Shown here: piece after piece, positions 1 through 46,064 of the stretch | Numbering within the stretch: the stretch's first letter is position 1 | Layout: every line of letters begins with the position of its first letter | Assembly (NCBI GenBank): GCA_028283145.1 | Contig: JAPYNY010000024.1 | Span: forward strand, 1-46,064 | Reading direction: 5' to 3' | DNA from: Candidatus Hopanoidivorans cymbastelae | GTDB lineage: Bacteria > Actinomycetota > Acidimicrobiia > Acidimicrobiales > Hopanoidiivorantaceae | Length of the DNA: 46,064 nucleotides | Translations under genes and position numbers: made by a program | The notes under the pieces: generated by a model | The model's database searches: none | What the model saw: only the letters and a program-made list of their open reading frames with translations | Told to the model about the DNA's origin: nothing

Positions 1-111
1 GCGCTGAGTTGGGGGCTGAGACGGCAAGCTAGGGGGGCGCGACAGCAGACGGTTGCAGCTGACGTTTTTCGGCCCGAGAAACCTTTTCTCTCGCCTATCT
101 GCACCCTTCAG

Positions 112-141
112 TTGACAAGTCGCCGCAGAGGTTGCTAAAAT
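112..141 (+). promoter_or_regulatory. panB promoter, sigma-70 type
   Basis: A perfect -35 box TTGACA (112-117) is followed after an 18-bp spacer by TAAAAT (136-141). Transcription would start near 148. The panB start codon at 196 is preceded by TTAGGAG (183-189), so this message has a conventional leader and ribosome site, unlike several genes further on. Confidence 0.7.
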
Positions 142-195
142 TACTTCTGTCGCCGGCAGTCCAAAGAGTGACGCTGGACGAGTTAGGAGCAGGCC

Positions 196-1089
196 ATGAG
201 ACCGCTGTCTGTGAAGGTGCCGGATGTGCGCCAACATAAAGTTTCCACAGTTGCCGACCAGGGTGGCGAGGGTGGTGCCCAAAAACATCCACCGCTGGGG
301 CACTCGCCGTTGGTGATGGTTACAGCTTACGACTACCCCACCGCTAAAATCGGGGACGAAGCTGGGGCCGACATATTATTGGTGGGTGATTCGCTCGCTA
401 TGGTGGTGCTGGGCTTGGAAGACACCCTTTCGGTAACTATTGAAGACATGGTGTATCACACCAAGGCTGTGGCCAGGGCGCAGACCAAAGCGCTGGTGGT
501 TGCCGACATGCCTTGGCTGAGCTACCATGTCTCGCCTGAAGAAACCGTCAGAAATGCCGCTGCCCTCATCCGAGCCGGCGCGGGCGCAGTGAAGCTGGAA
601 GGTGGGCAAAAACGATTGGAAATGATCCAGGCGCTCACTGACGCTGAAATCCCTGTGATGGGCCACATTGGGCTGACCCCGCAATCAATCAACATGTTGG
701 GCGGGTTCCGCGTTCAGTGTCAGAGCCAAGAAGCTGGCGAGCGACTGGTGGCTACAGCCCAGGCACTGCAGAAGGGCGGCTGTTTTTCGTTTGTGCTGGA
801 GGGCATACCCGCCAAAGTTGCCCAGCAGGTAACGGAGTCGGTTGAGGTTCCAACCATAGGCATCGGCGCTGGCCCATATTGCGATGGTCAGGTGCTGGTG
901 TTCCACGATGTTTTGGGGCTGCAAGACAATCTGTTTCCCAGGTTCGTGCGCCAATATGCATCTTTGAAGCAAGAGGCGGTTGCGGGGCTGCGCAAGTTTG
1001 CTGAAGATGTCAAGTCGGGGGCTTTTCCATCGGAAGATGAAAGCTACCGTTCTTGCAGAGGAGAAAAGCTGGATGGGTCGGAAAGCTAG
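196..1089 (+). CDS. panB: 3-methyl-2-oxobutanoate hydroxymethyltransferase (ketopantoate synthesis)
   Basis: PanB transfers a hydroxymethyl group from 5,10-methylenetetrahydrofolate to 3-methyl-2-oxobutanoate, the first committed step to pantothenate and CoA in the cytoplasm. The family motifs are all visible: VGDS (residues 63-66), ADMP with a metal/substrate Asp (about 104), KLEGG (133-137), GHIGLTPQ (156-163), the LEGIPA segment with the expected catalytic Glu (about 202) and GIGAG (222-226). The barrel begins near residue 38, so the first 35 residues are an extension. The ATG at 196 is chosen because TTAGGAG sits 6-7 nt upstream. It is monocistronic here; no panC or panD is nearby. Confidence 0.95.
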   Translation: MRPLSVKVPDVRQHKVSTVADQGGEGGAQKHPPLGHSPLVMVTAYDYPTAKIGDEAGADILLVGDSLAMVVLGLEDTLSVTIEDMVYHTKAVARAQTKALVVADMPWLSYHVSPEETVRNAAALIRAGAGAVKLEGGQKRLEMIQALTDAEIPVMGHIGLTPQSINMLGGFRVQCQSQEAGERLVATAQALQKGGCFSFVLEGIPAKVAQQVTESVEVPTIGIGAGPYCDGQVLVFHDVLGLQDNLFPRFVRQYASLKQEAVAGLRKFAEDVKSGAFPSEDESYRSCRGEKLDGSES

Positions 1090-1221
1090 ACGGGAAGCAA
1101 AGCTGGATTTGCGGCCGGCCGCGAGTTGGTTTCCAAAGCGTTGGCAGTTCGGCGGGGCAGGTCTGAGCCACAAGCTTTAGGCAGCCGTACCAACCCGACT
1201 TCAAGGCTGTTTGCCAAATTC

Positions 1222-1250
1222 TTGATTATGTCAGAGGTATATGCTAGAGT
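1222..1250 (+). promoter_or_regulatory. Leaderless promoter of the LysM lipoprotein gene
   Basis: TTGATT (1222-1227) and TAGAGT (1245-1250) are separated by 17 bp. The ATG at 1257 starts 6 nt after the -10 box, so the transcript probably starts at or next to the start codon. No purine-rich ribosome site precedes it. Confidence 0.5.
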
Positions 1251-1256
1251 TAAGGT

Positions 1257-1718
1257 ATGAAGCCAATCTGGAATTTTATGCAAGCTCTGAGGGGGAGTAA
1301 GGCGAGCAGGCCAGTCAGGAGAACTTTTCTAGCTGTGGCCCTAGGGTGTGTCTTTGTGTTGGCCTTGGGGGGATGTTTTGGAGATGACGACAACGGCGAT
1401 GAGGAAGACACTCCAACCACCACAGAGGAGGAAGAACCGACTGTAGATATCATTACTCCCCCCACCACGCCAGTGGCTCCTCCAACACCCACGGCACAGA
1501 CAACAACAACTACCGCCGTTGTCCCGCCAGTCACGACTTCTACTACTTCTGCTCCGCTGCCACCAGGAGATTTGACCTACACCGTTCAGTCAGGGGATAC
1601 CTTAGCCAACATCGCTGAGCGATTTGGGGTGGATATCCAGGAACTGATTGATGCGAATGATTTTGAGAATCCAGATCTGATCTTCCCAGGACAAGTCCTG
1701 ACCATACCAGCCGGGTAG
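1257..1718 (+). CDS. LysM-domain lipoprotein
   Basis: 153 residues. A basic N-terminus (RRTF near 21-24) leads into a hydrophobic segment ending in LALGGC, a lipobox, so the protein should be lipidated on Cys near residue 40 and anchored outside the membrane. A long Thr/Pro/Glu-rich linker follows (about 45-103). The C-terminus is one LysM domain beginning YTVQSGDTLANIAERF and ending in GQVLTIP. LysM domains bind N-acetylglucosamine-containing glycans such as peptidoglycan, so a cell-wall tether is likely. No enzymatic domain is attached. Its own leaderless promoter suggests it is transcribed alone. Confidence 0.85.
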   Translation: MKPIWNFMQALRGSKASRPVRRTFLAVALGCVFVLALGGCFGDDDNGDEEDTPTTTEEEEPTVDIITPPTTPVAPPTPTAQTTTTTAVVPPVTTSTTSAPLPPGDLTYTVQSGDTLANIAERFGVDIQELIDANDFENPDLIFPGQVLTIPAG

Positions 1719-1892
1719 TTCTTGATTGGCCACTGATGGGGCTTCTGTTTGGCAGCCTCCGTCAGTTGCCCCGCCCGGGCCCCGCTGGCTCATCAACTGA
1801 GGCGATTCGTCACGCTGTTTGCCAGCACGCTTTGAAGTTAATGTATGCCTAGCAAACGCTTTTGTCTGTCACGAAACTGCGACCTGCAAAAC

Positions 1893-1898
1893 TATTAT
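1893..1898 (+). promoter_or_regulatory. -10 box in front of the Fic gene
   Basis: TATTAT ends 7 nt before the ATG at 1906, the same geometry as other leaderless starts in this window. No convincing -35 box was found. It supports starting Fic at 1906 instead of the in-frame ATG at 1819. Confidence 0.4.
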
Positions 1899-1905
1899 TT
1901 ATGGT

Positions 1906-3096
1906 ATGAGTGACCAGTGGCTGCCTTTTGACAAGCTTCCTGCGATATATGAGGGCAGCGGGTATGACAACAGACGGGGCAGAAGGGATTTTGAATATTC
2001 AATCCCCCATAAAATAGCTGAGTTTGATACCCCTCCGATAGAAACTTATGCTGTGGCAGCAGCAGAAACCGCGATAGAAGTACTATTGAGTTTTCCAAAT
2101 CAACCCGCGGTTGGCGGGGTCTTGGAAAGTCTGTTGTTGAGGTCGGAGGTTTTGAATTCCTCCAAAATAGAGGGCATAGACGTCAGTGTGCGGAATCTAG
2201 CTGCTGCTGAGGTCGGGGCTGTCAGCAAGCCAAGTGCGATTGAAGTCTGTCAAAACTTAAAAGCACTGCGCATTGGCCTTGACATTTCTGCCAAGGGCAA
2301 AACTTTGACCGTAAGTCAAATATGCGATATTCACAGGCAGTTGATGTCTGGGAAAAGTTTTGCGGGAAAAATTAGACAAGGCATCGTTTGGATAGGTGGT
2401 GGTGACACACCAGCTAAAAATCCTGTCTATGTGGCCCCTCCCGACGACCGAGTGGAAGACCTGTTATCGGATTTTTGTCAATTTTGGAAAAAAGACTTGG
2501 GCAATTTCATAGTCAAACTGGCTGTGGCTCACGCACAATTCGAGTCCATACATCCGTTTCTTGACGGCAATGGCAGGACGGGAAGGATATTGAATCAAAT
2601 GATGTTTGCGCAGGCAGGCTTGCCCTTGATACCGGTGTCAGCCTGTCTATTTGCTGCCAGGGATTTTTACTATGAAACTTTTAACAGCTACAGGGACGGA
2701 GATGTTTCTGCCGCTGTTTTTGTGCACGCAGGGGCGATTATCTCAGCAGGGGAAGTTTTGCTTTCGTCTATGGCTGACAGCGAAAGGTTGAAGGAGGAAT
2801 GGATGTCCAAAATAAAAGCGAAAGCAAATTCGCCTGGCTGGAAGCAAACGCTAGGGTGGGTTATGAACAACCCTATTTTCTCATCGGGCACACTCATGCA
2901 AGAACTGGGACTCAGTGAAGAGCGAGCCTCGGAGTATTTAGCCAAGATGGAGTCAGTCGGCATTATCTATCTTGGCAGGAAGAAATTACCAGCAACTAGT
3001 GAACAGTTATGGGAAGCTCCCGAAATTTACGATTTCGCTCAGCGTATAGAAGCCGATTTAAGACAAAAAGCTTGGCAGTATATTGTAAGAGTATGA
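1906..3096 (+). CDS. Fic-domain AMP-transferase with inhibitory motif and C-terminal winged helix
   Basis: Fic proteins usually transfer AMP from ATP to hydroxyl groups of target proteins. The complete catalytic motif HPFLDGNGRTGR is at residues 216-227, counted from the ATG at 1906. An SSKIEG stretch at 85-90 matches the (S/T)xxxE(G/N) inhibitory helix that precedes the catalytic core in class II Fic proteins and keeps them inactive by blocking ATP. The last 80-100 residues look like a winged helix, as in many chromosomal Fic proteins. An in-frame ATG at 1819 would add 29 residues without conserved sequence; the -10 box favours 1906. The stop overlaps the next start as ATGA (3093-3096). Target unknown; toxin, regulator or housekeeping roles are all possible. 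Confidence 0.9.
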   Translation: MSDQWLPFDKLPAIYEGSGYDNRRGRRDFEYSIPHKIAEFDTPPIETYAVAAAETAIEVLLSFPNQPAVGGVLESLLLRSEVLNSSKIEGIDVSVRNLAAAEVGAVSKPSAIEVCQNLKALRIGLDISAKGKTLTVSQICDIHRQLMSGKSFAGKIRQGIVWIGGGDTPAKNPVYVAPPDDRVEDLLSDFCQFWKKDLGNFIVKLAVAHAQFESIHPFLDGNGRTGRILNQMMFAQAGLPLIPVSACLFAARDFYYETFNSYRDGDVSAAVFVHAGAIISAGEVLLSSMADSERLKEEWMSKIKAKANSPGWKQTLGWVMNNPIFSSGTLMQELGLSEERASEYLAKMESVGIIYLGRKKLPATSEQLWEAPEIYDFAQRIEADLRQKAWQYIVRV

Positions 3097-3527
3097 GCAT
3101 AACTAGGCCGATTATACCTAGCCCTGCAGCTCCGTCTGAAATACCTCTGCGCACGTCTCAAATTGGAATTGGGCTGCTTGAGGAAACCTCCAAAAGAATC
3201 AAAAAACGCACTGCGCTGATCCAATTTATTGTTGATTGGAATCATGCTGCCCAACAAGACAAGGAAAGCATGCTGGACGCCCCTCCCGACAACGATGGTT
3301 TAGGCAATAGTGAACTGGCAGCCATTGCGGTTGTGATCAGGTCATTGTGTGAAAGAGACCTCATCAACCCACCAGAGTGGGTTTACGGAGTCAAATCTGA
3401 CAGGGAGGAAACCATTCACGGTCTGTCAATACGCAATCTCCACACTCATCACGTCAAAAAGAAGGCCCCTGTTGTGTGTCACGAGTACAAAGTCTATTTT
3501 CAGCCTTGGTATCTGGATTTGAAATAA
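3093..3527 (+). CDS. Hypothetical protein translationally coupled to Fic
   Basis: 144 residues, starting at the ATG that overlaps the Fic stop codon. I do not recognise the family. The sequence is soluble and mixed alpha/beta in appearance, with a basic stretch (SKRIKKRT) near residues 30-38, an acidic loop with DNDGLGNSE, and the segment NPPEWVYG. There is no signal peptide, membrane segment or obvious catalytic motif. The tight overlap predicts a stoichiometric partner of Fic, such as a modulator, target or second antitoxin-like regulator. That inference rests on gene arrangement alone. A longer in-frame reading from 3009 overlaps Fic and is less likely. Confidence 0.65.
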   Translation: MSITRPIIPSPAAPSEIPLRTSQIGIGLLEETSKRIKKRTALIQFIVDWNHAAQQDKESMLDAPPDNDGLGNSELAAIAVVIRSLCERDLINPPEWVYGVKSDREETIHGLSIRNLHTHHVKKKAPVVCHEYKVYFQPWYLDLK

Positions 3528-3550
3528 AGCCGTCAAGGCAGATTGAGCGC

Positions 3551-3592
3551 AATGCCTCTAACTAGATCAGGCAATACCTCTAACTAGATCAG
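3551..3592. repeat. Short tandem direct repeat after the Fic operon
   Basis: Two 20-bp copies (3551-3570 and 3573-3592) with a 22-bp period and one mismatch share the core CTCTAACTAGATCAG. They lie between the Fic partner and the convergent monooxygenase gene. Function unknown; it could be a slippage product or a protein-binding site. Confidence 0.6.
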
Positions 3593-3673
3593 ATCGCAAC
3601 GGATTTTATGGTTGGTGGGGAGGTCAGAAATGAAATCATCCCCACCACTTGCCTTCCCAGCGGGGCTCAAAGC

Positions 3674-3976
3674 TTAGAAGACTTCGCCTTCCACGCATTC
3701 TGTGTATTTTTTGATGTCGACTCCGGTCAACCCCACATTGCCCAAGCTGCCTTGGAATTCGCCCATATGCGCCGATGCCATGTGTTCATCCAGTGCTTCC
3801 TGGGATGTCCACTTCTCATACAGATGGATAGTGCCATCTTCAATCGGACTGCGCGAAAAGACGTAAGCTAGGTTGCCCGGCTCTTTGTGAGTTTCGTGCA
3901 TCATCTTTACGGCGACTTCCATGAAGTCGTCCACTTTGGCTGGATCTAGGGTCATCGTGCCGGCGATAATAATCAT
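3674..3976 (-). CDS. ABM-domain (quinol monooxygenase-like) protein
   Basis: 100 residues, matching the usual length of single-domain antibiotic-biosynthesis-monooxygenase proteins (YgiN type), which fold as dimeric ferredoxin-like alpha/beta barrels. Diagnostic stretches are MIIIAGTMTLDPAK at the N-terminus, HKEPGNLAYVFS in the middle, then IHLYEKWTSQEALDEHM. The family includes quinol monooxygenases and heme-degrading enzymes, so the substrate cannot be set from sequence. AAGGAGAT lies just upstream of the ATG, and a TATAAT box is at 3999-4004 on the minus strand. It is monocistronic and convergent with the Fic operon. Confidence 0.85.
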   Translation of the reverse strand: MIIIAGTMTLDPAKVDDFMEVAVKMMHETHKEPGNLAYVFSRSPIEDGTIHLYEKWTSQEALDEHMASAHMGEFQGSLGNVGLTGVDIKKYTECVEGEVF

Positions 3977-4190
3977 TGGGGTATCTCCTTGTTGGTGGAT
4001 TATAAGTTGTCAGGATTTTCACTTATGTTAGCAGATTATTGAAGCAGAGTTGGCAGCCAAACAATGATTGCTGGCACTTAGCGGAGTTGAAGGGCAGCGA
4101 TCATGCGCCACAGGACACTCTCCGGCTAGCACACTTCAGCCCTGAGGAGCAAGCCTTTTCTCGCCCAAAGCTACTACACTTGCAAACTTG

Positions 4191-4631
4191 ATGGAACTTA
4201 AAATCCAGGTCGTCCAGCTCGACTCAGACCTGCCGCTTCCAAAACCCGCCCAGCAGGGCGATGCAGGAGTTGACTTGTATGCGTCAGAAAATGTCACCTT
4301 GGATCCCGGAGGAGGCAGGGCGCTAGTCCCGACTGGGGTAGCCGTAGCCATTCCACAAGGCTACGCGGGCTTCGTGCAGCCCAGAAGTGGACTAGCTCTG
4401 CGACACGGCGTAACCTGTCTGAACAGCCCTGGCCTGATTGACAGCGGCTATCGCGGCGAGCTGAAAGTCGTCTTGGTCAATACCGACCCCAAACAGGCCT
4501 TTGAAGTCAGACGAGGTGAGCGCATTGCCCAGCTTGTGGTTCAAAAGGTTGCGGTGGTTGCCTTTGAAAAAGTGGAGCAGTTGCCTGACTCTGAGCGCGG
4601 TCAGAGAGGGTTTGGCTCGACTGGCCGGTAG
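4191..4631 (+). CDS. dut: dUTP diphosphatase
   Basis: Hydrolyses dUTP to dUMP and pyrophosphate, keeping uracil out of DNA and feeding thymidylate synthesis. The five trimeric-dUTPase motifs are in order: DAGVDLYAS, PRSGLALRHG, GLIDSGYRGEL with the catalytic Asp, ERIAQLV, and the C-terminal glycine-rich RGQRGFGSTGR that closes over the nucleotide. Length (about 146 residues) is normal. An in-frame TTG at 4188 is an alternative start; TACACT (4175-4180) ends 7 nt before it, so translation from a leaderless message is possible for either codon. Confidence 0.95.
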   Translation: MELKIQVVQLDSDLPLPKPAQQGDAGVDLYASENVTLDPGGGRALVPTGVAVAIPQGYAGFVQPRSGLALRHGVTCLNSPGLIDSGYRGELKVVLVNTDPKQAFEVRRGERIAQLVVQKVAVVAFEKVEQLPDSERGQRGFGSTGR

Positions 4632-4713
4632 GTCAGAGCAGGTTTGGATTCTGCTGCTAGCTGGAATATCTGCCTATTTTCGCCCCTAGGGCGCACCTTC
4701 ACGGTTGTCGGCC

Positions 4714-7317
4714 TCAGGAATGCGTTGCCAGTGTAAAAACCCTGTCGGCGCAGGAGCGCGAGAGGTGCATTTGAAAGGCTGCTTTTGGAATCTGCCAACT
4801 ATGGTTTTGAGTGTCCCAGTATGAGAAAGACCTCGGGTTGAGCTGGATTTCAGCTTTGGCTGTCTCACCTGGGGCGAGGTGCAGCTTGGCGAATCCCACC
4901 AGCCACTGGGGCGGGCGCACAGAAGTTTGGGCACTGGCCGGGTCCACACTGGCTGTATCCGGACTGCTTGCGCTGCCTGCGTCCTGGCTCACATAGCACT
5001 GAACAGTTTCACTTCCCGGTTGCTCGCCGATGTTGGCAACCGAAACCTCAACCACCAAATTAGGAAAATCCCCAGCGATGCTTGGCGCTTCCCAATGGAA
5101 CTCGGTGTAAGACCCGCCATGGCCGAACGGCACGGCCGGCTCAATCTGATGGTGCTCAAACCAGCGATGTCCCACCAGCACGCCTTCGGTATAGTGAACC
5201 TTGCCGCCAACCCCCGGAAAAGTAGCAGGAACATCCGCCCATGCCACCATATCCTCATCCGCACTTGGCCAAGTGATCGGCGACCGCCCGCTGGGCTCGG
5301 CCAGACCGCACAATACGTCAGCCAACGCTGCCGCCCCTTCCTGCCCAGGAAACCAAATGCACAAAACAGCCCCAGCTTTTTCCAGCCAAGGCATCAGCAC
5401 AGGCGACCCGCTGTTGATCACCACAACCGTATTCGGGTTGGCCGCCAAACAGCGCAGAACCAACTCGTCTTGGCGTCCGGGCAACGCCAATGTCGGGCGG
5501 TCAAAGTTTTCAGCTTCCCAGTGCGGAGTGGTGCCCACCACCACAATCGCCACGTCAGCCCTGCCAGCAGTTTCTGCTGCCTCCGCCAAGTCTTGCTCCT
5601 CCGCACTCACGGGCTTGGCAAAGATGTTGCCGCCGACGATGCGTTGGTGCTGCTGCTTGGAAGTGTGTTCCACCACCAATTCATAGGTGGCTCCAGCGGT
5701 CAACTCCACAACTCCGCTAGCCCCATAAAACCCAGGCCCAAGTGAAAACCCGTCAACTTGGCTGTCAGCTACTAGCCGACCATCCAGCCACAGCCGCACT
5801 TCACTGGCTCCGCCTCCGCACAGATGCCATTTCCCTCCGACATCAGGCGCAATCGTCAGCCGCTGTCGCACCGAGACATAGTCCCAGTCGGGGTCGGGCC
5901 AGGTATCATCCAGCAACTGAAACTCAACAGCCGTGTTGCTGAGCGTCTTGAGCGGTTTGCCTTCCAGATTTCTGCCTTTGTGAAGTTCCAAGGTGGTGAG
6001 ATTTGGGGTCAGCCAGTTGGCGGGCAGCGCAGGGGCGGAACGGTCAAGCGACAGACCAGGAGCGTGGCTGAGACCGACACTGGGAGACAGATTTTGTCGC
6101 AGGGCTTCAGCTAAATTTTGGCTGTACCGCTGGCCGACCTGAGCGGCGCCGCCTCCGCCGGGACAAGGTCTGAGCGAATGCGGTCCAATCAGCGCGATTG
6201 ACGCTGGCGTGTTTGTTGTTGACGCAGCCCCCAGCGAGGCAGTCTCTGGCGTGGCTGACGCCGGCAGTTGCAGTGGCAGCAAACCTCTTCGGTTGTGAAT
6301 CAGAACTGTGCCCGCCGCAGCCGCTTTTCTAGCTAACTTGGCATGCTCAGGGCGAACGACGACCTCCTCGTGATGGTCGCTCTTGCCCTGCAGCCGACCG
6401 GCCCACTCCAGAAAACGCAAAATGTCTAGCAGGCGTTGGTCAATCAGGGATTCCTCAAGCTGGCCGGCGTTGACCAAATCCATCAAAGCGCTGTTCGCCC
6501 AATAGCCACCGCCTGGCATATCCAGATTTACCCCAGCCTCCAAGGGCTCAACTGTGTTTTGCAGCGCACTCCAATCCGACACGACCACCCCTCCAAAACC
6601 CCATTCCCTCCGCAAAATCGCCTCCAGTAACCTCTGGCTCTCGCAAGTGAGTTCGCCATTGACACGGTTGTAGCTTCCCATGACAGCTTTGGCGTCTGCC
6701 TCCAACACCGCAGCTTCAAAAGGTGCCAGATACACTTCCCGCAGCGTGCGCTCGTCTAGTTCGCTGCTCACCACGAAACGGTCGGTCTCCTGCTCGTTAG
6801 CCACAAAATGTTTGACGCATGCGCCGATGCCTCCAGCTTGCAGTGCCTTGATGAACGCCACGGCCAGGTGGCTGGTCAGCAGCGGGTCTTCGCTATAGCT
6901 CTCAAAAGCTCTGCCCCAGGTCGGCAGTCGCTGGATGTTGACCGTAGGGGCCAGCAGCATCTGGATTTTGCGGTCTTTGGATTCCAAAGCTAGAGCAGCC
7001 CCAGCTTCAGCCAAAAGCTCAACATCCCAAGAAGCTGCCAAGGCAATAGCAGCAGGCAGCATCAGCCCGGCAGCCATTTGGCGCCCCCTGACGCCGGCGG
7101 GCCCGTCGCTCACAGTCCAATCGGGAATTCCCAGACGCTCGCAGCCGGATATTTCCCATTTGTCGCGCCCGTGCAACATGGCACATTTTTCTTCTAGGGA
7201 GAGTTGGATGAGGAGTTGTTCGGGGGTGTGTTGCGCTGCGGGTTGCTGGGGGGTGTGTTGCGCTGCGGGTTGTTGGTTTGATGACGGGCCGCTAGCCGCC
7301 GCCGTGATGTTGCTCAT
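4714..7317 (-). CDS. Glycoside hydrolase family 3 beta-glycosidase with PA14 insert
   Basis: 867 residues with the layout of bacterial GH3 beta-glucosidases. The N-terminal barrel carries AFESYSEDP, KHF (169-171) and the nucleophile Asp (about 248) in VVSDWSA. The following sandwich domain is interrupted by a PA14-like module (about 440-550). A fibronectin-III-like domain closes the protein (GSETVQCYVS to YWD). GH3 enzymes with PA14 release glucose or related sugars from beta-linked oligosaccharides; the exact sugar is not predictable. No signal peptide is visible, so it probably acts in the cytoplasm on imported oligosaccharides. The N-terminus has a duplicated QQPAAQHTP unit. It starts inside the stop of the upstream membrane-protein gene (ATGA), making a two-gene operon. 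Confidence 0.92.
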   Translation of the reverse strand: MSNITAAASGPSSNQQPAAQHTPQQPAAQHTPEQLLIQLSLEEKCAMLHGRDKWEISGCERLGIPDWTVSDGPAGVRGRQMAAGLMLPAAIALAASWDVELLAEAGAALALESKDRKIQMLLAPTVNIQRLPTWGRAFESYSEDPLLTSHLAVAFIKALQAGGIGACVKHFVANEQETDRFVVSSELDERTLREVYLAPFEAAVLEADAKAVMGSYNRVNGELTCESQRLLEAILRREWGFGGVVVSDWSALQNTVEPLEAGVNLDMPGGGYWANSALMDLVNAGQLEESLIDQRLLDILRFLEWAGRLQGKSDHHEEVVVRPEHAKLARKAAAAGTVLIHNRRGLLPLQLPASATPETASLGAASTTNTPASIALIGPHSLRPCPGGGGAAQVGQRYSQNLAEALRQNLSPSVGLSHAPGLSLDRSAPALPANWLTPNLTTLELHKGRNLEGKPLKTLSNTAVEFQLLDDTWPDPDWDYVSVRQRLTIAPDVGGKWHLCGGGASEVRLWLDGRLVADSQVDGFSLGPGFYGASGVVELTAGATYELVVEHTSKQQHQRIVGGNIFAKPVSAEEQDLAEAAETAGRADVAIVVVGTTPHWEAENFDRPTLALPGRQDELVLRCLAANPNTVVVINSGSPVLMPWLEKAGAVLCIWFPGQEGAAALADVLCGLAEPSGRSPITWPSADEDMVAWADVPATFPGVGGKVHYTEGVLVGHRWFEHHQIEPAVPFGHGGSYTEFHWEAPSIAGDFPNLVVEVSVANIGEQPGSETVQCYVSQDAGSASSPDTASVDPASAQTSVRPPQWLVGFAKLHLAPGETAKAEIQLNPRSFSYWDTQNHSWQIPKAAFQMHLSRSCADRVFTLATHS
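7223..7276 (-). repeat. Two 27-bp in-frame tandem units in the GH3 gene
   Basis: Two adjacent, nearly identical 27-bp units encode QQPAAQHTP twice, close to the start of the GH3 protein and ahead of the catalytic domain. Because the unit is a multiple of three, copy-number change would alter length without breaking the frame. Confidence 0.8.
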
Positions 7318-8408
7318 GACGTGAGGCTACTTGCTGGTATGTCAGATAGCGAAACTAGCCCCCTCCGGGAAGCTTCATATATGAATTGCTGCAGTGAACT
7401 GGGAGCCAGCCGAATGACTGTGGTGCCTCTAGTTTGCTTGGCTTCCAGGGGTCGTTGTCTGACACGCAGTTTTTGTGAGTTTCTGCTGGGCAGGTAATAG
7501 GGGGAGGATAAATGAAAATCAATGGCTGCTCCCACGGCTCCCATCGTCAAGTCGCCAGGGTTGGTTTCCGACCTGGCGCCGCTGCCGTTGAAATCACTGT
7601 CTTTAGCACCTCTATCCGTAGCGCCAATTCCCGTGGCTTCGCTATGTCGCAAGCCCGAACTCTGTCTTGCTGCTTCCTGGCGCCGCTGGGCAGCAGACGC
7701 AACGCCCACCTCGGCAATATCGGCTGTTTCAATCAGCCGAGCTTCGTTGCCCAGTGCCAAAGAGTCGTGAACGACGATGCCGGCTGGCACAAAAACTAGC
7801 CATCGCCTAGTCAAACCAATCAGCGATTGCTGAGCTTGAAAGGCCAGAAACATGCCGACGGGGGTAGCAATCCCCCCAACCAGCCAGCGCTGTGCAGCCA
7901 GAAGTAAAGGCCCGCACAGCATTCCCCCAACAGCCACCGCCCACACCAGCAGCATCGGCCCCAATAGCAATGCCAAAGGCGGGCGCAGCAGCAGTCTGCG
8001 TTCTGACGGATAGCCGAGGGCGTCAGTGTAGGCTATGCCAACAGACGGCGTCAGACAAATAATCGTTGCCACGGCAGCCACTACGATGCCGGGAGTTGCT
8101 TGCGCCCAGGAGATGTCGGCCGACTCACCTCCAGCGACAACAGCCCAACATACACCAGCCAGCCCCGCCGGCACCCACACCCGAAGCAGGCCTAGCACAA
8201 ACGGGTGAAGCACCCAGCTGAACAAAGCCACTACCCCCCAGAGCACCCACAGCCCCACCGAGCAAGCAGTGCGGAAGGAAGGCTCAAAGTCGGCCAGCGC
8301 TGTTGCCAGCAACTCACCAGCCGTGAAGGGCATTGCCAGCCAAGCCACGCGCATAAGCCAAATGGCAGCCGGCAGCTTGGTTTGAGAAGGCATAGTGACG
8401 AAGTCCAT
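7314..8408 (-). CDS. Polytopic membrane protein of unknown function
   Basis: 364 residues. The first 215 or so contain several hydrophobic stretches, suggesting five or six transmembrane helices. They are followed by a cytoplasmic-looking Ser/Gly/Arg-rich linker and a C-terminal segment with alternating hydrophobic residues (TTVIRLAPSSLQQFIYEASRRG). I do not recognise the family. The stop overlaps the GH3 start, so the two are coexpressed; a role linked to glycoside uptake or sensing would be speculation. An internal ATG at 8393 is an alternative start. The gene diverges from ligA with only 26 bp between the start codons. Confidence 0.75.
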   Translation of the reverse strand: MDFVTMPSQTKLPAAIWLMRVAWLAMPFTAGELLATALADFEPSFRTACSVGLWVLWGVVALFSWVLHPFVLGLLRVWVPAGLAGVCWAVVAGGESADISWAQATPGIVVAAVATIICLTPSVGIAYTDALGYPSERRLLLRPPLALLLGPMLLVWAVAVGGMLCGPLLLAAQRWLVGGIATPVGMFLAFQAQQSLIGLTRRWLVFVPAGIVVHDSLALGNEARLIETADIAEVGVASAAQRRQEAARQSSGLRHSEATGIGATDRGAKDSDFNGSGARSETNPGDLTMGAVGAAIDFHLSSPYYLPSRNSQKLRVRQRPLEAKQTRGTTVIRLAPSSLQQFIYEASRRGLVSLSDIPASSLTS

Positions 8409-8422
8409 TAAATTCTAAAAAC

Positions 8423-12111
<3,689 letters not shown>

Positions 12112-12225
12112 CGGAACCCAAATTACAAAATTACAGAGCCCAAGCTAGCTCTTGACAATTCGCCTGAGAGCCTTATCGGCTGCAGTCGCCTTGATTGCAG
12201 TCCCTTGATAAACAGGGTTAAATCT

Positions 12226-13218
12226 TCATCCAGCGAAAACAGTTGGACTTGCATAGCTCAACCGCTTCTTCATGATCTCTACAGCCTCGGAGTTATTGTC
12301 AATCAAGACCGCTTTGCGGTTGTGCCGCACCGCTGCTTCGCCCGTGGTGCCGCTGCCAGCAAAAAAATCCAAAACCCGCTCTTTAGGGTTGGAGTGCACG
12401 GTGATGATCCGGTTTAGAATCGCAATTGGTTTTTGGGTCGGGTAGCCCGTCTTTTCTTTTCCGCTGGGGCTCACGATGGTATTCCACCAGACATCTGTGG
12501 GCGTTTTGCCCCTGGCTGCTTTCTCAGCCCCAACCAATTCAGGTGCCATATAGGGAATGCGGTCTATGTCTTCGTAGCGGTAGGTGTAGCACTTGGGATC
12601 CTTGACATACCAAAAGATGGTGTCATGCTTGGCAGACCAACGTTTTTTCGTGCGAGCTCCGTAGTCATAAGCCCAGATGATTTCGTTCATGAATGAATTA
12701 CGCCCAAAGATCTGGTCAAGTTCAATCTTGCAATAATGTGCCTCCCGGTAGTCAATATGAAGAAAAAAAGAGCCGTGTGGCGCCAACAATCTATAGGCTT
12801 CCTCCAACCGCGGTCTCAGAAAATTGAGGAAGTCGTCAAACGCATCCTCAAAGTGGTATGAACCCGTCTTGACGCTGCGATACCGCTTGCCTTTGAATCC
12901 AGCCCGGTCGCCATTGTCGTCTCTTGTGGTTTGCATCAACTCTCGGGTTTGAACTTTTCCCGTGTTGAAAGGGGGGTCAATATAAATCAACTCAAACGAC
13001 CCGCCTGGAAAATTTTTAGTGACCTTCAGGTTGTCGCCCAGATATATTTCAAGATCGCCGAAAGCTGGCGAGTGTGGGGTGTCGGAGCGCGGGCGCAAGG
13101 TATCGGAGTGTGGGGTGTCGGAGCGCGGGCGCAAAGTGTCGGAGTGTGGGGTGTCGGAGTGCAAGGGCAAGGCGTCGGACTGGGGGATCGTCAGTGCTTG
13201 TGAGTGCGAGTGTTCCAT
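12226..13218 (-). CDS. Site-specific DNA methyltransferase, beta class (N6-adenine or N4-cytosine)
   Basis: 330 residues. Catalytic motif IV DPPF (81-84) comes before the SAM-binding motif I FAGSGTT (286-292), the order of beta-class amino-methyltransferases, with the target-recognition region between them. GYPTQKP lies just before motif I, as usual in this class. The first 50 residues are a Ser/Asp/Thr/His/Pro repeat (unit SDTPHSDTLRPR) unrelated to the enzyme fold. No restriction endonuclease lies beside it, so it is an orphan methylase, perhaps epigenetic or cell-cycle related as known for CcrM, another beta-class enzyme. The target sequence cannot be read from the protein. Confidence 0.9.
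   Translation of the reverse strand: MEHSHSQALTIPQSDALPLHSDTPHSDTLRPRSDTPHSDTLRPRSDTPHSPAFGDLEIYLGDNLKVTKNFPGGSFELIYIDPPFNTGKVQTRELMQTTRDDNGDRAGFKGKRYRSVKTGSYHFEDAFDDFLNFLRPRLEEAYRLLAPHGSFFLHIDYREAHYCKIELDQIFGRNSFMNEIIWAYDYGARTKKRWSAKHDTIFWYVKDPKCYTYRYEDIDRIPYMAPELVGAEKAARGKTPTDVWWNTIVSPSGKEKTGYPTQKPIAILNRIITVHSNPKERVLDFFAGSGTTGEAAVRHNRKAVLIDNNSEAVEIMKKRLSYASPTVFAG
13070..13177 (-). repeat. Three 36-bp in-frame tandem units in the methyltransferase gene
   Basis: Units at 13070-13105, 13106-13141 and 13142-13177; the third is the most diverged. On the minus strand they encode SDTPHSDTLRPR-like units ahead of the catalytic domain. Unit length is divisible by three, so slippage would change tail length and keep the frame. 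Confidence 0.85.
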
Positions 13219-13257
13219 AGGGATCAGTCTTCTAAACCAGTGCGCGCTACTCCCGCT

Positions 13258-13713
13258 TCAAGCCGCGTTGAAGCACCAGTTGACTTGGCGACTGGAAGAC
13301 ACCCCTTCGGGTTGTGGGTAGAACTCAACCACAACGCAGTTACGCTCGGGCTGTAATTGCTCTAGGGTCTGGCCGTCGCCGAATTGGTAGATCAGATTGT
13401 TGGTTCCCCGGCTGAACTGCCATTCTTCTTCAGGGATTTCAACTCCGTTGATTCGAAAAGAGGCAATCACAAATCGGGGGCTGTCCACCAAGTCAATCCC
13501 CACGCTGCGTTGAACCAGCACCTCGGCCCCTTCATCCGGAATAAGCCGCTCCACCGCCGGGTCTAGACCCGGCCCGTCATCTCCCTCGCGAGCCAGCACC
13601 GCCAAGGTTATGGCTACCACTCCTCCCACCGCCACCACCACGGCAATCAACAAGGCTGCCCGGCTGGAAAGTCGCTGAAAGAACTTGATGTTTCTGGGAT
13701 TGTTTTCGGGCAT
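13258..13713 (-). CDS. Single-pass membrane protein of unknown function
   Basis: About 151 residues from the ATG at 13713; an upstream in-frame start at 13779 would add 22 residues. A short polar, basic N-terminus is followed by one strong transmembrane helix (AALLIAVVVAVGGVVAITLAVLA). The C-terminal domain of about 110 residues would be extracytoplasmic and contains FRINGVEIPEEEWQF and two Cys that could form a disulfide. I do not recognise the family. It shares the strand with the downstream methyltransferase, 39 bp away, and diverges from the PASTA pseudokinase. Confidence 0.7.
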   Translation of the reverse strand: MPENNPRNIKFFQRLSSRAALLIAVVVAVGGVVAITLAVLAREGDDGPGLDPAVERLIPDEGAEVLVQRSVGIDLVDSPRFVIASFRINGVEIPEEEWQFSRGTNNLIYQFGDGQTLEQLQPERNCVVVEFYPQPEGVSSSRQVNWCFNAA

Positions 13714-13907
13714 CAAATCTGGCGTATCAAAAGAGACAATGTCAAAAACCAATTTTAAGCTTACGACACTGAGAGCCAAAATTAAAGAAATGCCCAGATG
13801 CCATAGTGCCCGCCCCTAGCAGCTATAACCTGAATTCAGGGACGATTCCGCGGCCCCTTCAGGCTGACAGAGACCTTCAGGAAAAGCCAGTAAAGCCAGT
13901 ATAAAAG

Positions 13908-15947
13908 ATGCCAAACGTCGGAGAAATTTTCGCGCAGAGATACCTGCTCACAGCCCTTATAGGGCAGCGCGACACAGGGGAGGTCTATTGGGCTGAAGAC
14001 ACCGCCCTGGGGCGCCCGGTCGCCATCAAGATTCTCAGCCCGGAGCTGGCCCGCGAAGGCGATTTCCTGAGGCGTTTCCGTTCGGAGACACAAGCCGCGG
14101 CCCGCCTCTCACACGCCAACATCGTCTCCTACTACGACTGGGGCAATGAGGGCGGCCACCCGTTTGTGGTGTCGGAGTTGTGCTTGGGCGGCAGCTTGCG
14201 CGACATCATCGATTCGGGGGTCAGACTGACGCCCGCCCAAGCCGCGCAGGTGGGTCTGGGTGTGTCAGAAGGGCTGAAGCACGCACACGATGAGGGCTTG
14301 ATCCACGGTGGCATCGCCCCCAGCAACATTTTGTTTGACGCGGACGGCAGGGTCAAGATAACCGATTTCGCGCTGGCGATCCTTCATGCGGGGACGTCCC
14401 TGCCCAGCTTTCACGACCGCATATTCGGCCCCACTTTCTACGCCGCCCCCGAAGAAATAGAAAACAGCGAGCTCACTGAAAAGGCAGACGTGTATGCCTT
14501 GGCGGTGGTGCTGGTTGAAGCGGTCATGGGGGCCTATCCTTTTGTGGGGGAGACTACGCTCAGCGTGCTATGGGAGCGGTTGTTCACTCAGCTGCCCACT
14601 CCACCTGAGTTGTTGGGTCTGGCTGCCCCCATCGCCAAGGCCGGTGCCATGAAGCCAGCCGACCGACTGACGACTGAAGAGTTTTCAGACCAGTTGCGAG
14701 AGTTGGCCGAAGCCATGCCCAGCCCCGACCCGCTGCCGCTAGTGCCGCTGCCGCAGCCCCATGCGGGGGCAAAAGTCTTGTCGTCGGGTGACGTGGCGGC
14801 GGGCGCAGGGGTGGCTGGCGCACCCGCAGGCGAAGCCAAAAGCACTGCTGGTTCCGCCGTCGTCCCCAGCAGCCCCAAAACCCGTGGAATTTTCCGAAAG
14901 TCTCCCAAGCAGGGAGCTGGCCAGCTCCAAACTCGTCACCAGTCCCAAACTCGCAAGCACTCCAAAGCCCCCACCTTGTCAAGGCGGGTAACCGCCAGGG
15001 AGTTGTGGGTTTCAATTGTGGCTGTGGTCGTGATTGCCGTGGCTGGAGTTGTTGGTTTTCTCGTATTCAGCGGTGAAGCCACGCAAGAGCGCACGCTGCC
15101 CGATTTTGTGGGGCAGACTTGGGAAGACGCCCTGGATGAAATCAACGGCAACTGGCCCGTGCGTCGCTATGAGTTGCGTAGAGACGGCACTTCAGTGGGC
15201 GAAATCCTGACGCAATACCCAGAATCGGGGCAAACCTTGGCCGCAGGTGAGCAGTTGACCCTCACGGTCTCCTTGGGCGATGAGCTAGTCAGGTTGCCCG
15301 GCGACATCATTGGCTTGCCCACCAATGTGGTGGCCCTGCGGCTGTCGGAATTGGGCTTGTCTTTCGGCGAAGTAACCGAGGTGCCTGATGCTGTCAACGC
15401 TGCCGGCATCGTGCTGGCTATTGATGAGCCCCTGCTGGACGTCCCGTCTGGCAGCCAGGTGGATCTGGTTGTCTCTAAAGGCCCAGTTCAGTTGACAGTG
15501 CCGTTGAACTTGCTGGGCAAAGATATTGCAGAAGTAACTGAGAGCTTGACGGAAGCGGGTTTTGTGGTGGTGGAACAACGCATTTATGATGATCAGACGG
15601 AACCGGGGCAAATCCTGGTAGTGACCCCTGATTCAGGCACAGTTGTATCTGCTGGCAGCGAACTGATCATTGTGGTTTCGGACGGGCCCAAACCTGTACC
15701 CGACCTTAAGGGTTTGACTTTGGGCGAGGTGCGCGAACTGCTGGAGTCTGAAGGGTTTTGCTTGGACAGCCAGGCGATAGACGGCACCGACCTGAGCAGT
15801 TATGAAGACAGCGACATCGTGAGTAACAGCGTGCCGCCTGCAGGTTTGCCATTGGCTAGTCTGGAGGCTGATTCAGAGCCAGATTCAGATTCGCAGGAGG
15901 AGTCCGAGACCCAGGAGGAGCCCTGCGTGAGGCTGCTTTTTGAGTAG
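13908..15947 (+). CDS. PASTA-domain Ser/Thr kinase homologue, predicted pseudokinase
   Basis: 679 residues with PknB architecture: kinase domain (about 12-270), a Pro/Ala/Lys-rich linker, one transmembrane helix (about 364-388) and four extracellular PASTA repeats (from about 396 to 645), then an acidic tail. PASTA repeats bind peptidoglycan fragments. The ATP-anchoring Lys41 (VAIK) and Asn140 remain. The catalytic loop reads HGGIAPSN where active kinases have HRDxKxxN, so the catalytic Asp and the Lys are both lost. DFG is DFA (153-155) and the glycine loop is degenerate (IGQRDTGEV). Phosphotransfer is therefore unlikely; a scaffold or sensor role is inferred. gatC follows after 26 bp. Confidence 0.9.
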   Translation: MPNVGEIFAQRYLLTALIGQRDTGEVYWAEDTALGRPVAIKILSPELAREGDFLRRFRSETQAAARLSHANIVSYYDWGNEGGHPFVVSELCLGGSLRDIIDSGVRLTPAQAAQVGLGVSEGLKHAHDEGLIHGGIAPSNILFDADGRVKITDFALAILHAGTSLPSFHDRIFGPTFYAAPEEIENSELTEKADVYALAVVLVEAVMGAYPFVGETTLSVLWERLFTQLPTPPELLGLAAPIAKAGAMKPADRLTTEEFSDQLRELAEAMPSPDPLPLVPLPQPHAGAKVLSSGDVAAGAGVAGAPAGEAKSTAGSAVVPSSPKTRGIFRKSPKQGAGQLQTRHQSQTRKHSKAPTLSRRVTARELWVSIVAVVVIAVAGVVGFLVFSGEATQERTLPDFVGQTWEDALDEINGNWPVRRYELRRDGTSVGEILTQYPESGQTLAAGEQLTLTVSLGDELVRLPGDIIGLPTNVVALRLSELGLSFGEVTEVPDAVNAAGIVLAIDEPLLDVPSGSQVDLVVSKGPVQLTVPLNLLGKDIAEVTESLTEAGFVVVEQRIYDDQTEPGQILVVTPDSGTVVSAGSELIIVVSDGPKPVPDLKGLTLGEVRELLESEGFCLDSQAIDGTDLSSYEDSDIVSNSVPPAGLPLASLEADSEPDSDSQEESETQEEPCVRLLFE

Positions 15948-15966
15948 GTCGTCTGCCAGTTAGGAT
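15940..15966 (+). promoter_or_regulatory. Possible leaderless promoter of gatC
   Basis: TTGAGT (15940-15945), a 15-bp spacer and TAGGAT (15961-15966) lie 7 nt before the TTG at 15974. The -35 part overlaps the end of the pseudokinase gene. The geometry matches other leaderless starts here, though leaderless TTG starts are uncommon. Confidence 0.35.
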
Positions 15967-15973
15967 TTAAGAC

Positions 15974-16321
15974 TTGACTGATACTGTACCAACTGAGCTT
16001 ACGCCTATGCCCAGCGACCCACCCCCAGACAAGATAACCACCGAGCAGGTGGCACACGTAGCTCATCTGGCGCGGCTGGAAGTCACTCCCCAGGAGCAGG
16101 AGATGTTCGCTGAGCAGTTGTCGGACGTCTTGGCTTATGGCCGTGAAATGAACGCCTTGGATTTGGACGATGTGTCGCCTACTTCGCACCCACTGCCTCT
16201 GAGCAATGTCTTGCGTGAAGATGTAGTTGGTGAAGTCAGCAACCGCGAAGAGGTGCTGGCTGAAGCCCCCGAAGCTGAGTCAGATAAGTTTTGCGTGCCT
16301 CCCGTGCTGGAGGCAAATTAG
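15974..16321 (+). CDS. gatC: Asp-tRNA(Asn)/Glu-tRNA(Gln) amidotransferase subunit C
   Basis: GatC is the small subunit of GatCAB, which converts misacylated Glu-tRNA(Gln) and Asp-tRNA(Asn) to the correct amide forms; it wraps between GatA and GatB. The family pattern is clear: VAHVAHLARLEVTPQE, then LDDVSPTSHPLPL, then LREDVV, with a C-terminal FCVPPVLE. Length is 115 residues from the TTG at 15974, or 104 from the ATG at 16007, both within range. gatA and gatB are downstream on the same strand but separated by minus-strand insertions, so the usual gatCAB operon is broken up. Confidence 0.92.
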   Translation: MTDTVPTELTPMPSDPPPDKITTEQVAHVAHLARLEVTPQEQEMFAEQLSDVLAYGREMNALDLDDVSPTSHPLPLSNVLREDVVGEVSNREEVLAEAPEAESDKFCVPPVLEAN

Positions 16322-16351
16322 CTTTAGCATGGCTGCTGTTGCCTTTTGCTA

Positions 16352-16568
16352 TTAAAGGTCTGCTGCCTTTATGCCTGTCTTCTTCATAAGGCTTGACTGT
16401 ATTCCGATAGGCAAGGTTTTATTGGTATGAACCGGAACTGACACTGAATTCCAGATGTTTCAGATGCTCTGGAGGCTTGTAAAACCTATGACTTCCGCGA
16501 GTTCTGACATATATCCATCCGTGCTTCTCCAAAATTTTGCAAAACTCTTTTCCGCTGACCCTCTTCAT
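16352..16568 (-). pseudogene. hicA: Frameshifted hicA toxin gene
   Basis: Reading the minus strand from the ATG at 16568 gives a typical HicA start (MKRVSGKEFCKILEKHGW, then RTRGSHRFYKPPE), including the catalytic His in GSHR. That frame stops at 16419 after 49 residues. The standard HicA C-terminus (SVSVPVHTNKTLPIGIQSS to IKAADL) is present in another frame and ends at 16352. The whole span is 217 bp, one more than a multiple of three, consistent with a single-base indel near 16440-16460. HicA normally cleaves mRNA. The start overlaps the hicB stop as ATGA. Either the toxin is inactivated or the base call is wrong. Confidence 0.8.
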
Positions 16569-16978
16569 ACACTTACTTTTTTATAGCTTGAGGGTTCTGG
16601 AGAACCGCTTTGAATATAATCCACGAAATAGGTAACGTCTTTAGGTGCATATGTTTGCTTAGTCTTATTTTCCAATTCGGGTTTGATTTCCAAAAACGTT
16701 TTGATTGTCAAAAAATTGTGAAGTGCTGCGAGCCAATAATCTCCCCCCTCCCCCTCTTCTTCCATATCCGCTATGGAGGGTTTTTTCGGAAAACTGTCCA
16801 ACTCGCCGTTGTTTAGCATTTCAATTGAGCACTCAATGAAAAGCTCGGCTGCTTCGGTTATGTTCCGAAGAGCGTCTTCAAACGTTTCGCCCCAGGAGTA
16901 ACACCCTCCAAGGCCAGGCACTTCGGCGCAAAAAACGTCTTCTTCAGCGTCTGGTCGGATAGCTACTATTAAATCCAA
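16565..16978 (-). CDS. hicB: HicB-family antitoxin
   Basis: 137 residues. The degraded RNase-H-like HicB fold is recognisable from AEVPGLGGCYSWGETFEDAL and the following ITEAAELFIE helix. HicB proteins bind and neutralise HicA and often repress their own promoter. The second half (after about residue 75) is diverged and lacks an obvious HTH or ribbon-helix-helix motif. The start is a TTG at 16978 with AGGAGA 2-3 nt upstream. hicB precedes the frameshifted hicA with a 4-nt overlap, so this is one translationally coupled module inserted between gatC and gatA. Confidence 0.85.
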   Translation of the reverse strand: MDLIVAIRPDAEEDVFCAEVPGLGGCYSWGETFEDALRNITEAAELFIECSIEMLNNGELDSFPKKPSIADMEEEGEGGDYWLAALHNFLTIKTFLEIKPELENKTKQTYAPKDVTYFVDYIQSGSPEPSSYKKVSV

Positions 16979-17126
16979 TGTCTCCTGCCTTTCTTCTTGT
17001 TACGGCTGCACTCGTTAATGGAATTATACGAGCTATCAAACACAAAAAACAAACAAAATCCAGCTCCGCCCGCCCAGAACTCCGCTAGCCTCCAGATGCT
17101 AGGTGGATGTCCAGCACACAGGTTTG

Positions 17127-18017
17127 TCAGTTGCTCGCCCGCTCAGACTCGCCCCGGCTCTTGCGCTGGGGCACAGCTTCTAGATAGTGCTCGTAGAACA
17201 CCACGTCGGTATCTGGATGGAAAAATTCGGCATAATGACGTCTAACCCTTTCAAAGACATCGGGTTTGTCAAAGAAATAAACCTCCAAGCGCTCAATCTC
17301 AAACCCCAGTGAAACCAGCAGATGACGCAACCTGAGCGGCGAATAGAACACCTGTTCGATTTGCTGTTTCTGCTCAAAATAGGAGCTTCGCTGGATGTCA
17401 ATCTGGGAAAACACTTCATCTGGGCTTCGGATTAGAGACAAGAGGTCGGCCACCGCAAAGATATTCGGGAAAAATCCTATGAGTCTGCCTTCGGGCGAGA
17501 TGACCCGTCTGAAACTCTCCAGCATCTGGAAGTTTTGGTTGTGTTGTGAAGCCAGCACCGAGTTGATGACGATGATGAGGTCGTATTTGGGGCTGTCGGG
17601 CAGGTTGGTGGAGTCCAAAACGTGATAGGACACCCTCTCAAGCGGGGCTGTGCTTTGCCCCTGGAGAGTCAGTTGCTCCTTGAGCCTGGCGAATTCTGAG
17701 GTTGCTAGCTGGATGACGTCTGTAAAATCACCGCAGTGAATCTGAACACCAGGAAAGTTCTGGGCGATGGCGACTTCCAATTTGACCCTCGTCCCACAGC
17801 CAGGAATCAGGATTTTGACTTCGTCCAGGCTTTTGCTTTGGCTGACAGTGCTGAGATGCGATTCTATGTTTGCCAGCAGGTCGTCCAGCACCGACTGGCA
17901 GTCGGTAAGGCTCAAAATATCATAGCCACTGCTGTGTTCGCTTATCCAATAGCGCTCCTCAGCGGTGATGTCCATTGTGTGATTTGAATCGGGAATGTCC
18001 CAGATGTCTTTTGCCAT
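17127..18017 (-). CDS. Class I SAM-dependent methyltransferase
   Basis: 296 residues. SAM-binding motif I is KILIPGCGTRVKLE (about 69-82). The acidic position after strand 2 is HCGDFTD, motif IV is YDLIIVINSVL, and post-motif LESFRRVISPEGRLIGFFP matches the usual strand-5 region. These identify the fold but not the substrate. The N-terminal 60 residues (AEERYWISEHSSGYDIL) and the C-terminal 80 would carry specificity. GGGAGA lies 5-6 nt ahead of the ATG. It sits upstream of hicB on the same strand, about 150 bp away, within the block separating gatC from gatA. Confidence 0.8.
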   Translation of the reverse strand: MAKDIWDIPDSNHTMDITAEERYWISEHSSGYDILSLTDCQSVLDDLLANIESHLSTVSQSKSLDEVKILIPGCGTRVKLEVAIAQNFPGVQIHCGDFTDVIQLATSEFARLKEQLTLQGQSTAPLERVSYHVLDSTNLPDSPKYDLIIVINSVLASQHNQNFQMLESFRRVISPEGRLIGFFPNIFAVADLLSLIRSPDEVFSQIDIQRSSYFEQKQQIEQVFYSPLRLRHLLVSLGFEIERLEVYFFDKPDVFERVRRHYAEFFHPDTDVVFYEHYLEAVPQRKSRGESERASN

Positions 18018-18197
18018 TTATTCTCCCTGCTTGCTTTATGCGATTGGGACCGGTTTGGATAAGCGTGCTGCCCTTTTTCATAAATCTAACTGAGGTAGGC
18101 AGGGAGGCGGTCAGAGAGCCATCTTTCGGGAAGCGTTCAATTGCTAGCTAGCATCAAAATCTTAGAAACAAACTTGGACCAAGAGAATTGGGAAAGC

Positions 18198-19775
18198 ATG
18201 CCAGCCGAATATAGTGTGTCTGTCGACCACCACAGCCCCGCCTCACAGGGGCTGACAAATGGGAAAGCCCCAGCGAGCGAGTTGGCAGCGGCGGTGCGTG
18301 CGCGCGAGTTGGCGGCTGCGGTGCGCTCAGGGGAGTTGTCTGCTTTGGAGGCAACTCAGCGCAGCCTGAACGAGATTGCCGCTCGCGACGATGACATCAG
18401 GGCGTTCATTTTGTCGCTCACCAGCGAGGCCTTGTCAGCCGCCGCTGAGATTGACAGCAAAATCGCAGCAGGGCAAGACCCAGGCCCCTTGGCTGGCGTG
18501 CCAGTCGCCGTCAAAGACAATATGTGCACCCAGGGCATCCCCACTACCTGCTGCTCTCGCATTCTGGAAGGTTGGCGACCGCCCTACGAAGCCACAGTTG
18601 TCTCAAAGCTAAGGCAGGCGGGTGCTGTCATCGTGGGTAAAACCAACTTGGATGAGTTTGCCATGGGTTCTTCCACCGAGAATTCAGCCTTCGGAGCCAC
18701 TAGAAATCCCAGAGACCTCACCCGTGTGCCGGGCGGTTCCAGCGGGGGCAGCGCCGCGGCTGTGGCTGCAGGTTTTGTCCCGCTGTCTCTGGGCAGCGAC
18801 ACGGGCGGTTCCATTCGCCAACCCGCGGCTTTGTGTGGCGTGGTTGGAGTCAAACCCACTTACGGTCTGGTGTCGCGCTACGGCTTGATTGCCTTTGCCT
18901 CCTCGCTAGACCAAATCGGGCCGTTTGCTGAGACAGTGGAAGACGCAGCTTTGCTGCTGGAAGTCATCGCCGGGCACGACCCGCGCGATTCCACTTCCAT
19001 TCCCCAGCCTGCGCCGTCGCTCCTCCAGTCTGTCAAGGCAGGTGCGGGCGCCGCCGGCGTGGCGGGTATGCGAGTGGGCGTAGTGCGAGAATTCAAAGAC
19101 GGCGTGGCCAGCGATGTGGCCAGCTGTGTGGATGCTGCGGCGCAGGCTTTGGCCAGCGGCGGCGCGGAGGTGGACGAAGTGAGCGTTCCGGATGTGCGCT
19201 TCGGCTTGTCAGCCTACTACCTTATAGCCACGGCTGAGGCGTCTAGCAACTTGGCGCGCTATGACGGAGTTCGCTACGGGCTGCGGCTGGACGCCTCCAA
19301 CGCGGTTGAGATGAACACCGCCACCCGGACGCAGGGGTTCGGCGATGAAGTCAAGCGACGCATCATGCTAGGCACCTTCGCTCTCTCAGCCGGCTATTAC
19401 GATGCCTATTACGGCAAGGCCCAGAAGGTCAGGACGCTCATCATTGAGGACTTTACCCGTGCCTATCAGAAGTTTGATGTGCTGCTGGCTCCGACTTCTC
19501 CCACAACCGCCTTCCCGCTGGGTTCGCGCCTGGACAATCCGCTTGAGATGTATCTCTCCGACGTGTGCACCATTCCCTCAAGTTTGGCTGGACATCCAGC
19601 CATGTCGGTGCCGTTTGGCGTGGGGGCCGACAATCTGCCGGTGGGGGTTCAAATTATGGCGCCAGCTTTGGGAGAAGCTGAGATGTTTCAGGTCGGGGCG
19701 TATTTGGAGAAGGCTATGGGGCAGACGCGGCAGGCACAGCAGGAACCGACATCAAAGGCGCAGACACCCGGCTGA
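18198..19775 (+). CDS. gatA: Asp-tRNA(Asn)/Glu-tRNA(Gln) amidotransferase subunit A
   Basis: GatA is the glutaminase subunit that supplies ammonia to GatB. The amidase-signature triad is intact: Lys in VAVKDN, cis-Ser in PGGSSGGS and nucleophile Ser in [10 protein letters not shown], with the 75- and 24-residue spacing known for GatA. I start at the ATG 18198, preceded by GGGAAAGC. A longer reading from a TTG at 18141 adds 19 residues. The conserved domain only begins around the ELAAAVR segment, so the first 25 or so residues are an unusual extension. That segment is tandemly duplicated ([18 protein letters not shown]). It lies alone on its strand between two minus-strand insertions. Confidence 0.95.
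18279..18332 (+). repeat. Two 27-bp in-frame tandem units in gatA
   Basis: Units 18279-18305 and 18306-18332 encode ELAAAVR-xx twice at the start of the GatA domain. Only one copy corresponds to the usual N-terminal helix. The duplication keeps the reading frame and probably extends that helix. Confidence 0.7.
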
Positions 19776-19819
19776 AGCTACAAGCCACGACACGCTAGCA
19801 AAATGCAATGCTTATATCA

Positions 19820-19865
19820 ATACCTCACAATTAGCATGCGCTTAAGTGTGCTAAATGAGAGGTAT
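19820..19865. terminator. Long imperfect hairpin between convergent gatA and the MNT gene
   Basis: Arms 19820-19836 and 19849-19865 are complementary over 17 positions with two mismatches (outer ATACCTC/GAGGTAT, inner TTAGCA/TGCTAA), around a 12-nt loop. It overlaps the stop codon of the minus-strand MNT gene. No strong T-run follows on either strand, so factor-independent termination is uncertain; a bidirectional 3'-end stabiliser fits as well. Confidence 0.5.
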
Positions 19866-20207
19866 CAACTGATCTTCAAGATTGCTTTTCCATGATTGCT
19901 TTATCTCGCGCCAATTGTGGATGTCTACTAGATATGGAATTTCGCTGTTTTCAAAATCGGACTTCATGTGCCCTATAGCAATCTGGAAGGTCACACCAGT
20001 CTGAGTTGGGCTGTTCACTGCTATGTCAATGTCGCTGCACGGTTCATAGCAGCCCTTTGCTCGGCTTCCAAATAACCAGGCTTGTGCCGTGCTGTCTTTG
20101 GATTTGATGATGTCTGCGATCTCTTCTAGATATTCAACTTCGACTCCAGTTGTCTTTGCCAAATCTTCAAAAAGCGAAGTCTGATTAAGGGGATTGTTTT
20201 CAGCCAT
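19851..20207 (-). CDS. MNT-type nucleotidyltransferase, probable type VII antitoxin
   Basis: 118 residues from the ATG at 20207; an in-frame reading from 20258 adds 17 and overlaps the upstream HEPN gene. The minimal nucleotidyltransferase signature GSRAKG followed by SDIDIA is complete, giving the metal-binding Asp pair. In characterised HepT/MNT pairs the MNT protein AMPylates the HEPN RNase toxin and silences it. Here it directly follows a HEPN gene, which supports that role. Whether this protein transfers AMP or only binds is not visible in sequence. Confidence 0.85.
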   Translation of the reverse strand: MAENNPLNQTSLFEDLAKTTGVEVEYLEEIADIIKSKDSTAQAWLFGSRAKGCYEPCSDIDIAVNSPTQTGVTFQIAIGHMKSDFENSEIPYLVDIHNWREIKQSWKSNLEDQLIPLI

Positions 20208-20220
20208 GGACTTTAACACT

Positions 20221-20685
20221 TTATAAGTCTTCAAAGACTGGCAGCAATTCTTTTGCAAGGCTAATTAGATCTCCGCTCTTTTCCATCACGGAATTCAAGA
20301 CCGCCCCAGAATATTCGTGAGCAGCTTCGTTGCGAACATAATAGCATTGTTGCCAAAAAGCTGGAAATTCTTTTGATATCAGTCCCAGTTCAGCAGCTTT
20401 TTTGAAAATACCCAAGTAAGTTCGCTCTCTGGGCGAAAGGTTATTGCGGTCATAGCCATGTTTCAATAGCAGCTTTTGCATGAAAACCCCGCAGGTGGTA
20501 AGTATTGCGCTGAAGTATCCTAAGCATGACATTCGCAATTGTCTATAACTTGTGGTGGTGTAAGATTGTTCAGGCCAATCCCCCAACCGTTTCAGAGCGT
20601 TTTCCAAGTCGGCTATATCAGCCCTCAAATCGGCTGTTGAATACTCCTCTGAATCAGCAGTCGTATTTTCCAAGTCGCCGTTCAT
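20221..20685 (-). CDS. HEPN-domain protein (HepT-like toxin)
   Basis: 154 residues, mostly helical. The HEPN RNase signature Rx4H is present as VRNEAAHEY (Arg118, His123). In active HEPN toxins these residues cleave RNA in a dimer. The region YLGIFKKAAELGLIS to FWQQCYY matches nucleotidyltransferase-substrate-binding HEPN proteins (HI0074 type). It is encoded immediately before the MNT gene and overlaps the preceding HEPN-like gene by ATGA, so the three form one operon. Predicted pair: this toxin with the MNT antitoxin. Confidence 0.82.
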   Translation of the reverse strand: MNGDLENTTADSEEYSTADLRADIADLENALKRLGDWPEQSYTTTSYRQLRMSCLGYFSAILTTCGVFMQKLLLKHGYDRNNLSPRERTYLGIFKKAAELGLISKEFPAFWQQCYYVRNEAAHEYSGAVLNSVMEKSGDLISLAKELLPVFEDL

Positions 20686-21203
20686 TTTCTAGGACTCTCA
20701 GCTTGTCGACTCTTGGTGGACTGGATTAATTCGCAGACTTTCTCAGCGTCTTCCAAAAAATCTGGCAGGAAACTGTAGTTAATGGATTCATGGTCGTAGC
20801 CCAGCTTGCCTCTAGGCATGCAAAACAGGTAAATGTTCGAGCAGTGCCGTAACCAAGCCCTGCATTCGTCTTTGGAGATATATCCCAGTCGGAAGGCCCA
20901 CCTGAATGACTGTCTTGTAGAAATGGTGTACCATTTATCAGGGTTATACAGTCTTACACTGTAAGCTTCTGCCAACGCATAGGCTATCCAATCCACCGTT
21001 TGGCGCAAGATAGCATAGGTTTGACTACTTGCCTGCTTGTAGTGTTGAGATGACGCAGCCTCAAAAAGAGCAGGATACAACGATTTCAGCTTCTCCAAAT
21101 GGTCGCGTATCTCTTCTACAGTTGGAGCCGGCCAAGGAGTTGTATCAAAACCCATAATGCCGACCCACTGCTCAATGACATTTCCACGAGTCCCGCCTGG
21201 CAC
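20682..21203 (-). CDS. Diverged HEPN-like protein lacking the RNase motif
   Basis: 173 residues from a GTG at 21203; TAAATT ends 6 nt upstream, a leaderless geometry. An ATG at 21155 is the alternative. I see a weak but ordered likeness to the next gene: LGYISKDECRAWLRHC against LGLISKEFPAFWQQCYY, both followed by about 35 helical residues. The Rx4H catalytic pair is missing. It may be an inactive HEPN paralogue that regulates or heterodimerises with the active one. The alternative is an unrelated helical protein. It overlaps the HEPN start as ATGA. Confidence 0.6.
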   Translation of the reverse strand: MPGGTRGNVIEQWVGIMGFDTTPWPAPTVEEIRDHLEKLKSLYPALFEAASSQHYKQASSQTYAILRQTVDWIAYALAEAYSVRLYNPDKWYTISTRQSFRWAFRLGYISKDECRAWLRHCSNIYLFCMPRGKLGYDHESINYSFLPDFLEDAEKVCELIQSTKSRQAESPRK

Positions 21204-21454
21204 AATTCCAATTTATCACAAAATAGAGGCACTCTACTATGCTTACGGAACAAGCTTTTGCTTTAAGCTCTCGGTTCATGGCAAAATTTCAATGAAGTTG
21301 CTTGTGAAATATGGAGAAAGAGATAGTTGAGATGAGAGTCCTAGTGAGTGAGATCTACAAGGAAGCTAGCACTCATAAGATTTTTATATGAGAATAAGGT
21401 GAATATGTTAAAACACCGGAAAAAAGAACCATTGAAGCACAGGGCAGTAAGGCA

Positions 21455-22924
21455 ATGAAGGGCTGGGAAGTCGTCTTAGGCTTGGAGGTTCACGCCGAGT
21501 TGCTGACGCAGACCAAGTTGTTTTCGTCCAGCCCTAATCAGTTCGGCGGCAAGCCCAACACCAAGATCGACCCCGTCAGTTTGGGTTTGCCTGGCACGCT
21601 GCCTGTGCTGAACAAACATGCGGTGGAGCTGGCCATCAGAGTTGGCTTGGCGCTGAATTGTCAGGTGCAGCCGTCCACCTTCGCCCGAAAAAATTATTTC
21701 TATCCCGACATGCCCAAGAACTACCAAATCAGCCAGTATGAAGACCCGATCAATATTGCTGGCCACCTGGAGTTGCCTTCGGGCCGGCGCATCGGGATCG
21801 TGCGGGCGCACTTGGAGGAAGACACCGGCAAAAGTTCCCACGTGGGTGGCGGCGGGCGGATTCACGAAGCGGGTTATTCGCTGATTGACTACAACCGTGC
21901 GGGCGTGCCGCTGATTGAGATTGTCAGCGCCCCGGATCTGCGCAACTCCGAGGAGGCCAAGGAATATGTTTCGGAGTTGCGTGCGATTTTGGTGGCTATA
22001 GGCGCCTCGGACGGCAAGATGGAGGAAGGCTCGCTGCGGGTGGATGCCAATATCTCGGTGAGGCGCCTGGGAGATGAGCAGTTGGGAGTCAGGTGCGAGG
22101 TGAAGAATGTGAACTCCCTCAGGTCGCTGGGGCGGGCTATTGACTATGAGGCGCAACGCCAGGTGGAGTTGCTGGAGGCAGGCGAAGCGGTGACCCAGGA
22201 GACCCGACATTGGAACGAGGACGACCACTCAACTCACTCCTTGCGCTCCAAGGAAGGTGAAACCGACTACCGCTATTTTCTGGAACCCGACTTGCTTCCC
22301 GTGGTGCCAGACAGGGATTGGGTTGAGGCAATCTGCACGAGCTTGCCGGCTTTGCCAGCCGAGCGACGGCGCAGGTTGCAGCAGGCATGCGATGCGGCGG
22401 GCACTAGCGCGGGCACGACCATCGCTTACCCCGAGGCGCCCAACGCCAGCGCGGCCGAGGCGCTGCTAGCCGACATCGCCACTATCGTCTCAAGGTCGCA
22501 AGATGGCTTGGCTCTGGCGGCCATTCAGCAGGGCGCCGACCAAGCTTTGGTTTTCAAGCATGTCTTGAACAACCTGGCCGAAGGAACTGGACAACTGACA
22601 GCCGATGCATTCACCGAGCTGCTGGCTGCCGAAGCCGGGGGAGACATTTCCGCTTCTCATGCCAAGGCAGTGCTGGCGGATTTGGTGAAGTCGGGTGGCA
22701 CGGCCACAGCAGCCATCCAAGCCAAAGGTTTGGAAGCTGTCGACCAAGGCGAGTTGGGTGCGCTGATTGACGAACTGATAGCTCAGAATTCAGACGAGTG
22801 GCAGCGATTTTGCGATGGCGAACAAAAGCTGCAGGGATTTTTCGTGGGCCAGATCATGAAGGCCACCAAAGGCCAAGCCGACGGTCAAGCAGTTGCCAAG
22901 CTGCTGGCGGAGCGCAAAGGCTAA
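21455..22924 (+). CDS. gatB: Asp-tRNA(Asn)/Glu-tRNA(Gln) amidotransferase subunit B
   Basis: GatB phosphorylates the tRNA-bound Glu or Asp and amidates it with ammonia channelled from GatA. The cradle domain signatures are clear: VVLGLEVHAELLT, NYFYPDMPKNYQISQYE, then the IVRAHLEEDTGKSSH and YNRAGVPLIEIVS segments. The C-terminal helical and YqeY-like tail (from about residue 330) ends GQIMKATKGQADGQAV. 489 residues is standard. The ATG at 21455 follows a weak AAGG. It is separated from gatA by the HEPN/MNT module. Confidence 0.96.
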   Translation: MKGWEVVLGLEVHAELLTQTKLFSSSPNQFGGKPNTKIDPVSLGLPGTLPVLNKHAVELAIRVGLALNCQVQPSTFARKNYFYPDMPKNYQISQYEDPINIAGHLELPSGRRIGIVRAHLEEDTGKSSHVGGGGRIHEAGYSLIDYNRAGVPLIEIVSAPDLRNSEEAKEYVSELRAILVAIGASDGKMEEGSLRVDANISVRRLGDEQLGVRCEVKNVNSLRSLGRAIDYEAQRQVELLEAGEAVTQETRHWNEDDHSTHSLRSKEGETDYRYFLEPDLLPVVPDRDWVEAICTSLPALPAERRRRLQQACDAAGTSAGTTIAYPEAPNASAAEALLADIATIVSRSQDGLALAAIQQGADQALVFKHVLNNLAEGTGQLTADAFTELLAAEAGGDISASHAKAVLADLVKSGGTATAAIQAKGLEAVDQGELGALIDELIAQNSDEWQRFCDGEQKLQGFFVGQIMKATKGQADGQAVAKLLAERKG

Positions 22925-22964
22925 CTCTGGCTTACTGCTCTAGTTAGCCATCAGCTAAATTTTT
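22919..22964 (+). terminator. Possible terminator at the gatB 3' end
   Basis: GGCTAACT (22919-22926, spanning the gatB stop) can pair with AGTTAGCC (22942-22949) around a 15-nt loop, with a short T-run about 10 nt later. The large loop and offset T-run make this a moderate call. Confidence 0.35.
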
Positions 22965-22989
22965 GCTTTCACCGGTTTTGCCAGATGTC

Positions 22990-23018
22990 TTGTGCACACG
23001 CTTGATATATTCTAAAAT
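22990..23018 (+). promoter_or_regulatory. Leaderless promoter of the acidic-tail membrane protein
   Basis: TTGTGC (22990-22995), a 17-bp spacer and TAAAAT (23013-23018) are followed 7 nt later by the ATG at 23026. This fixes the start codon more convincingly than the longer in-frame reading from 22963. Confidence 0.55.
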
Positions 23019-23025
23019 CGTAAAT

Positions 23026-24288
23026 ATGAACACACCTGAAAATCACAATGAAACGGACTCCATGGATTCCAAGAAAGAAAATAAAGCTGACGACGATGCC
23101 AGCCATACCAGCAGTGAGCACAGCGCCAATGGTGAACGTAGCGAAGCCAGCACTAATACCGAAAATGACCACGGCGAAGCCAGTGCTCACAGTTCCGAAA
23201 CCAACCAAAGCGCTGCGGAAGACACCAGTTCCGACAGCGACCACAACACTGAGAACAACACCAGTTCCGGAGCCGATGCCAGCACCGATATTCCCCCCAG
23301 TCAAACCAGCCCGCCTGATTCCGACAGCACCGACCAAGCCACCCCATTAGTTGAGGTTTCAGCCGAGCAAAAAGCCGCTCTGAAGAAGATGCTGTCTTCG
23401 TTGAAGGTGATGGCTGCTGTGATGTCCCTGCCCTTGTTGACACTGGGGCCGATTTTGATAATCGTCGGCACCCTGTTGCCTTGGTCTGACGACCAGCGGG
23501 TGTTTGGCATCGAGCGGGTGTGGGGCGGCGACCGGTGGGCGCTTGCCGGCCAGCCGGGGCTTGGAGACACTGGCGGCGGTTATGCTGTCTTTTGTTTTGC
23601 CATCGGATTGCTGTTGTTCATGACCACGATGCGAGCCATGTTCTTCGGATTCAAGCACTGCGGTCTGGTCTATAAGGCGCTTGCATTGGCTTCCTTTTGG
23701 TCAACCATTGCCTATATAACAGTCAACCTTGACGAGAGTTATGGCTTGTGGATAACGCTAGCCGGCAGTGTTGTCACCAGTCTTGCTTTTGCCATGCAGG
23801 GCAACATGATGCCCCAGAAACCAAAGCCATCAAGCGAAGATCAGGCAGCCGCAAACCCATTGGCAACCATTGAACACATAATACAGGCAGTAATTGTCGG
23901 CATAGCTGGATTGGGAGCTTTATTCAGCGGTTTCGCTTGGGATCTGCTGGGCAATACTAGTGGTTTTGACCGTGGTGCCAGATTTGGAGTGATCATTTTT
24001 GTGGCGGGGATTTTGATTCTCATCAGCACTTTGCTGAGCCTATTCAACGCTTCGTCCAAGGAAGTTTTTTCTTTCCAAGCCCTCTGGTTTCTGGCGGGTG
24101 CAACCATCACCGCAGTCACACTTCCCACTCTTATAACCATTATTTTCTTCCCCTTAGTCACTTATATTTTCTTCCCCTTCGCCATTGGATACGGCGGCTT
24201 GACAACCGCGAGCGGCACCGGGCTTTGGGTTGCGTTGGCAAGCGGGCTGGTGATTATGTGGCAGACCAGAGCTGTAGTGCGCAAGTAA
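23026..24288 (+). CDS. Membrane protein with a long acidic low-complexity N-terminal tail
   Basis: 420 residues from the ATG at 23026. The first 100 or so are almost entirely Asp, Glu, Asn, Ser, Thr and His, with repeated small motifs (SSDSD, NTENN), and should be disordered. The rest is hydrophobic, with about eight to ten candidate transmembrane helices, for example LPLLTLGPILIIVGTLLPW and FGVIIFVAGILILISTLL. I do not recognise a family and see no transporter signature. It is monocistronic, between gatB and the SDR gene. Confidence 0.8.
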   Translation: MNTPENHNETDSMDSKKENKADDDASHTSSEHSANGERSEASTNTENDHGEASAHSSETNQSAAEDTSSDSDHNTENNTSSGADASTDIPPSQTSPPDSDSTDQATPLVEVSAEQKAALKKMLSSLKVMAAVMSLPLLTLGPILIIVGTLLPWSDDQRVFGIERVWGGDRWALAGQPGLGDTGGGYAVFCFAIGLLLFMTTMRAMFFGFKHCGLVYKALALASFWSTIAYITVNLDESYGLWITLAGSVVTSLAFAMQGNMMPQKPKPSSEDQAAANPLATIEHIIQAVIVGIAGLGALFSGFAWDLLGNTSGFDRGARFGVIIFVAGILILISTLLSLFNASSKEVFSFQALWFLAGATITAVTLPTLITIIFFPLVTYIFFPFAIGYGGLTTASGTGLWVALASGLVIMWQTRAVVRK

Positions 24289-24331
24289 ACACACGCTAGG
24301 CCGGGGCGACGCGTGCCCGCGCCGCGCCAAA

Positions 24332-25186
24332 CTAGTCAATCGGCGGCACCCTTGGCAGTTGTCTGACTTGCTGGTCTTCAAACCGCATGGCGATCTGGGT
24401 GTCGTAAGTATCGTTGGTGGGGATGTAGAACTCGCCCGCCCTCACAGCCGCAAACACCTTGTCGGCCACCACGTCAGGCTCCAAGCCACCCTCCGAAGCA
24501 GAAACCTGCAGCACCTTTTCTATCTCTGCCCCTGAAGTTGGTGTTTCGTGCCCGACTGGGTTGGCAAAAGACTCCTGGCGGTTGCGGGTAGAAGTTCCGA
24601 TGTTGGTGTTGATCAAGCTCGGCACCAGCACCGACACGCCCGTCTTCGCCCCCACCGCCTCCAAGTCGTGCGCCAGACATTCCGAAAGCCCCACAGCCGC
24701 AAACTTGCTGGCAAAGTAAGGCCCCGAAAAGGAAGCTGAGACCATGCCCCCCATTGAAGCCGTGTTGACGATGTGCGATTCCTCCTCCTGCGTCAGCATG
24801 CGCGGCACAAAAGCCTCCACCGCATGGACAATTCCAAACAAGTTCACCGACATCACCCAATTCCAGTCGGCCAAAGTTCGCTCCCACATCAAGCCGCCTA
24901 CGAACACGCCCGCATTGTTGCACAGCAGGTGAACTCCGCCCTGCCAGCCGAAAGCTGCCTCAGCCAAGGCAGCCACCGACTTGGCATCAGCCACGTCAGT
25001 CTGCACGCACAGCGCCTCAGCCCCGCTCTGTTCAGTGATGAGCGCCGCGGTCTCTTCCATCGGAGGCACTTCAATGTCGGCCACCACCACCGACATTCCT
25101 TCAACCGCGCTGCGCAGAGCCAGAGCCCGCCCGATGCCGCTGCCAGCTCCTGTGATGACGGCAGTTTTGCCTGTGAAACTTTCCAT
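24332..25186 (-). CDS. Short-chain dehydrogenase/reductase (SDR)
   Basis: 284 residues, classical SDR. The nucleotide-binding motif TGAGSGIG is at 12-19, NNAG at 90-93, the active-site Asn near 114, the catalytic Ser near 144, and Tyr157/Lys161 in YFASK. An Asp at the end of strand 2 (VVADIEV) suggests a preference for NAD(H). The substrate is not predictable; the closest general class is alcohol or hydroxyacyl dehydrogenases. It diverges from nuoG with about 40 bp between, and nothing else shares its strand, so a link to respiration is positional only. Confidence 0.9.
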   Translation of the reverse strand: MESFTGKTAVITGAGSGIGRALALRSAVEGMSVVVADIEVPPMEETAALITEQSGAEALCVQTDVADAKSVAALAEAAFGWQGGVHLLCNNAGVFVGGLMWERTLADWNWVMSVNLFGIVHAVEAFVPRMLTQEEESHIVNTASMGGMVSASFSGPYFASKFAAVGLSECLAHDLEAVGAKTGVSVLVPSLINTNIGTSTRNRQESFANPVGHETPTSGAEIEKVLQVSASEGGLEPDVVADKVFAAVRAGEFYIPTNDTYDTQIAMRFEDQQVRQLPRVPPID

Positions 25187-25214
25187 TTAACTATTTGTAG
25201 CAGGTTTAAGCAGG

Positions 25215-25220
25215 TAAAAT
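25215..25220 (+). promoter_or_regulatory. -10 box of the nuoG-N operon
   Basis: TAAAAT ends 8 nt before the GTG start of nuoG at 25229. No ribosome site is present and the opposite-strand SDR gene begins only about 30 bp upstream, so the nuoG-N operon appears to have its own leaderless promoter. Confidence 0.45.
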
Positions 25221-25228
25221 AGCACAAA

Positions 25229-27802
25229 GTGGCAGCCACACAGGATGAAGATGTAGCTTTAGAAACTGGAGTGTCCCTGACGGTCAACGACACTTCAGTG
25301 CGCGCAACCGAAGGACAGCTGCTGATTGATGCCTGCGAACAGGCAGGCGTTTACATCCCCAGATTTTGCTATCACCCGCGGATGAAGCCGGTGGGGATGT
25401 GCCGCATGTGCTTGGTGGAAGTTGACACTGGGCGCGGGGCTGCCCTGCAGCCGTCTTGCATGGTGACCGTGAGCGAGGGGATGCAGGTGGAGACGGAAAG
25501 CCCGGTGGCCAAAAAAGCCCAGGAGGGCGTGCTGGAGTTCTTGCTGCTGAATCATCCGCTGGATTGCCCGGTCTGCGACAAGGGCGGGGAATGCCCGCTG
25601 CAGGATCAGACCATGGCCTATGGCCCTGGGGAGAGTCGTTTCGTGGAATCCAAGCGGCACTTTGCCAAGCCGATTCCGATCAGCCCACTGGTGTATTTAG
25701 ATCGGGAGCGCTGCATCTTGTGCGACCGCTGCACCCGCTTTGCCTCCGAAGTTGCGGGCGACCCGCTGATTCATTTCATCGACCGGGGCAGCGAGACACA
25801 GGTCAACACCTTTCCTGATGAGCCGTTCAGTTCCTACTTCAGCGGCAATACGGTTCAGATTTGTCCGGTCGGGGCGCTGACTGCCGAAACCTACCGCTTC
25901 AAGGCGCGCCCCTGGGATTTGGTGGAGGCACGGTCAACTTTCCCCAACCCGATGGGCGACCGCATTGTGGTGGAAGCTTCCCGCGATCGAGTTTTGCGCT
26001 ATCAGGGGTGGGATTCTGAGGCTGTCAATTGGGGCTGGCTGAGCGACCGTGACCGCTTCAGTTTCCAAGCCTGCCATAGTGCCAACCGCTTGGTTGAGCC
26101 GCTTGTGCGAGCCGAATCGGGCGAGTTGGTGGGGACGACTTGGAGCGCGGCTTTGGGCTTGGCGGCATCGGCTGTGGGGGCTGCGGTGGAGAGCCGCGGG
26201 CCGGAGTCTATTGTGGTGGTTGGTGGGGCGCACCTCACCTGTGAAGCGCAATATCTATGGGGCAAGTTGGCCAAGTCTGTCTGGGGGACGGGCAATGTGG
26301 ATGCGCAGTTGGGAGACGGCCTGCCGGCGGAGTTTATTGCCGGGTTGCCTCGTGCGACTGTGGCTGAGGCTTGCGCCAAGGGTACCACGGTTGTGCTGCT
26401 GGCGGCCGACCCCAAGGAAGAGTTGGGCACGTTGTATCTGCGCCTGCGCGCTCAAGTGGAGGCAGGGGATGTGAAGCTGATTGAGCTGACGCCTCTGACC
26501 ACGGGCCTGAGTGATGTGGCCACGCACAGCTTGCGTGTGTTGCCGGGGGACGCTCCTCAGGTGGTAGCGACGTTGTTGGCTGACGACCCGATGGAATTTG
26601 CCCGCGCCGAAGGTACGCCCGCCGACGGCAGCATCGGGGCAACGCCTGTGGAAGCTATCGTGGCTGCCCGCGAAACTTTGCTGGCTGGCGGAGCTGGCAG
26701 ATCAGGAGCCGGGGTTGGCGAGGCTCAAGCTCCTTTAGTGGTGATAGCAGGGCGCAACTCTCTGGCTGAATCGGCCCAGGTCAATGTCTATGCCGTGGCT
26801 CAGCTGCTCAAAGCTTTCCCTGGCGCCAAGGTTTTGCCTGCGCTGCGGCGGGGCAATATTTTTGGGGCACTGGCTATGGGGCTGAGCCCGGTGCCGCTGG
26901 GTGGTAATGAGGACGGGGCTGGCGACGGCGCGAAGTCAAGCCTGAACGCGAAACCAGCTTTAGACACTGAAGGGATTCTGACCGCCGCAGCCCAAGGAGA
27001 CATAGCGGTGCTGGTCTGTCTGGGTGCCGACCCTATGGCTGATTTTCCCAACAAGCAGTTAGCCGAAGACGCTTTGACTTCCGGAGCCACTGTGATCTGC
27101 GTTGATACCCTGCCCAACAGCACCGCATCCGAATATGCCAGGGTGGTTCTGCCAGCGGCTGGCTTCAACGAGCGTGAGGGCACGCACCTGAATTTGGAAG
27201 GCAGGCTTTCTAGCGTGGCCAAGATCGTCAACCCACCGGGCACCGCTCGCAGCGACTGGGTCATAGCTGCCGAGTTGGCCCACAAGTGCGGGGCTGATTG
27301 GGGCTTCACTTCCCCAGTAGAAATCTGGCAGGAAATTGCTGAGACCATTCCCCAGTTTGAGGGCATCACAACCCAGGAAATTTCGGCCGCTCCAGACGGA
27401 ATTCTCGCCGCATCACCCCCTGCCCCGGCCCAAACCCAGGCATTTCTGGAATCGCTGCACCAGCCCGAAGCCGTGCCCCACAACCGCTACACCTTTCGTC
27501 TGGTCATCCACCGCACCCTTTACGACAACGGCACGTGGGTAGCCAATTGCCCGTCGCTGGCTGGCTTGGCAGAGCCTTCGGCAGCGCGGCTCAACCCAGC
27601 AGCCATGCGCGAGTTGGGCATTGAAGCCGGGGCTGAGATCATCCTTTCGTCTGAAGCTGGCCGGGTGGCCATCACCGCCAAGCCCGATGCCCGTGTGCCG
27701 GCTGGGGTCATCGCCATCGCCCACAACCATACGGGTGCCGACCCCCGAGAGCTAATCGTCTCAGGCGCCGTGGCTACTGAAGTGCAGGTGAGTGTGACAT
27801 GA
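25229..27802 (+). CDS. nuoG: NADH-quinone oxidoreductase subunit G
   Basis: Peripheral-arm subunit of complex I that carries part of the iron-sulfur chain. The N-terminal [2Fe-2S] cluster uses Cys47, 58, 61 and 77. His109 with Cys113, 116 and 122 (LNHPLDCPVCDKGGEC) ligates a [4Fe-4S] cluster, and CILCDRC plus a later CPVGAL Cys ligate the next. The remaining 600 residues form the molybdopterin-oxidoreductase-like domain, with LGADPMADFPN and NEREGTHLN. 857 residues is in the usual range. Start is a GTG with no ribosome site. nuoF and the earlier subunits are absent upstream. The stop overlaps a mini-gene at 27799. Confidence 0.95.
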   Translation: MAATQDEDVALETGVSLTVNDTSVRATEGQLLIDACEQAGVYIPRFCYHPRMKPVGMCRMCLVEVDTGRGAALQPSCMVTVSEGMQVETESPVAKKAQEGVLEFLLLNHPLDCPVCDKGGECPLQDQTMAYGPGESRFVESKRHFAKPIPISPLVYLDRERCILCDRCTRFASEVAGDPLIHFIDRGSETQVNTFPDEPFSSYFSGNTVQICPVGALTAETYRFKARPWDLVEARSTFPNPMGDRIVVEASRDRVLRYQGWDSEAVNWGWLSDRDRFSFQACHSANRLVEPLVRAESGELVGTTWSAALGLAASAVGAAVESRGPESIVVVGGAHLTCEAQYLWGKLAKSVWGTGNVDAQLGDGLPAEFIAGLPRATVAEACAKGTTVVLLAADPKEELGTLYLRLRAQVEAGDVKLIELTPLTTGLSDVATHSLRVLPGDAPQVVATLLADDPMEFARAEGTPADGSIGATPVEAIVAARETLLAGGAGRSGAGVGEAQAPLVVIAGRNSLAESAQVNVYAVAQLLKAFPGAKVLPALRRGNIFGALAMGLSPVPLGGNEDGAGDGAKSSLNAKPALDTEGILTAAAQGDIAVLVCLGADPMADFPNKQLAEDALTSGATVICVDTLPNSTASEYARVVLPAAGFNEREGTHLNLEGRLSSVAKIVNPPGTARSDWVIAAELAHKCGADWGFTSPVEIWQEIAETIPQFEGITTQEISAAPDGILAASPPAPAQTQAFLESLHQPEAVPHNRYTFRLVIHRTLYDNGTWVANCPSLAGLAEPSAARLNPAAMRELGIEAGAEIILSSEAGRVAITAKPDARVPAGVIAIAHNHTGADPRELIVSGAVATEVQVSVT

Positions 27803-27885
27803 AGCTGGGAAGTGTCAAACTGAAGGTGCAGCCAAGCACGTCCAACAGCGCACCAAGCCCGCCGCCAACCAAGCCCGCCAAATGA
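27799..27885 (+). CDS. 28-residue mini-protein bridging nuoG and nuoH
   Basis: An ATG at 27799 overlaps the nuoG stop (ATGA). The reading frame stays open for 28 codons and stops with a TGA (27883-27885) that overlaps the nuoH ATG at 27882, again as ATGA. The peptide begins MKLGSVKLKVQPS and ends in a Pro-rich, basic tail (SPPPTKPAK). It has no membrane segment. The double overlap suggests that ribosomes pass from nuoG through this frame to nuoH, either to couple translation or to make a small complex I accessory peptide. No homologue is known to me, and chance remains possible. Confidence 0.55.
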   Translation: MKLGSVKLKVQPSTSNSAPSPPPTKPAK

Positions 27886-29222
27886 CCAGCGCACTTGCAC
27901 TCGTGTCTGCCACCGCGCCCGCCCCCGCCGCCGTCTTCGCGGTTGACCCGCTGTTTCTAGGCGGAGTGGGCTTGGAAGAGGTAATCATTGTAGCCATCAA
28001 GGTTGTAGCGGCTTTCACCCTGCTGCTGCTCAGCGTGGTGTTCATGATTTGGTTTGAGCGCAAGCTCATCAGCGACATGCAGAACCGCATCGGCCCCAAC
28101 GTAGCTGGGCCTTTCGGCGTGCTGCAAACGCTGGCAGACGGGCTGAAACTCTTCTTCAAGGAAGACTTGCTGCCAGCGCAAAGTCGCCGGCTGGTTTTCA
28201 AGCTGGCTCCCTATCTGTCGTTGGTGCCTGCGTTTATAACCTTTGCCGTGGTGCCAGTCGGAGGCAACTTCCACGACAAGCAAGGGGTCGTCTCGTGGTG
28301 GGGCAACCCGACCCACCTGCAAGTAGCCGACCCGCCAGTGGGCGTGCTGCTGATTCTGGCGATGTCGTCCGTGGCGGTGTATGGGATCATGCTGGCGGGG
28401 TGGTCATCAGGCTCAAAGTATCCCCTGCTGGGGTCGGTGCGCGCTTCGGCTCAGGTGGTGTCTTACGAAGCGGCGCTGGGGCTGTCGTTTCTGTCGGTCA
28501 TCTTGGTAGCGGGCAGCTTGTCCACCCACGAAATCGTCTCCACGCAAACCACCTACAACTGGAATCTCTGGGTGACGGGTTTCGTGCCATTCGTCATCTT
28601 CATGATCTCAGCCACAGCCGAACTGAACCGCCCGCCATTTGACTTGGTGGAGGCTGAACAGGAGCTGGTGGGGGGCTTCCACACCGAATACAGTTCGCTG
28701 CGGTTCTCGCTGTTCTACCTGGCGGAGTTCATGAACGTGGTCACCATGTCGGCCATCATCGTGACGCTGTTTCTGGGCGGCCCGAACGGCCCCATTCTCA
28801 CCGACACAGCCGACTGGGTATGGGGCGTGCTTTGGTTTTTGGTCAAGCTGTTCGTGCTGCTGTTCACCTTCGTCTGGTTCAGGGCGACCTTGCCGCGGAT
28901 GCGCTACGACCAACTCATGGATCTGGGTTGGAAAGTGCTGATACCGTTTTCGCTGGGGTGGCTGTTGGTGCTGGCCGCGGTGGATTTGGGAGACGATCGA
29001 GACTGGAATCCGGCTGCGGTGGTGGCCGTGTCTGTCGGGGTTTTTGTGGTGGCGATGGGATTGTTGCAGATGGCTATCCGCGCTGGCCGTCAAGCCCCAG
29101 ATATTGATGATATGGCAGGGCCGGACGGGTTAGCGGGGCCAGATGGGTTTGTGGGGACGGACGGTTTGGCGGGCGCAGACAGTCTGGCCGAAACACACAT
29201 GGAACTAGAAGGTCGCAACTAG
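27882..29222 (+). CDS. nuoH: NADH-quinone oxidoreductase subunit H
   Basis: Membrane subunit at the junction with the peripheral arm; it forms part of the quinone chamber. Signatures include ERKLISDMQNRIGPNVAGPF, then QTLADGLKLFFKED, and the conserved acidic loop AELNRPPFDLVEAEQELVGG. Eight hydrophobic helices are evident. The C-terminus carries an extra 45-residue tail made of short repeats (GPDGLA, GPDGFV, GTDGLA, GADSLA), not part of the core fold. The ATG overlaps the stop of the 28-codon frame before it. Confidence 0.96.
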   Translation: MTSALALVSATAPAPAAVFAVDPLFLGGVGLEEVIIVAIKVVAAFTLLLLSVVFMIWFERKLISDMQNRIGPNVAGPFGVLQTLADGLKLFFKEDLLPAQSRRLVFKLAPYLSLVPAFITFAVVPVGGNFHDKQGVVSWWGNPTHLQVADPPVGVLLILAMSSVAVYGIMLAGWSSGSKYPLLGSVRASAQVVSYEAALGLSFLSVILVAGSLSTHEIVSTQTTYNWNLWVTGFVPFVIFMISATAELNRPPFDLVEAEQELVGGFHTEYSSLRFSLFYLAEFMNVVTMSAIIVTLFLGGPNGPILTDTADWVWGVLWFLVKLFVLLFTFVWFRATLPRMRYDQLMDLGWKVLIPFSLGWLLVLAAVDLGDDRDWNPAAVVAVSVGVFVVAMGLLQMAIRAGRQAPDIDDMAGPDGLAGPDGFVGTDGLAGADSLAETHMELEGRN

Positions 29223-29269
29223 AAAGGCGCAGCAGCGCAGCAACTGAGGAAAGGAAAAACGAAGAAAAT

Positions 29270-29953
29270 ATGGGCTATCTAGGCGGGTTTGCCGTTACAT
29301 TTAAGAAGCTTTTTGAGAAGCGGGTCACCACTTCCTACCCACAGGAAAAACGCCCCAAGCCCGACCGCCTGCACGGACGCCACGTGCTGAATCGCTATGA
29401 GGACGGCATGGAGAAATGCATCGGCTGTGAGCTTTGTGCGGCGGTCTGCCCCGCCAATTGCATTTATGTGCGAGGGGCTGACAACTCCCCTGACGACCCT
29501 GTCTCCCCCGGCGAGCGCTACGGCTATGTCTATGAGATCAACTATCTGCGCTGCATCCACTGCGACCTGTGCGTTGAAGCTTGCCCCACCGAAGCGATCA
29601 CCGAGTCCAAGCTGTTTGAGTTTTCCTTCACCAGTCGTCAGGATGCGGTTTATACCAAGGATGAGCTTCTGGTGGGAGACGACGGCAAGCCCCAGCAACT
29701 TCCCTGGGAAGATTGGCGTGAAGGAGATGACGTCAACACTTCCGCTTGGATGAGGGCCACGTCTCCGTCGGGGAGTGCGGACTATGTAGGCCAGGTCGCG
29801 TGGTCGGGCGAGTTGGGTTATGGCGTGCGCCAGCCTGAATTGGGGCAATCGGGGGAGGCCAGCCGGCCGGCCGAAGCCGATACCGACAAGCCAGCGGAAC
29901 CCGAATTGTCGGCGCAGCCTGAGCCTTCAGCTGAATCCGAGCATCCAGCCTAG
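29270..29953 (+). CDS. nuoI: NADH-quinone oxidoreductase subunit I
   Basis: Carries the two [4Fe-4S] clusters (N6a, N6b) that lead to the quinone site. Two ferredoxin motifs are intact: Cys50, 53, 56, 60 (CIGCELCAAVC) and Cys95, 98, 101, 105 (CIHCDLCVEAC), each followed by Pro. After the core, about 45 residues of Ala/Pro/Glu-rich tail follow, a common feature in actinobacterial NuoI. A GAGGAAAGGA stretch lies about 15 nt before the ATG. Confidence 0.96.
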   Translation: MGYLGGFAVTFKKLFEKRVTTSYPQEKRPKPDRLHGRHVLNRYEDGMEKCIGCELCAAVCPANCIYVRGADNSPDDPVSPGERYGYVYEINYLRCIHCDLCVEACPTEAITESKLFEFSFTSRQDAVYTKDELLVGDDGKPQQLPWEDWREGDDVNTSAWMRATSPSGSADYVGQVAWSGELGYGVRQPELGQSGEASRPAEADTDKPAEPELSAQPEPSAESEHPA

Positions 29954-30007
29954 AAAAACCGGCAAGCCAAGCCAGCGCAAGGAAAGCCCCAGAGGAAAAG
30001 CCACACC

Positions 30008-30715
30008 GTGGAAGTTGTAGTTTTCATCGCTTGTGCCGTCATCTGTGTGACGGGTGCCATCGGTGTGGTCGTCGCTAACAACCCAGTCCACTCAGCGCTG
30101 ATGCTGGTGGCTACGCTCTTCGGGGTGGCGGTGCTGTTCTTGACGATGGACGCGCAGTTTCTGGCAGCAGTTCAGATAATCGTTTACGCGGGTGCCATCG
30201 TGGTGCTGTTTTTGTTTGTGATCATGCTGTTTGGGGTGTATCGCAGCGAAAACCTGCGGGTGGAGCCGATTGCCGGGCAGCGCCCGCTGTCTATTGCGGT
30301 GGCGGTATCCACTTTGGCTTTGGCGGTGATCATCGTGGCGGTTGCCACAGGCGGTTCCCCCACAGGGCAACAAGCAGCCACCGAGCCCTTGGTGGACAGC
30401 GTTACGGTTCACTCCACTTCTGCCACCGAAGCGCTGACTGACAACCAGCCCATAGGTGAAGAAATCTTCCCCAACGTGGAACAGCTCGGGCGGGTCATCT
30501 TCACCGACTATGTGTGGGCTTTTGAAATCACTGCCGTGCTTTTGACGATTGCCGTTGTGGGAGCCATCGCTCTGGCACGCCGCCAACGGGGTGAAGAGGA
30601 GTCAGCCGCTCCCGTTTCGCCCGCTGCCGCGCCCGCCCCCGCAGCCGCAGCCTCTGCTGCCTCCGCCCCTATTGGCTCCGCAGCCGCTTCCGCCACCCAC
30701 ACCGAGGAAGCATGA
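30008..30715 (+). CDS. nuoJ: NADH-quinone oxidoreductase subunit J
   Basis: Small membrane subunit with five predicted helices. The family hallmark is NNPVHSALMLVATLFGVAVLF, followed by FLAAVQIIVYAGAIVVLFLFVIML. A long periplasmic-type loop (about 115-150) precedes the last helix. The C-terminal 35 residues are an Ala/Pro-rich tail. Start is a GTG at 30008 with AGAGGAAAAG upstream. The stop overlaps nuoK as ATGA. Confidence 0.94.
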   Translation: MEVVVFIACAVICVTGAIGVVVANNPVHSALMLVATLFGVAVLFLTMDAQFLAAVQIIVYAGAIVVLFLFVIMLFGVYRSENLRVEPIAGQRPLSIAVAVSTLALAVIIVAVATGGSPTGQQAATEPLVDSVTVHSTSATEALTDNQPIGEEIFPNVEQLGRVIFTDYVWAFEITAVLLTIAVVGAIALARRQRGEEESAAPVSPAAAPAPAAAASAASAPIGSAAASATHTEEA

Positions 30716-31020
30716 TGGAAGTTACAACTGCTTGGTATCTCATCCTGGGTGGAGTTCTGTTTTCCATTGGAAGTTTTGGGCTGCTTGTGCGCCGCAATCC
30801 CTTGGTGATGTTCATGTGTGTGGAGTTGATGCTGAATGCCGTCAATCTGACTTTCGTGGCTTTTGGGCGCGATTTGGGCGACATCGGTGGGCAAGCCGCG
30901 GTGTTCTTTGTGCTGGTGGTGGCCGCAACTGAGGTGGTGATCGGTCTGGCTATTGTCGTGGCGGTCATGCGCCGCCAACCCGACGCCACCGCCGACGATA
31001 TTTCCATGCTGTCGGGATAG
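30712..31020 (+). CDS. nuoK: NADH-quinone oxidoreductase subunit K
   Basis: 102 residues with three transmembrane helices, the normal size. The conserved glutamates needed for proton pumping are present in MFMCVELMLNAVNL and AATEVVIGLAIVV. The ATG overlaps the nuoJ stop, implying coupled translation. Confidence 0.95.
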   Translation: MMEVTTAWYLILGGVLFSIGSFGLLVRRNPLVMFMCVELMLNAVNLTFVAFGRDLGDIGGQAAVFFVLVVAATEVVIGLAIVVAVMRRQPDATADDISMLSG

Positions 31021-31071
31021 CTGCTAGATGAATCGCTGCCACCTGCTGCCCGCCTCCCAGAGGATCAACCG

Positions 31072-33048
31072 ATGGAATCCCTAGTCTGGCTCATTCCGCT
31101 TCTGCCGCTTGCGGGCTTTGCGTTGCTTTTGCTCGGCGGGCGCAGTCTGGGCGAACCCAACGCCGGCAAGCTGGCCACCGCCGCTACGGGCGCCTCCTTT
31201 GCAGTGTCGGTGCTAGTGTTTGTCGGTCTGCTGTTGCTGGACTCCCACGACCGCTCCTTCACCTTCACCTTGTTTTCCTGGGTGCCGTCGGGGTCGCTGT
31301 CGGTGGATGTGGGCTTTCTGGCCGACCCGCTGTCTATCACCATGGCCCTGTTCGTGACAGGCGTGAGCACCCTGATTCACATCTACTCGCTGGGCTACAT
31401 GCACGGCGACCGGGACTTCTCCAAGTTTTTCCTGTATCTGAACTTGTTTGTGTTTTCCATGCTCATCTTGGTGCTGGGCGACAACATGCTGCTGACCTTT
31501 CTGGGCTGGGAGGGCGTGGGGGCGTGCTCGTATTTCCTGATTGCGTTCTGGTTTGAAGACGAAGCCAACGCCACGGCCGGCAAAAAAGCCTTCGTTACCA
31601 ACCGGGTCGGCGATTTTGGCTTCATGACCGCCATCTTCTGGACGTTTTTCGCCTTCGGCACGCTCAACTATTCAGAGATTTTCGCTGATGCTGGCTCGGT
31701 CAGCACCACCACCGCTTCTGCTATCGTGCTGCTGCTGTGCCTAGGAGCGGCGGGCAAGTCGGCGCAGTTCCCGCTTTATGTCTGGCTGCCCGATGCGATG
31801 GCGGGCCCCACGCCTGTGTCGGCGCTCATCCACGCTGCCACGATGGTGACGGGAGGGGTGTATTTGCTGGTGCGGGTCAACCCCTTGCTGGCGGCTGCCG
31901 ACAGCTGGGTGCCTGAGATGATCGCCTGGGTGGGCTTGGCCACGGCCATCATCGCAGCACTGGCGGCAGTGGCACAGATGGACATCAAGAAGGTCTTGGC
32001 CTACTCCACCATCAGCCAGTTGGGGTTCATGTTTGTGGCTATCGGGGTGGGCGCCTACACCGCTGCGGTGTTCCACATGGTTACGCATGCTTTCTTCAAG
32101 GCACTGCTGTTTTTGGGGTCGGGCTCGGTGATTCACGCGATGGACGGCGAGCAGAATATGTCTCGCTATGGCGGGCTGGCGCGGCTGCTGCCGGTGACGT
32201 CTATCACCTTCGGGGTGGGCTGGCTGGCGATTGCGGGCGTGCCGCCGTTTTCGGGCTTTTGGTCTAAGGATGAGATTTTGGCGGGGGCGTGGAATCACAA
32301 CCGACTGCTGTGGGCACTGCTGTTGTTTGCGGCGGCGCTGACGGCTTTTTATATGAGCCGAGCGGTGATTATGACGTTTTTCGGGGAGCGACGGTGGGGG
32401 GCTGGGACGGCGGACGACTCCACTGCCCATCACCCCGACGAATCACAGACCGCCCACTCGCCCGGCGCGTCGGCACATGTCCATCCCCATAACGAACCCC
32501 CGGCCCTCCACCCGCACGAGTCTCCCCCGACCATGCTGCTGCCTCTTGTCTCTCTGGCTCTGCTGGCTGCGGTGGCGGGCGTCATCAACCTGCCCTTCGT
32601 CAAGGACACCCACTTCTTGGAAAAATGGCTGGAGCCTTCTCTGTTCCACAACGAAGCTTCTCTCAACTTCGCCGGCGGCACCAAGTGGGTATTGGCAGGT
32701 GTGGCTATTGTGGCGGGACTGGTCGGCATTTGGCTGGCGGTGAGCATCTATCTGCGAAAGTCCATGCCCGCCAGCATGGTGGAGCGAGACTTTTTCGCCC
32801 GTGCCTGGCGTTATGACGAAGCCATCAGTGCTGTGGCTGGCGGCCCAGGCAGAAAGGCCTTCAGCGCCTTGGCTTTTTTCGACCACAAAGTCATTGACGG
32901 CGCGGTGAATATGGTCGGCGGCGCGGTTCAAGTCAGCGCCAAGCAGCTGCGACGCCTCCAAACCGGCATGGTGCGAAGCTATGCTTTGGGGATCGCTCTG
33001 GGGGCTGTGGTTTTGCTGGTCTATTTCATCTCCAGAGCGAGTTTCTAG
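31072..33048 (+). CDS. nuoL: NADH-quinone oxidoreductase subunit L
   Basis: Distal proton-pumping antiporter-like subunit, 658 residues. Signatures include FLGWEGVGACSYFLIAFW, the pump-region AGKSAQFPLYVWLPDAMAGP and VSALIHAATMVTGGVYL, and the later HMVTHAFFKALLFLGSGSVIHA. A hydrophilic His-rich loop (about 445-485, with HHPDES, HVHPHN and HPHESP) separates the last helices; HPHESP is common in actinobacteria, while the remaining histidines look like an added stretch. AGAGGAT lies 8 nt before the ATG. Confidence 0.96.
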   Translation: MESLVWLIPLLPLAGFALLLLGGRSLGEPNAGKLATAATGASFAVSVLVFVGLLLLDSHDRSFTFTLFSWVPSGSLSVDVGFLADPLSITMALFVTGVSTLIHIYSLGYMHGDRDFSKFFLYLNLFVFSMLILVLGDNMLLTFLGWEGVGACSYFLIAFWFEDEANATAGKKAFVTNRVGDFGFMTAIFWTFFAFGTLNYSEIFADAGSVSTTTASAIVLLLCLGAAGKSAQFPLYVWLPDAMAGPTPVSALIHAATMVTGGVYLLVRVNPLLAAADSWVPEMIAWVGLATAIIAALAAVAQMDIKKVLAYSTISQLGFMFVAIGVGAYTAAVFHMVTHAFFKALLFLGSGSVIHAMDGEQNMSRYGGLARLLPVTSITFGVGWLAIAGVPPFSGFWSKDEILAGAWNHNRLLWALLLFAAALTAFYMSRAVIMTFFGERRWGAGTADDSTAHHPDESQTAHSPGASAHVHPHNEPPALHPHESPPTMLLPLVSLALLAAVAGVINLPFVKDTHFLEKWLEPSLFHNEASLNFAGGTKWVLAGVAIVAGLVGIWLAVSIYLRKSMPASMVERDFFARAWRYDEAISAVAGGPGRKAFSALAFFDHKVIDGAVNMVGGAVQVSAKQLRRLQTGMVRSYALGIALGAVVLLVYFISRASF

Positions 33049-33070
33049 ACGGGGAGAGCGGGCAGTTTAG

Positions 33071-34816
33071 ATGGGTTACCTGAGCAGCATTTTCAGCGGA
33101 AGCGCCACCGAAGGCTCCTTGTTTGCCAGTGTCTCCGTCCCTGACGACGTCAGTGTTGGTTTCCCTGTCTTGCCGGCACTCATAGTCATTCCGTTGCTGG
33201 GCGCGCTGGCTCTGCTGGCGATTCCAGCTTCCCGGTCTGAGCTGCTACGCCCGCTGGCCCTGCTGTTCACCACGGCTACAGCTGCGCTGTCATTCTGGCT
33301 CATTGGGGCTTATGAGATCGGGCGCAACGTAGAGCTATTTCAGTTCGTCTCGCACCATGAGTGGATTTCCTCGCTGGGCATCTCCTGGCACTTGGGGGTG
33401 GACGGCATCTCGCTGTTTTTGGTGGCTCTGTGTGGGCTGTTGTTTCCCGTTGCCATCATCGCCTTAGACCCCGACCACCACCCCAAGTCTTACTATGTCT
33501 GGCTGCTGGTGCTGGAGGCGGGTTGCATCGGCACATTCCTGGCGCTTGACTTGCTGCTGTTTTTCCTGTTCTTTGAGATTGTGCTGGTGCCGATGTATTT
33601 CCTCATCGGCAAGTGGGGACACGACAACGCCCGCTACGCTGCGGTCAAGTTCTTCCTCTATACCATGCTGGGGTCGGCCATCATGCTGGTGGGGATTGTG
33701 AGCTTGGCGTTCTTGCATGCGGCGCAGCCGGGCAACGACCTGACGTTTGACTTGGTGGAGATAGCCTCGGCCCAGTCGCTGGCAACCACCACAGCCCGCT
33801 GGATTTTCTTGGCGTTTGCGGTGGCGTTTGCGGTGAAGGTGCCGCTGTTTCCGCTGCATACTTGGCTGCCCGATGCTCACACCGAAGCCCCCACAGCCGG
33901 CTCGGTGATTCTGGCGGGGGTGTTGCTGAAGTTGGGCACCTACGGGTTTTTGCGCTTCGGGCTGTATTTGTTTCCCGAGGCTTCGGTCTATTTTGCGCCG
34001 CTGTTTTTGACTTTGGGGGTGGTCGGGATTTTGTATGGGGCGGTCGTGGCGACCATGCAGCGGGACTTGAAGCGACTGGTGGCATATTCTTCGGTGGCGC
34101 ACTTGGGGTTTATTGTGTTGGGGCTGTTCGCGGTTACCACTGAAAGCTTGGAGGGCAGCGTCTTGCAGATGGTCAACCACGGGCTTTCCACGGGGGCGTT
34201 GTTTTTGCTGGTCGGGTTCATTTACCAGCGGCGGCACACCCGCGAAATCGCCAAGCTGGGCGGGTTGCAGCGCAGCGTTCCGCTGATGGCGGGGATTTTC
34301 ATGCTTGTGATGCTGTCGTCCATTGGGCTACCGGGGCTGAACGGCTTCGTGGGCGAGTTTCTGATCCTGGTGGGGACTTTTTCGGCGCACCGCTGGTGGG
34401 CTGTGGCTGCCACAATTGGGGTGATTTTGGCGGCGGTTTATCTGCTGTGGGCTTACCAGCGGGTGTTTCACGGGGGCGGTGCGGGCTGGGGTTCTGGCAC
34501 CAACGCTGCTGGCGGAGTTACCGCGCCTTCCTCCGCAGACAACGCTGCCATGCCCGACATTCGTTGGCGAGAAGGCGTGGCGCTGGCACCGATTCTGGTG
34601 CTAATTGTGTTTCTGGGGATATATCCCCGACCTGTGCTAGACCGCATTTCACCTGCAGTTGAAGACTTGGTGCAACACGTTGAAACTCACGTTGAGGGCT
34701 ACGACCATCCGTCTGTCGGGGAAGGAATCACGGGCGTGGGCGAAGCTCAGGGAGACAGCCATTCCGAGACGGCCGCTCCACCCGCCACCGGCTCCCACAC
34801 CCCTGAACTGCCATGA
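33071..34816 (+). CDS. nuoM: NADH-quinone oxidoreductase subunit M
   Basis: Antiporter-like proton-pumping subunit, 581 residues. Signature stretches are FFLFFEIVLVPMYFLIGKWG, VKVPLFPLHTWLPDAHTEAP and LKRLVAYSSVAHLGFIVLG. The N-terminus and the His-rich 40-residue C-terminal tail are longer than in E. coli. It follows nuoL after 22 bp and overlaps nuoN by ATGA. Confidence 0.96.
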   Translation: MGYLSSIFSGSATEGSLFASVSVPDDVSVGFPVLPALIVIPLLGALALLAIPASRSELLRPLALLFTTATAALSFWLIGAYEIGRNVELFQFVSHHEWISSLGISWHLGVDGISLFLVALCGLLFPVAIIALDPDHHPKSYYVWLLVLEAGCIGTFLALDLLLFFLFFEIVLVPMYFLIGKWGHDNARYAAVKFFLYTMLGSAIMLVGIVSLAFLHAAQPGNDLTFDLVEIASAQSLATTTARWIFLAFAVAFAVKVPLFPLHTWLPDAHTEAPTAGSVILAGVLLKLGTYGFLRFGLYLFPEASVYFAPLFLTLGVVGILYGAVVATMQRDLKRLVAYSSVAHLGFIVLGLFAVTTESLEGSVLQMVNHGLSTGALFLLVGFIYQRRHTREIAKLGGLQRSVPLMAGIFMLVMLSSIGLPGLNGFVGEFLILVGTFSAHRWWAVAATIGVILAAVYLLWAYQRVFHGGGAGWGSGTNAAGGVTAPSSADNAAMPDIRWREGVALAPILVLIVFLGIYPRPVLDRISPAVEDLVQHVETHVEGYDHPSVGEGITGVGEAQGDSHSETAAPPATGSHTPELP

Positions 34817-36366
34817 CGACAGCAGCTGTCCTTCAGCCCACAGGGGTGCTAGCCCAGACTTTCGTTGAGGCCACCCCGTCAGTCAACTGGGTAGCTCTGA
34901 TTCCCTACCTTGTCTTGATTGGCGGCGGGCTGATGCTGCTGACGATAATGTCGCTGGCTGGTCGCTGGCTGCCGGGCTGGTTTTCGTCTGGCTACACCGC
35001 TTTGGTTGGAGTCGGCACGCTGGGGTCAGCTATCGGCATCTGGGTCTATATTGGCGAAGAAGGCCCGTCCGCCACGCTGTCTGGAGTGGTCGGCATTGAC
35101 CGATTTTCTGTCTTCGTCATAGCTGTGCTGGGCGCGGTTGTGGCTCTGGTGGCAACGCTAGCGCACGACTACATCCGCCGTGAAAATCTGTGGGGCAATG
35201 AGATTTATGTGCTGTTGATGCTGTCGGCTGCGGGCGGGGCGATTATGGCCAGCGCCAATGACTTGATTGTGTTGTTCTTGGGCTTGGAAGTGCTGTCTAT
35301 CGCTGCCTACGTGCTGGCTGCCATATATTTGCGCCGTGCGGCTTCGCTGGAGGCAGGCATGAAATATTTCGTGCTGGGAGCGTTTTCCTCGGCTTTCTTG
35401 CTGTATGGGATTGCGTTGATTTACGGCGCCACCGGCTCCACCAAGCTCGCCAGCATCGCTGAGTTTTTGGAGGCGGGGTCGCTGGCGGAAGACGGCTTGT
35501 TGCTGGGTGGTTTTGCGCTGATGCTGGTGGGGATGTTCTTCAAGGTGGCAGCCGTGCCGTTCCACGCCTGGACGCCCGATGTCTATCAAGGCGCGCCAAC
35601 GCCTGTGGTGGGTTACATGGCAGCGGGGGTGAAGATTGCGGGGTTCGCGGCTTTGCTGCGGGTGTTCGTGGGGGCGTTCGGCTCCTACGGCAGCGACTGG
35701 CAGCCGATTGTCTATGCCATTGCAATCGTGACCATGCTGGTGGGTTCTGTGGCTGCCATTGCGCAAGGGGACGTCAAGCGAATGCTGGCGTATTCCTCTA
35801 TTAGCCATGCCGGGTTTGTGCTGGTAGCGGTGGAAGCGAACACTGCGGACGGCACGGCTGCGGCGCTGTTCTACTTGGCGGCCTATGCGATGATAGCCGT
35901 GGGGAGCTTTGCGGTGGTTTCGGTAGTGGCTGGAGCGGGGGATGCCCGCACAAGCATTGAGGATTATCGTGGTTTGGCAAGCCGACACCCCGTGCTGAGT
36001 GCTATGCTAATGGTGATGTTGCTAGCCCAGGCAGGAGTGCCTTTTACCTCTGGATTCTTCGCCAAGTTCTTCGTGATAAGCGCAGCCGTTGACGCTAGGT
36101 CGTACTGGCTGGCTATCACAGCGATGGTGCTAGCAGTGGTTGCTGCGTTCATCTACCTGCGCTTGCTGGTGGCAATGTATTTGCCAGGGGACGCTCAGGG
36201 GGAAAACACCAGCCCCGCAGAAGCCAAACTCAACATCACCACAACTTCCAGAGAACGACTCGTCATAGCAGCCTGCGCTAGCTTCACCGTAGCCTTTGGT
36301 ATCATGCCGGGAGTGTTGCATGAGCTAGCAGGGGATGCTATAACCAACCTTACACTATCACCATGA
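34813..36366 (+). CDS. nuoN: NADH-quinone oxidoreductase subunit N
   Basis: Third antiporter-like subunit, 517 residues. Diagnostic segments are LIVLFLGLEVLSIAAYVLAA, FKVAAVPFHAWTPDVYQGAP and VKRMLAYSSISHAGFVLVA. This is the natural end of a nuo operon. Its stop codon TGA (36364-36366) overlaps the ATG of an unrelated, AT-rich GHKL ATPase gene, so that gene is probably cotranscribed from the nuo promoter. Confidence 0.96.
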   Translation: MTTAAVLQPTGVLAQTFVEATPSVNWVALIPYLVLIGGGLMLLTIMSLAGRWLPGWFSSGYTALVGVGTLGSAIGIWVYIGEEGPSATLSGVVGIDRFSVFVIAVLGAVVALVATLAHDYIRRENLWGNEIYVLLMLSAAGGAIMASANDLIVLFLGLEVLSIAAYVLAAIYLRRAASLEAGMKYFVLGAFSSAFLLYGIALIYGATGSTKLASIAEFLEAGSLAEDGLLLGGFALMLVGMFFKVAAVPFHAWTPDVYQGAPTPVVGYMAAGVKIAGFAALLRVFVGAFGSYGSDWQPIVYAIAIVTMLVGSVAAIAQGDVKRMLAYSSISHAGFVLVAVEANTADGTAAALFYLAAYAMIAVGSFAVVSVVAGAGDARTSIEDYRGLASRHPVLSAMLMVMLLAQAGVPFTSGFFAKFFVISAAVDARSYWLAITAMVLAVVAAFIYLRLLVAMYLPGDAQGENTSPAEAKLNITTTSRERLVIAACASFTVAFGIMPGVLHELAGDAITNLTLSP

Positions 36367-38315
36367 TGCACAGCAAGCCAACCTGGAAATTTCCAGAGGA
36401 ATCACAAGGCGTTGAAGGCATGGGTTTTGATCACCCAGCTTTAACAATATTTAGCGGAGATAGAAATACTACTCTTTTTAGAGAGTGTTTGCAGAATTCA
36501 CTGGATGCGGGAGTTAAGGGAAATGAAGTCACTGTGGAGATCAAATTGGAGCAATTGTCTGCAGAGTTGTTTGACCCAGAAAGTTTAATTGAAGCGCTTA
36601 ATTCAAGCTGCAAGTCTGATTGGAATAATGATAGTGGAAGAAGTCAGTTCAAAGAGGCAATTAAGTTGTTTAAGCAGAGAACAATTCCCACTCTTTCGAT
36701 TACTGATGTAAATACTATAGGAGCAGCTGATGAAAAAACCCAAGGTAGAAAAATTAGTCCTTGGCAAACAATGGTTAAGTCCTCTGGGTTTTCACAAAAA
36801 TTTGATGGCAGTTTAGGATCTTATGGATTAGGAAAGCATGCTTGTTTTAATGTTGGGCCTTCACGTACTGTTTTATATTCAACTTGCTATTTAAATCAGA
36901 GCGGTGGATATTCAAGAAGATTTTTAGGTAGAACAATACTGATTACTCATTTTAAGAAAAATGAGCAACAGCATTCATATAATGGGTATTTAGGGAATGA
37001 TTGTCAAGCACTAGCTGATGATGAAATACCACAACAGTTCATGATGGATACACCGGGAACAAAAATTTTAATTCCTGGCTATAGAGTTCATGATATAGAA
37101 AGTGAAGAAAATTGGGAATTGCGTGCTTTAAACGTAGCTGCAGAAAATTTTTTCTTTGCTATAATTCATGGAAAGTTGGGTTTGATAATTGGTGAAAATC
37201 TAGTCCTTACGAAGGATTCTATTATTGAAGGTGGTGAATGTTGGGAATTAATTAAAAGTGAAAGAACAAGAAACTATATTAGAATTGCAAGTGAGACCCC
37301 TAAAGCCACTACCTATATTGAAGGAATAGGAGACATTGAATTACGTATAAGTGTTGTAAATGATGATAGCATTTCTGATAGACGAGCTTTAGCATTAGTT
37401 CGAAGTCCGGGATTGAAAATAGCAGATGATCCAAAGAGTCTAGGTCCAGTAAATAGAAGTATGCCAAAGGACTGGAATCCATTTGTGGCCATAATTGCTT
37501 GTACACCACGAAAAGATGAGATAGATTGGATGCTAAAAGAATGCGAAGCTCCTTGTCACGATAGTATAGCATTGGATCATATTCGAACTGCTATGAATAT
37601 TCAAAAGCACAAGGATGCAGCAAAAATATTTAAAGAATTTCGTTCATGGATTTATGATAATATTAAAGAATATGCTGCTCCAAATCGAATTACTGTGATG
37701 CCTGACACCCCAGTTTTAAAGAGGTTAGGATTATTTATTGAAGATGATATTCAAGGAGAGCGATTGAAATTATCAGATTTAAGGCCAGTTGATCGAGCTC
37801 CAAGGGAAAGTATCTACTCAAATAATAACCAAAATTCAGATGAACCAACTGAAATAGATTCTGAAGATGGAGAAGAAAATTTTATTCCCTTAGATGAGGA
37901 AAGTAATGGGGGAACACGGCCCGGTACAGACGTTTCAGAAGGAAAAACAAAAGTTATTATGAAGAAGCGGTATGAAACAGAAGCAATTTTTGTACCAATA
38001 TATGATGAAAATGGAAAAAAATTAACTCATAAACTAAGAGCACACTTTACTTTGCCAGCTAGATTAAAAGATGAAGAACTTATTTTTGAATTTTTATCCA
38101 TTGGTGAAGATGAAAAGGGCTATAGGCCAACAATAAGATTTATTGAATGTAAAGATGTTAGTTTAAGGAGTAAGCAAAATATATTTTATGTTCCTAAGAG
38201 TTTATGTGAAGAAAATAAACGGTTATCGGTTGATATTTCGCTTAATGAGGCTATAGGCACTTCAACTTTTAATCTTAGACATATAATCCAGACTAAAGGT
38301 GAAGGCCGACTTTAA
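36363..38315 (+). CDS. GHKL-fold ATPase, first gene of an AT-rich cassette
   Basis: 650 residues. The N-terminal ATPase motifs are clear: N-box FRECLQNSLDA (about 39-49), an Asp motif SITDVNT (112-118) and the GxxGxG lid GSLGSYGLGKHACF (149-162). Together they place it in the Hsp90/MutL/MORC/histidine-kinase superfamily; there is no histidine phosphorylation site. A Glu/Asp-rich stretch (about 500-535) precedes the C-terminal domain. MORC/MutL-like ATPases of this kind are known from prokaryotic restriction-like gene clusters, so a defence role is plausible. Codon use is strongly AT-biased against the nuo genes. The ATG overlaps the nuoN stop; the second codon (36366) or an ATG at 36420 are alternatives. 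Confidence 0.75.
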   Translation: MMHSKPTWKFPEESQGVEGMGFDHPALTIFSGDRNTTLFRECLQNSLDAGVKGNEVTVEIKLEQLSAELFDPESLIEALNSSCKSDWNNDSGRSQFKEAIKLFKQRTIPTLSITDVNTIGAADEKTQGRKISPWQTMVKSSGFSQKFDGSLGSYGLGKHACFNVGPSRTVLYSTCYLNQSGGYSRRFLGRTILITHFKKNEQQHSYNGYLGNDCQALADDEIPQQFMMDTPGTKILIPGYRVHDIESEENWELRALNVAAENFFFAIIHGKLGLIIGENLVLTKDSIIEGGECWELIKSERTRNYIRIASETPKATTYIEGIGDIELRISVVNDDSISDRRALALVRSPGLKIADDPKSLGPVNRSMPKDWNPFVAIIACTPRKDEIDWMLKECEAPCHDSIALDHIRTAMNIQKHKDAAKIFKEFRSWIYDNIKEYAAPNRITVMPDTPVLKRLGLFIEDDIQGERLKLSDLRPVDRAPRESIYSNNNQNSDEPTEIDSEDGEENFIPLDEESNGGTRPGTDVSEGKTKVIMKKRYETEAIFVPIYDENGKKLTHKLRAHFTLPARLKDEELIFEFLSIGEDEKGYRPTIRFIECKDVSLRSKQNIFYVPKSLCEENKRLSVDISLNEAIGTSTFNLRHIIQTKGEGRL

Positions 38316-38351
38316 TTTTCAGTAATTGTATAATAATAGGAGCAAATTTTA

Positions 38352-39287
38352 ATGAGATATGCACCAAATCGTGGATTTCTTTACCCTGTCCTAGGCCAGA
38401 GAGAATTTTATTATCCAAGCAAGACTTTTTCTGTTAATCTTGATTGGGATGTTTCTGATCAAAACATTGTTTTTTGGGCAGACTTTGATTTAAATGTTAA
38501 AGCAATCAATGATTTTATTGACGAGCAAAAAGCAATTTGTATTATCTGGGCATATTGCAAGACAACTTCCTTTCGTGAAATCTACAGGCCAATTGAAAAA
38601 AATTTAAGACGTGTAGAGGGTTCAATTTCAATTCATGATGTCAGGGGAACAATACAATTTCATCCCTCTATATTGGCTGTAGAGGACATAATTTTTTCTT
38701 TAGAGGAGGCAAATAAAGACTTTTTGGAGCAAGGTGATTTTGTAGAAATTAGCAAAGGCAGACCGCTTGCTGTTCATAAACCAAGCAATGGGGAGCTAGA
38801 CGTTGATTCTGATAGAGCTACACATGACATTTTTCAGCTTATGGATGAAGAAAATTTAGAGGATGGAACTTGGGAAATAGTTGCAAACACAAGTGAAACA
38901 ATCATTTTTCTTAAGGCAAATCAAAAGACCAGGAATGAATTTAAGCAAACCTATGGAAAGCAATTTCTTGACATACCTACGTTATACCTTTCAGCTATGG
39001 TGGAAGCTCTAAATGAGTTTTTGCGTAATCCATATATTGATGGTGAGGAGAGACCTGACTCAACAAGATGGACAGGTGTAATTTGGAATAAACTTGACAA
39101 ACTTGGAATTAAGGTAAAATCAGGTTATGACGGTGCAAATTTTGTTAAACATGATGATAACAATTCTTTTGTTACTCCATTCTGGGTGGCTCAGAAGCTT
39201 TTAGAATCACCGTTGTGTGATTACAATAAATTTTTGGAGAAGATACAGGTCAATCAAGAGCAAGGAACAAATAATGACACAGAATAA
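38352..39287 (+). CDS. Hypothetical protein, second gene of the AT-rich cassette
   Basis: 311 residues; I do not recognise the family. The N-terminus (APNRGFLYPVLGQREFYYP) and the following alternating hydrophobic pattern suggest a beta-rich N-terminal domain. The C-terminal half is helical and acidic. No nuclease, helicase or methylase motif is convincing. It follows the GHKL gene after 36 bp, with AATAGGAGC about 9 nt before the ATG, and overlaps the third gene by 14 bp. The same low-GC codon use marks it as part of one acquired unit. Confidence 0.7.
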   Translation: MRYAPNRGFLYPVLGQREFYYPSKTFSVNLDWDVSDQNIVFWADFDLNVKAINDFIDEQKAICIIWAYCKTTSFREIYRPIEKNLRRVEGSISIHDVRGTIQFHPSILAVEDIIFSLEEANKDFLEQGDFVEISKGRPLAVHKPSNGELDVDSDRATHDIFQLMDEENLEDGTWEIVANTSETIIFLKANQKTRNEFKQTYGKQFLDIPTLYLSAMVEALNEFLRNPYIDGEERPDSTRWTGVIWNKLDKLGIKVKSGYDGANFVKHDDNNSFVTPFWVAQKLLESPLCDYNKFLEKIQVNQEQGTNNDTE

Positions 39288-40050
39288 AATTCATCCTCTA
39301 ACTGATGCAGGCTATAATTTGCTTATAGATGTCGCTAGGAATTCTCCTAATTTATTTTTTGAGCCGTCCTTAAGTCAAATAACTTCAAAGTTCTTTGAAG
39401 TAGCTGAGGAAAGGAATGAAAAGAATCTTTTCAATTTTGAAAAATTTTGGGTTCCTTTATTTCCTTTGGATCATCTATCAAATGATGTTGTTCCGGGTAA
39501 TAAATTAGATGCTGACCATACCCGTTATATTAGAAATGCTTTGCCCACAATTACTCCGGCTGATATGTCAGACAGAAGGGTTTTGGCATCAATTTGCTGT
39601 TTTAATTTAGTTGGATACATAAATACACGCTGGAGCTTAAGCAAACATTTTAGATCGTCAAGTAGAGCTGATCAAATTAAATTTGTTGAATCACATTGGA
39701 TGGGAAATATTGGAAACATAAAAATATCAAATGCAGCAGCTAGAATTTGGTGGCTAGGTGAATTTGCAGCTAGAGCATCCAAGTTTTCAAATAATTCTTT
39801 TGATGAATTGTTAGAGATTATGGCTGAAAATGCGAGATTATACGATCAAATGTCAGACCGATTATTTATGGCTTCAGATAAAATTCGAGCTATGATTTTG
39901 GATATTATGATCGATAAAGGTATAAGTGAAGCAAAAGATATTGACTTTATCATGACCCAGCTTAATAAAATGGCTGGTGGAATTAGTTTGGATATATTAA
40001 GTAAAGAAGATTTAAAGGAAAAAGTTACGGCGGCCCTCCCCCCAAAATGA
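39274..40050 (+). CDS. Hypothetical protein, third gene of the AT-rich cassette
   Basis: 258 residues from the ATG at 39274; a longer in-frame reading from 39217 lies inside the previous gene. Entirely soluble and largely helical. The segment ISNAAARIWWLGEFAARAS and its position recall DUF6339-type proteins that accompany GHKL ATPases in restriction-like clusters; I hold that with low confidence. No catalytic motif is visible. Its stop codon overlaps the start of the PP-loop gene (ATGA at 40047-40050). The base composition changes to GC-rich within the last few codons. Confidence 0.68.
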   Translation: MTQNKIHPLTDAGYNLLIDVARNSPNLFFEPSLSQITSKFFEVAEERNEKNLFNFEKFWVPLFPLDHLSNDVVPGNKLDADHTRYIRNALPTITPADMSDRRVLASICCFNLVGYINTRWSLSKHFRSSSRADQIKFVESHWMGNIGNIKISNAAARIWWLGEFAARASKFSNNSFDELLEIMAENARLYDQMSDRLFMASDKIRAMILDIMIDKGISEAKDIDFIMTQLNKMAGGISLDILSKEDLKEKVTAALPPK

Positions 40051-40910
40051 GGAGCCGCCCCCCAGACCCTGCTTTACGGGTATTATCGCTGGGTGGCGGC
40101 ACTCAGTCCACAGTTTTAGCTCTACTGGCCGAGCATGATTTTTTTGAGCACAAGCCTGATGTAGCCATTTTTGCCGACACCGGCTGGGAGCCACCTGCGG
40201 TTTATAAAAATATTGAATGGTTGCGGTCGGTTATCTCGTTTCCCATTGAAACTGTTAGCATTGGTAGGTCTTTGCGAGAAGATGTAATAGCTGGTGTAAA
40301 TACAAGTGGGTCGCCATGGTTAACTATTCCGACCTTTCTGTCTGCTCCAGATGGAACTCCTGCGGGTATGAACTGGCGCCAATGTACTACACATTACAAA
40401 ATCAAGCCCATCAAAGAGCAGGTGCGTCGGCTGCTGGGGCTTTCACCTCGTTCGCCTGTGGCTTACTCCACCTCTATGGAGATGTGGTTGGGCATCACCA
40501 TTGACGAAGCCGAGAGGATGCGAGTCTCGCCCGACCCGTGGATTGTCAATTGTTATCCGCTGATTGACCTTGGCATGTCACGCGAGGACTGCATTGAGTG
40601 GTTTCATGGCGAGTATCCGGGGCGGGGATTGCCCCGCTCGGCTTGTGTCGGCTGTCCTTATCATTCGGCTTCCAGTTGGGTGCAGATGCGTGAAACCGAC
40701 AAAACTTCATTTGACGATGCGGTGGCGATAGACAAGCTGCTGCGCTCGCCCGATCACAACGCCACATCCATGTTTCGCAACAGGGTGTTTCTGCATTCTC
40801 GCCGGCTGCCCTTGGAAGAAGCAGTGGCCCTAGACACAGCGGAGTTAGCCGCCACCGCCAGCGAAGACGAACACTGGGGTAACGAATGCGCTGGAATCTG
40901 CGGCACTTGA
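40047..40910 (+). CDS. PAPS-reductase-like PP-loop protein
   Basis: 287 residues. The PP-loop SLGGGTQST (14-22) marks the adenine-nucleotide alpha-hydrolase fold used by PAPS reductases, tRNA thiolases and DndC. Also present are FADTGWEPP (42-50), QCTTHYKIKP (112-121), CVGCPYHS (200-207) and a C-terminal CAGICG, so four or five Cys could hold a metal or Fe-S centre. This family is scattered on phages and mobile elements and its reaction is unknown. It lacks the flanking sulfate-assimilation genes expected for true PAPS reductase. Composition matches the chromosome, not the three AT-rich genes it is coupled to. Confidence 0.78.
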   Translation: MRSRPPDPALRVLSLGGGTQSTVLALLAEHDFFEHKPDVAIFADTGWEPPAVYKNIEWLRSVISFPIETVSIGRSLREDVIAGVNTSGSPWLTIPTFLSAPDGTPAGMNWRQCTTHYKIKPIKEQVRRLLGLSPRSPVAYSTSMEMWLGITIDEAERMRVSPDPWIVNCYPLIDLGMSREDCIEWFHGEYPGRGLPRSACVGCPYHSASSWVQMRETDKTSFDDAVAIDKLLRSPDHNATSMFRNRVFLHSRRLPLEEAVALDTAELAATASEDEHWGNECAGICGT

Positions 40911-41085
40911 GGGTTGGCACCTGAGGTTGGGGTTGGGGGGGTGTGCCAAGGCAATGCCCAATGCCTGAACATATAACATACCCTGAGCATGCCTAGGGGG
41001 TAGCAGGCAGCACCCCCATCCCAAACACTCCTGCACCAAAGATGCTGAAGATGCTGTGCAACACCCCCTGTCTATATTCAGGGCT

Positions 41086-41589
41086 ATGGAAATCGCAGAC
41101 TTCAATCCATATCTATCGCCCGCTGTTTTGGCAATGGGGGTCATCATCGGTTGGGTTTTTGCCCTGCGCGCCTAGGCACGGGAGAAAATTCTGGGCGCCC
41201 GAGACAGCATATGCTCGCTGGCTGAAATACTGTTGGAGGAAAACCCAGAAGAGCCAGACAAGATTGGGGCGGAGGCGTATTTTGAACGCCCAAGATTCGC
41301 AACGTGGCGGAAGTCAAAATGGGATTCAACAGCGGTCATCTGCAACACTGAGACGAAGAAGGCAAAAGTTTCGTTTTTCTTCTCCCGCACAAAGCTAGTC
41401 AGTGAGGCAGCTGATGAAGCTTTCACATCAATCTCGTCCACGCTTGCATTGGATGCTCAGACAAAAAAGGCCATTGAAAACTTTGCTGCTCAATTATCTA
41501 AATCAGAAGAAGGCAAAAGGCGTTTTTGTGTCAAGGGCAATTTGGGCGATTCAACGGTTGTGCTGCTTTTTGTTGTGTTTAAGGCATAA
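41086..41589 (+). pseudogene. Membrane-anchored protein gene split by one in-frame amber codon
   Basis: From the ATG at 41086 the frame encodes 29 residues including a transmembrane helix (LSPAVLAMGVIIGWVFAL), then TAG (41173-41175), then 138 more codons to a TAA at 41589 without another stop. The region after the TAG continues naturally (AREKILGARDSICSLAEIL) into an acidic, helical cytoplasmic domain. TATATT (41073-41078) ends 7 nt before the ATG, the leaderless geometry used elsewhere here. Annotating only the downstream part from a TTG at 41233 would give 118 residues without a ribosome site. Family unknown. Either a nonsense mutation (CAG to TAG would restore it) or readthrough. Confidence 0.6.
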
Positions 41590-41628
41590 TATAGCTACTA
41601 CCTGCTTCAAGAAAGACTTGAGTGAAAA

Positions 41629-41790
41629 ATGCGGAAAAGAAAACGCCAAAGCCAAGTGCCAAAAAATCAAAATCTTGTGCCACCCGGGGGCATCGATTTT
41701 TTTACGGAGGATGGCCGCAAGTTCACACTCGTGCAATACATAATAAGCGACAAGCCTTTGGTGCGCAGCCACACCCGCTGGCCTACGTAA
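41629..41790 (+). CDS. Possible 53-residue basic protein
   Basis: A short open frame with a basic N-terminus (MRKRKRQSQVPK) and a structured-looking core (GIDFFTEDGRKFTLVQYIIS). It follows the amber-interrupted gene by about 40 bp. No ribosome site is obvious and I do not recognise it, so the call rests on sequence quality alone. Confidence 0.3.
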   Translation: MRKRKRQSQVPKNQNLVPPGGIDFFTEDGRKFTLVQYIISDKPLVRSHTRWPT

Positions 41791-41948
41791 GGATTGGGGC
41801 TGCTTGCTGCCCTGTCAGGTGCTCGGCAGGTAGCTTCGCCCCCGCTCAGGGCAACAGCCCTTTCAACTCCAATAACTCCTGAATGGACCAACATATGCTG
41901 CCTGCCTGTGGTGAGGCATGACGGCTACTCGTGTCCGCAGGGCTGAGT

Positions 41949-42665
41949 TCACAACCTTCCGATTAGCTCTTCCAGAGCGTCCAAGAAGCTGGGATCGTAT
42001 TTTTCCTCCACATGCCGCTGGTTCCAAAGCCCCGACTGGCGCACCTTAGATTTGAGGCTGAAGTGTCCGAGCCACTGCGGGGAGGGCGGGTCAAGCGGCG
42101 GCTTTTCGTAGTTGCTGAGCAGGGCGATGGAGTTGCGCTCAATCACTCCACGCAGGCTGTGGCGGCTGGGTGGGTCGTCAATGGCTAGCCAAAGCAGTTC
42201 CATCTCGCCTAGCACAGCACTCACTGCCCGCTCTATCGGCTGCTCAGCTTTGCGGATTGTTTTTGTGGCTGTCTTGCCTGCGTTCCAAGTGGGGCAGATG
42301 TGTTTGTCTCGCTGCATCAGAGCCTCTCCGACTAGTTTGCGAAACACCGACCCACGATGATTCCCGCCCCCTGTGCTGGCTGGTCCACGATGGTTGGACA
42401 GGCGCCCCCAAAGAGTAGAACGGGAATTTTGACTGACAGCGTGCGTGCCGACACGGATGACGCGAGAGCGGGAGCCACTGCTGGGGCTGCTAGTCAGGGT
42501 GTTGCTGCGTTGCTCGTCCGCTTGACGGAAGAAATAAATCCCTCGCTTCGGCCAGTCCATCGCTCCCGTGCAATCTCTGAGCTTGCGTGCCCCACTCAGC
42601 CGCTCTTCCAAGTTGTCTAGGAGATGATAGAACTGGATGAGATGGTCTAGCCGAGACGAAGCCAC
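41949..42665 (-). CDS. GIY-YIG nuclease-family protein
   Basis: 238 residues. The pattern RGIYFFRQADE (about 41-51), RVIRVGTHA (68-76), then TLWGRLSNHRG (84-94) and GNHRGSVFRKL matches a GIY-YIG-like family common in genomic islands. GIY is intact, while the YIG position reads RVG, and Arg in GRLSNHRG would be the usual catalytic Arg. GIY-YIG enzymes cut or nick DNA. Whether this variant is active is uncertain. It is one of three minus-strand genes (with Mrr and an AAA ATPase) forming a defence-like block, but each is separated by 60-160 bp. Confidence 0.75.
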   Translation of the reverse strand: MASSRLDHLIQFYHLLDNLEERLSGARKLRDCTGAMDWPKRGIYFFRQADEQRSNTLTSSPSSGSRSRVIRVGTHAVSQNSRSTLWGRLSNHRGPASTGGGNHRGSVFRKLVGEALMQRDKHICPTWNAGKTATKTIRKAEQPIERAVSAVLGEMELLWLAIDDPPSRHSLRGVIERNSIALLSNYEKPPLDPPSPQWLGHFSLKSKVRQSGLWNQRHVEEKYDPSFLDALEELIGRL

Positions 42666-42724
42666 TATGAGAAATTTACCACTTGTGCCATATCATTCTG
42701 GTATTCAGACTCTTGCCGTCAAGG

Positions 42725-43555
42725 CTAAATGCTCTCAAAAAAACTTTTATCAATTTTGAAGGAATCTTTTTCGTCTATTCCTAGTTGGTATTTCGCAAGC
42801 AAATCACACAACTCCTCACCATTGATCAGGTTTATCTTAGGAGCACCATCGCGACTTGCTTCTATGCGTGCGCTTTTAGTAAATGCTCCAGTTGTGATAA
42901 ACAGTCCATGATCAGTTCTTCCAGCCATAGCCCCACGAAAATCTCGGATTTGATCAGGCCCAACGCTTCCTTTGTAACGCTTACACTGAACTGAAACAGG
43001 AAAGCTGATAAGCGATATATGCCATTCCCCTAAAATATCAATACCACCATCACCTGGCTTTCCAATATTGTGCAGTTTTTCAAAACCCTCTTCCCTAAGA
43101 AGACGCATAGTTAGCCGCTCAAACGCATTAGGCCCAATTTTTTTCAAAATTTCCAGCAACTCCTTCTTCCAAATTTTTATTTCTTTTCTTTTCTGATTGC
43201 TGCTCTTAGAGTTTGTTGCATAATATTCATTAATTATTTTGTTTAGGGTTTTTTCAGCTTCGTCCCGAGGTGCTTTTAGAAATTCAACTCCTTTCTTTGT
43301 TATCGACCACACACCCCGTTCACTATTTTCTGCAAACCCAATTTTATTGAGACTAGTTCGCGCCCAACTCATTTCAAAATAAACTTTAGGATCACCATCC
43401 TTGTAGCACTCCTCAAGCTGTTCATCGGTGATGTTGCATATCTCAATAAGTGCGTCTTTCAATTCAGAGACAGTGGCTGAGCCTCCAAGTTTTTGGATGG
43501 CTTGAAGAGTCGGAAGGTGAAAGTCTTCTTGTTTCGGAAGTTTTTGATCAGTCAT
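42725..43555 (-). CDS. Mrr-type restriction endonuclease
   Basis: 276 residues from the ATG at 43555, which has AGAAAGGTC just upstream; a longer reading from 43624 adds 23 unconserved residues. The N-terminal half is the Mrr winged-helix DNA-binding domain (LPTLQAIQKLGGSATVSEL to WSITKKG). The C-terminal PD-(D/E)xK nuclease has FERLTMRLLREEGF, GGIDILG (Asp about 173) and the QxK triad in VQCKRYKG (about 190-192), then LFITTGAFTKSA. Mrr enzymes cut DNA carrying foreign methylation (type IV restriction). Codon use is more AT-rich than its neighbours, suggesting horizontal acquisition. Confidence 0.9.
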   Translation of the reverse strand: MTDQKLPKQEDFHLPTLQAIQKLGGSATVSELKDALIEICNITDEQLEECYKDGDPKVYFEMSWARTSLNKIGFAENSERGVWSITKKGVEFLKAPRDEAEKTLNKIINEYYATNSKSSNQKRKEIKIWKKELLEILKKIGPNAFERLTMRLLREEGFEKLHNIGKPGDGGIDILGEWHISLISFPVSVQCKRYKGSVGPDQIRDFRGAMAGRTDHGLFITTGAFTKSARIEASRDGAPKINLINGEELCDLLAKYQLGIDEKDSFKIDKSFFESI

Positions 43556-43714
43556 TTTGACCTTTCTTGGTTTGGCTGGATGTGCATCTGCTTTTAGACA
43601 GCAATAGGCGAAAAACGGGGCCACCCATTTTGTCCCTTAGCCATTAGAAACTAATGCAAAGCATATTCTACGCAGACAATTCCCCAGCCACTTCACTCGC
43701 ACTAAGCAATCACC

Positions 43715-44917
43715 CTACTCATCGCCAACCCCAAGTGGCAACCGGCCCATTTCAGTGAACTCCCCATCCCAAAGCCTTCGGGCGAAGTCCACATAGTTGA
43801 GAATCAGCACGCCCTCGTCGGTTAGTCTTGAACGTTTCTGGCGGCATACCACTATAAGTGTTTCAAAGCTCTGATGCTTTTGCTTGAGCCTGAGCAAGCC
43901 CTTGAGGTGCTTGTCAGTGATGTTCTCCGAGGATTTCACCTCAATCGCAACATGGTCTCCAAGTAAAAAATCCACTTCCGAGACACCGTCTCCCCAATAG
44001 GAAAACTTGATTTCCGACGTGCCGTGCCGCTTGTAGTCCAGAAAGGTTGAAATTTCGTGAAAAACCCAGTTTTCAAAGGCGTTCCCAAAATCTTTAGTTC
44101 CACCTTCAAGCAGCTTACCTTTCCTGGCCAGAAAATTTGCCAGCCCAACATCAGAGAAATAAAATTTGCGAGCTTTGCCCGACCTCACCCTGCCTTTTGA
44201 ATATGGTTTCAGCCACTGTCCGATTTGTGTATCAACGAGTATCTCATAATAGCTTTGGACTGTCTTGTAACTAACTCCGCATTCGCCGGCAATGTTGGAA
44301 TAATTCACCTTGCCGCCATCCCGCAGGGCTGCTATCTCCAAGAAGTCTTGGAAGCTATCCAACTTTCTCACAATGCTTTCACTGATTATTTCGTTGTATA
44401 GATAGTCTCCCACATAGTTGCTGAAGAAATCCTTAGGTTTTTTCGCCAGATATGATTTTGGGAAATAGCCGGCATTGACTATTTTCTCCAGGTTGAATTC
44501 ACCTCTTAGCTCGGAGTAAGTCAAACCCCGTAGGTCATATTTTGCTGCCCGGCCACCCAAAAAGTTTGCTCTGCTTCTAAGCAACTTGCGCTGGCTTGAA
44601 CCGCAGAGCGCGAATTTGAATCCCATGTCTTCAATCATCAGGTGTATCTCAGGCAGAAGTTGGGGCACCTCCTGAATCTCGTCTATCACGACCTGGGTGC
44701 CGGGCTGCGGTGGCGATGCCCCTAGGGCTTCTCGCAGACTTTCAGGTCTGGCCAGATATTGCCTGTAGGCATCTCTGTCCAAAAGATTGACCCAGTAGTG
44801 CTCAGTTGGTGGATAAAGCTGCTTCAATAGCGTGCTTTTACCAATTTGGCGAGGCCCCCACAGAAAGAAACTCTGCTCGCCGGGCGGGGGGAGAGATATG
44901 ATTCGGGGTATTATCAT
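43715..44917 (-). CDS. AAA-type ATPase with DUF4143 domain
   Basis: 400 residues. Walker A GPRQIGKST (21-29), Walker B VVIDEIQEVP (76-85) and the CGSSQRKL sensor-like segment identify the AAA_14 domain. The C-terminal DUF4143 region has the recurring FENWVFHEI and the PD-(D/E)xK-like DFLLGDHVAIEVKSS. A winged helix lies between. These proteins are widespread in islands and their biochemical role is unsettled. The start at 44917 follows TATAAT by 6 nt, and two palindromes upstream suggest tight repression. Confidence 0.9.
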   Translation of the reverse strand: MIIPRIISLPPPGEQSFFLWGPRQIGKSTLLKQLYPPTEHYWVNLLDRDAYRQYLARPESLREALGASPPQPGTQVVIDEIQEVPQLLPEIHLMIEDMGFKFALCGSSQRKLLRSRANFLGGRAAKYDLRGLTYSELRGEFNLEKIVNAGYFPKSYLAKKPKDFFSNYVGDYLYNEIISESIVRKLDSFQDFLEIAALRDGGKVNYSNIAGECGVSYKTVQSYYEILVDTQIGQWLKPYSKGRVRSGKARKFYFSDVGLANFLARKGKLLEGGTKDFGNAFENWVFHEISTFLDYKRHGTSEIKFSYWGDGVSEVDFLLGDHVAIEVKSSENITDKHLKGLLRLKQKHQSFETLIVVCRQKRSRLTDEGVLILNYVDFARRLWDGEFTEMGRLPLGVGDE

Positions 44918-44923
44918 AGCCTC

Positions 44924-44929
44924 ATTATA
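44924..44929 (-). promoter_or_regulatory. -10 box of the AAA/DUF4143 gene
   Basis: A perfect TATAAT on the minus strand ends 6 nt before the ATG at 44917, so the message should be leaderless or nearly so. The -35 region falls inside the first palindrome. Confidence 0.6.
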
Positions 44930-44937
44930 CTGTTGAA

Positions 44938-44988
44938 TTAGAAGTACTGCTTCTAATTTTAGCGATTTTTTAGAAGTGCTGCTTCTAA
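44938..44988. promoter_or_regulatory. Two palindromic operator-like sites
   Basis: TTAGAAG-N5-CTTCTAA occurs at 44938-44956 and 44970-44988, identical in the arms and differing by one base in the spacer. The centres are 32 bp apart, close to three helical turns, so two repressor dimers would bind the same DNA face. The first site covers the expected -35 of the AAA gene. Confidence 0.7.
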
Positions 44989-45336
44989 TTTCACCTTTGT
45001 AGGAGTGCTGCTATCGTGCTGTGTGCCTGACTGCGACAGCGAAGCCAAAGCTTGCATTGCCGCAGTTGTCCACGCTTTATGCGCCGGAGCCGGAGATAGG
45101 CAACACCGCTAAAGTGGGTTCTGGTCGCAAAATCTGCCACCCCTTGGATGCTGACCAAATCAATCCGATGCGACTCGTCTTTTGGTCGTCTTGTCCGTTC
45201 CGAATCCCCAGATGTCTGGGAGCAGCACAATGTCTATTTTGAAGTGGGAATACTGGATAAGTTCCTAGCCAAATGATGACTCCGCTGTGTAATGGACAGA
45301 CCTGATTTCATCCCGTCTGGCAGCGGACGTTTGGTG
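44989..45336. other. Interval without a supported gene
   Basis: Short open frames occur on both strands but none has a start signal or convincing composition. On the plus strand one frame ends VWEQHNVYFEVGILDKFLAK before a double stop near 45274, which could be the decayed 3' end of a gene, but the rest cannot be joined to it without assuming frameshifts. Confidence 0.4.
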
Positions 45337-45564
45337 CTAGAAAAATTCATCCACTTCAGCTCGTCCCATTTCAAGCAGGCTCAATTGAGGCTTAGACGTC
45401 CACCTGCTTGGATCAAGAGACTTTCCTCCGTATTTATTGAGCTTTCTGAGCTCGTCCTCCACGATCTCCCTAACCTGTGCCGGATTTAAGTCGTCACGGG
45501 CAGTTGACAGGTGTCTAGGCATATCATCGTTAGCTGTAGAATTGGGCAAAGGGCACTGAGTCAT
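45337..45564 (-). CDS. Small acidic-basic helical protein
   Basis: 75 residues. AGAAGGAT lies 8 nt before the ATG, a good ribosome site. The middle (NPAQVREIVEDELRKLNKYG) should be an amphipathic helix, followed by PSRWTSKPQLSLLEMGRAE. No family recognised; size and look would suit an antitoxin or a small regulator, but no partner gene is evident. Confidence 0.55.
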   Translation of the reverse strand: MTQCPLPNSTANDDMPRHLSTARDDLNPAQVREIVEDELRKLNKYGGKSLDPSRWTSKPQLSLLEMGRAEVDEFF

Positions 45565-45835
45565 GACAGGCTATCCTTCTAGAGAACCTATTCTGGCATA
45601 ATAAATCAGAAAATTAGATGCCAGTTTATGTATCAACTTTTTTTGACTGGAATTTCAGTTCAGCAACAGTTTAAGGCAGCAGGGACTCCTTGATGCCTCA
45701 GATAAGCTCCAGCTTCCTAAGCGGTTTTGAGCTACTGAGGGAAGAGGTGGACTTAGCGAGAGTTAGCCCAACCGGGTACTGTGGCTAGGGGTTGGTTGCT
45801 ATGTCGCGCTCACGTGAACTATGTGGCGGCGGTGG

Positions 45836-46064
45836 TTATGTCCAGGGGATGGTGGTGGGTGTTGGTGCGTTGTTGTAGATGAGGAGTGTGTCGCCGGGGT
45901 TGATGGTGTCGAACCAGGGGGTGTTGGTGTTGGGGGTTGGTTGTCGGCCTGGGAGGTTGTAGTTCCATTGCTGGGTTTGGGTGTTCCAGCGTAGTATCAG
46001 GGGGATGAGTTGTGTTTGGTCGCCTAGCAGGTTGGTGATCAGTTGTGGGGTTGCGCCGGTGTAG
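45836..46064 (-). CDS. C-terminus of a secreted or surface-type protein, cut by the window edge
   Basis: The minus-strand frame enters from the right edge and stays open for 75 codons to a TAA at 45836-45838. The sequence is rich in Asn, Thr, Gln, Pro and Trp (RWNTQTQQWNYNLPG, then TPWFDTINPGDTLLIYNN). This composition suits an extracellular beta-rich repeat or adhesin-type domain. The start and most of the protein lie outside the window. Confidence 0.6.
   Translation of the reverse strand, partial: YTGATPQLITNLLGDQTQLIPLILRWNTQTQQWNYNLPGRQPTPNTNTPWFDTINPGDTLLIYNNAPTPTTIPWT

Follow-up and report, generated by a model that had tools for sequence, protein, structure and literature searches.

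Architecture and genomic setting

The window, a stretch of 46,064 nucleotides from contig JAPYNY010000024.1 of Candidatus Hopanoidivorans cymbastelae (assembly GCA_028283145.1; genome of 2.33 Mb, ~89% complete), encodes a membrane protein with the domain set of PknB-type kinases, namely a kinase domain, a transmembrane helix and PASTA repeats (Table 1). Pfam detects the Pkinase domain at 130.6 bits (E 8.8e-38) and PASTA at E 1.5e-29; two PASTA stretches pass alone and four repeats can be discerned by eye. The initial annotation had described the ATP lysine, the transmembrane helix and four PASTA repeats as retained, and all are confirmed. AlphaFold2 returns a confident kinase fold for the N-terminal domain (mean pLDDT 84.7, pTM 0.85), in which residues 156-173, within the activation segment, are poorly modelled (pLDDT <50). 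The nearest solved structures are Mycobacterium tuberculosis PknA and PknB, which also lead the sequence search. Matches of the domain to the PADLOC family PD-T4-6 were considered as a sign of a defence role and dismissed, as they reflect the general kinase fold.

Table 1. Features of the PASTA receptor locus in the window
Feature	Coordinates	Strand	Basis
ligA, upstream locus marker	8435..11422	+	Synteny
Divergent neighbour, transmembrane helix and CopC/Ig-like ectodomain	13258..13713	-	Conserved beside the kinase across Acidimicrobiales
Intergenic region common to the divergent pair	13714..13907	.	
PASTA receptor pseudokinase, 679 aa, ATG start	13908..15947	+	ORF; Pfam Pkinase and PASTA
Pseudokinase domain, ~residues 11-262	13938..14693	+	Pfam; AlphaFold2; nearest solved folds PknA/PknB
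Degraded glycine-rich loop, GQRDTGEV for GxGASAxV	13962..13985	+	Alignment
ATP lysine K41 (VAIK), retained	14028..14030	+	Invariant in 162/162 domains
Catalytic loop HGGIA; HRD Arg, HRD Asp and catalytic Lys gone	14304..14318	+	Alignment
Metal-ligand Asn140, retained	14325..14327	+	Alignment
Activation segment, DFA to APE; DFG Gly, TEP and P+1 Thr gone, Asp153 and APE Glu stay	14364..14453	+	
Transmembrane helix, ~residues 368-387	15009..15068	+	Hydrophobicity maximum
Extracytoplasmic region, four PASTA repeats, Cys pair in the last	15090..15944	+	Pfam PASTA; sequence
gatC, downstream locus marker	15974..16321	+	Pfam; synteny

Catalytically intact orthologues occupy the same locus, with ligA upstream, gatC-gatA downstream and a small membrane-protein gene directly upstream on the opposite strand, so the pseudokinase derives in place from a kinase whose catalytic residues were intact. 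The divergent neighbour is found at 114 of the 135 locus entries with sufficient upstream sequence (some genomes being counted repeatedly) and beside none of the PknB control loci, and it is kept whether the adjoining kinase is live or dead. It consists of one transmembrane helix and a beta-sandwich for which CopC is the closest structure (Foldseek E 8e-5, 11% identity), and its ectodomain carries a conserved cysteine pair (NC...WCF); a comparison with Pfam and NCBIfam gave no convincing family match. This CopC/Ig-like membrane protein is a candidate co-receptor across the order, with live or dead kinases.

Several other features of the window were observed. LigA (995 aa) contains a duplication of residues 551-643 at 773-865 (41% identical), a segment present only once in the 780-aa LigA of the sister species and in the 712-aa LigA of the other genus. 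Opposite-strand genes for a HicB-like antitoxin and a methyltransferase-like protein (16322-18140) separate gatC from gatA, which adjoin directly in the sister species, and the N6/N4 DNA methylase encoded at 12226-13218, whose N-terminus carries the short repeated peptide SDTPHSDTLRPR, was not seen at the matching place in that species. Directly after nuoL/M/N-like genes is a low-GC island (36363-42665; GC 0.34-0.39 at 36-40 kb) encoding proteins that match the PADLOC candidates PDC-M33A, B and C together with an SspD-like protein, and PDC-M57B on the other strand; it is probably an anti-phage defence island.

Catalytic residues and their loss within the family

The glycine loop of the window protein reads IGQRDTGEV, HGG occupies residues 133-135 within the catalytic-loop stretch HGGIAPSN, with Ala at 137, and DFA occupies residues 153-155, the metal ligand Asp153 being preserved. 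The changes first claimed for this protein (HRD to HGG, catalytic-loop Lys to Ala, DFG to DFA and a degraded glycine loop) were thus all found in a residue-by-residue check, to which the loss of the HRD Arg, the activation-loop TEP motif and the P+1 Thr can be added. With the HRD Asp gone, the VAIK Lys and DFG Asp in place and a confidently predicted fold, the protein is, by sequence, a pseudokinase. Nucleotide may still be bound, since Lys41, Glu60, Asn140 and Asp153 remain.

The six residues Lys, HRD Asp, catalytic Lys, Asn, DFG Asp and DFG Gly are all present in 159 of the 162 distinct kinase domains compared, and the three dead domains come from exactly the three genomes available for the small, uncultured family to which the window belongs (two genera, each genome 83-89% complete). 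As those residues are intact in the 159 other Acidimicrobiales domains, the catalytic loss goes far beyond chance or misalignment. Whether HGG and DFA are conserved among orthologues had been posed as a question by the initial annotation; the dead state is indeed kept, as HGG/HSG/HLN and DFA/DFA/DFE in the three genomes. The orthologue of the same genus has HSG, Ala at the catalytic Lys position and DFA, and that of the other genus HLN, Ser and DFE with an unrecognizable glycine loop and only ~2 PASTA repeats. All three lack G21, R134, D135, K137, G155, the TEP motif, T175 and R177, and all three possess K41, H133, N140, D153, F154, the APE Pro and Glu and the alphaF Asp; the alphaC Glu is retained in two and gone from the third genome. 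Across the intact clade 84 positions are at least 95% conserved, 43 of which are identical and 16 changed in all three family members. The changed positions make up 12 of the 31 in the active site and activation segment vs 4 of the 53 elsewhere (Fisher p 0.001, a descriptive value only, the active-site set having been picked after the motifs had been seen). Such clustering suggests that phosphotransfer and activation by phosphorylation have been abandoned while nucleotide and metal ligands and the fold have been retained.

A profile built from the three family members scores them at 407-511 bits among 397 genomes of the order, the next match being at 286, and a profile of the intact orthologues matched 80 loci, many from Acidimicrobiia or Acidimicrobiales; a scan of named genomes using the window protein alone found no relative. 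In the tree, the three form one clade (SH-aLRT 92) nested within the intact orthologues, with long branches, including that of the family, which leave the exact placement of the clade unsure. Sequencing error is excluded as a source of the losses because a congeneric genome, assembled independently into a single contig, shows them too, and synteny, together with the tree, long-branched as it is, opposes the view that the protein is a paralogue rather than an orthologue. At this locus relatives from other families do carry an intact HRD, which the initial annotation had taken as a mark of recent decay, but recent decay itself is opposed by the tree and rejected on the constraint described below. 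On these comparative grounds, the loss of the phosphotransfer residues is old and fixed within the family, and was followed by strong purifying selection.

Constraint on the dead domain and the live PASTA kinase

A comparison of the genus's two species gives 70% identity (pN 0.193) for the pseudokinase domain and 73% (pN 0.177) for the kinase domain of the live PknB; pN stands in for dN/dS here, as full or near saturation of synonymous sites precludes a ratio for the pseudokinase domain. Far more drift is seen in the pseudokinase linker (31% identical) and PASTA region (48%) and, to a comparable degree, in the live PknB outside its kinase domain (41%). The reading frame is open in all three family members. 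A domain constrained like that of the live PknB is therefore not a dying one, and since its fold has been preserved just as strictly as in the live PASTA kinase, it is probably a non-catalytic partner or scaffold.

The search for an active PknB elsewhere in the genome, as the initial annotation had advised, yielded exactly one intact PASTA kinase. Each of the three family genomes contains exactly two PF00069 kinases, one live and one dead, although further ones may be missed because the genomes are 83-89% complete; other genomes of the order contain 1 to 22. The live kinase has intact motifs, its gene adjoins a PP2C phosphatase gene, and it shares with the pseudokinase the same architecture with four PASTA repeats. 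In the other genus the live PknB appears split, the kinase ORF ending and the transmembrane helix and PASTA region continuing in another frame, which may represent a split gene or an assembly error.

N-lobe dimerization provides allosteric activation of PknD and PknB (review PMC3601408), and because bacterial PASTA kinases are activated by such dimers, a catalysis-free copy bearing the same surface could serve as an allosteric partner. Equivalents of R11, L34 and D77 of the window protein are retained in all three family members. These residues correspond to the N-lobe dimer residues of M. tuberculosis PknB (R10, L33 and D76), a retention that is compatible with dimerization and not specific to it because the intact orthologues conserve them as well and many bacterial kinases share them.

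Relation to known pseudokinases and possible function

PknB/StkP-type PASTA kinases, as defined by the NCBIfam model NF033483, share the kinase fold, transmembrane helix and extracytoplasmic PASTA repeats of the window protein. In the latter, however, the HRD Asp, catalytic Lys and DFG Gly are replaced by G, A and A, and its score (334.4 bits) falls below the cut-off of 450 bits, as does that of the sister-species pseudokinase (376.2), whereas the live PknB of the window's own genome reaches 574.3. Orthologues in other Acidimicrobiales share the ligA/gatC locus, the divergent neighbour and a kinase domain that is ~37-47% identical, but have an intact HRD, catalytic Lys, DFG, TEP and P+1 Thr.

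A 2025 review recognizes seven families of bacterial pseudokinases, of which three occur mainly in actinobacteria and several carry a transmembrane helix, and its text ties PASTA repeats to none of them (PMC12599244). ActPs1 is defined by substitution of all three catalytic residues, whereas the window protein has K41 and D153. ActPs2 is characterized by beta3 Lys to Arg, HRD Asp to Asn and a DFG deletion (PMC12599244), unlike the K41, HGG and DFA found here. ActPs3, represented by MviN, has all three motifs fully degraded and an activation-loop deletion (PMC12599244), while the window protein keeps VAIK, the DFG Asp and a full-length activation segment. The MviN pseudokinase domain is likewise actinobacterial, membrane-linked and involved in cell-wall control, but has VALT for VAIK and no DFG Asp (PMC12599244, table), where the window protein keeps the Lys, Asn and Asp, and no PASTA repeats are described for it. 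EssB/YukC is also a transmembrane bacterial pseudokinase with a scaffold role, yet it is a part of the type VII secretion system of Firmicutes, has LDMR for VAIK and is described without PASTA repeats. Since the protein fits none of the ActPs1, ActPs2 or ActPs3 motif patterns and lies below the NF033483 cut-off, it represents a variant not described in the review, a PASTA receptor pseudokinase. The open-access literature searched yielded no paper naming Acidimicrobiia and PASTA kinases together, nor one naming Acidimicrobi- and pseudokinase together.

The pseudokinase probably serves the live PknB as an allosteric partner or a scaffold. Comparison among relatives shows that a membrane PASTA kinase, intact elsewhere in Acidimicrobiales, shed its phosphotransfer residues a single time, in the family's ancestor, and was retained as a receptor pseudokinase. 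Its outer PASTA repeats, probably with the CopC/Ig-like protein, would bring it to the sites where peptidoglycan is made, and inside the cell its preserved kinase fold would dock, via the N-lobe dimer surface, on PknB as the sole live PASTA kinase, which it would switch or position while phosphorylating nothing itself. We give about an even chance to this reading, a catalysis-free receptor docking on live PknB. The receptor pseudokinase HER3 (ErbB3), which activates its live paralogue HER2 allosterically, is a model for such a mechanism (PMC8889928); it belongs to a eukaryotic receptor tyrosine kinase family, however, and only the mechanism is analogous. The more specific proposal of a bacterial HER3 counterpart, a pseudokinase receptor for peptidoglycan that exerts allosteric gating on the sole live PASTA kinase, descends from an active ancestor at the same locus and has the conserved CopC/Ig-like protein as co-receptor, is tentative.

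The main rival to an allosteric partner is a scaffold in the style of MviN-FhaA. In its pure form, which we regard as possible though somewhat unlikely, the cell-wall role would fall to the PASTA ectodomain together with its CopC/Ig-like neighbour, and the pseudokinase domain would be only a docking module for cell-wall proteins or a PknB substrate read by an FHA protein. Retention of the divergent membrane partner beside live and dead kinases is in keeping with this, as is a clear FHA protein encoded in each of the three family genomes, and mycobacterial MviN-FhaA provides a precedent in peptidoglycan control (PMC12599244, PMC3601408). A scaffold alone, however, leaves the live-like constraint on the kinase domain amid a drifting linker and PASTA region unexplained, and neither a phosphosite nor an FHA contact was identified in the pseudokinase. 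Distinctly less probable is a dominant-negative damper, which would lower PknB signalling by forming heterodimers with PknB or competing for the same muropeptides; the architecture equals that of PknB, and with the TEP motif and P+1 Thr gone the pseudokinase cannot itself undergo the usual activation, but the sign of any effect on PknB is not revealed by sequence. The presence of Lys41, Asn140 and Asp153 in all three members would also suit a repurposed nucleotide-using enzyme that catalyses another transfer, for which SelO and SidJ are precedents (PMC12599244), or an unconventional kinase like Escherichia coli YegI (known from the title of a paper cited in PMC9674922). This is very improbable given the degraded glycine loop, the missing alphaC Glu in the third genome and a pocket that shows no new conserved catalytic-looking residue. 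Decay of the gene, which the intact same-locus relatives and the reduced PASTA region in the third genome might suggest, is scarcely credible against open frames in all three members, strong kinase-domain constraint and a state common to two genera.

Bacterial pseudokinases are almost untested. In this family a live and a dead PASTA kinase coexist in every cell, and the intact ancestral state survives at the same locus in relatives, so that a naturally catalysis-free receptor can be used to probe whether dimerization alone carries the peptidoglycan signal.

What the first reader, a model, noticed from the sequence alone, without database searches (positions are those of the whole stretch)
40047..40910. 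PAPS-reductase-like PP-loop gene translationally coupled to the GHKL cassette
The start overlaps the stop of the cassette's third gene, yet its base composition matches the chromosome. PP-loop enzymes of this fold include DndC, which modifies DNA with sulfur, so a sulfur- or nucleotide-based activity could be the fourth component. The composition break at the junction raises the alternative that the cassette was inserted in front of an older resident gene.
Basis: partly seen in the sequence, partly recalled or inferred. Interest (0 to 1): 0.6.

Follow-up and report, generated by a model that had tools for sequence, protein, structure and literature searches.

The report
Frameshift-fused PP-loop enzyme in defence cassette
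A sulfur-chemistry-type enzyme gene is a real fourth part of a candidate bacterial anti-phage gene cassette, and the sequence strongly suggests that ribosomes make it by slipping back one letter at the end of the third gene, so that it is glued onto that protein.

Summary
In detail: a PAPS-reductase-like PP-loop gene (D, 40047-40910) starts on the stop codon of the third gene (C) of a cassette whose A, B and C match PADLOC's candidate system PDC-M33. D is a true fourth component, not an older resident gene: it follows the same trio in other genomes of the order and class, is absent in relatives, and its tree largely agrees with C's. In all five distinct intact separate-frame loci D lies in the -1 frame of C behind an in-phase slippery heptamer (C_CCA_AAA four times, C_CCT_TTA once). 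In four of five a hairpin starts 5-6 nt downstream, one locus has no usual start codon before the PP-loop, and two further loci encode C-D as one in-frame protein. I infer programmed -1 ribosomal frameshifting that yields C and a C-D fusion. No methyltransferase was found at 8 of 8 D loci, whereas 12 of 15 D-less loci have one, so I propose that D is the modification enzyme of a restriction-like system. Its substrate is unknown; sulfur chemistry is plausible, not shown.

The parts
36363..38315 (+). gene A, GHKL-type ATPase-like protein, PDC-M33A; its ATG overlaps the nuoN stop
   Evidence: PADLOC PDC-M33A E 4.8e-64; N-box QNSLDA and GSYGLGK motifs in alignment A7
38352..39287 (+). gene B, PDC-M33B
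   Evidence: PADLOC E 4e-27
39274..40050 (+). gene C, DUF6339 / PDC-M33C, zero-frame product
   Evidence: PF19866 E 4.4e-19, PDC-M33C E 7.2e-18; ATG at 39274 by comparison with relatives
40005..40046 (+). stretch open in the D (-1) frame upstream of the D ATG, overlapping the end of C; the frame shift must occur here
40041..40047 (+). slippery heptamer C_CCA_AAA in the phase of C
   Evidence: same heptamer and phase in L033, L034, L035, L166; C_CCT_TTA in L167
40048..40050 (+). TGA stop of C directly behind the heptamer
40054..40097 (+). predicted stimulatory hairpin, arms 40054-40060 and 40091-40097, six nt after the heptamer
   Evidence: fold z -4.0; RNAalifold consensus stem; pair counts
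40047..40910 (+). gene D, PP-loop (PAPS-reductase-like) domain, read in the -1 frame of C; the ATG at 40047 is a possible alternative start

Best explanation
A-B-C-D is one mobile defence-type cassette, a variant of PDC-M33. D is expressed mainly as the C-terminal domain of a C-D fusion: ribosomes translating C slip back one base on CCCAAAA (CCCTTTA in one relative), helped by a hairpin 5-6 nt downstream, while the rest stop and release C alone. Functionally I propose that D stands where most PDC-M33 loci have a DNA methyltransferase: it is the modification (self-marking or target-marking) enzyme of a restriction-like system whose GHKL ATPase A and partners B and C do the sensing or restriction. 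Shown by sequence: linkage, phase, heptamer, hairpin, in-frame fusions, no methyltransferase found in the stretches tested. Inferred: the frame shift itself, the stoichiometry, the modification role. D probably uses ATP (PP-loop) and conserved cysteines for sulfur or adenylyl chemistry; the substrate (DNA, nucleotide or the partner protein) is open.
For: Linkage: all 3 D relatives found in GTDB contigs (L033 72%, L034 63%, L035 60%) directly follow A-B-C. All 5 class genomes with C at E<=1e-8 (of 395, own included) have D at the end of C. Phase: D is in the -1 frame of C in 6 of 6 separate-frame copies with an intact junction, 5 of them distinct. Heptamer: C_CCA_AAA in window, L033, L034, L035, L166; C_CCT_TTA in L167. 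X_XXA_AA(A/G) in phase occurs 10 times in 8407 codons, four of them these junctions. The D frame is conserved from the slip onwards (BLOSUM sums over nine codons, six pairs of loci: 14 to 31 in the D frame, -9 to 14 in the C frame). Hairpin: window z -4.0, L033 -2.1, L034 -1.8; consensus stem with pair 10-47 as G-U, G-C and U-A; L167 has its own hairpin 5 nt behind the heptamer. In L167 no ATG/GTG/TTG precedes the PP-loop in the D frame. Natural fusions: L050 (559 aa; M33C 4e-13 plus SspD 1.4e-17) and L168 (543 aa; DUF6339 1.3e-24 plus PAPS_reduct 0.0021, the latter below Pfam's cut-off). In L034b a C-to-T change breaks the heptamer and D is truncated. Tree: the five frameshift D form a clade (100/100) and all seven trio D a clade (96/95), apart from viral and plasmid D. 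Methyltransferase: 9 of 10 plasmid trios, 0 of 8 D loci (Fisher p 0.0004); genome G533, which holds two D loci, has a third trio with a C5 methyltransferase next to A and no D.
Against: No expression data. Only one base pair covaries; the 3' arm encodes the conserved LGGG, and 156 of 500 shuffles reach the score. L166 has no strong near hairpin. In the window an ATG, in L033 and L166 a GTG and in L034/L035 a TTG could start D without frameshifting. 3 of 10 C genes without D also have some X_XXY_YYZ in the last 20 codons, AT-rich ones. No consistent upstream SD-like element (strong in L033, L034 and L035, weak in the window). Absence of a methyltransferase was tested with nine queries and several contigs are short. 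Nothing shows the D substrate; the C model is poor (pLDDT 69).
Confidence: 0.72

Rival explanations
1. D is a separate protein made by stop-start reinitiation (ATGA in the window, GTG or TTG just after the stop of C elsewhere); the shared heptamer and hairpin are by-products of overlapping coding.
For: ATG overlapping TGA in the window; GTG in L033 and L166, TTG in L034 and L035. Free-standing viral relatives with start codons of their own exist.
Against: L167 has no usual start before the PP-loop; in L033, L034 and L166 the start would cut into the first strand; the D frame is conserved upstream of those starts; two loci are fused in frame.
Confidence: 0.17
2. C and D are really one reading frame in all genomes and the frame break is a repeated sequencing error in the C/A run.
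For: Two loci are fused in frame; the junction is a homopolymer; gene A of L033 also looks frame-broken.
Against: The same -1 offset in five separate assemblies, with two different heptamers and with hairpins.
Confidence: 0.05
3. D modifies the partner protein or makes a nucleotide signal, as QueC-like proteins do in qatABCD and type IV CBASS, rather than DNA.
For: PP-loop fold shared with Cap9 (9nto, Z 9.8, rmsd 4.0 over 148 residues); physical tie to C; QatC works with QatB (abstract of PMC13279940).
Against: No QueC family match for D in Pfam at E<=1; D takes the place of DNA methyltransferases in the locus.
Confidence: 0.3
4. D is an older resident gene and A-C were inserted in front of it.
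For: GC3 step 0.26 to 0.55 exactly at the junction.
Against: No D in relatives, co-inheritance of C and D, the same step in L167 at another site and none in L034, L166, L168.
Confidence: 0.02

Closest known systems
PDC-M33 (PADLOC phage-defence candidate, genes A, B, C)
   Same: A, B and C match its models in order
   Different: PDC-M33 as matched here has no PP-loop model; here C is extended by a PP-loop domain through a -1 frame shift or an in-frame fusion
MORC/paraMORC GHKL ATPases in restriction-modification operons (Iyer 2008, PMC2292703; abstract and passages read)
   Same: GHKL-type ATPase in operons with DNA methylases, Vsr and nucleases; the D-less trios here sit with C5/N6 methyltransferase, Vsr and restriction enzyme genes
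   Different: D cassettes carry no methylase; the terms 'sulfate' and 'PP-loop' do not occur in that paper
Dnd, Ssp and type-4 BREX phosphorothioation (DndC, SspD, BrxP; passages of PMC12839542)
   Same: PAPS-reductase-like enzyme as modification part; D matches the SspD model (E 7.8e-14)
   Different: No other Dnd, Ssp or BREX protein among the seven window proteins scanned
QueC-family defence enzymes QatC and Cap9
   Same: PP-loop enzyme tied to a defence partner protein
   Different: No sequence match to QueC; D resembles PAPS reductases
-1 programmed frameshift sites (dnaX, insertion sequences; recalled)
   Same: X_XXY_YYZ heptamer, 5-6 nt spacer, hairpin, overlapping -1 frame
   Different: I found no report of one in an anti-phage cassette (held open-access library only)

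Membership tests
PDC-M33 | A, B and C in order matching the PADLOC models | tested here: met
PDC-M33 | anti-phage activity | not testable with these tools
   the searches for PDC-M33 and DUF6339 in the held library gave no paper
-1 programmed ribosomal frameshift site | slippery heptamer X_XXY_YYZ in phase inside the overlap of the two frames | tested here: met
   6 of 6 copies with intact junction, 5 distinct
-1 programmed ribosomal frameshift site | hairpin about 5-9 nt downstream | tested here: met
   window, L033, L034/L035, L167; weak in L166
-1 programmed ribosomal frameshift site | upstream SD-like stimulator (optional) | tested here: inconclusive
-1 programmed ribosomal frameshift site | fusion protein made in cells | not testable with these tools
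   needs mass spectrometry or a reporter; in-frame fusions L050 and L168 are indirect support
PAPS-reductase-like PP-loop family | PP-loop motif and fold | tested here: met
   invariant G16, G18, Q20, S21 in 30 sequences; fold
True PAPS/APS reductase (CysH) | C-terminal catalytic Cys and PAPS reduction | tested here: inconclusive
   C281 and C285 in at least 90% of 30 sequences, in a flexible tail; the resemblance to the CysH tail is recalled; activity not tested
Dnd/Ssp phosphorothioation | other Dnd or Ssp proteins beside the PAPS-reductase-like one | tested here: not met
   none among seven window proteins
Dnd/Ssp phosphorothioation | sulfur in the DNA backbone | not testable with these tools
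   needs mass spectrometry
QueC family | QueC sequence profile | tested here: not met
   Pfam at E<=1 lists only PAPS_reduct and Tn7_Tnp_TnsA_C for D
Restriction-modification system with GHKL trio | DNA methyltransferase in the locus | tested here: not met
   none in window 30000-46064 by tblastn with nine methyltransferases

The most novel reading that the evidence does not exclude
A restriction-like defence system in which the DNA methyltransferase has been replaced by a sulfur-handling PP-loop enzyme that is built into the GHKL complex as a frameshift-made C-terminal extension of the DUF6339 subunit, so that programmed -1 frameshifting sets the ratio of enzyme-bearing to bare subunits: a new DNA or nucleotide modification and, as far as my searches reach, the first programmed frameshift in an anti-phage cassette.
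Probability: 0.35. Interest if true: 0.86.

Novelty: new variant of a known kind. Interest (0 to 1): 0.72.

Why it matters
Gene finders will call C and D as two genes, so defence catalogues will miss that D belongs to the system and that the active subunit is probably a fusion. If confirmed, it adds recoding to the ways defence systems set subunit ratios and points to a non-methyl modification enzyme in a GHKL restriction-like family. Both claims can be tested in a laboratory E. coli strain with a four-gene construct.

Tried and rejected
Resident-gene and insertion-boundary readings were rejected. No clean empty site was found: in the congener the DNA after nuoN does not match the DNA after D in the window by blastn. 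Transcriptional slippage was rejected because the runs are short (C6A4, C5T3; inference). No plasmid record matches window C, and none of the 80 viral loci with a D relative gave an A, B or C match, so free-standing D in phages and plasmids is treated as a sister branch. The Rfam scan of the region gave nothing. The fold of C is unresolved. The only solved chain matched by the D profile at E<=0.01 is PDB 21fy 'PptA' (E 1.3e-5); searches for a paper on it gave nothing useful. The DndC name was not confirmed; the profile match is SspD. L035 (D broken, tblastn in two frames) and L034b (D truncated) were left out of the D alignments and tree. L045 (M33A match only, no clear trio) was left out of the count of D-less loci. 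PMC12923530 (abstract) was off topic.

Full report
What is there. The ORF 40047-40910 is real and is a PP-loop, PAPS-reductase-like protein. With 30 sequences aligned, the invariant positions include the loop residues G16, G18, Q20, S21, the R111-x-C113 motif, K118, the D153-E154 and R157 set, C182 and C200-x2-C203; C281 and C285 at the C-terminus are kept in at least 90%. AlphaFold2 gives pLDDT 91 with only the tail after residue 271 loose; PAPS and APS reductases lead the structure matches (Z up to 11.9, rmsd 3.6 over 163 residues), with LarE, TtuA, NcsA and Cap9 behind. The three genes before it are PDC-M33A, B and C of PADLOC; C is Pfam DUF6339.

Does D belong to the trio? Yes. A scan of the GTDB contig collection with the window protein gave three relatives of 60-72% identity, and all three directly follow A-B-C. 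In the order, 2 of 397 genomes (own included) have D at E<=1e-20: own and G533, the genome of L033, which has two copies. In the class, 5 of 395 genomes have C at E<=1e-8 and all five have D at the end of C: own, G961 (same coordinates as the genome of L034), G980, G981, G1011. In the phylum sample only own had C at that level (1 of 396). Among 98 other genomes of the relatives set only one distant PP-loop hit exists (E 2.4e-6), although 93 of 99 (own included) have nuoN. A third C paralog in G533 (L171) has no D match, and instead a C5 methyltransferase ending next to the start of A.

The junction. C and D overlap in different frames and D is always in the -1 frame of C. The C-frame codons at the junction are CCC CCA AAA in window, L033, L034, L035 and L166, and CCC CCT TTA in L167: canonical X_XXY_YYZ heptamers in the right phase. 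In L167 the D frame opens only 34 nt before the end of C, holds exactly one such heptamer, and has no ATG, GTG or TTG before the PP-loop. In-phase X_XXA_AA(A/G) is rare in the coding sequence at hand (10 of 8407 codons, four being these junctions). Ten control C genes without D show no C-run heptamer; three AT-rich ones have other heptamers. Behind the heptamer the D frame keeps R, P and P-(A/V)-L-(R/K)-V at fixed places in window, L033, L034 and L034b, whereas the C frame does not align as well. A hairpin starts 5-6 nt after the heptamer: window -31.7 kcal/mol, z -4.0; L033 -28.4, z -2.1; L034 -22.5, z -1.8; RNAalifold finds the same stem and one pair varies as G-U, G-C, U-A; L167 forms a different hairpin at the same distance; L166 is weak. 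The statistical weight of the covariation alone is low (156 of 500 shuffles reach it).

Natural experiments. L050 (G533) and L168 (G981) carry C and D as one ORF of 559 and 543 aa; L050 is recognised by both PDC-M33C and SspD models, L168 by DUF6339 and, below Pfam's cut-off, by PAPS_reduct. L034b, about 92% identical in DNA to the intact L166 locus, has CTCAAAA instead of CCCAAAA and a truncated D. In the D tree the frameshift copies form one clade, the fused pair another and all seven together a third (96/95), apart from viral and plasmid D. The C tree agrees on L167 outermost among the frameshift copies and on L034 with L166, with some branches open. C and D have thus been inherited together while the linkage mode changed.

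Composition. A-C are AT-rich and D is not in the window (GC3 about 0.25 to 0.55) and in L167 (C 0.37, D 0.77); L033 (C 0.51, D 0.49), L034, L166 and L168 show no such step. The break is a feature inside the cassette, perhaps from exchange of A-C in front of D; it does not mark D as resident.

What it does. In ten plasmid loci with a PDC-M33A relative, nine have a DNA methyltransferase within the 6-kb flanks, often with Vsr and a type II or type I restriction enzyme. L044, L046 and L171 also have a C5 methyltransferase, making 12 of 15 D-less loci; L046 is counted on its M33A match alone. The other three are L158, L043 and L042; L042, in the window's own genome, has a different SspD-like PP-loop gene directly upstream of A. 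The eight D loci (window, L033, L034, L035, L050, L166, L167, L168) show none by tblastn with nine methyltransferases. In L168 the fused C-D gene runs into a GHKL/HEF_HK-like gene (HEF_HK below Pfam's cut-off); a methylase gene is often found upstream of HEF_HK/Response_reg_2 pairs according to PMC8011034 (passages). I read this as D taking the methylase's place. D relatives outside the cassette sit beside ArdC on the Ti plasmid, between an HNH endonuclease and SSB in a Geobacillus phage, and two genes before a glutaredoxin in a Mycobacterium phage, which fits DNA-related thiol chemistry but proves nothing.

Confidence by step. D belongs to the cassette: 0.97. C-D fusion by -1 frameshifting: about 0.85 in the relatives, slightly less in the window, where an ATG offers a second route. 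D as modification enzyme in place of a methylase: about 0.5. Sulfur specifically: about 0.4. The overall figure of 0.72 is for the combined statement with the function marked as inferred.

Noticed in passing
window 36363-36366: The start codon of gene A overlaps the stop codon of nuoN (ATGA), so the defence cassette is plugged onto the end of the nuo operon and may be co-transcribed with respiratory complex I genes.
   Followed up: no
L042 (G000 C10) 5096-10150: Second GHKL trio of the same genome, with a separate, different SspD-like PP-loop gene of 457 aa directly upstream of A.
   Followed up: partly
L043 (G000 C2) 421-7551: Third PDC-M33A relative of the same genome, near a Cas2-like ORF and a repeat-like array at the contig start (read by eye from the translations).
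   Followed up: no
window 41949-43624: On the minus strand downstream: a PDC-M57B match (266 bits) and an Mrr-type restriction endonuclease; the area looks like a defence island.
   Followed up: partly
L171 (G533 C2) 7150-11743: C5 methyltransferase-A-B-C cassette lying between a UvrA-like and a UvrB-like gene (read by eye from the translations).
   Followed up: partly
window 39274-40910 and L167: Sharp GC3 step exactly at the C/D junction in two of the loci, unexplained; exchange of A-C in front of D is one possibility.
   Followed up: partly
L143 5479-6798: A Mesorhizobium plasmid gene annotated as DNA cytosine methyltransferase holds a D relative in its C-terminal part; the N-terminal part was not examined.
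   Followed up: no
L145 4989-6533: Mycobacterium phage phiT46-1 has its D relative two genes before an NrdH-like glutaredoxin.
   Followed up: no
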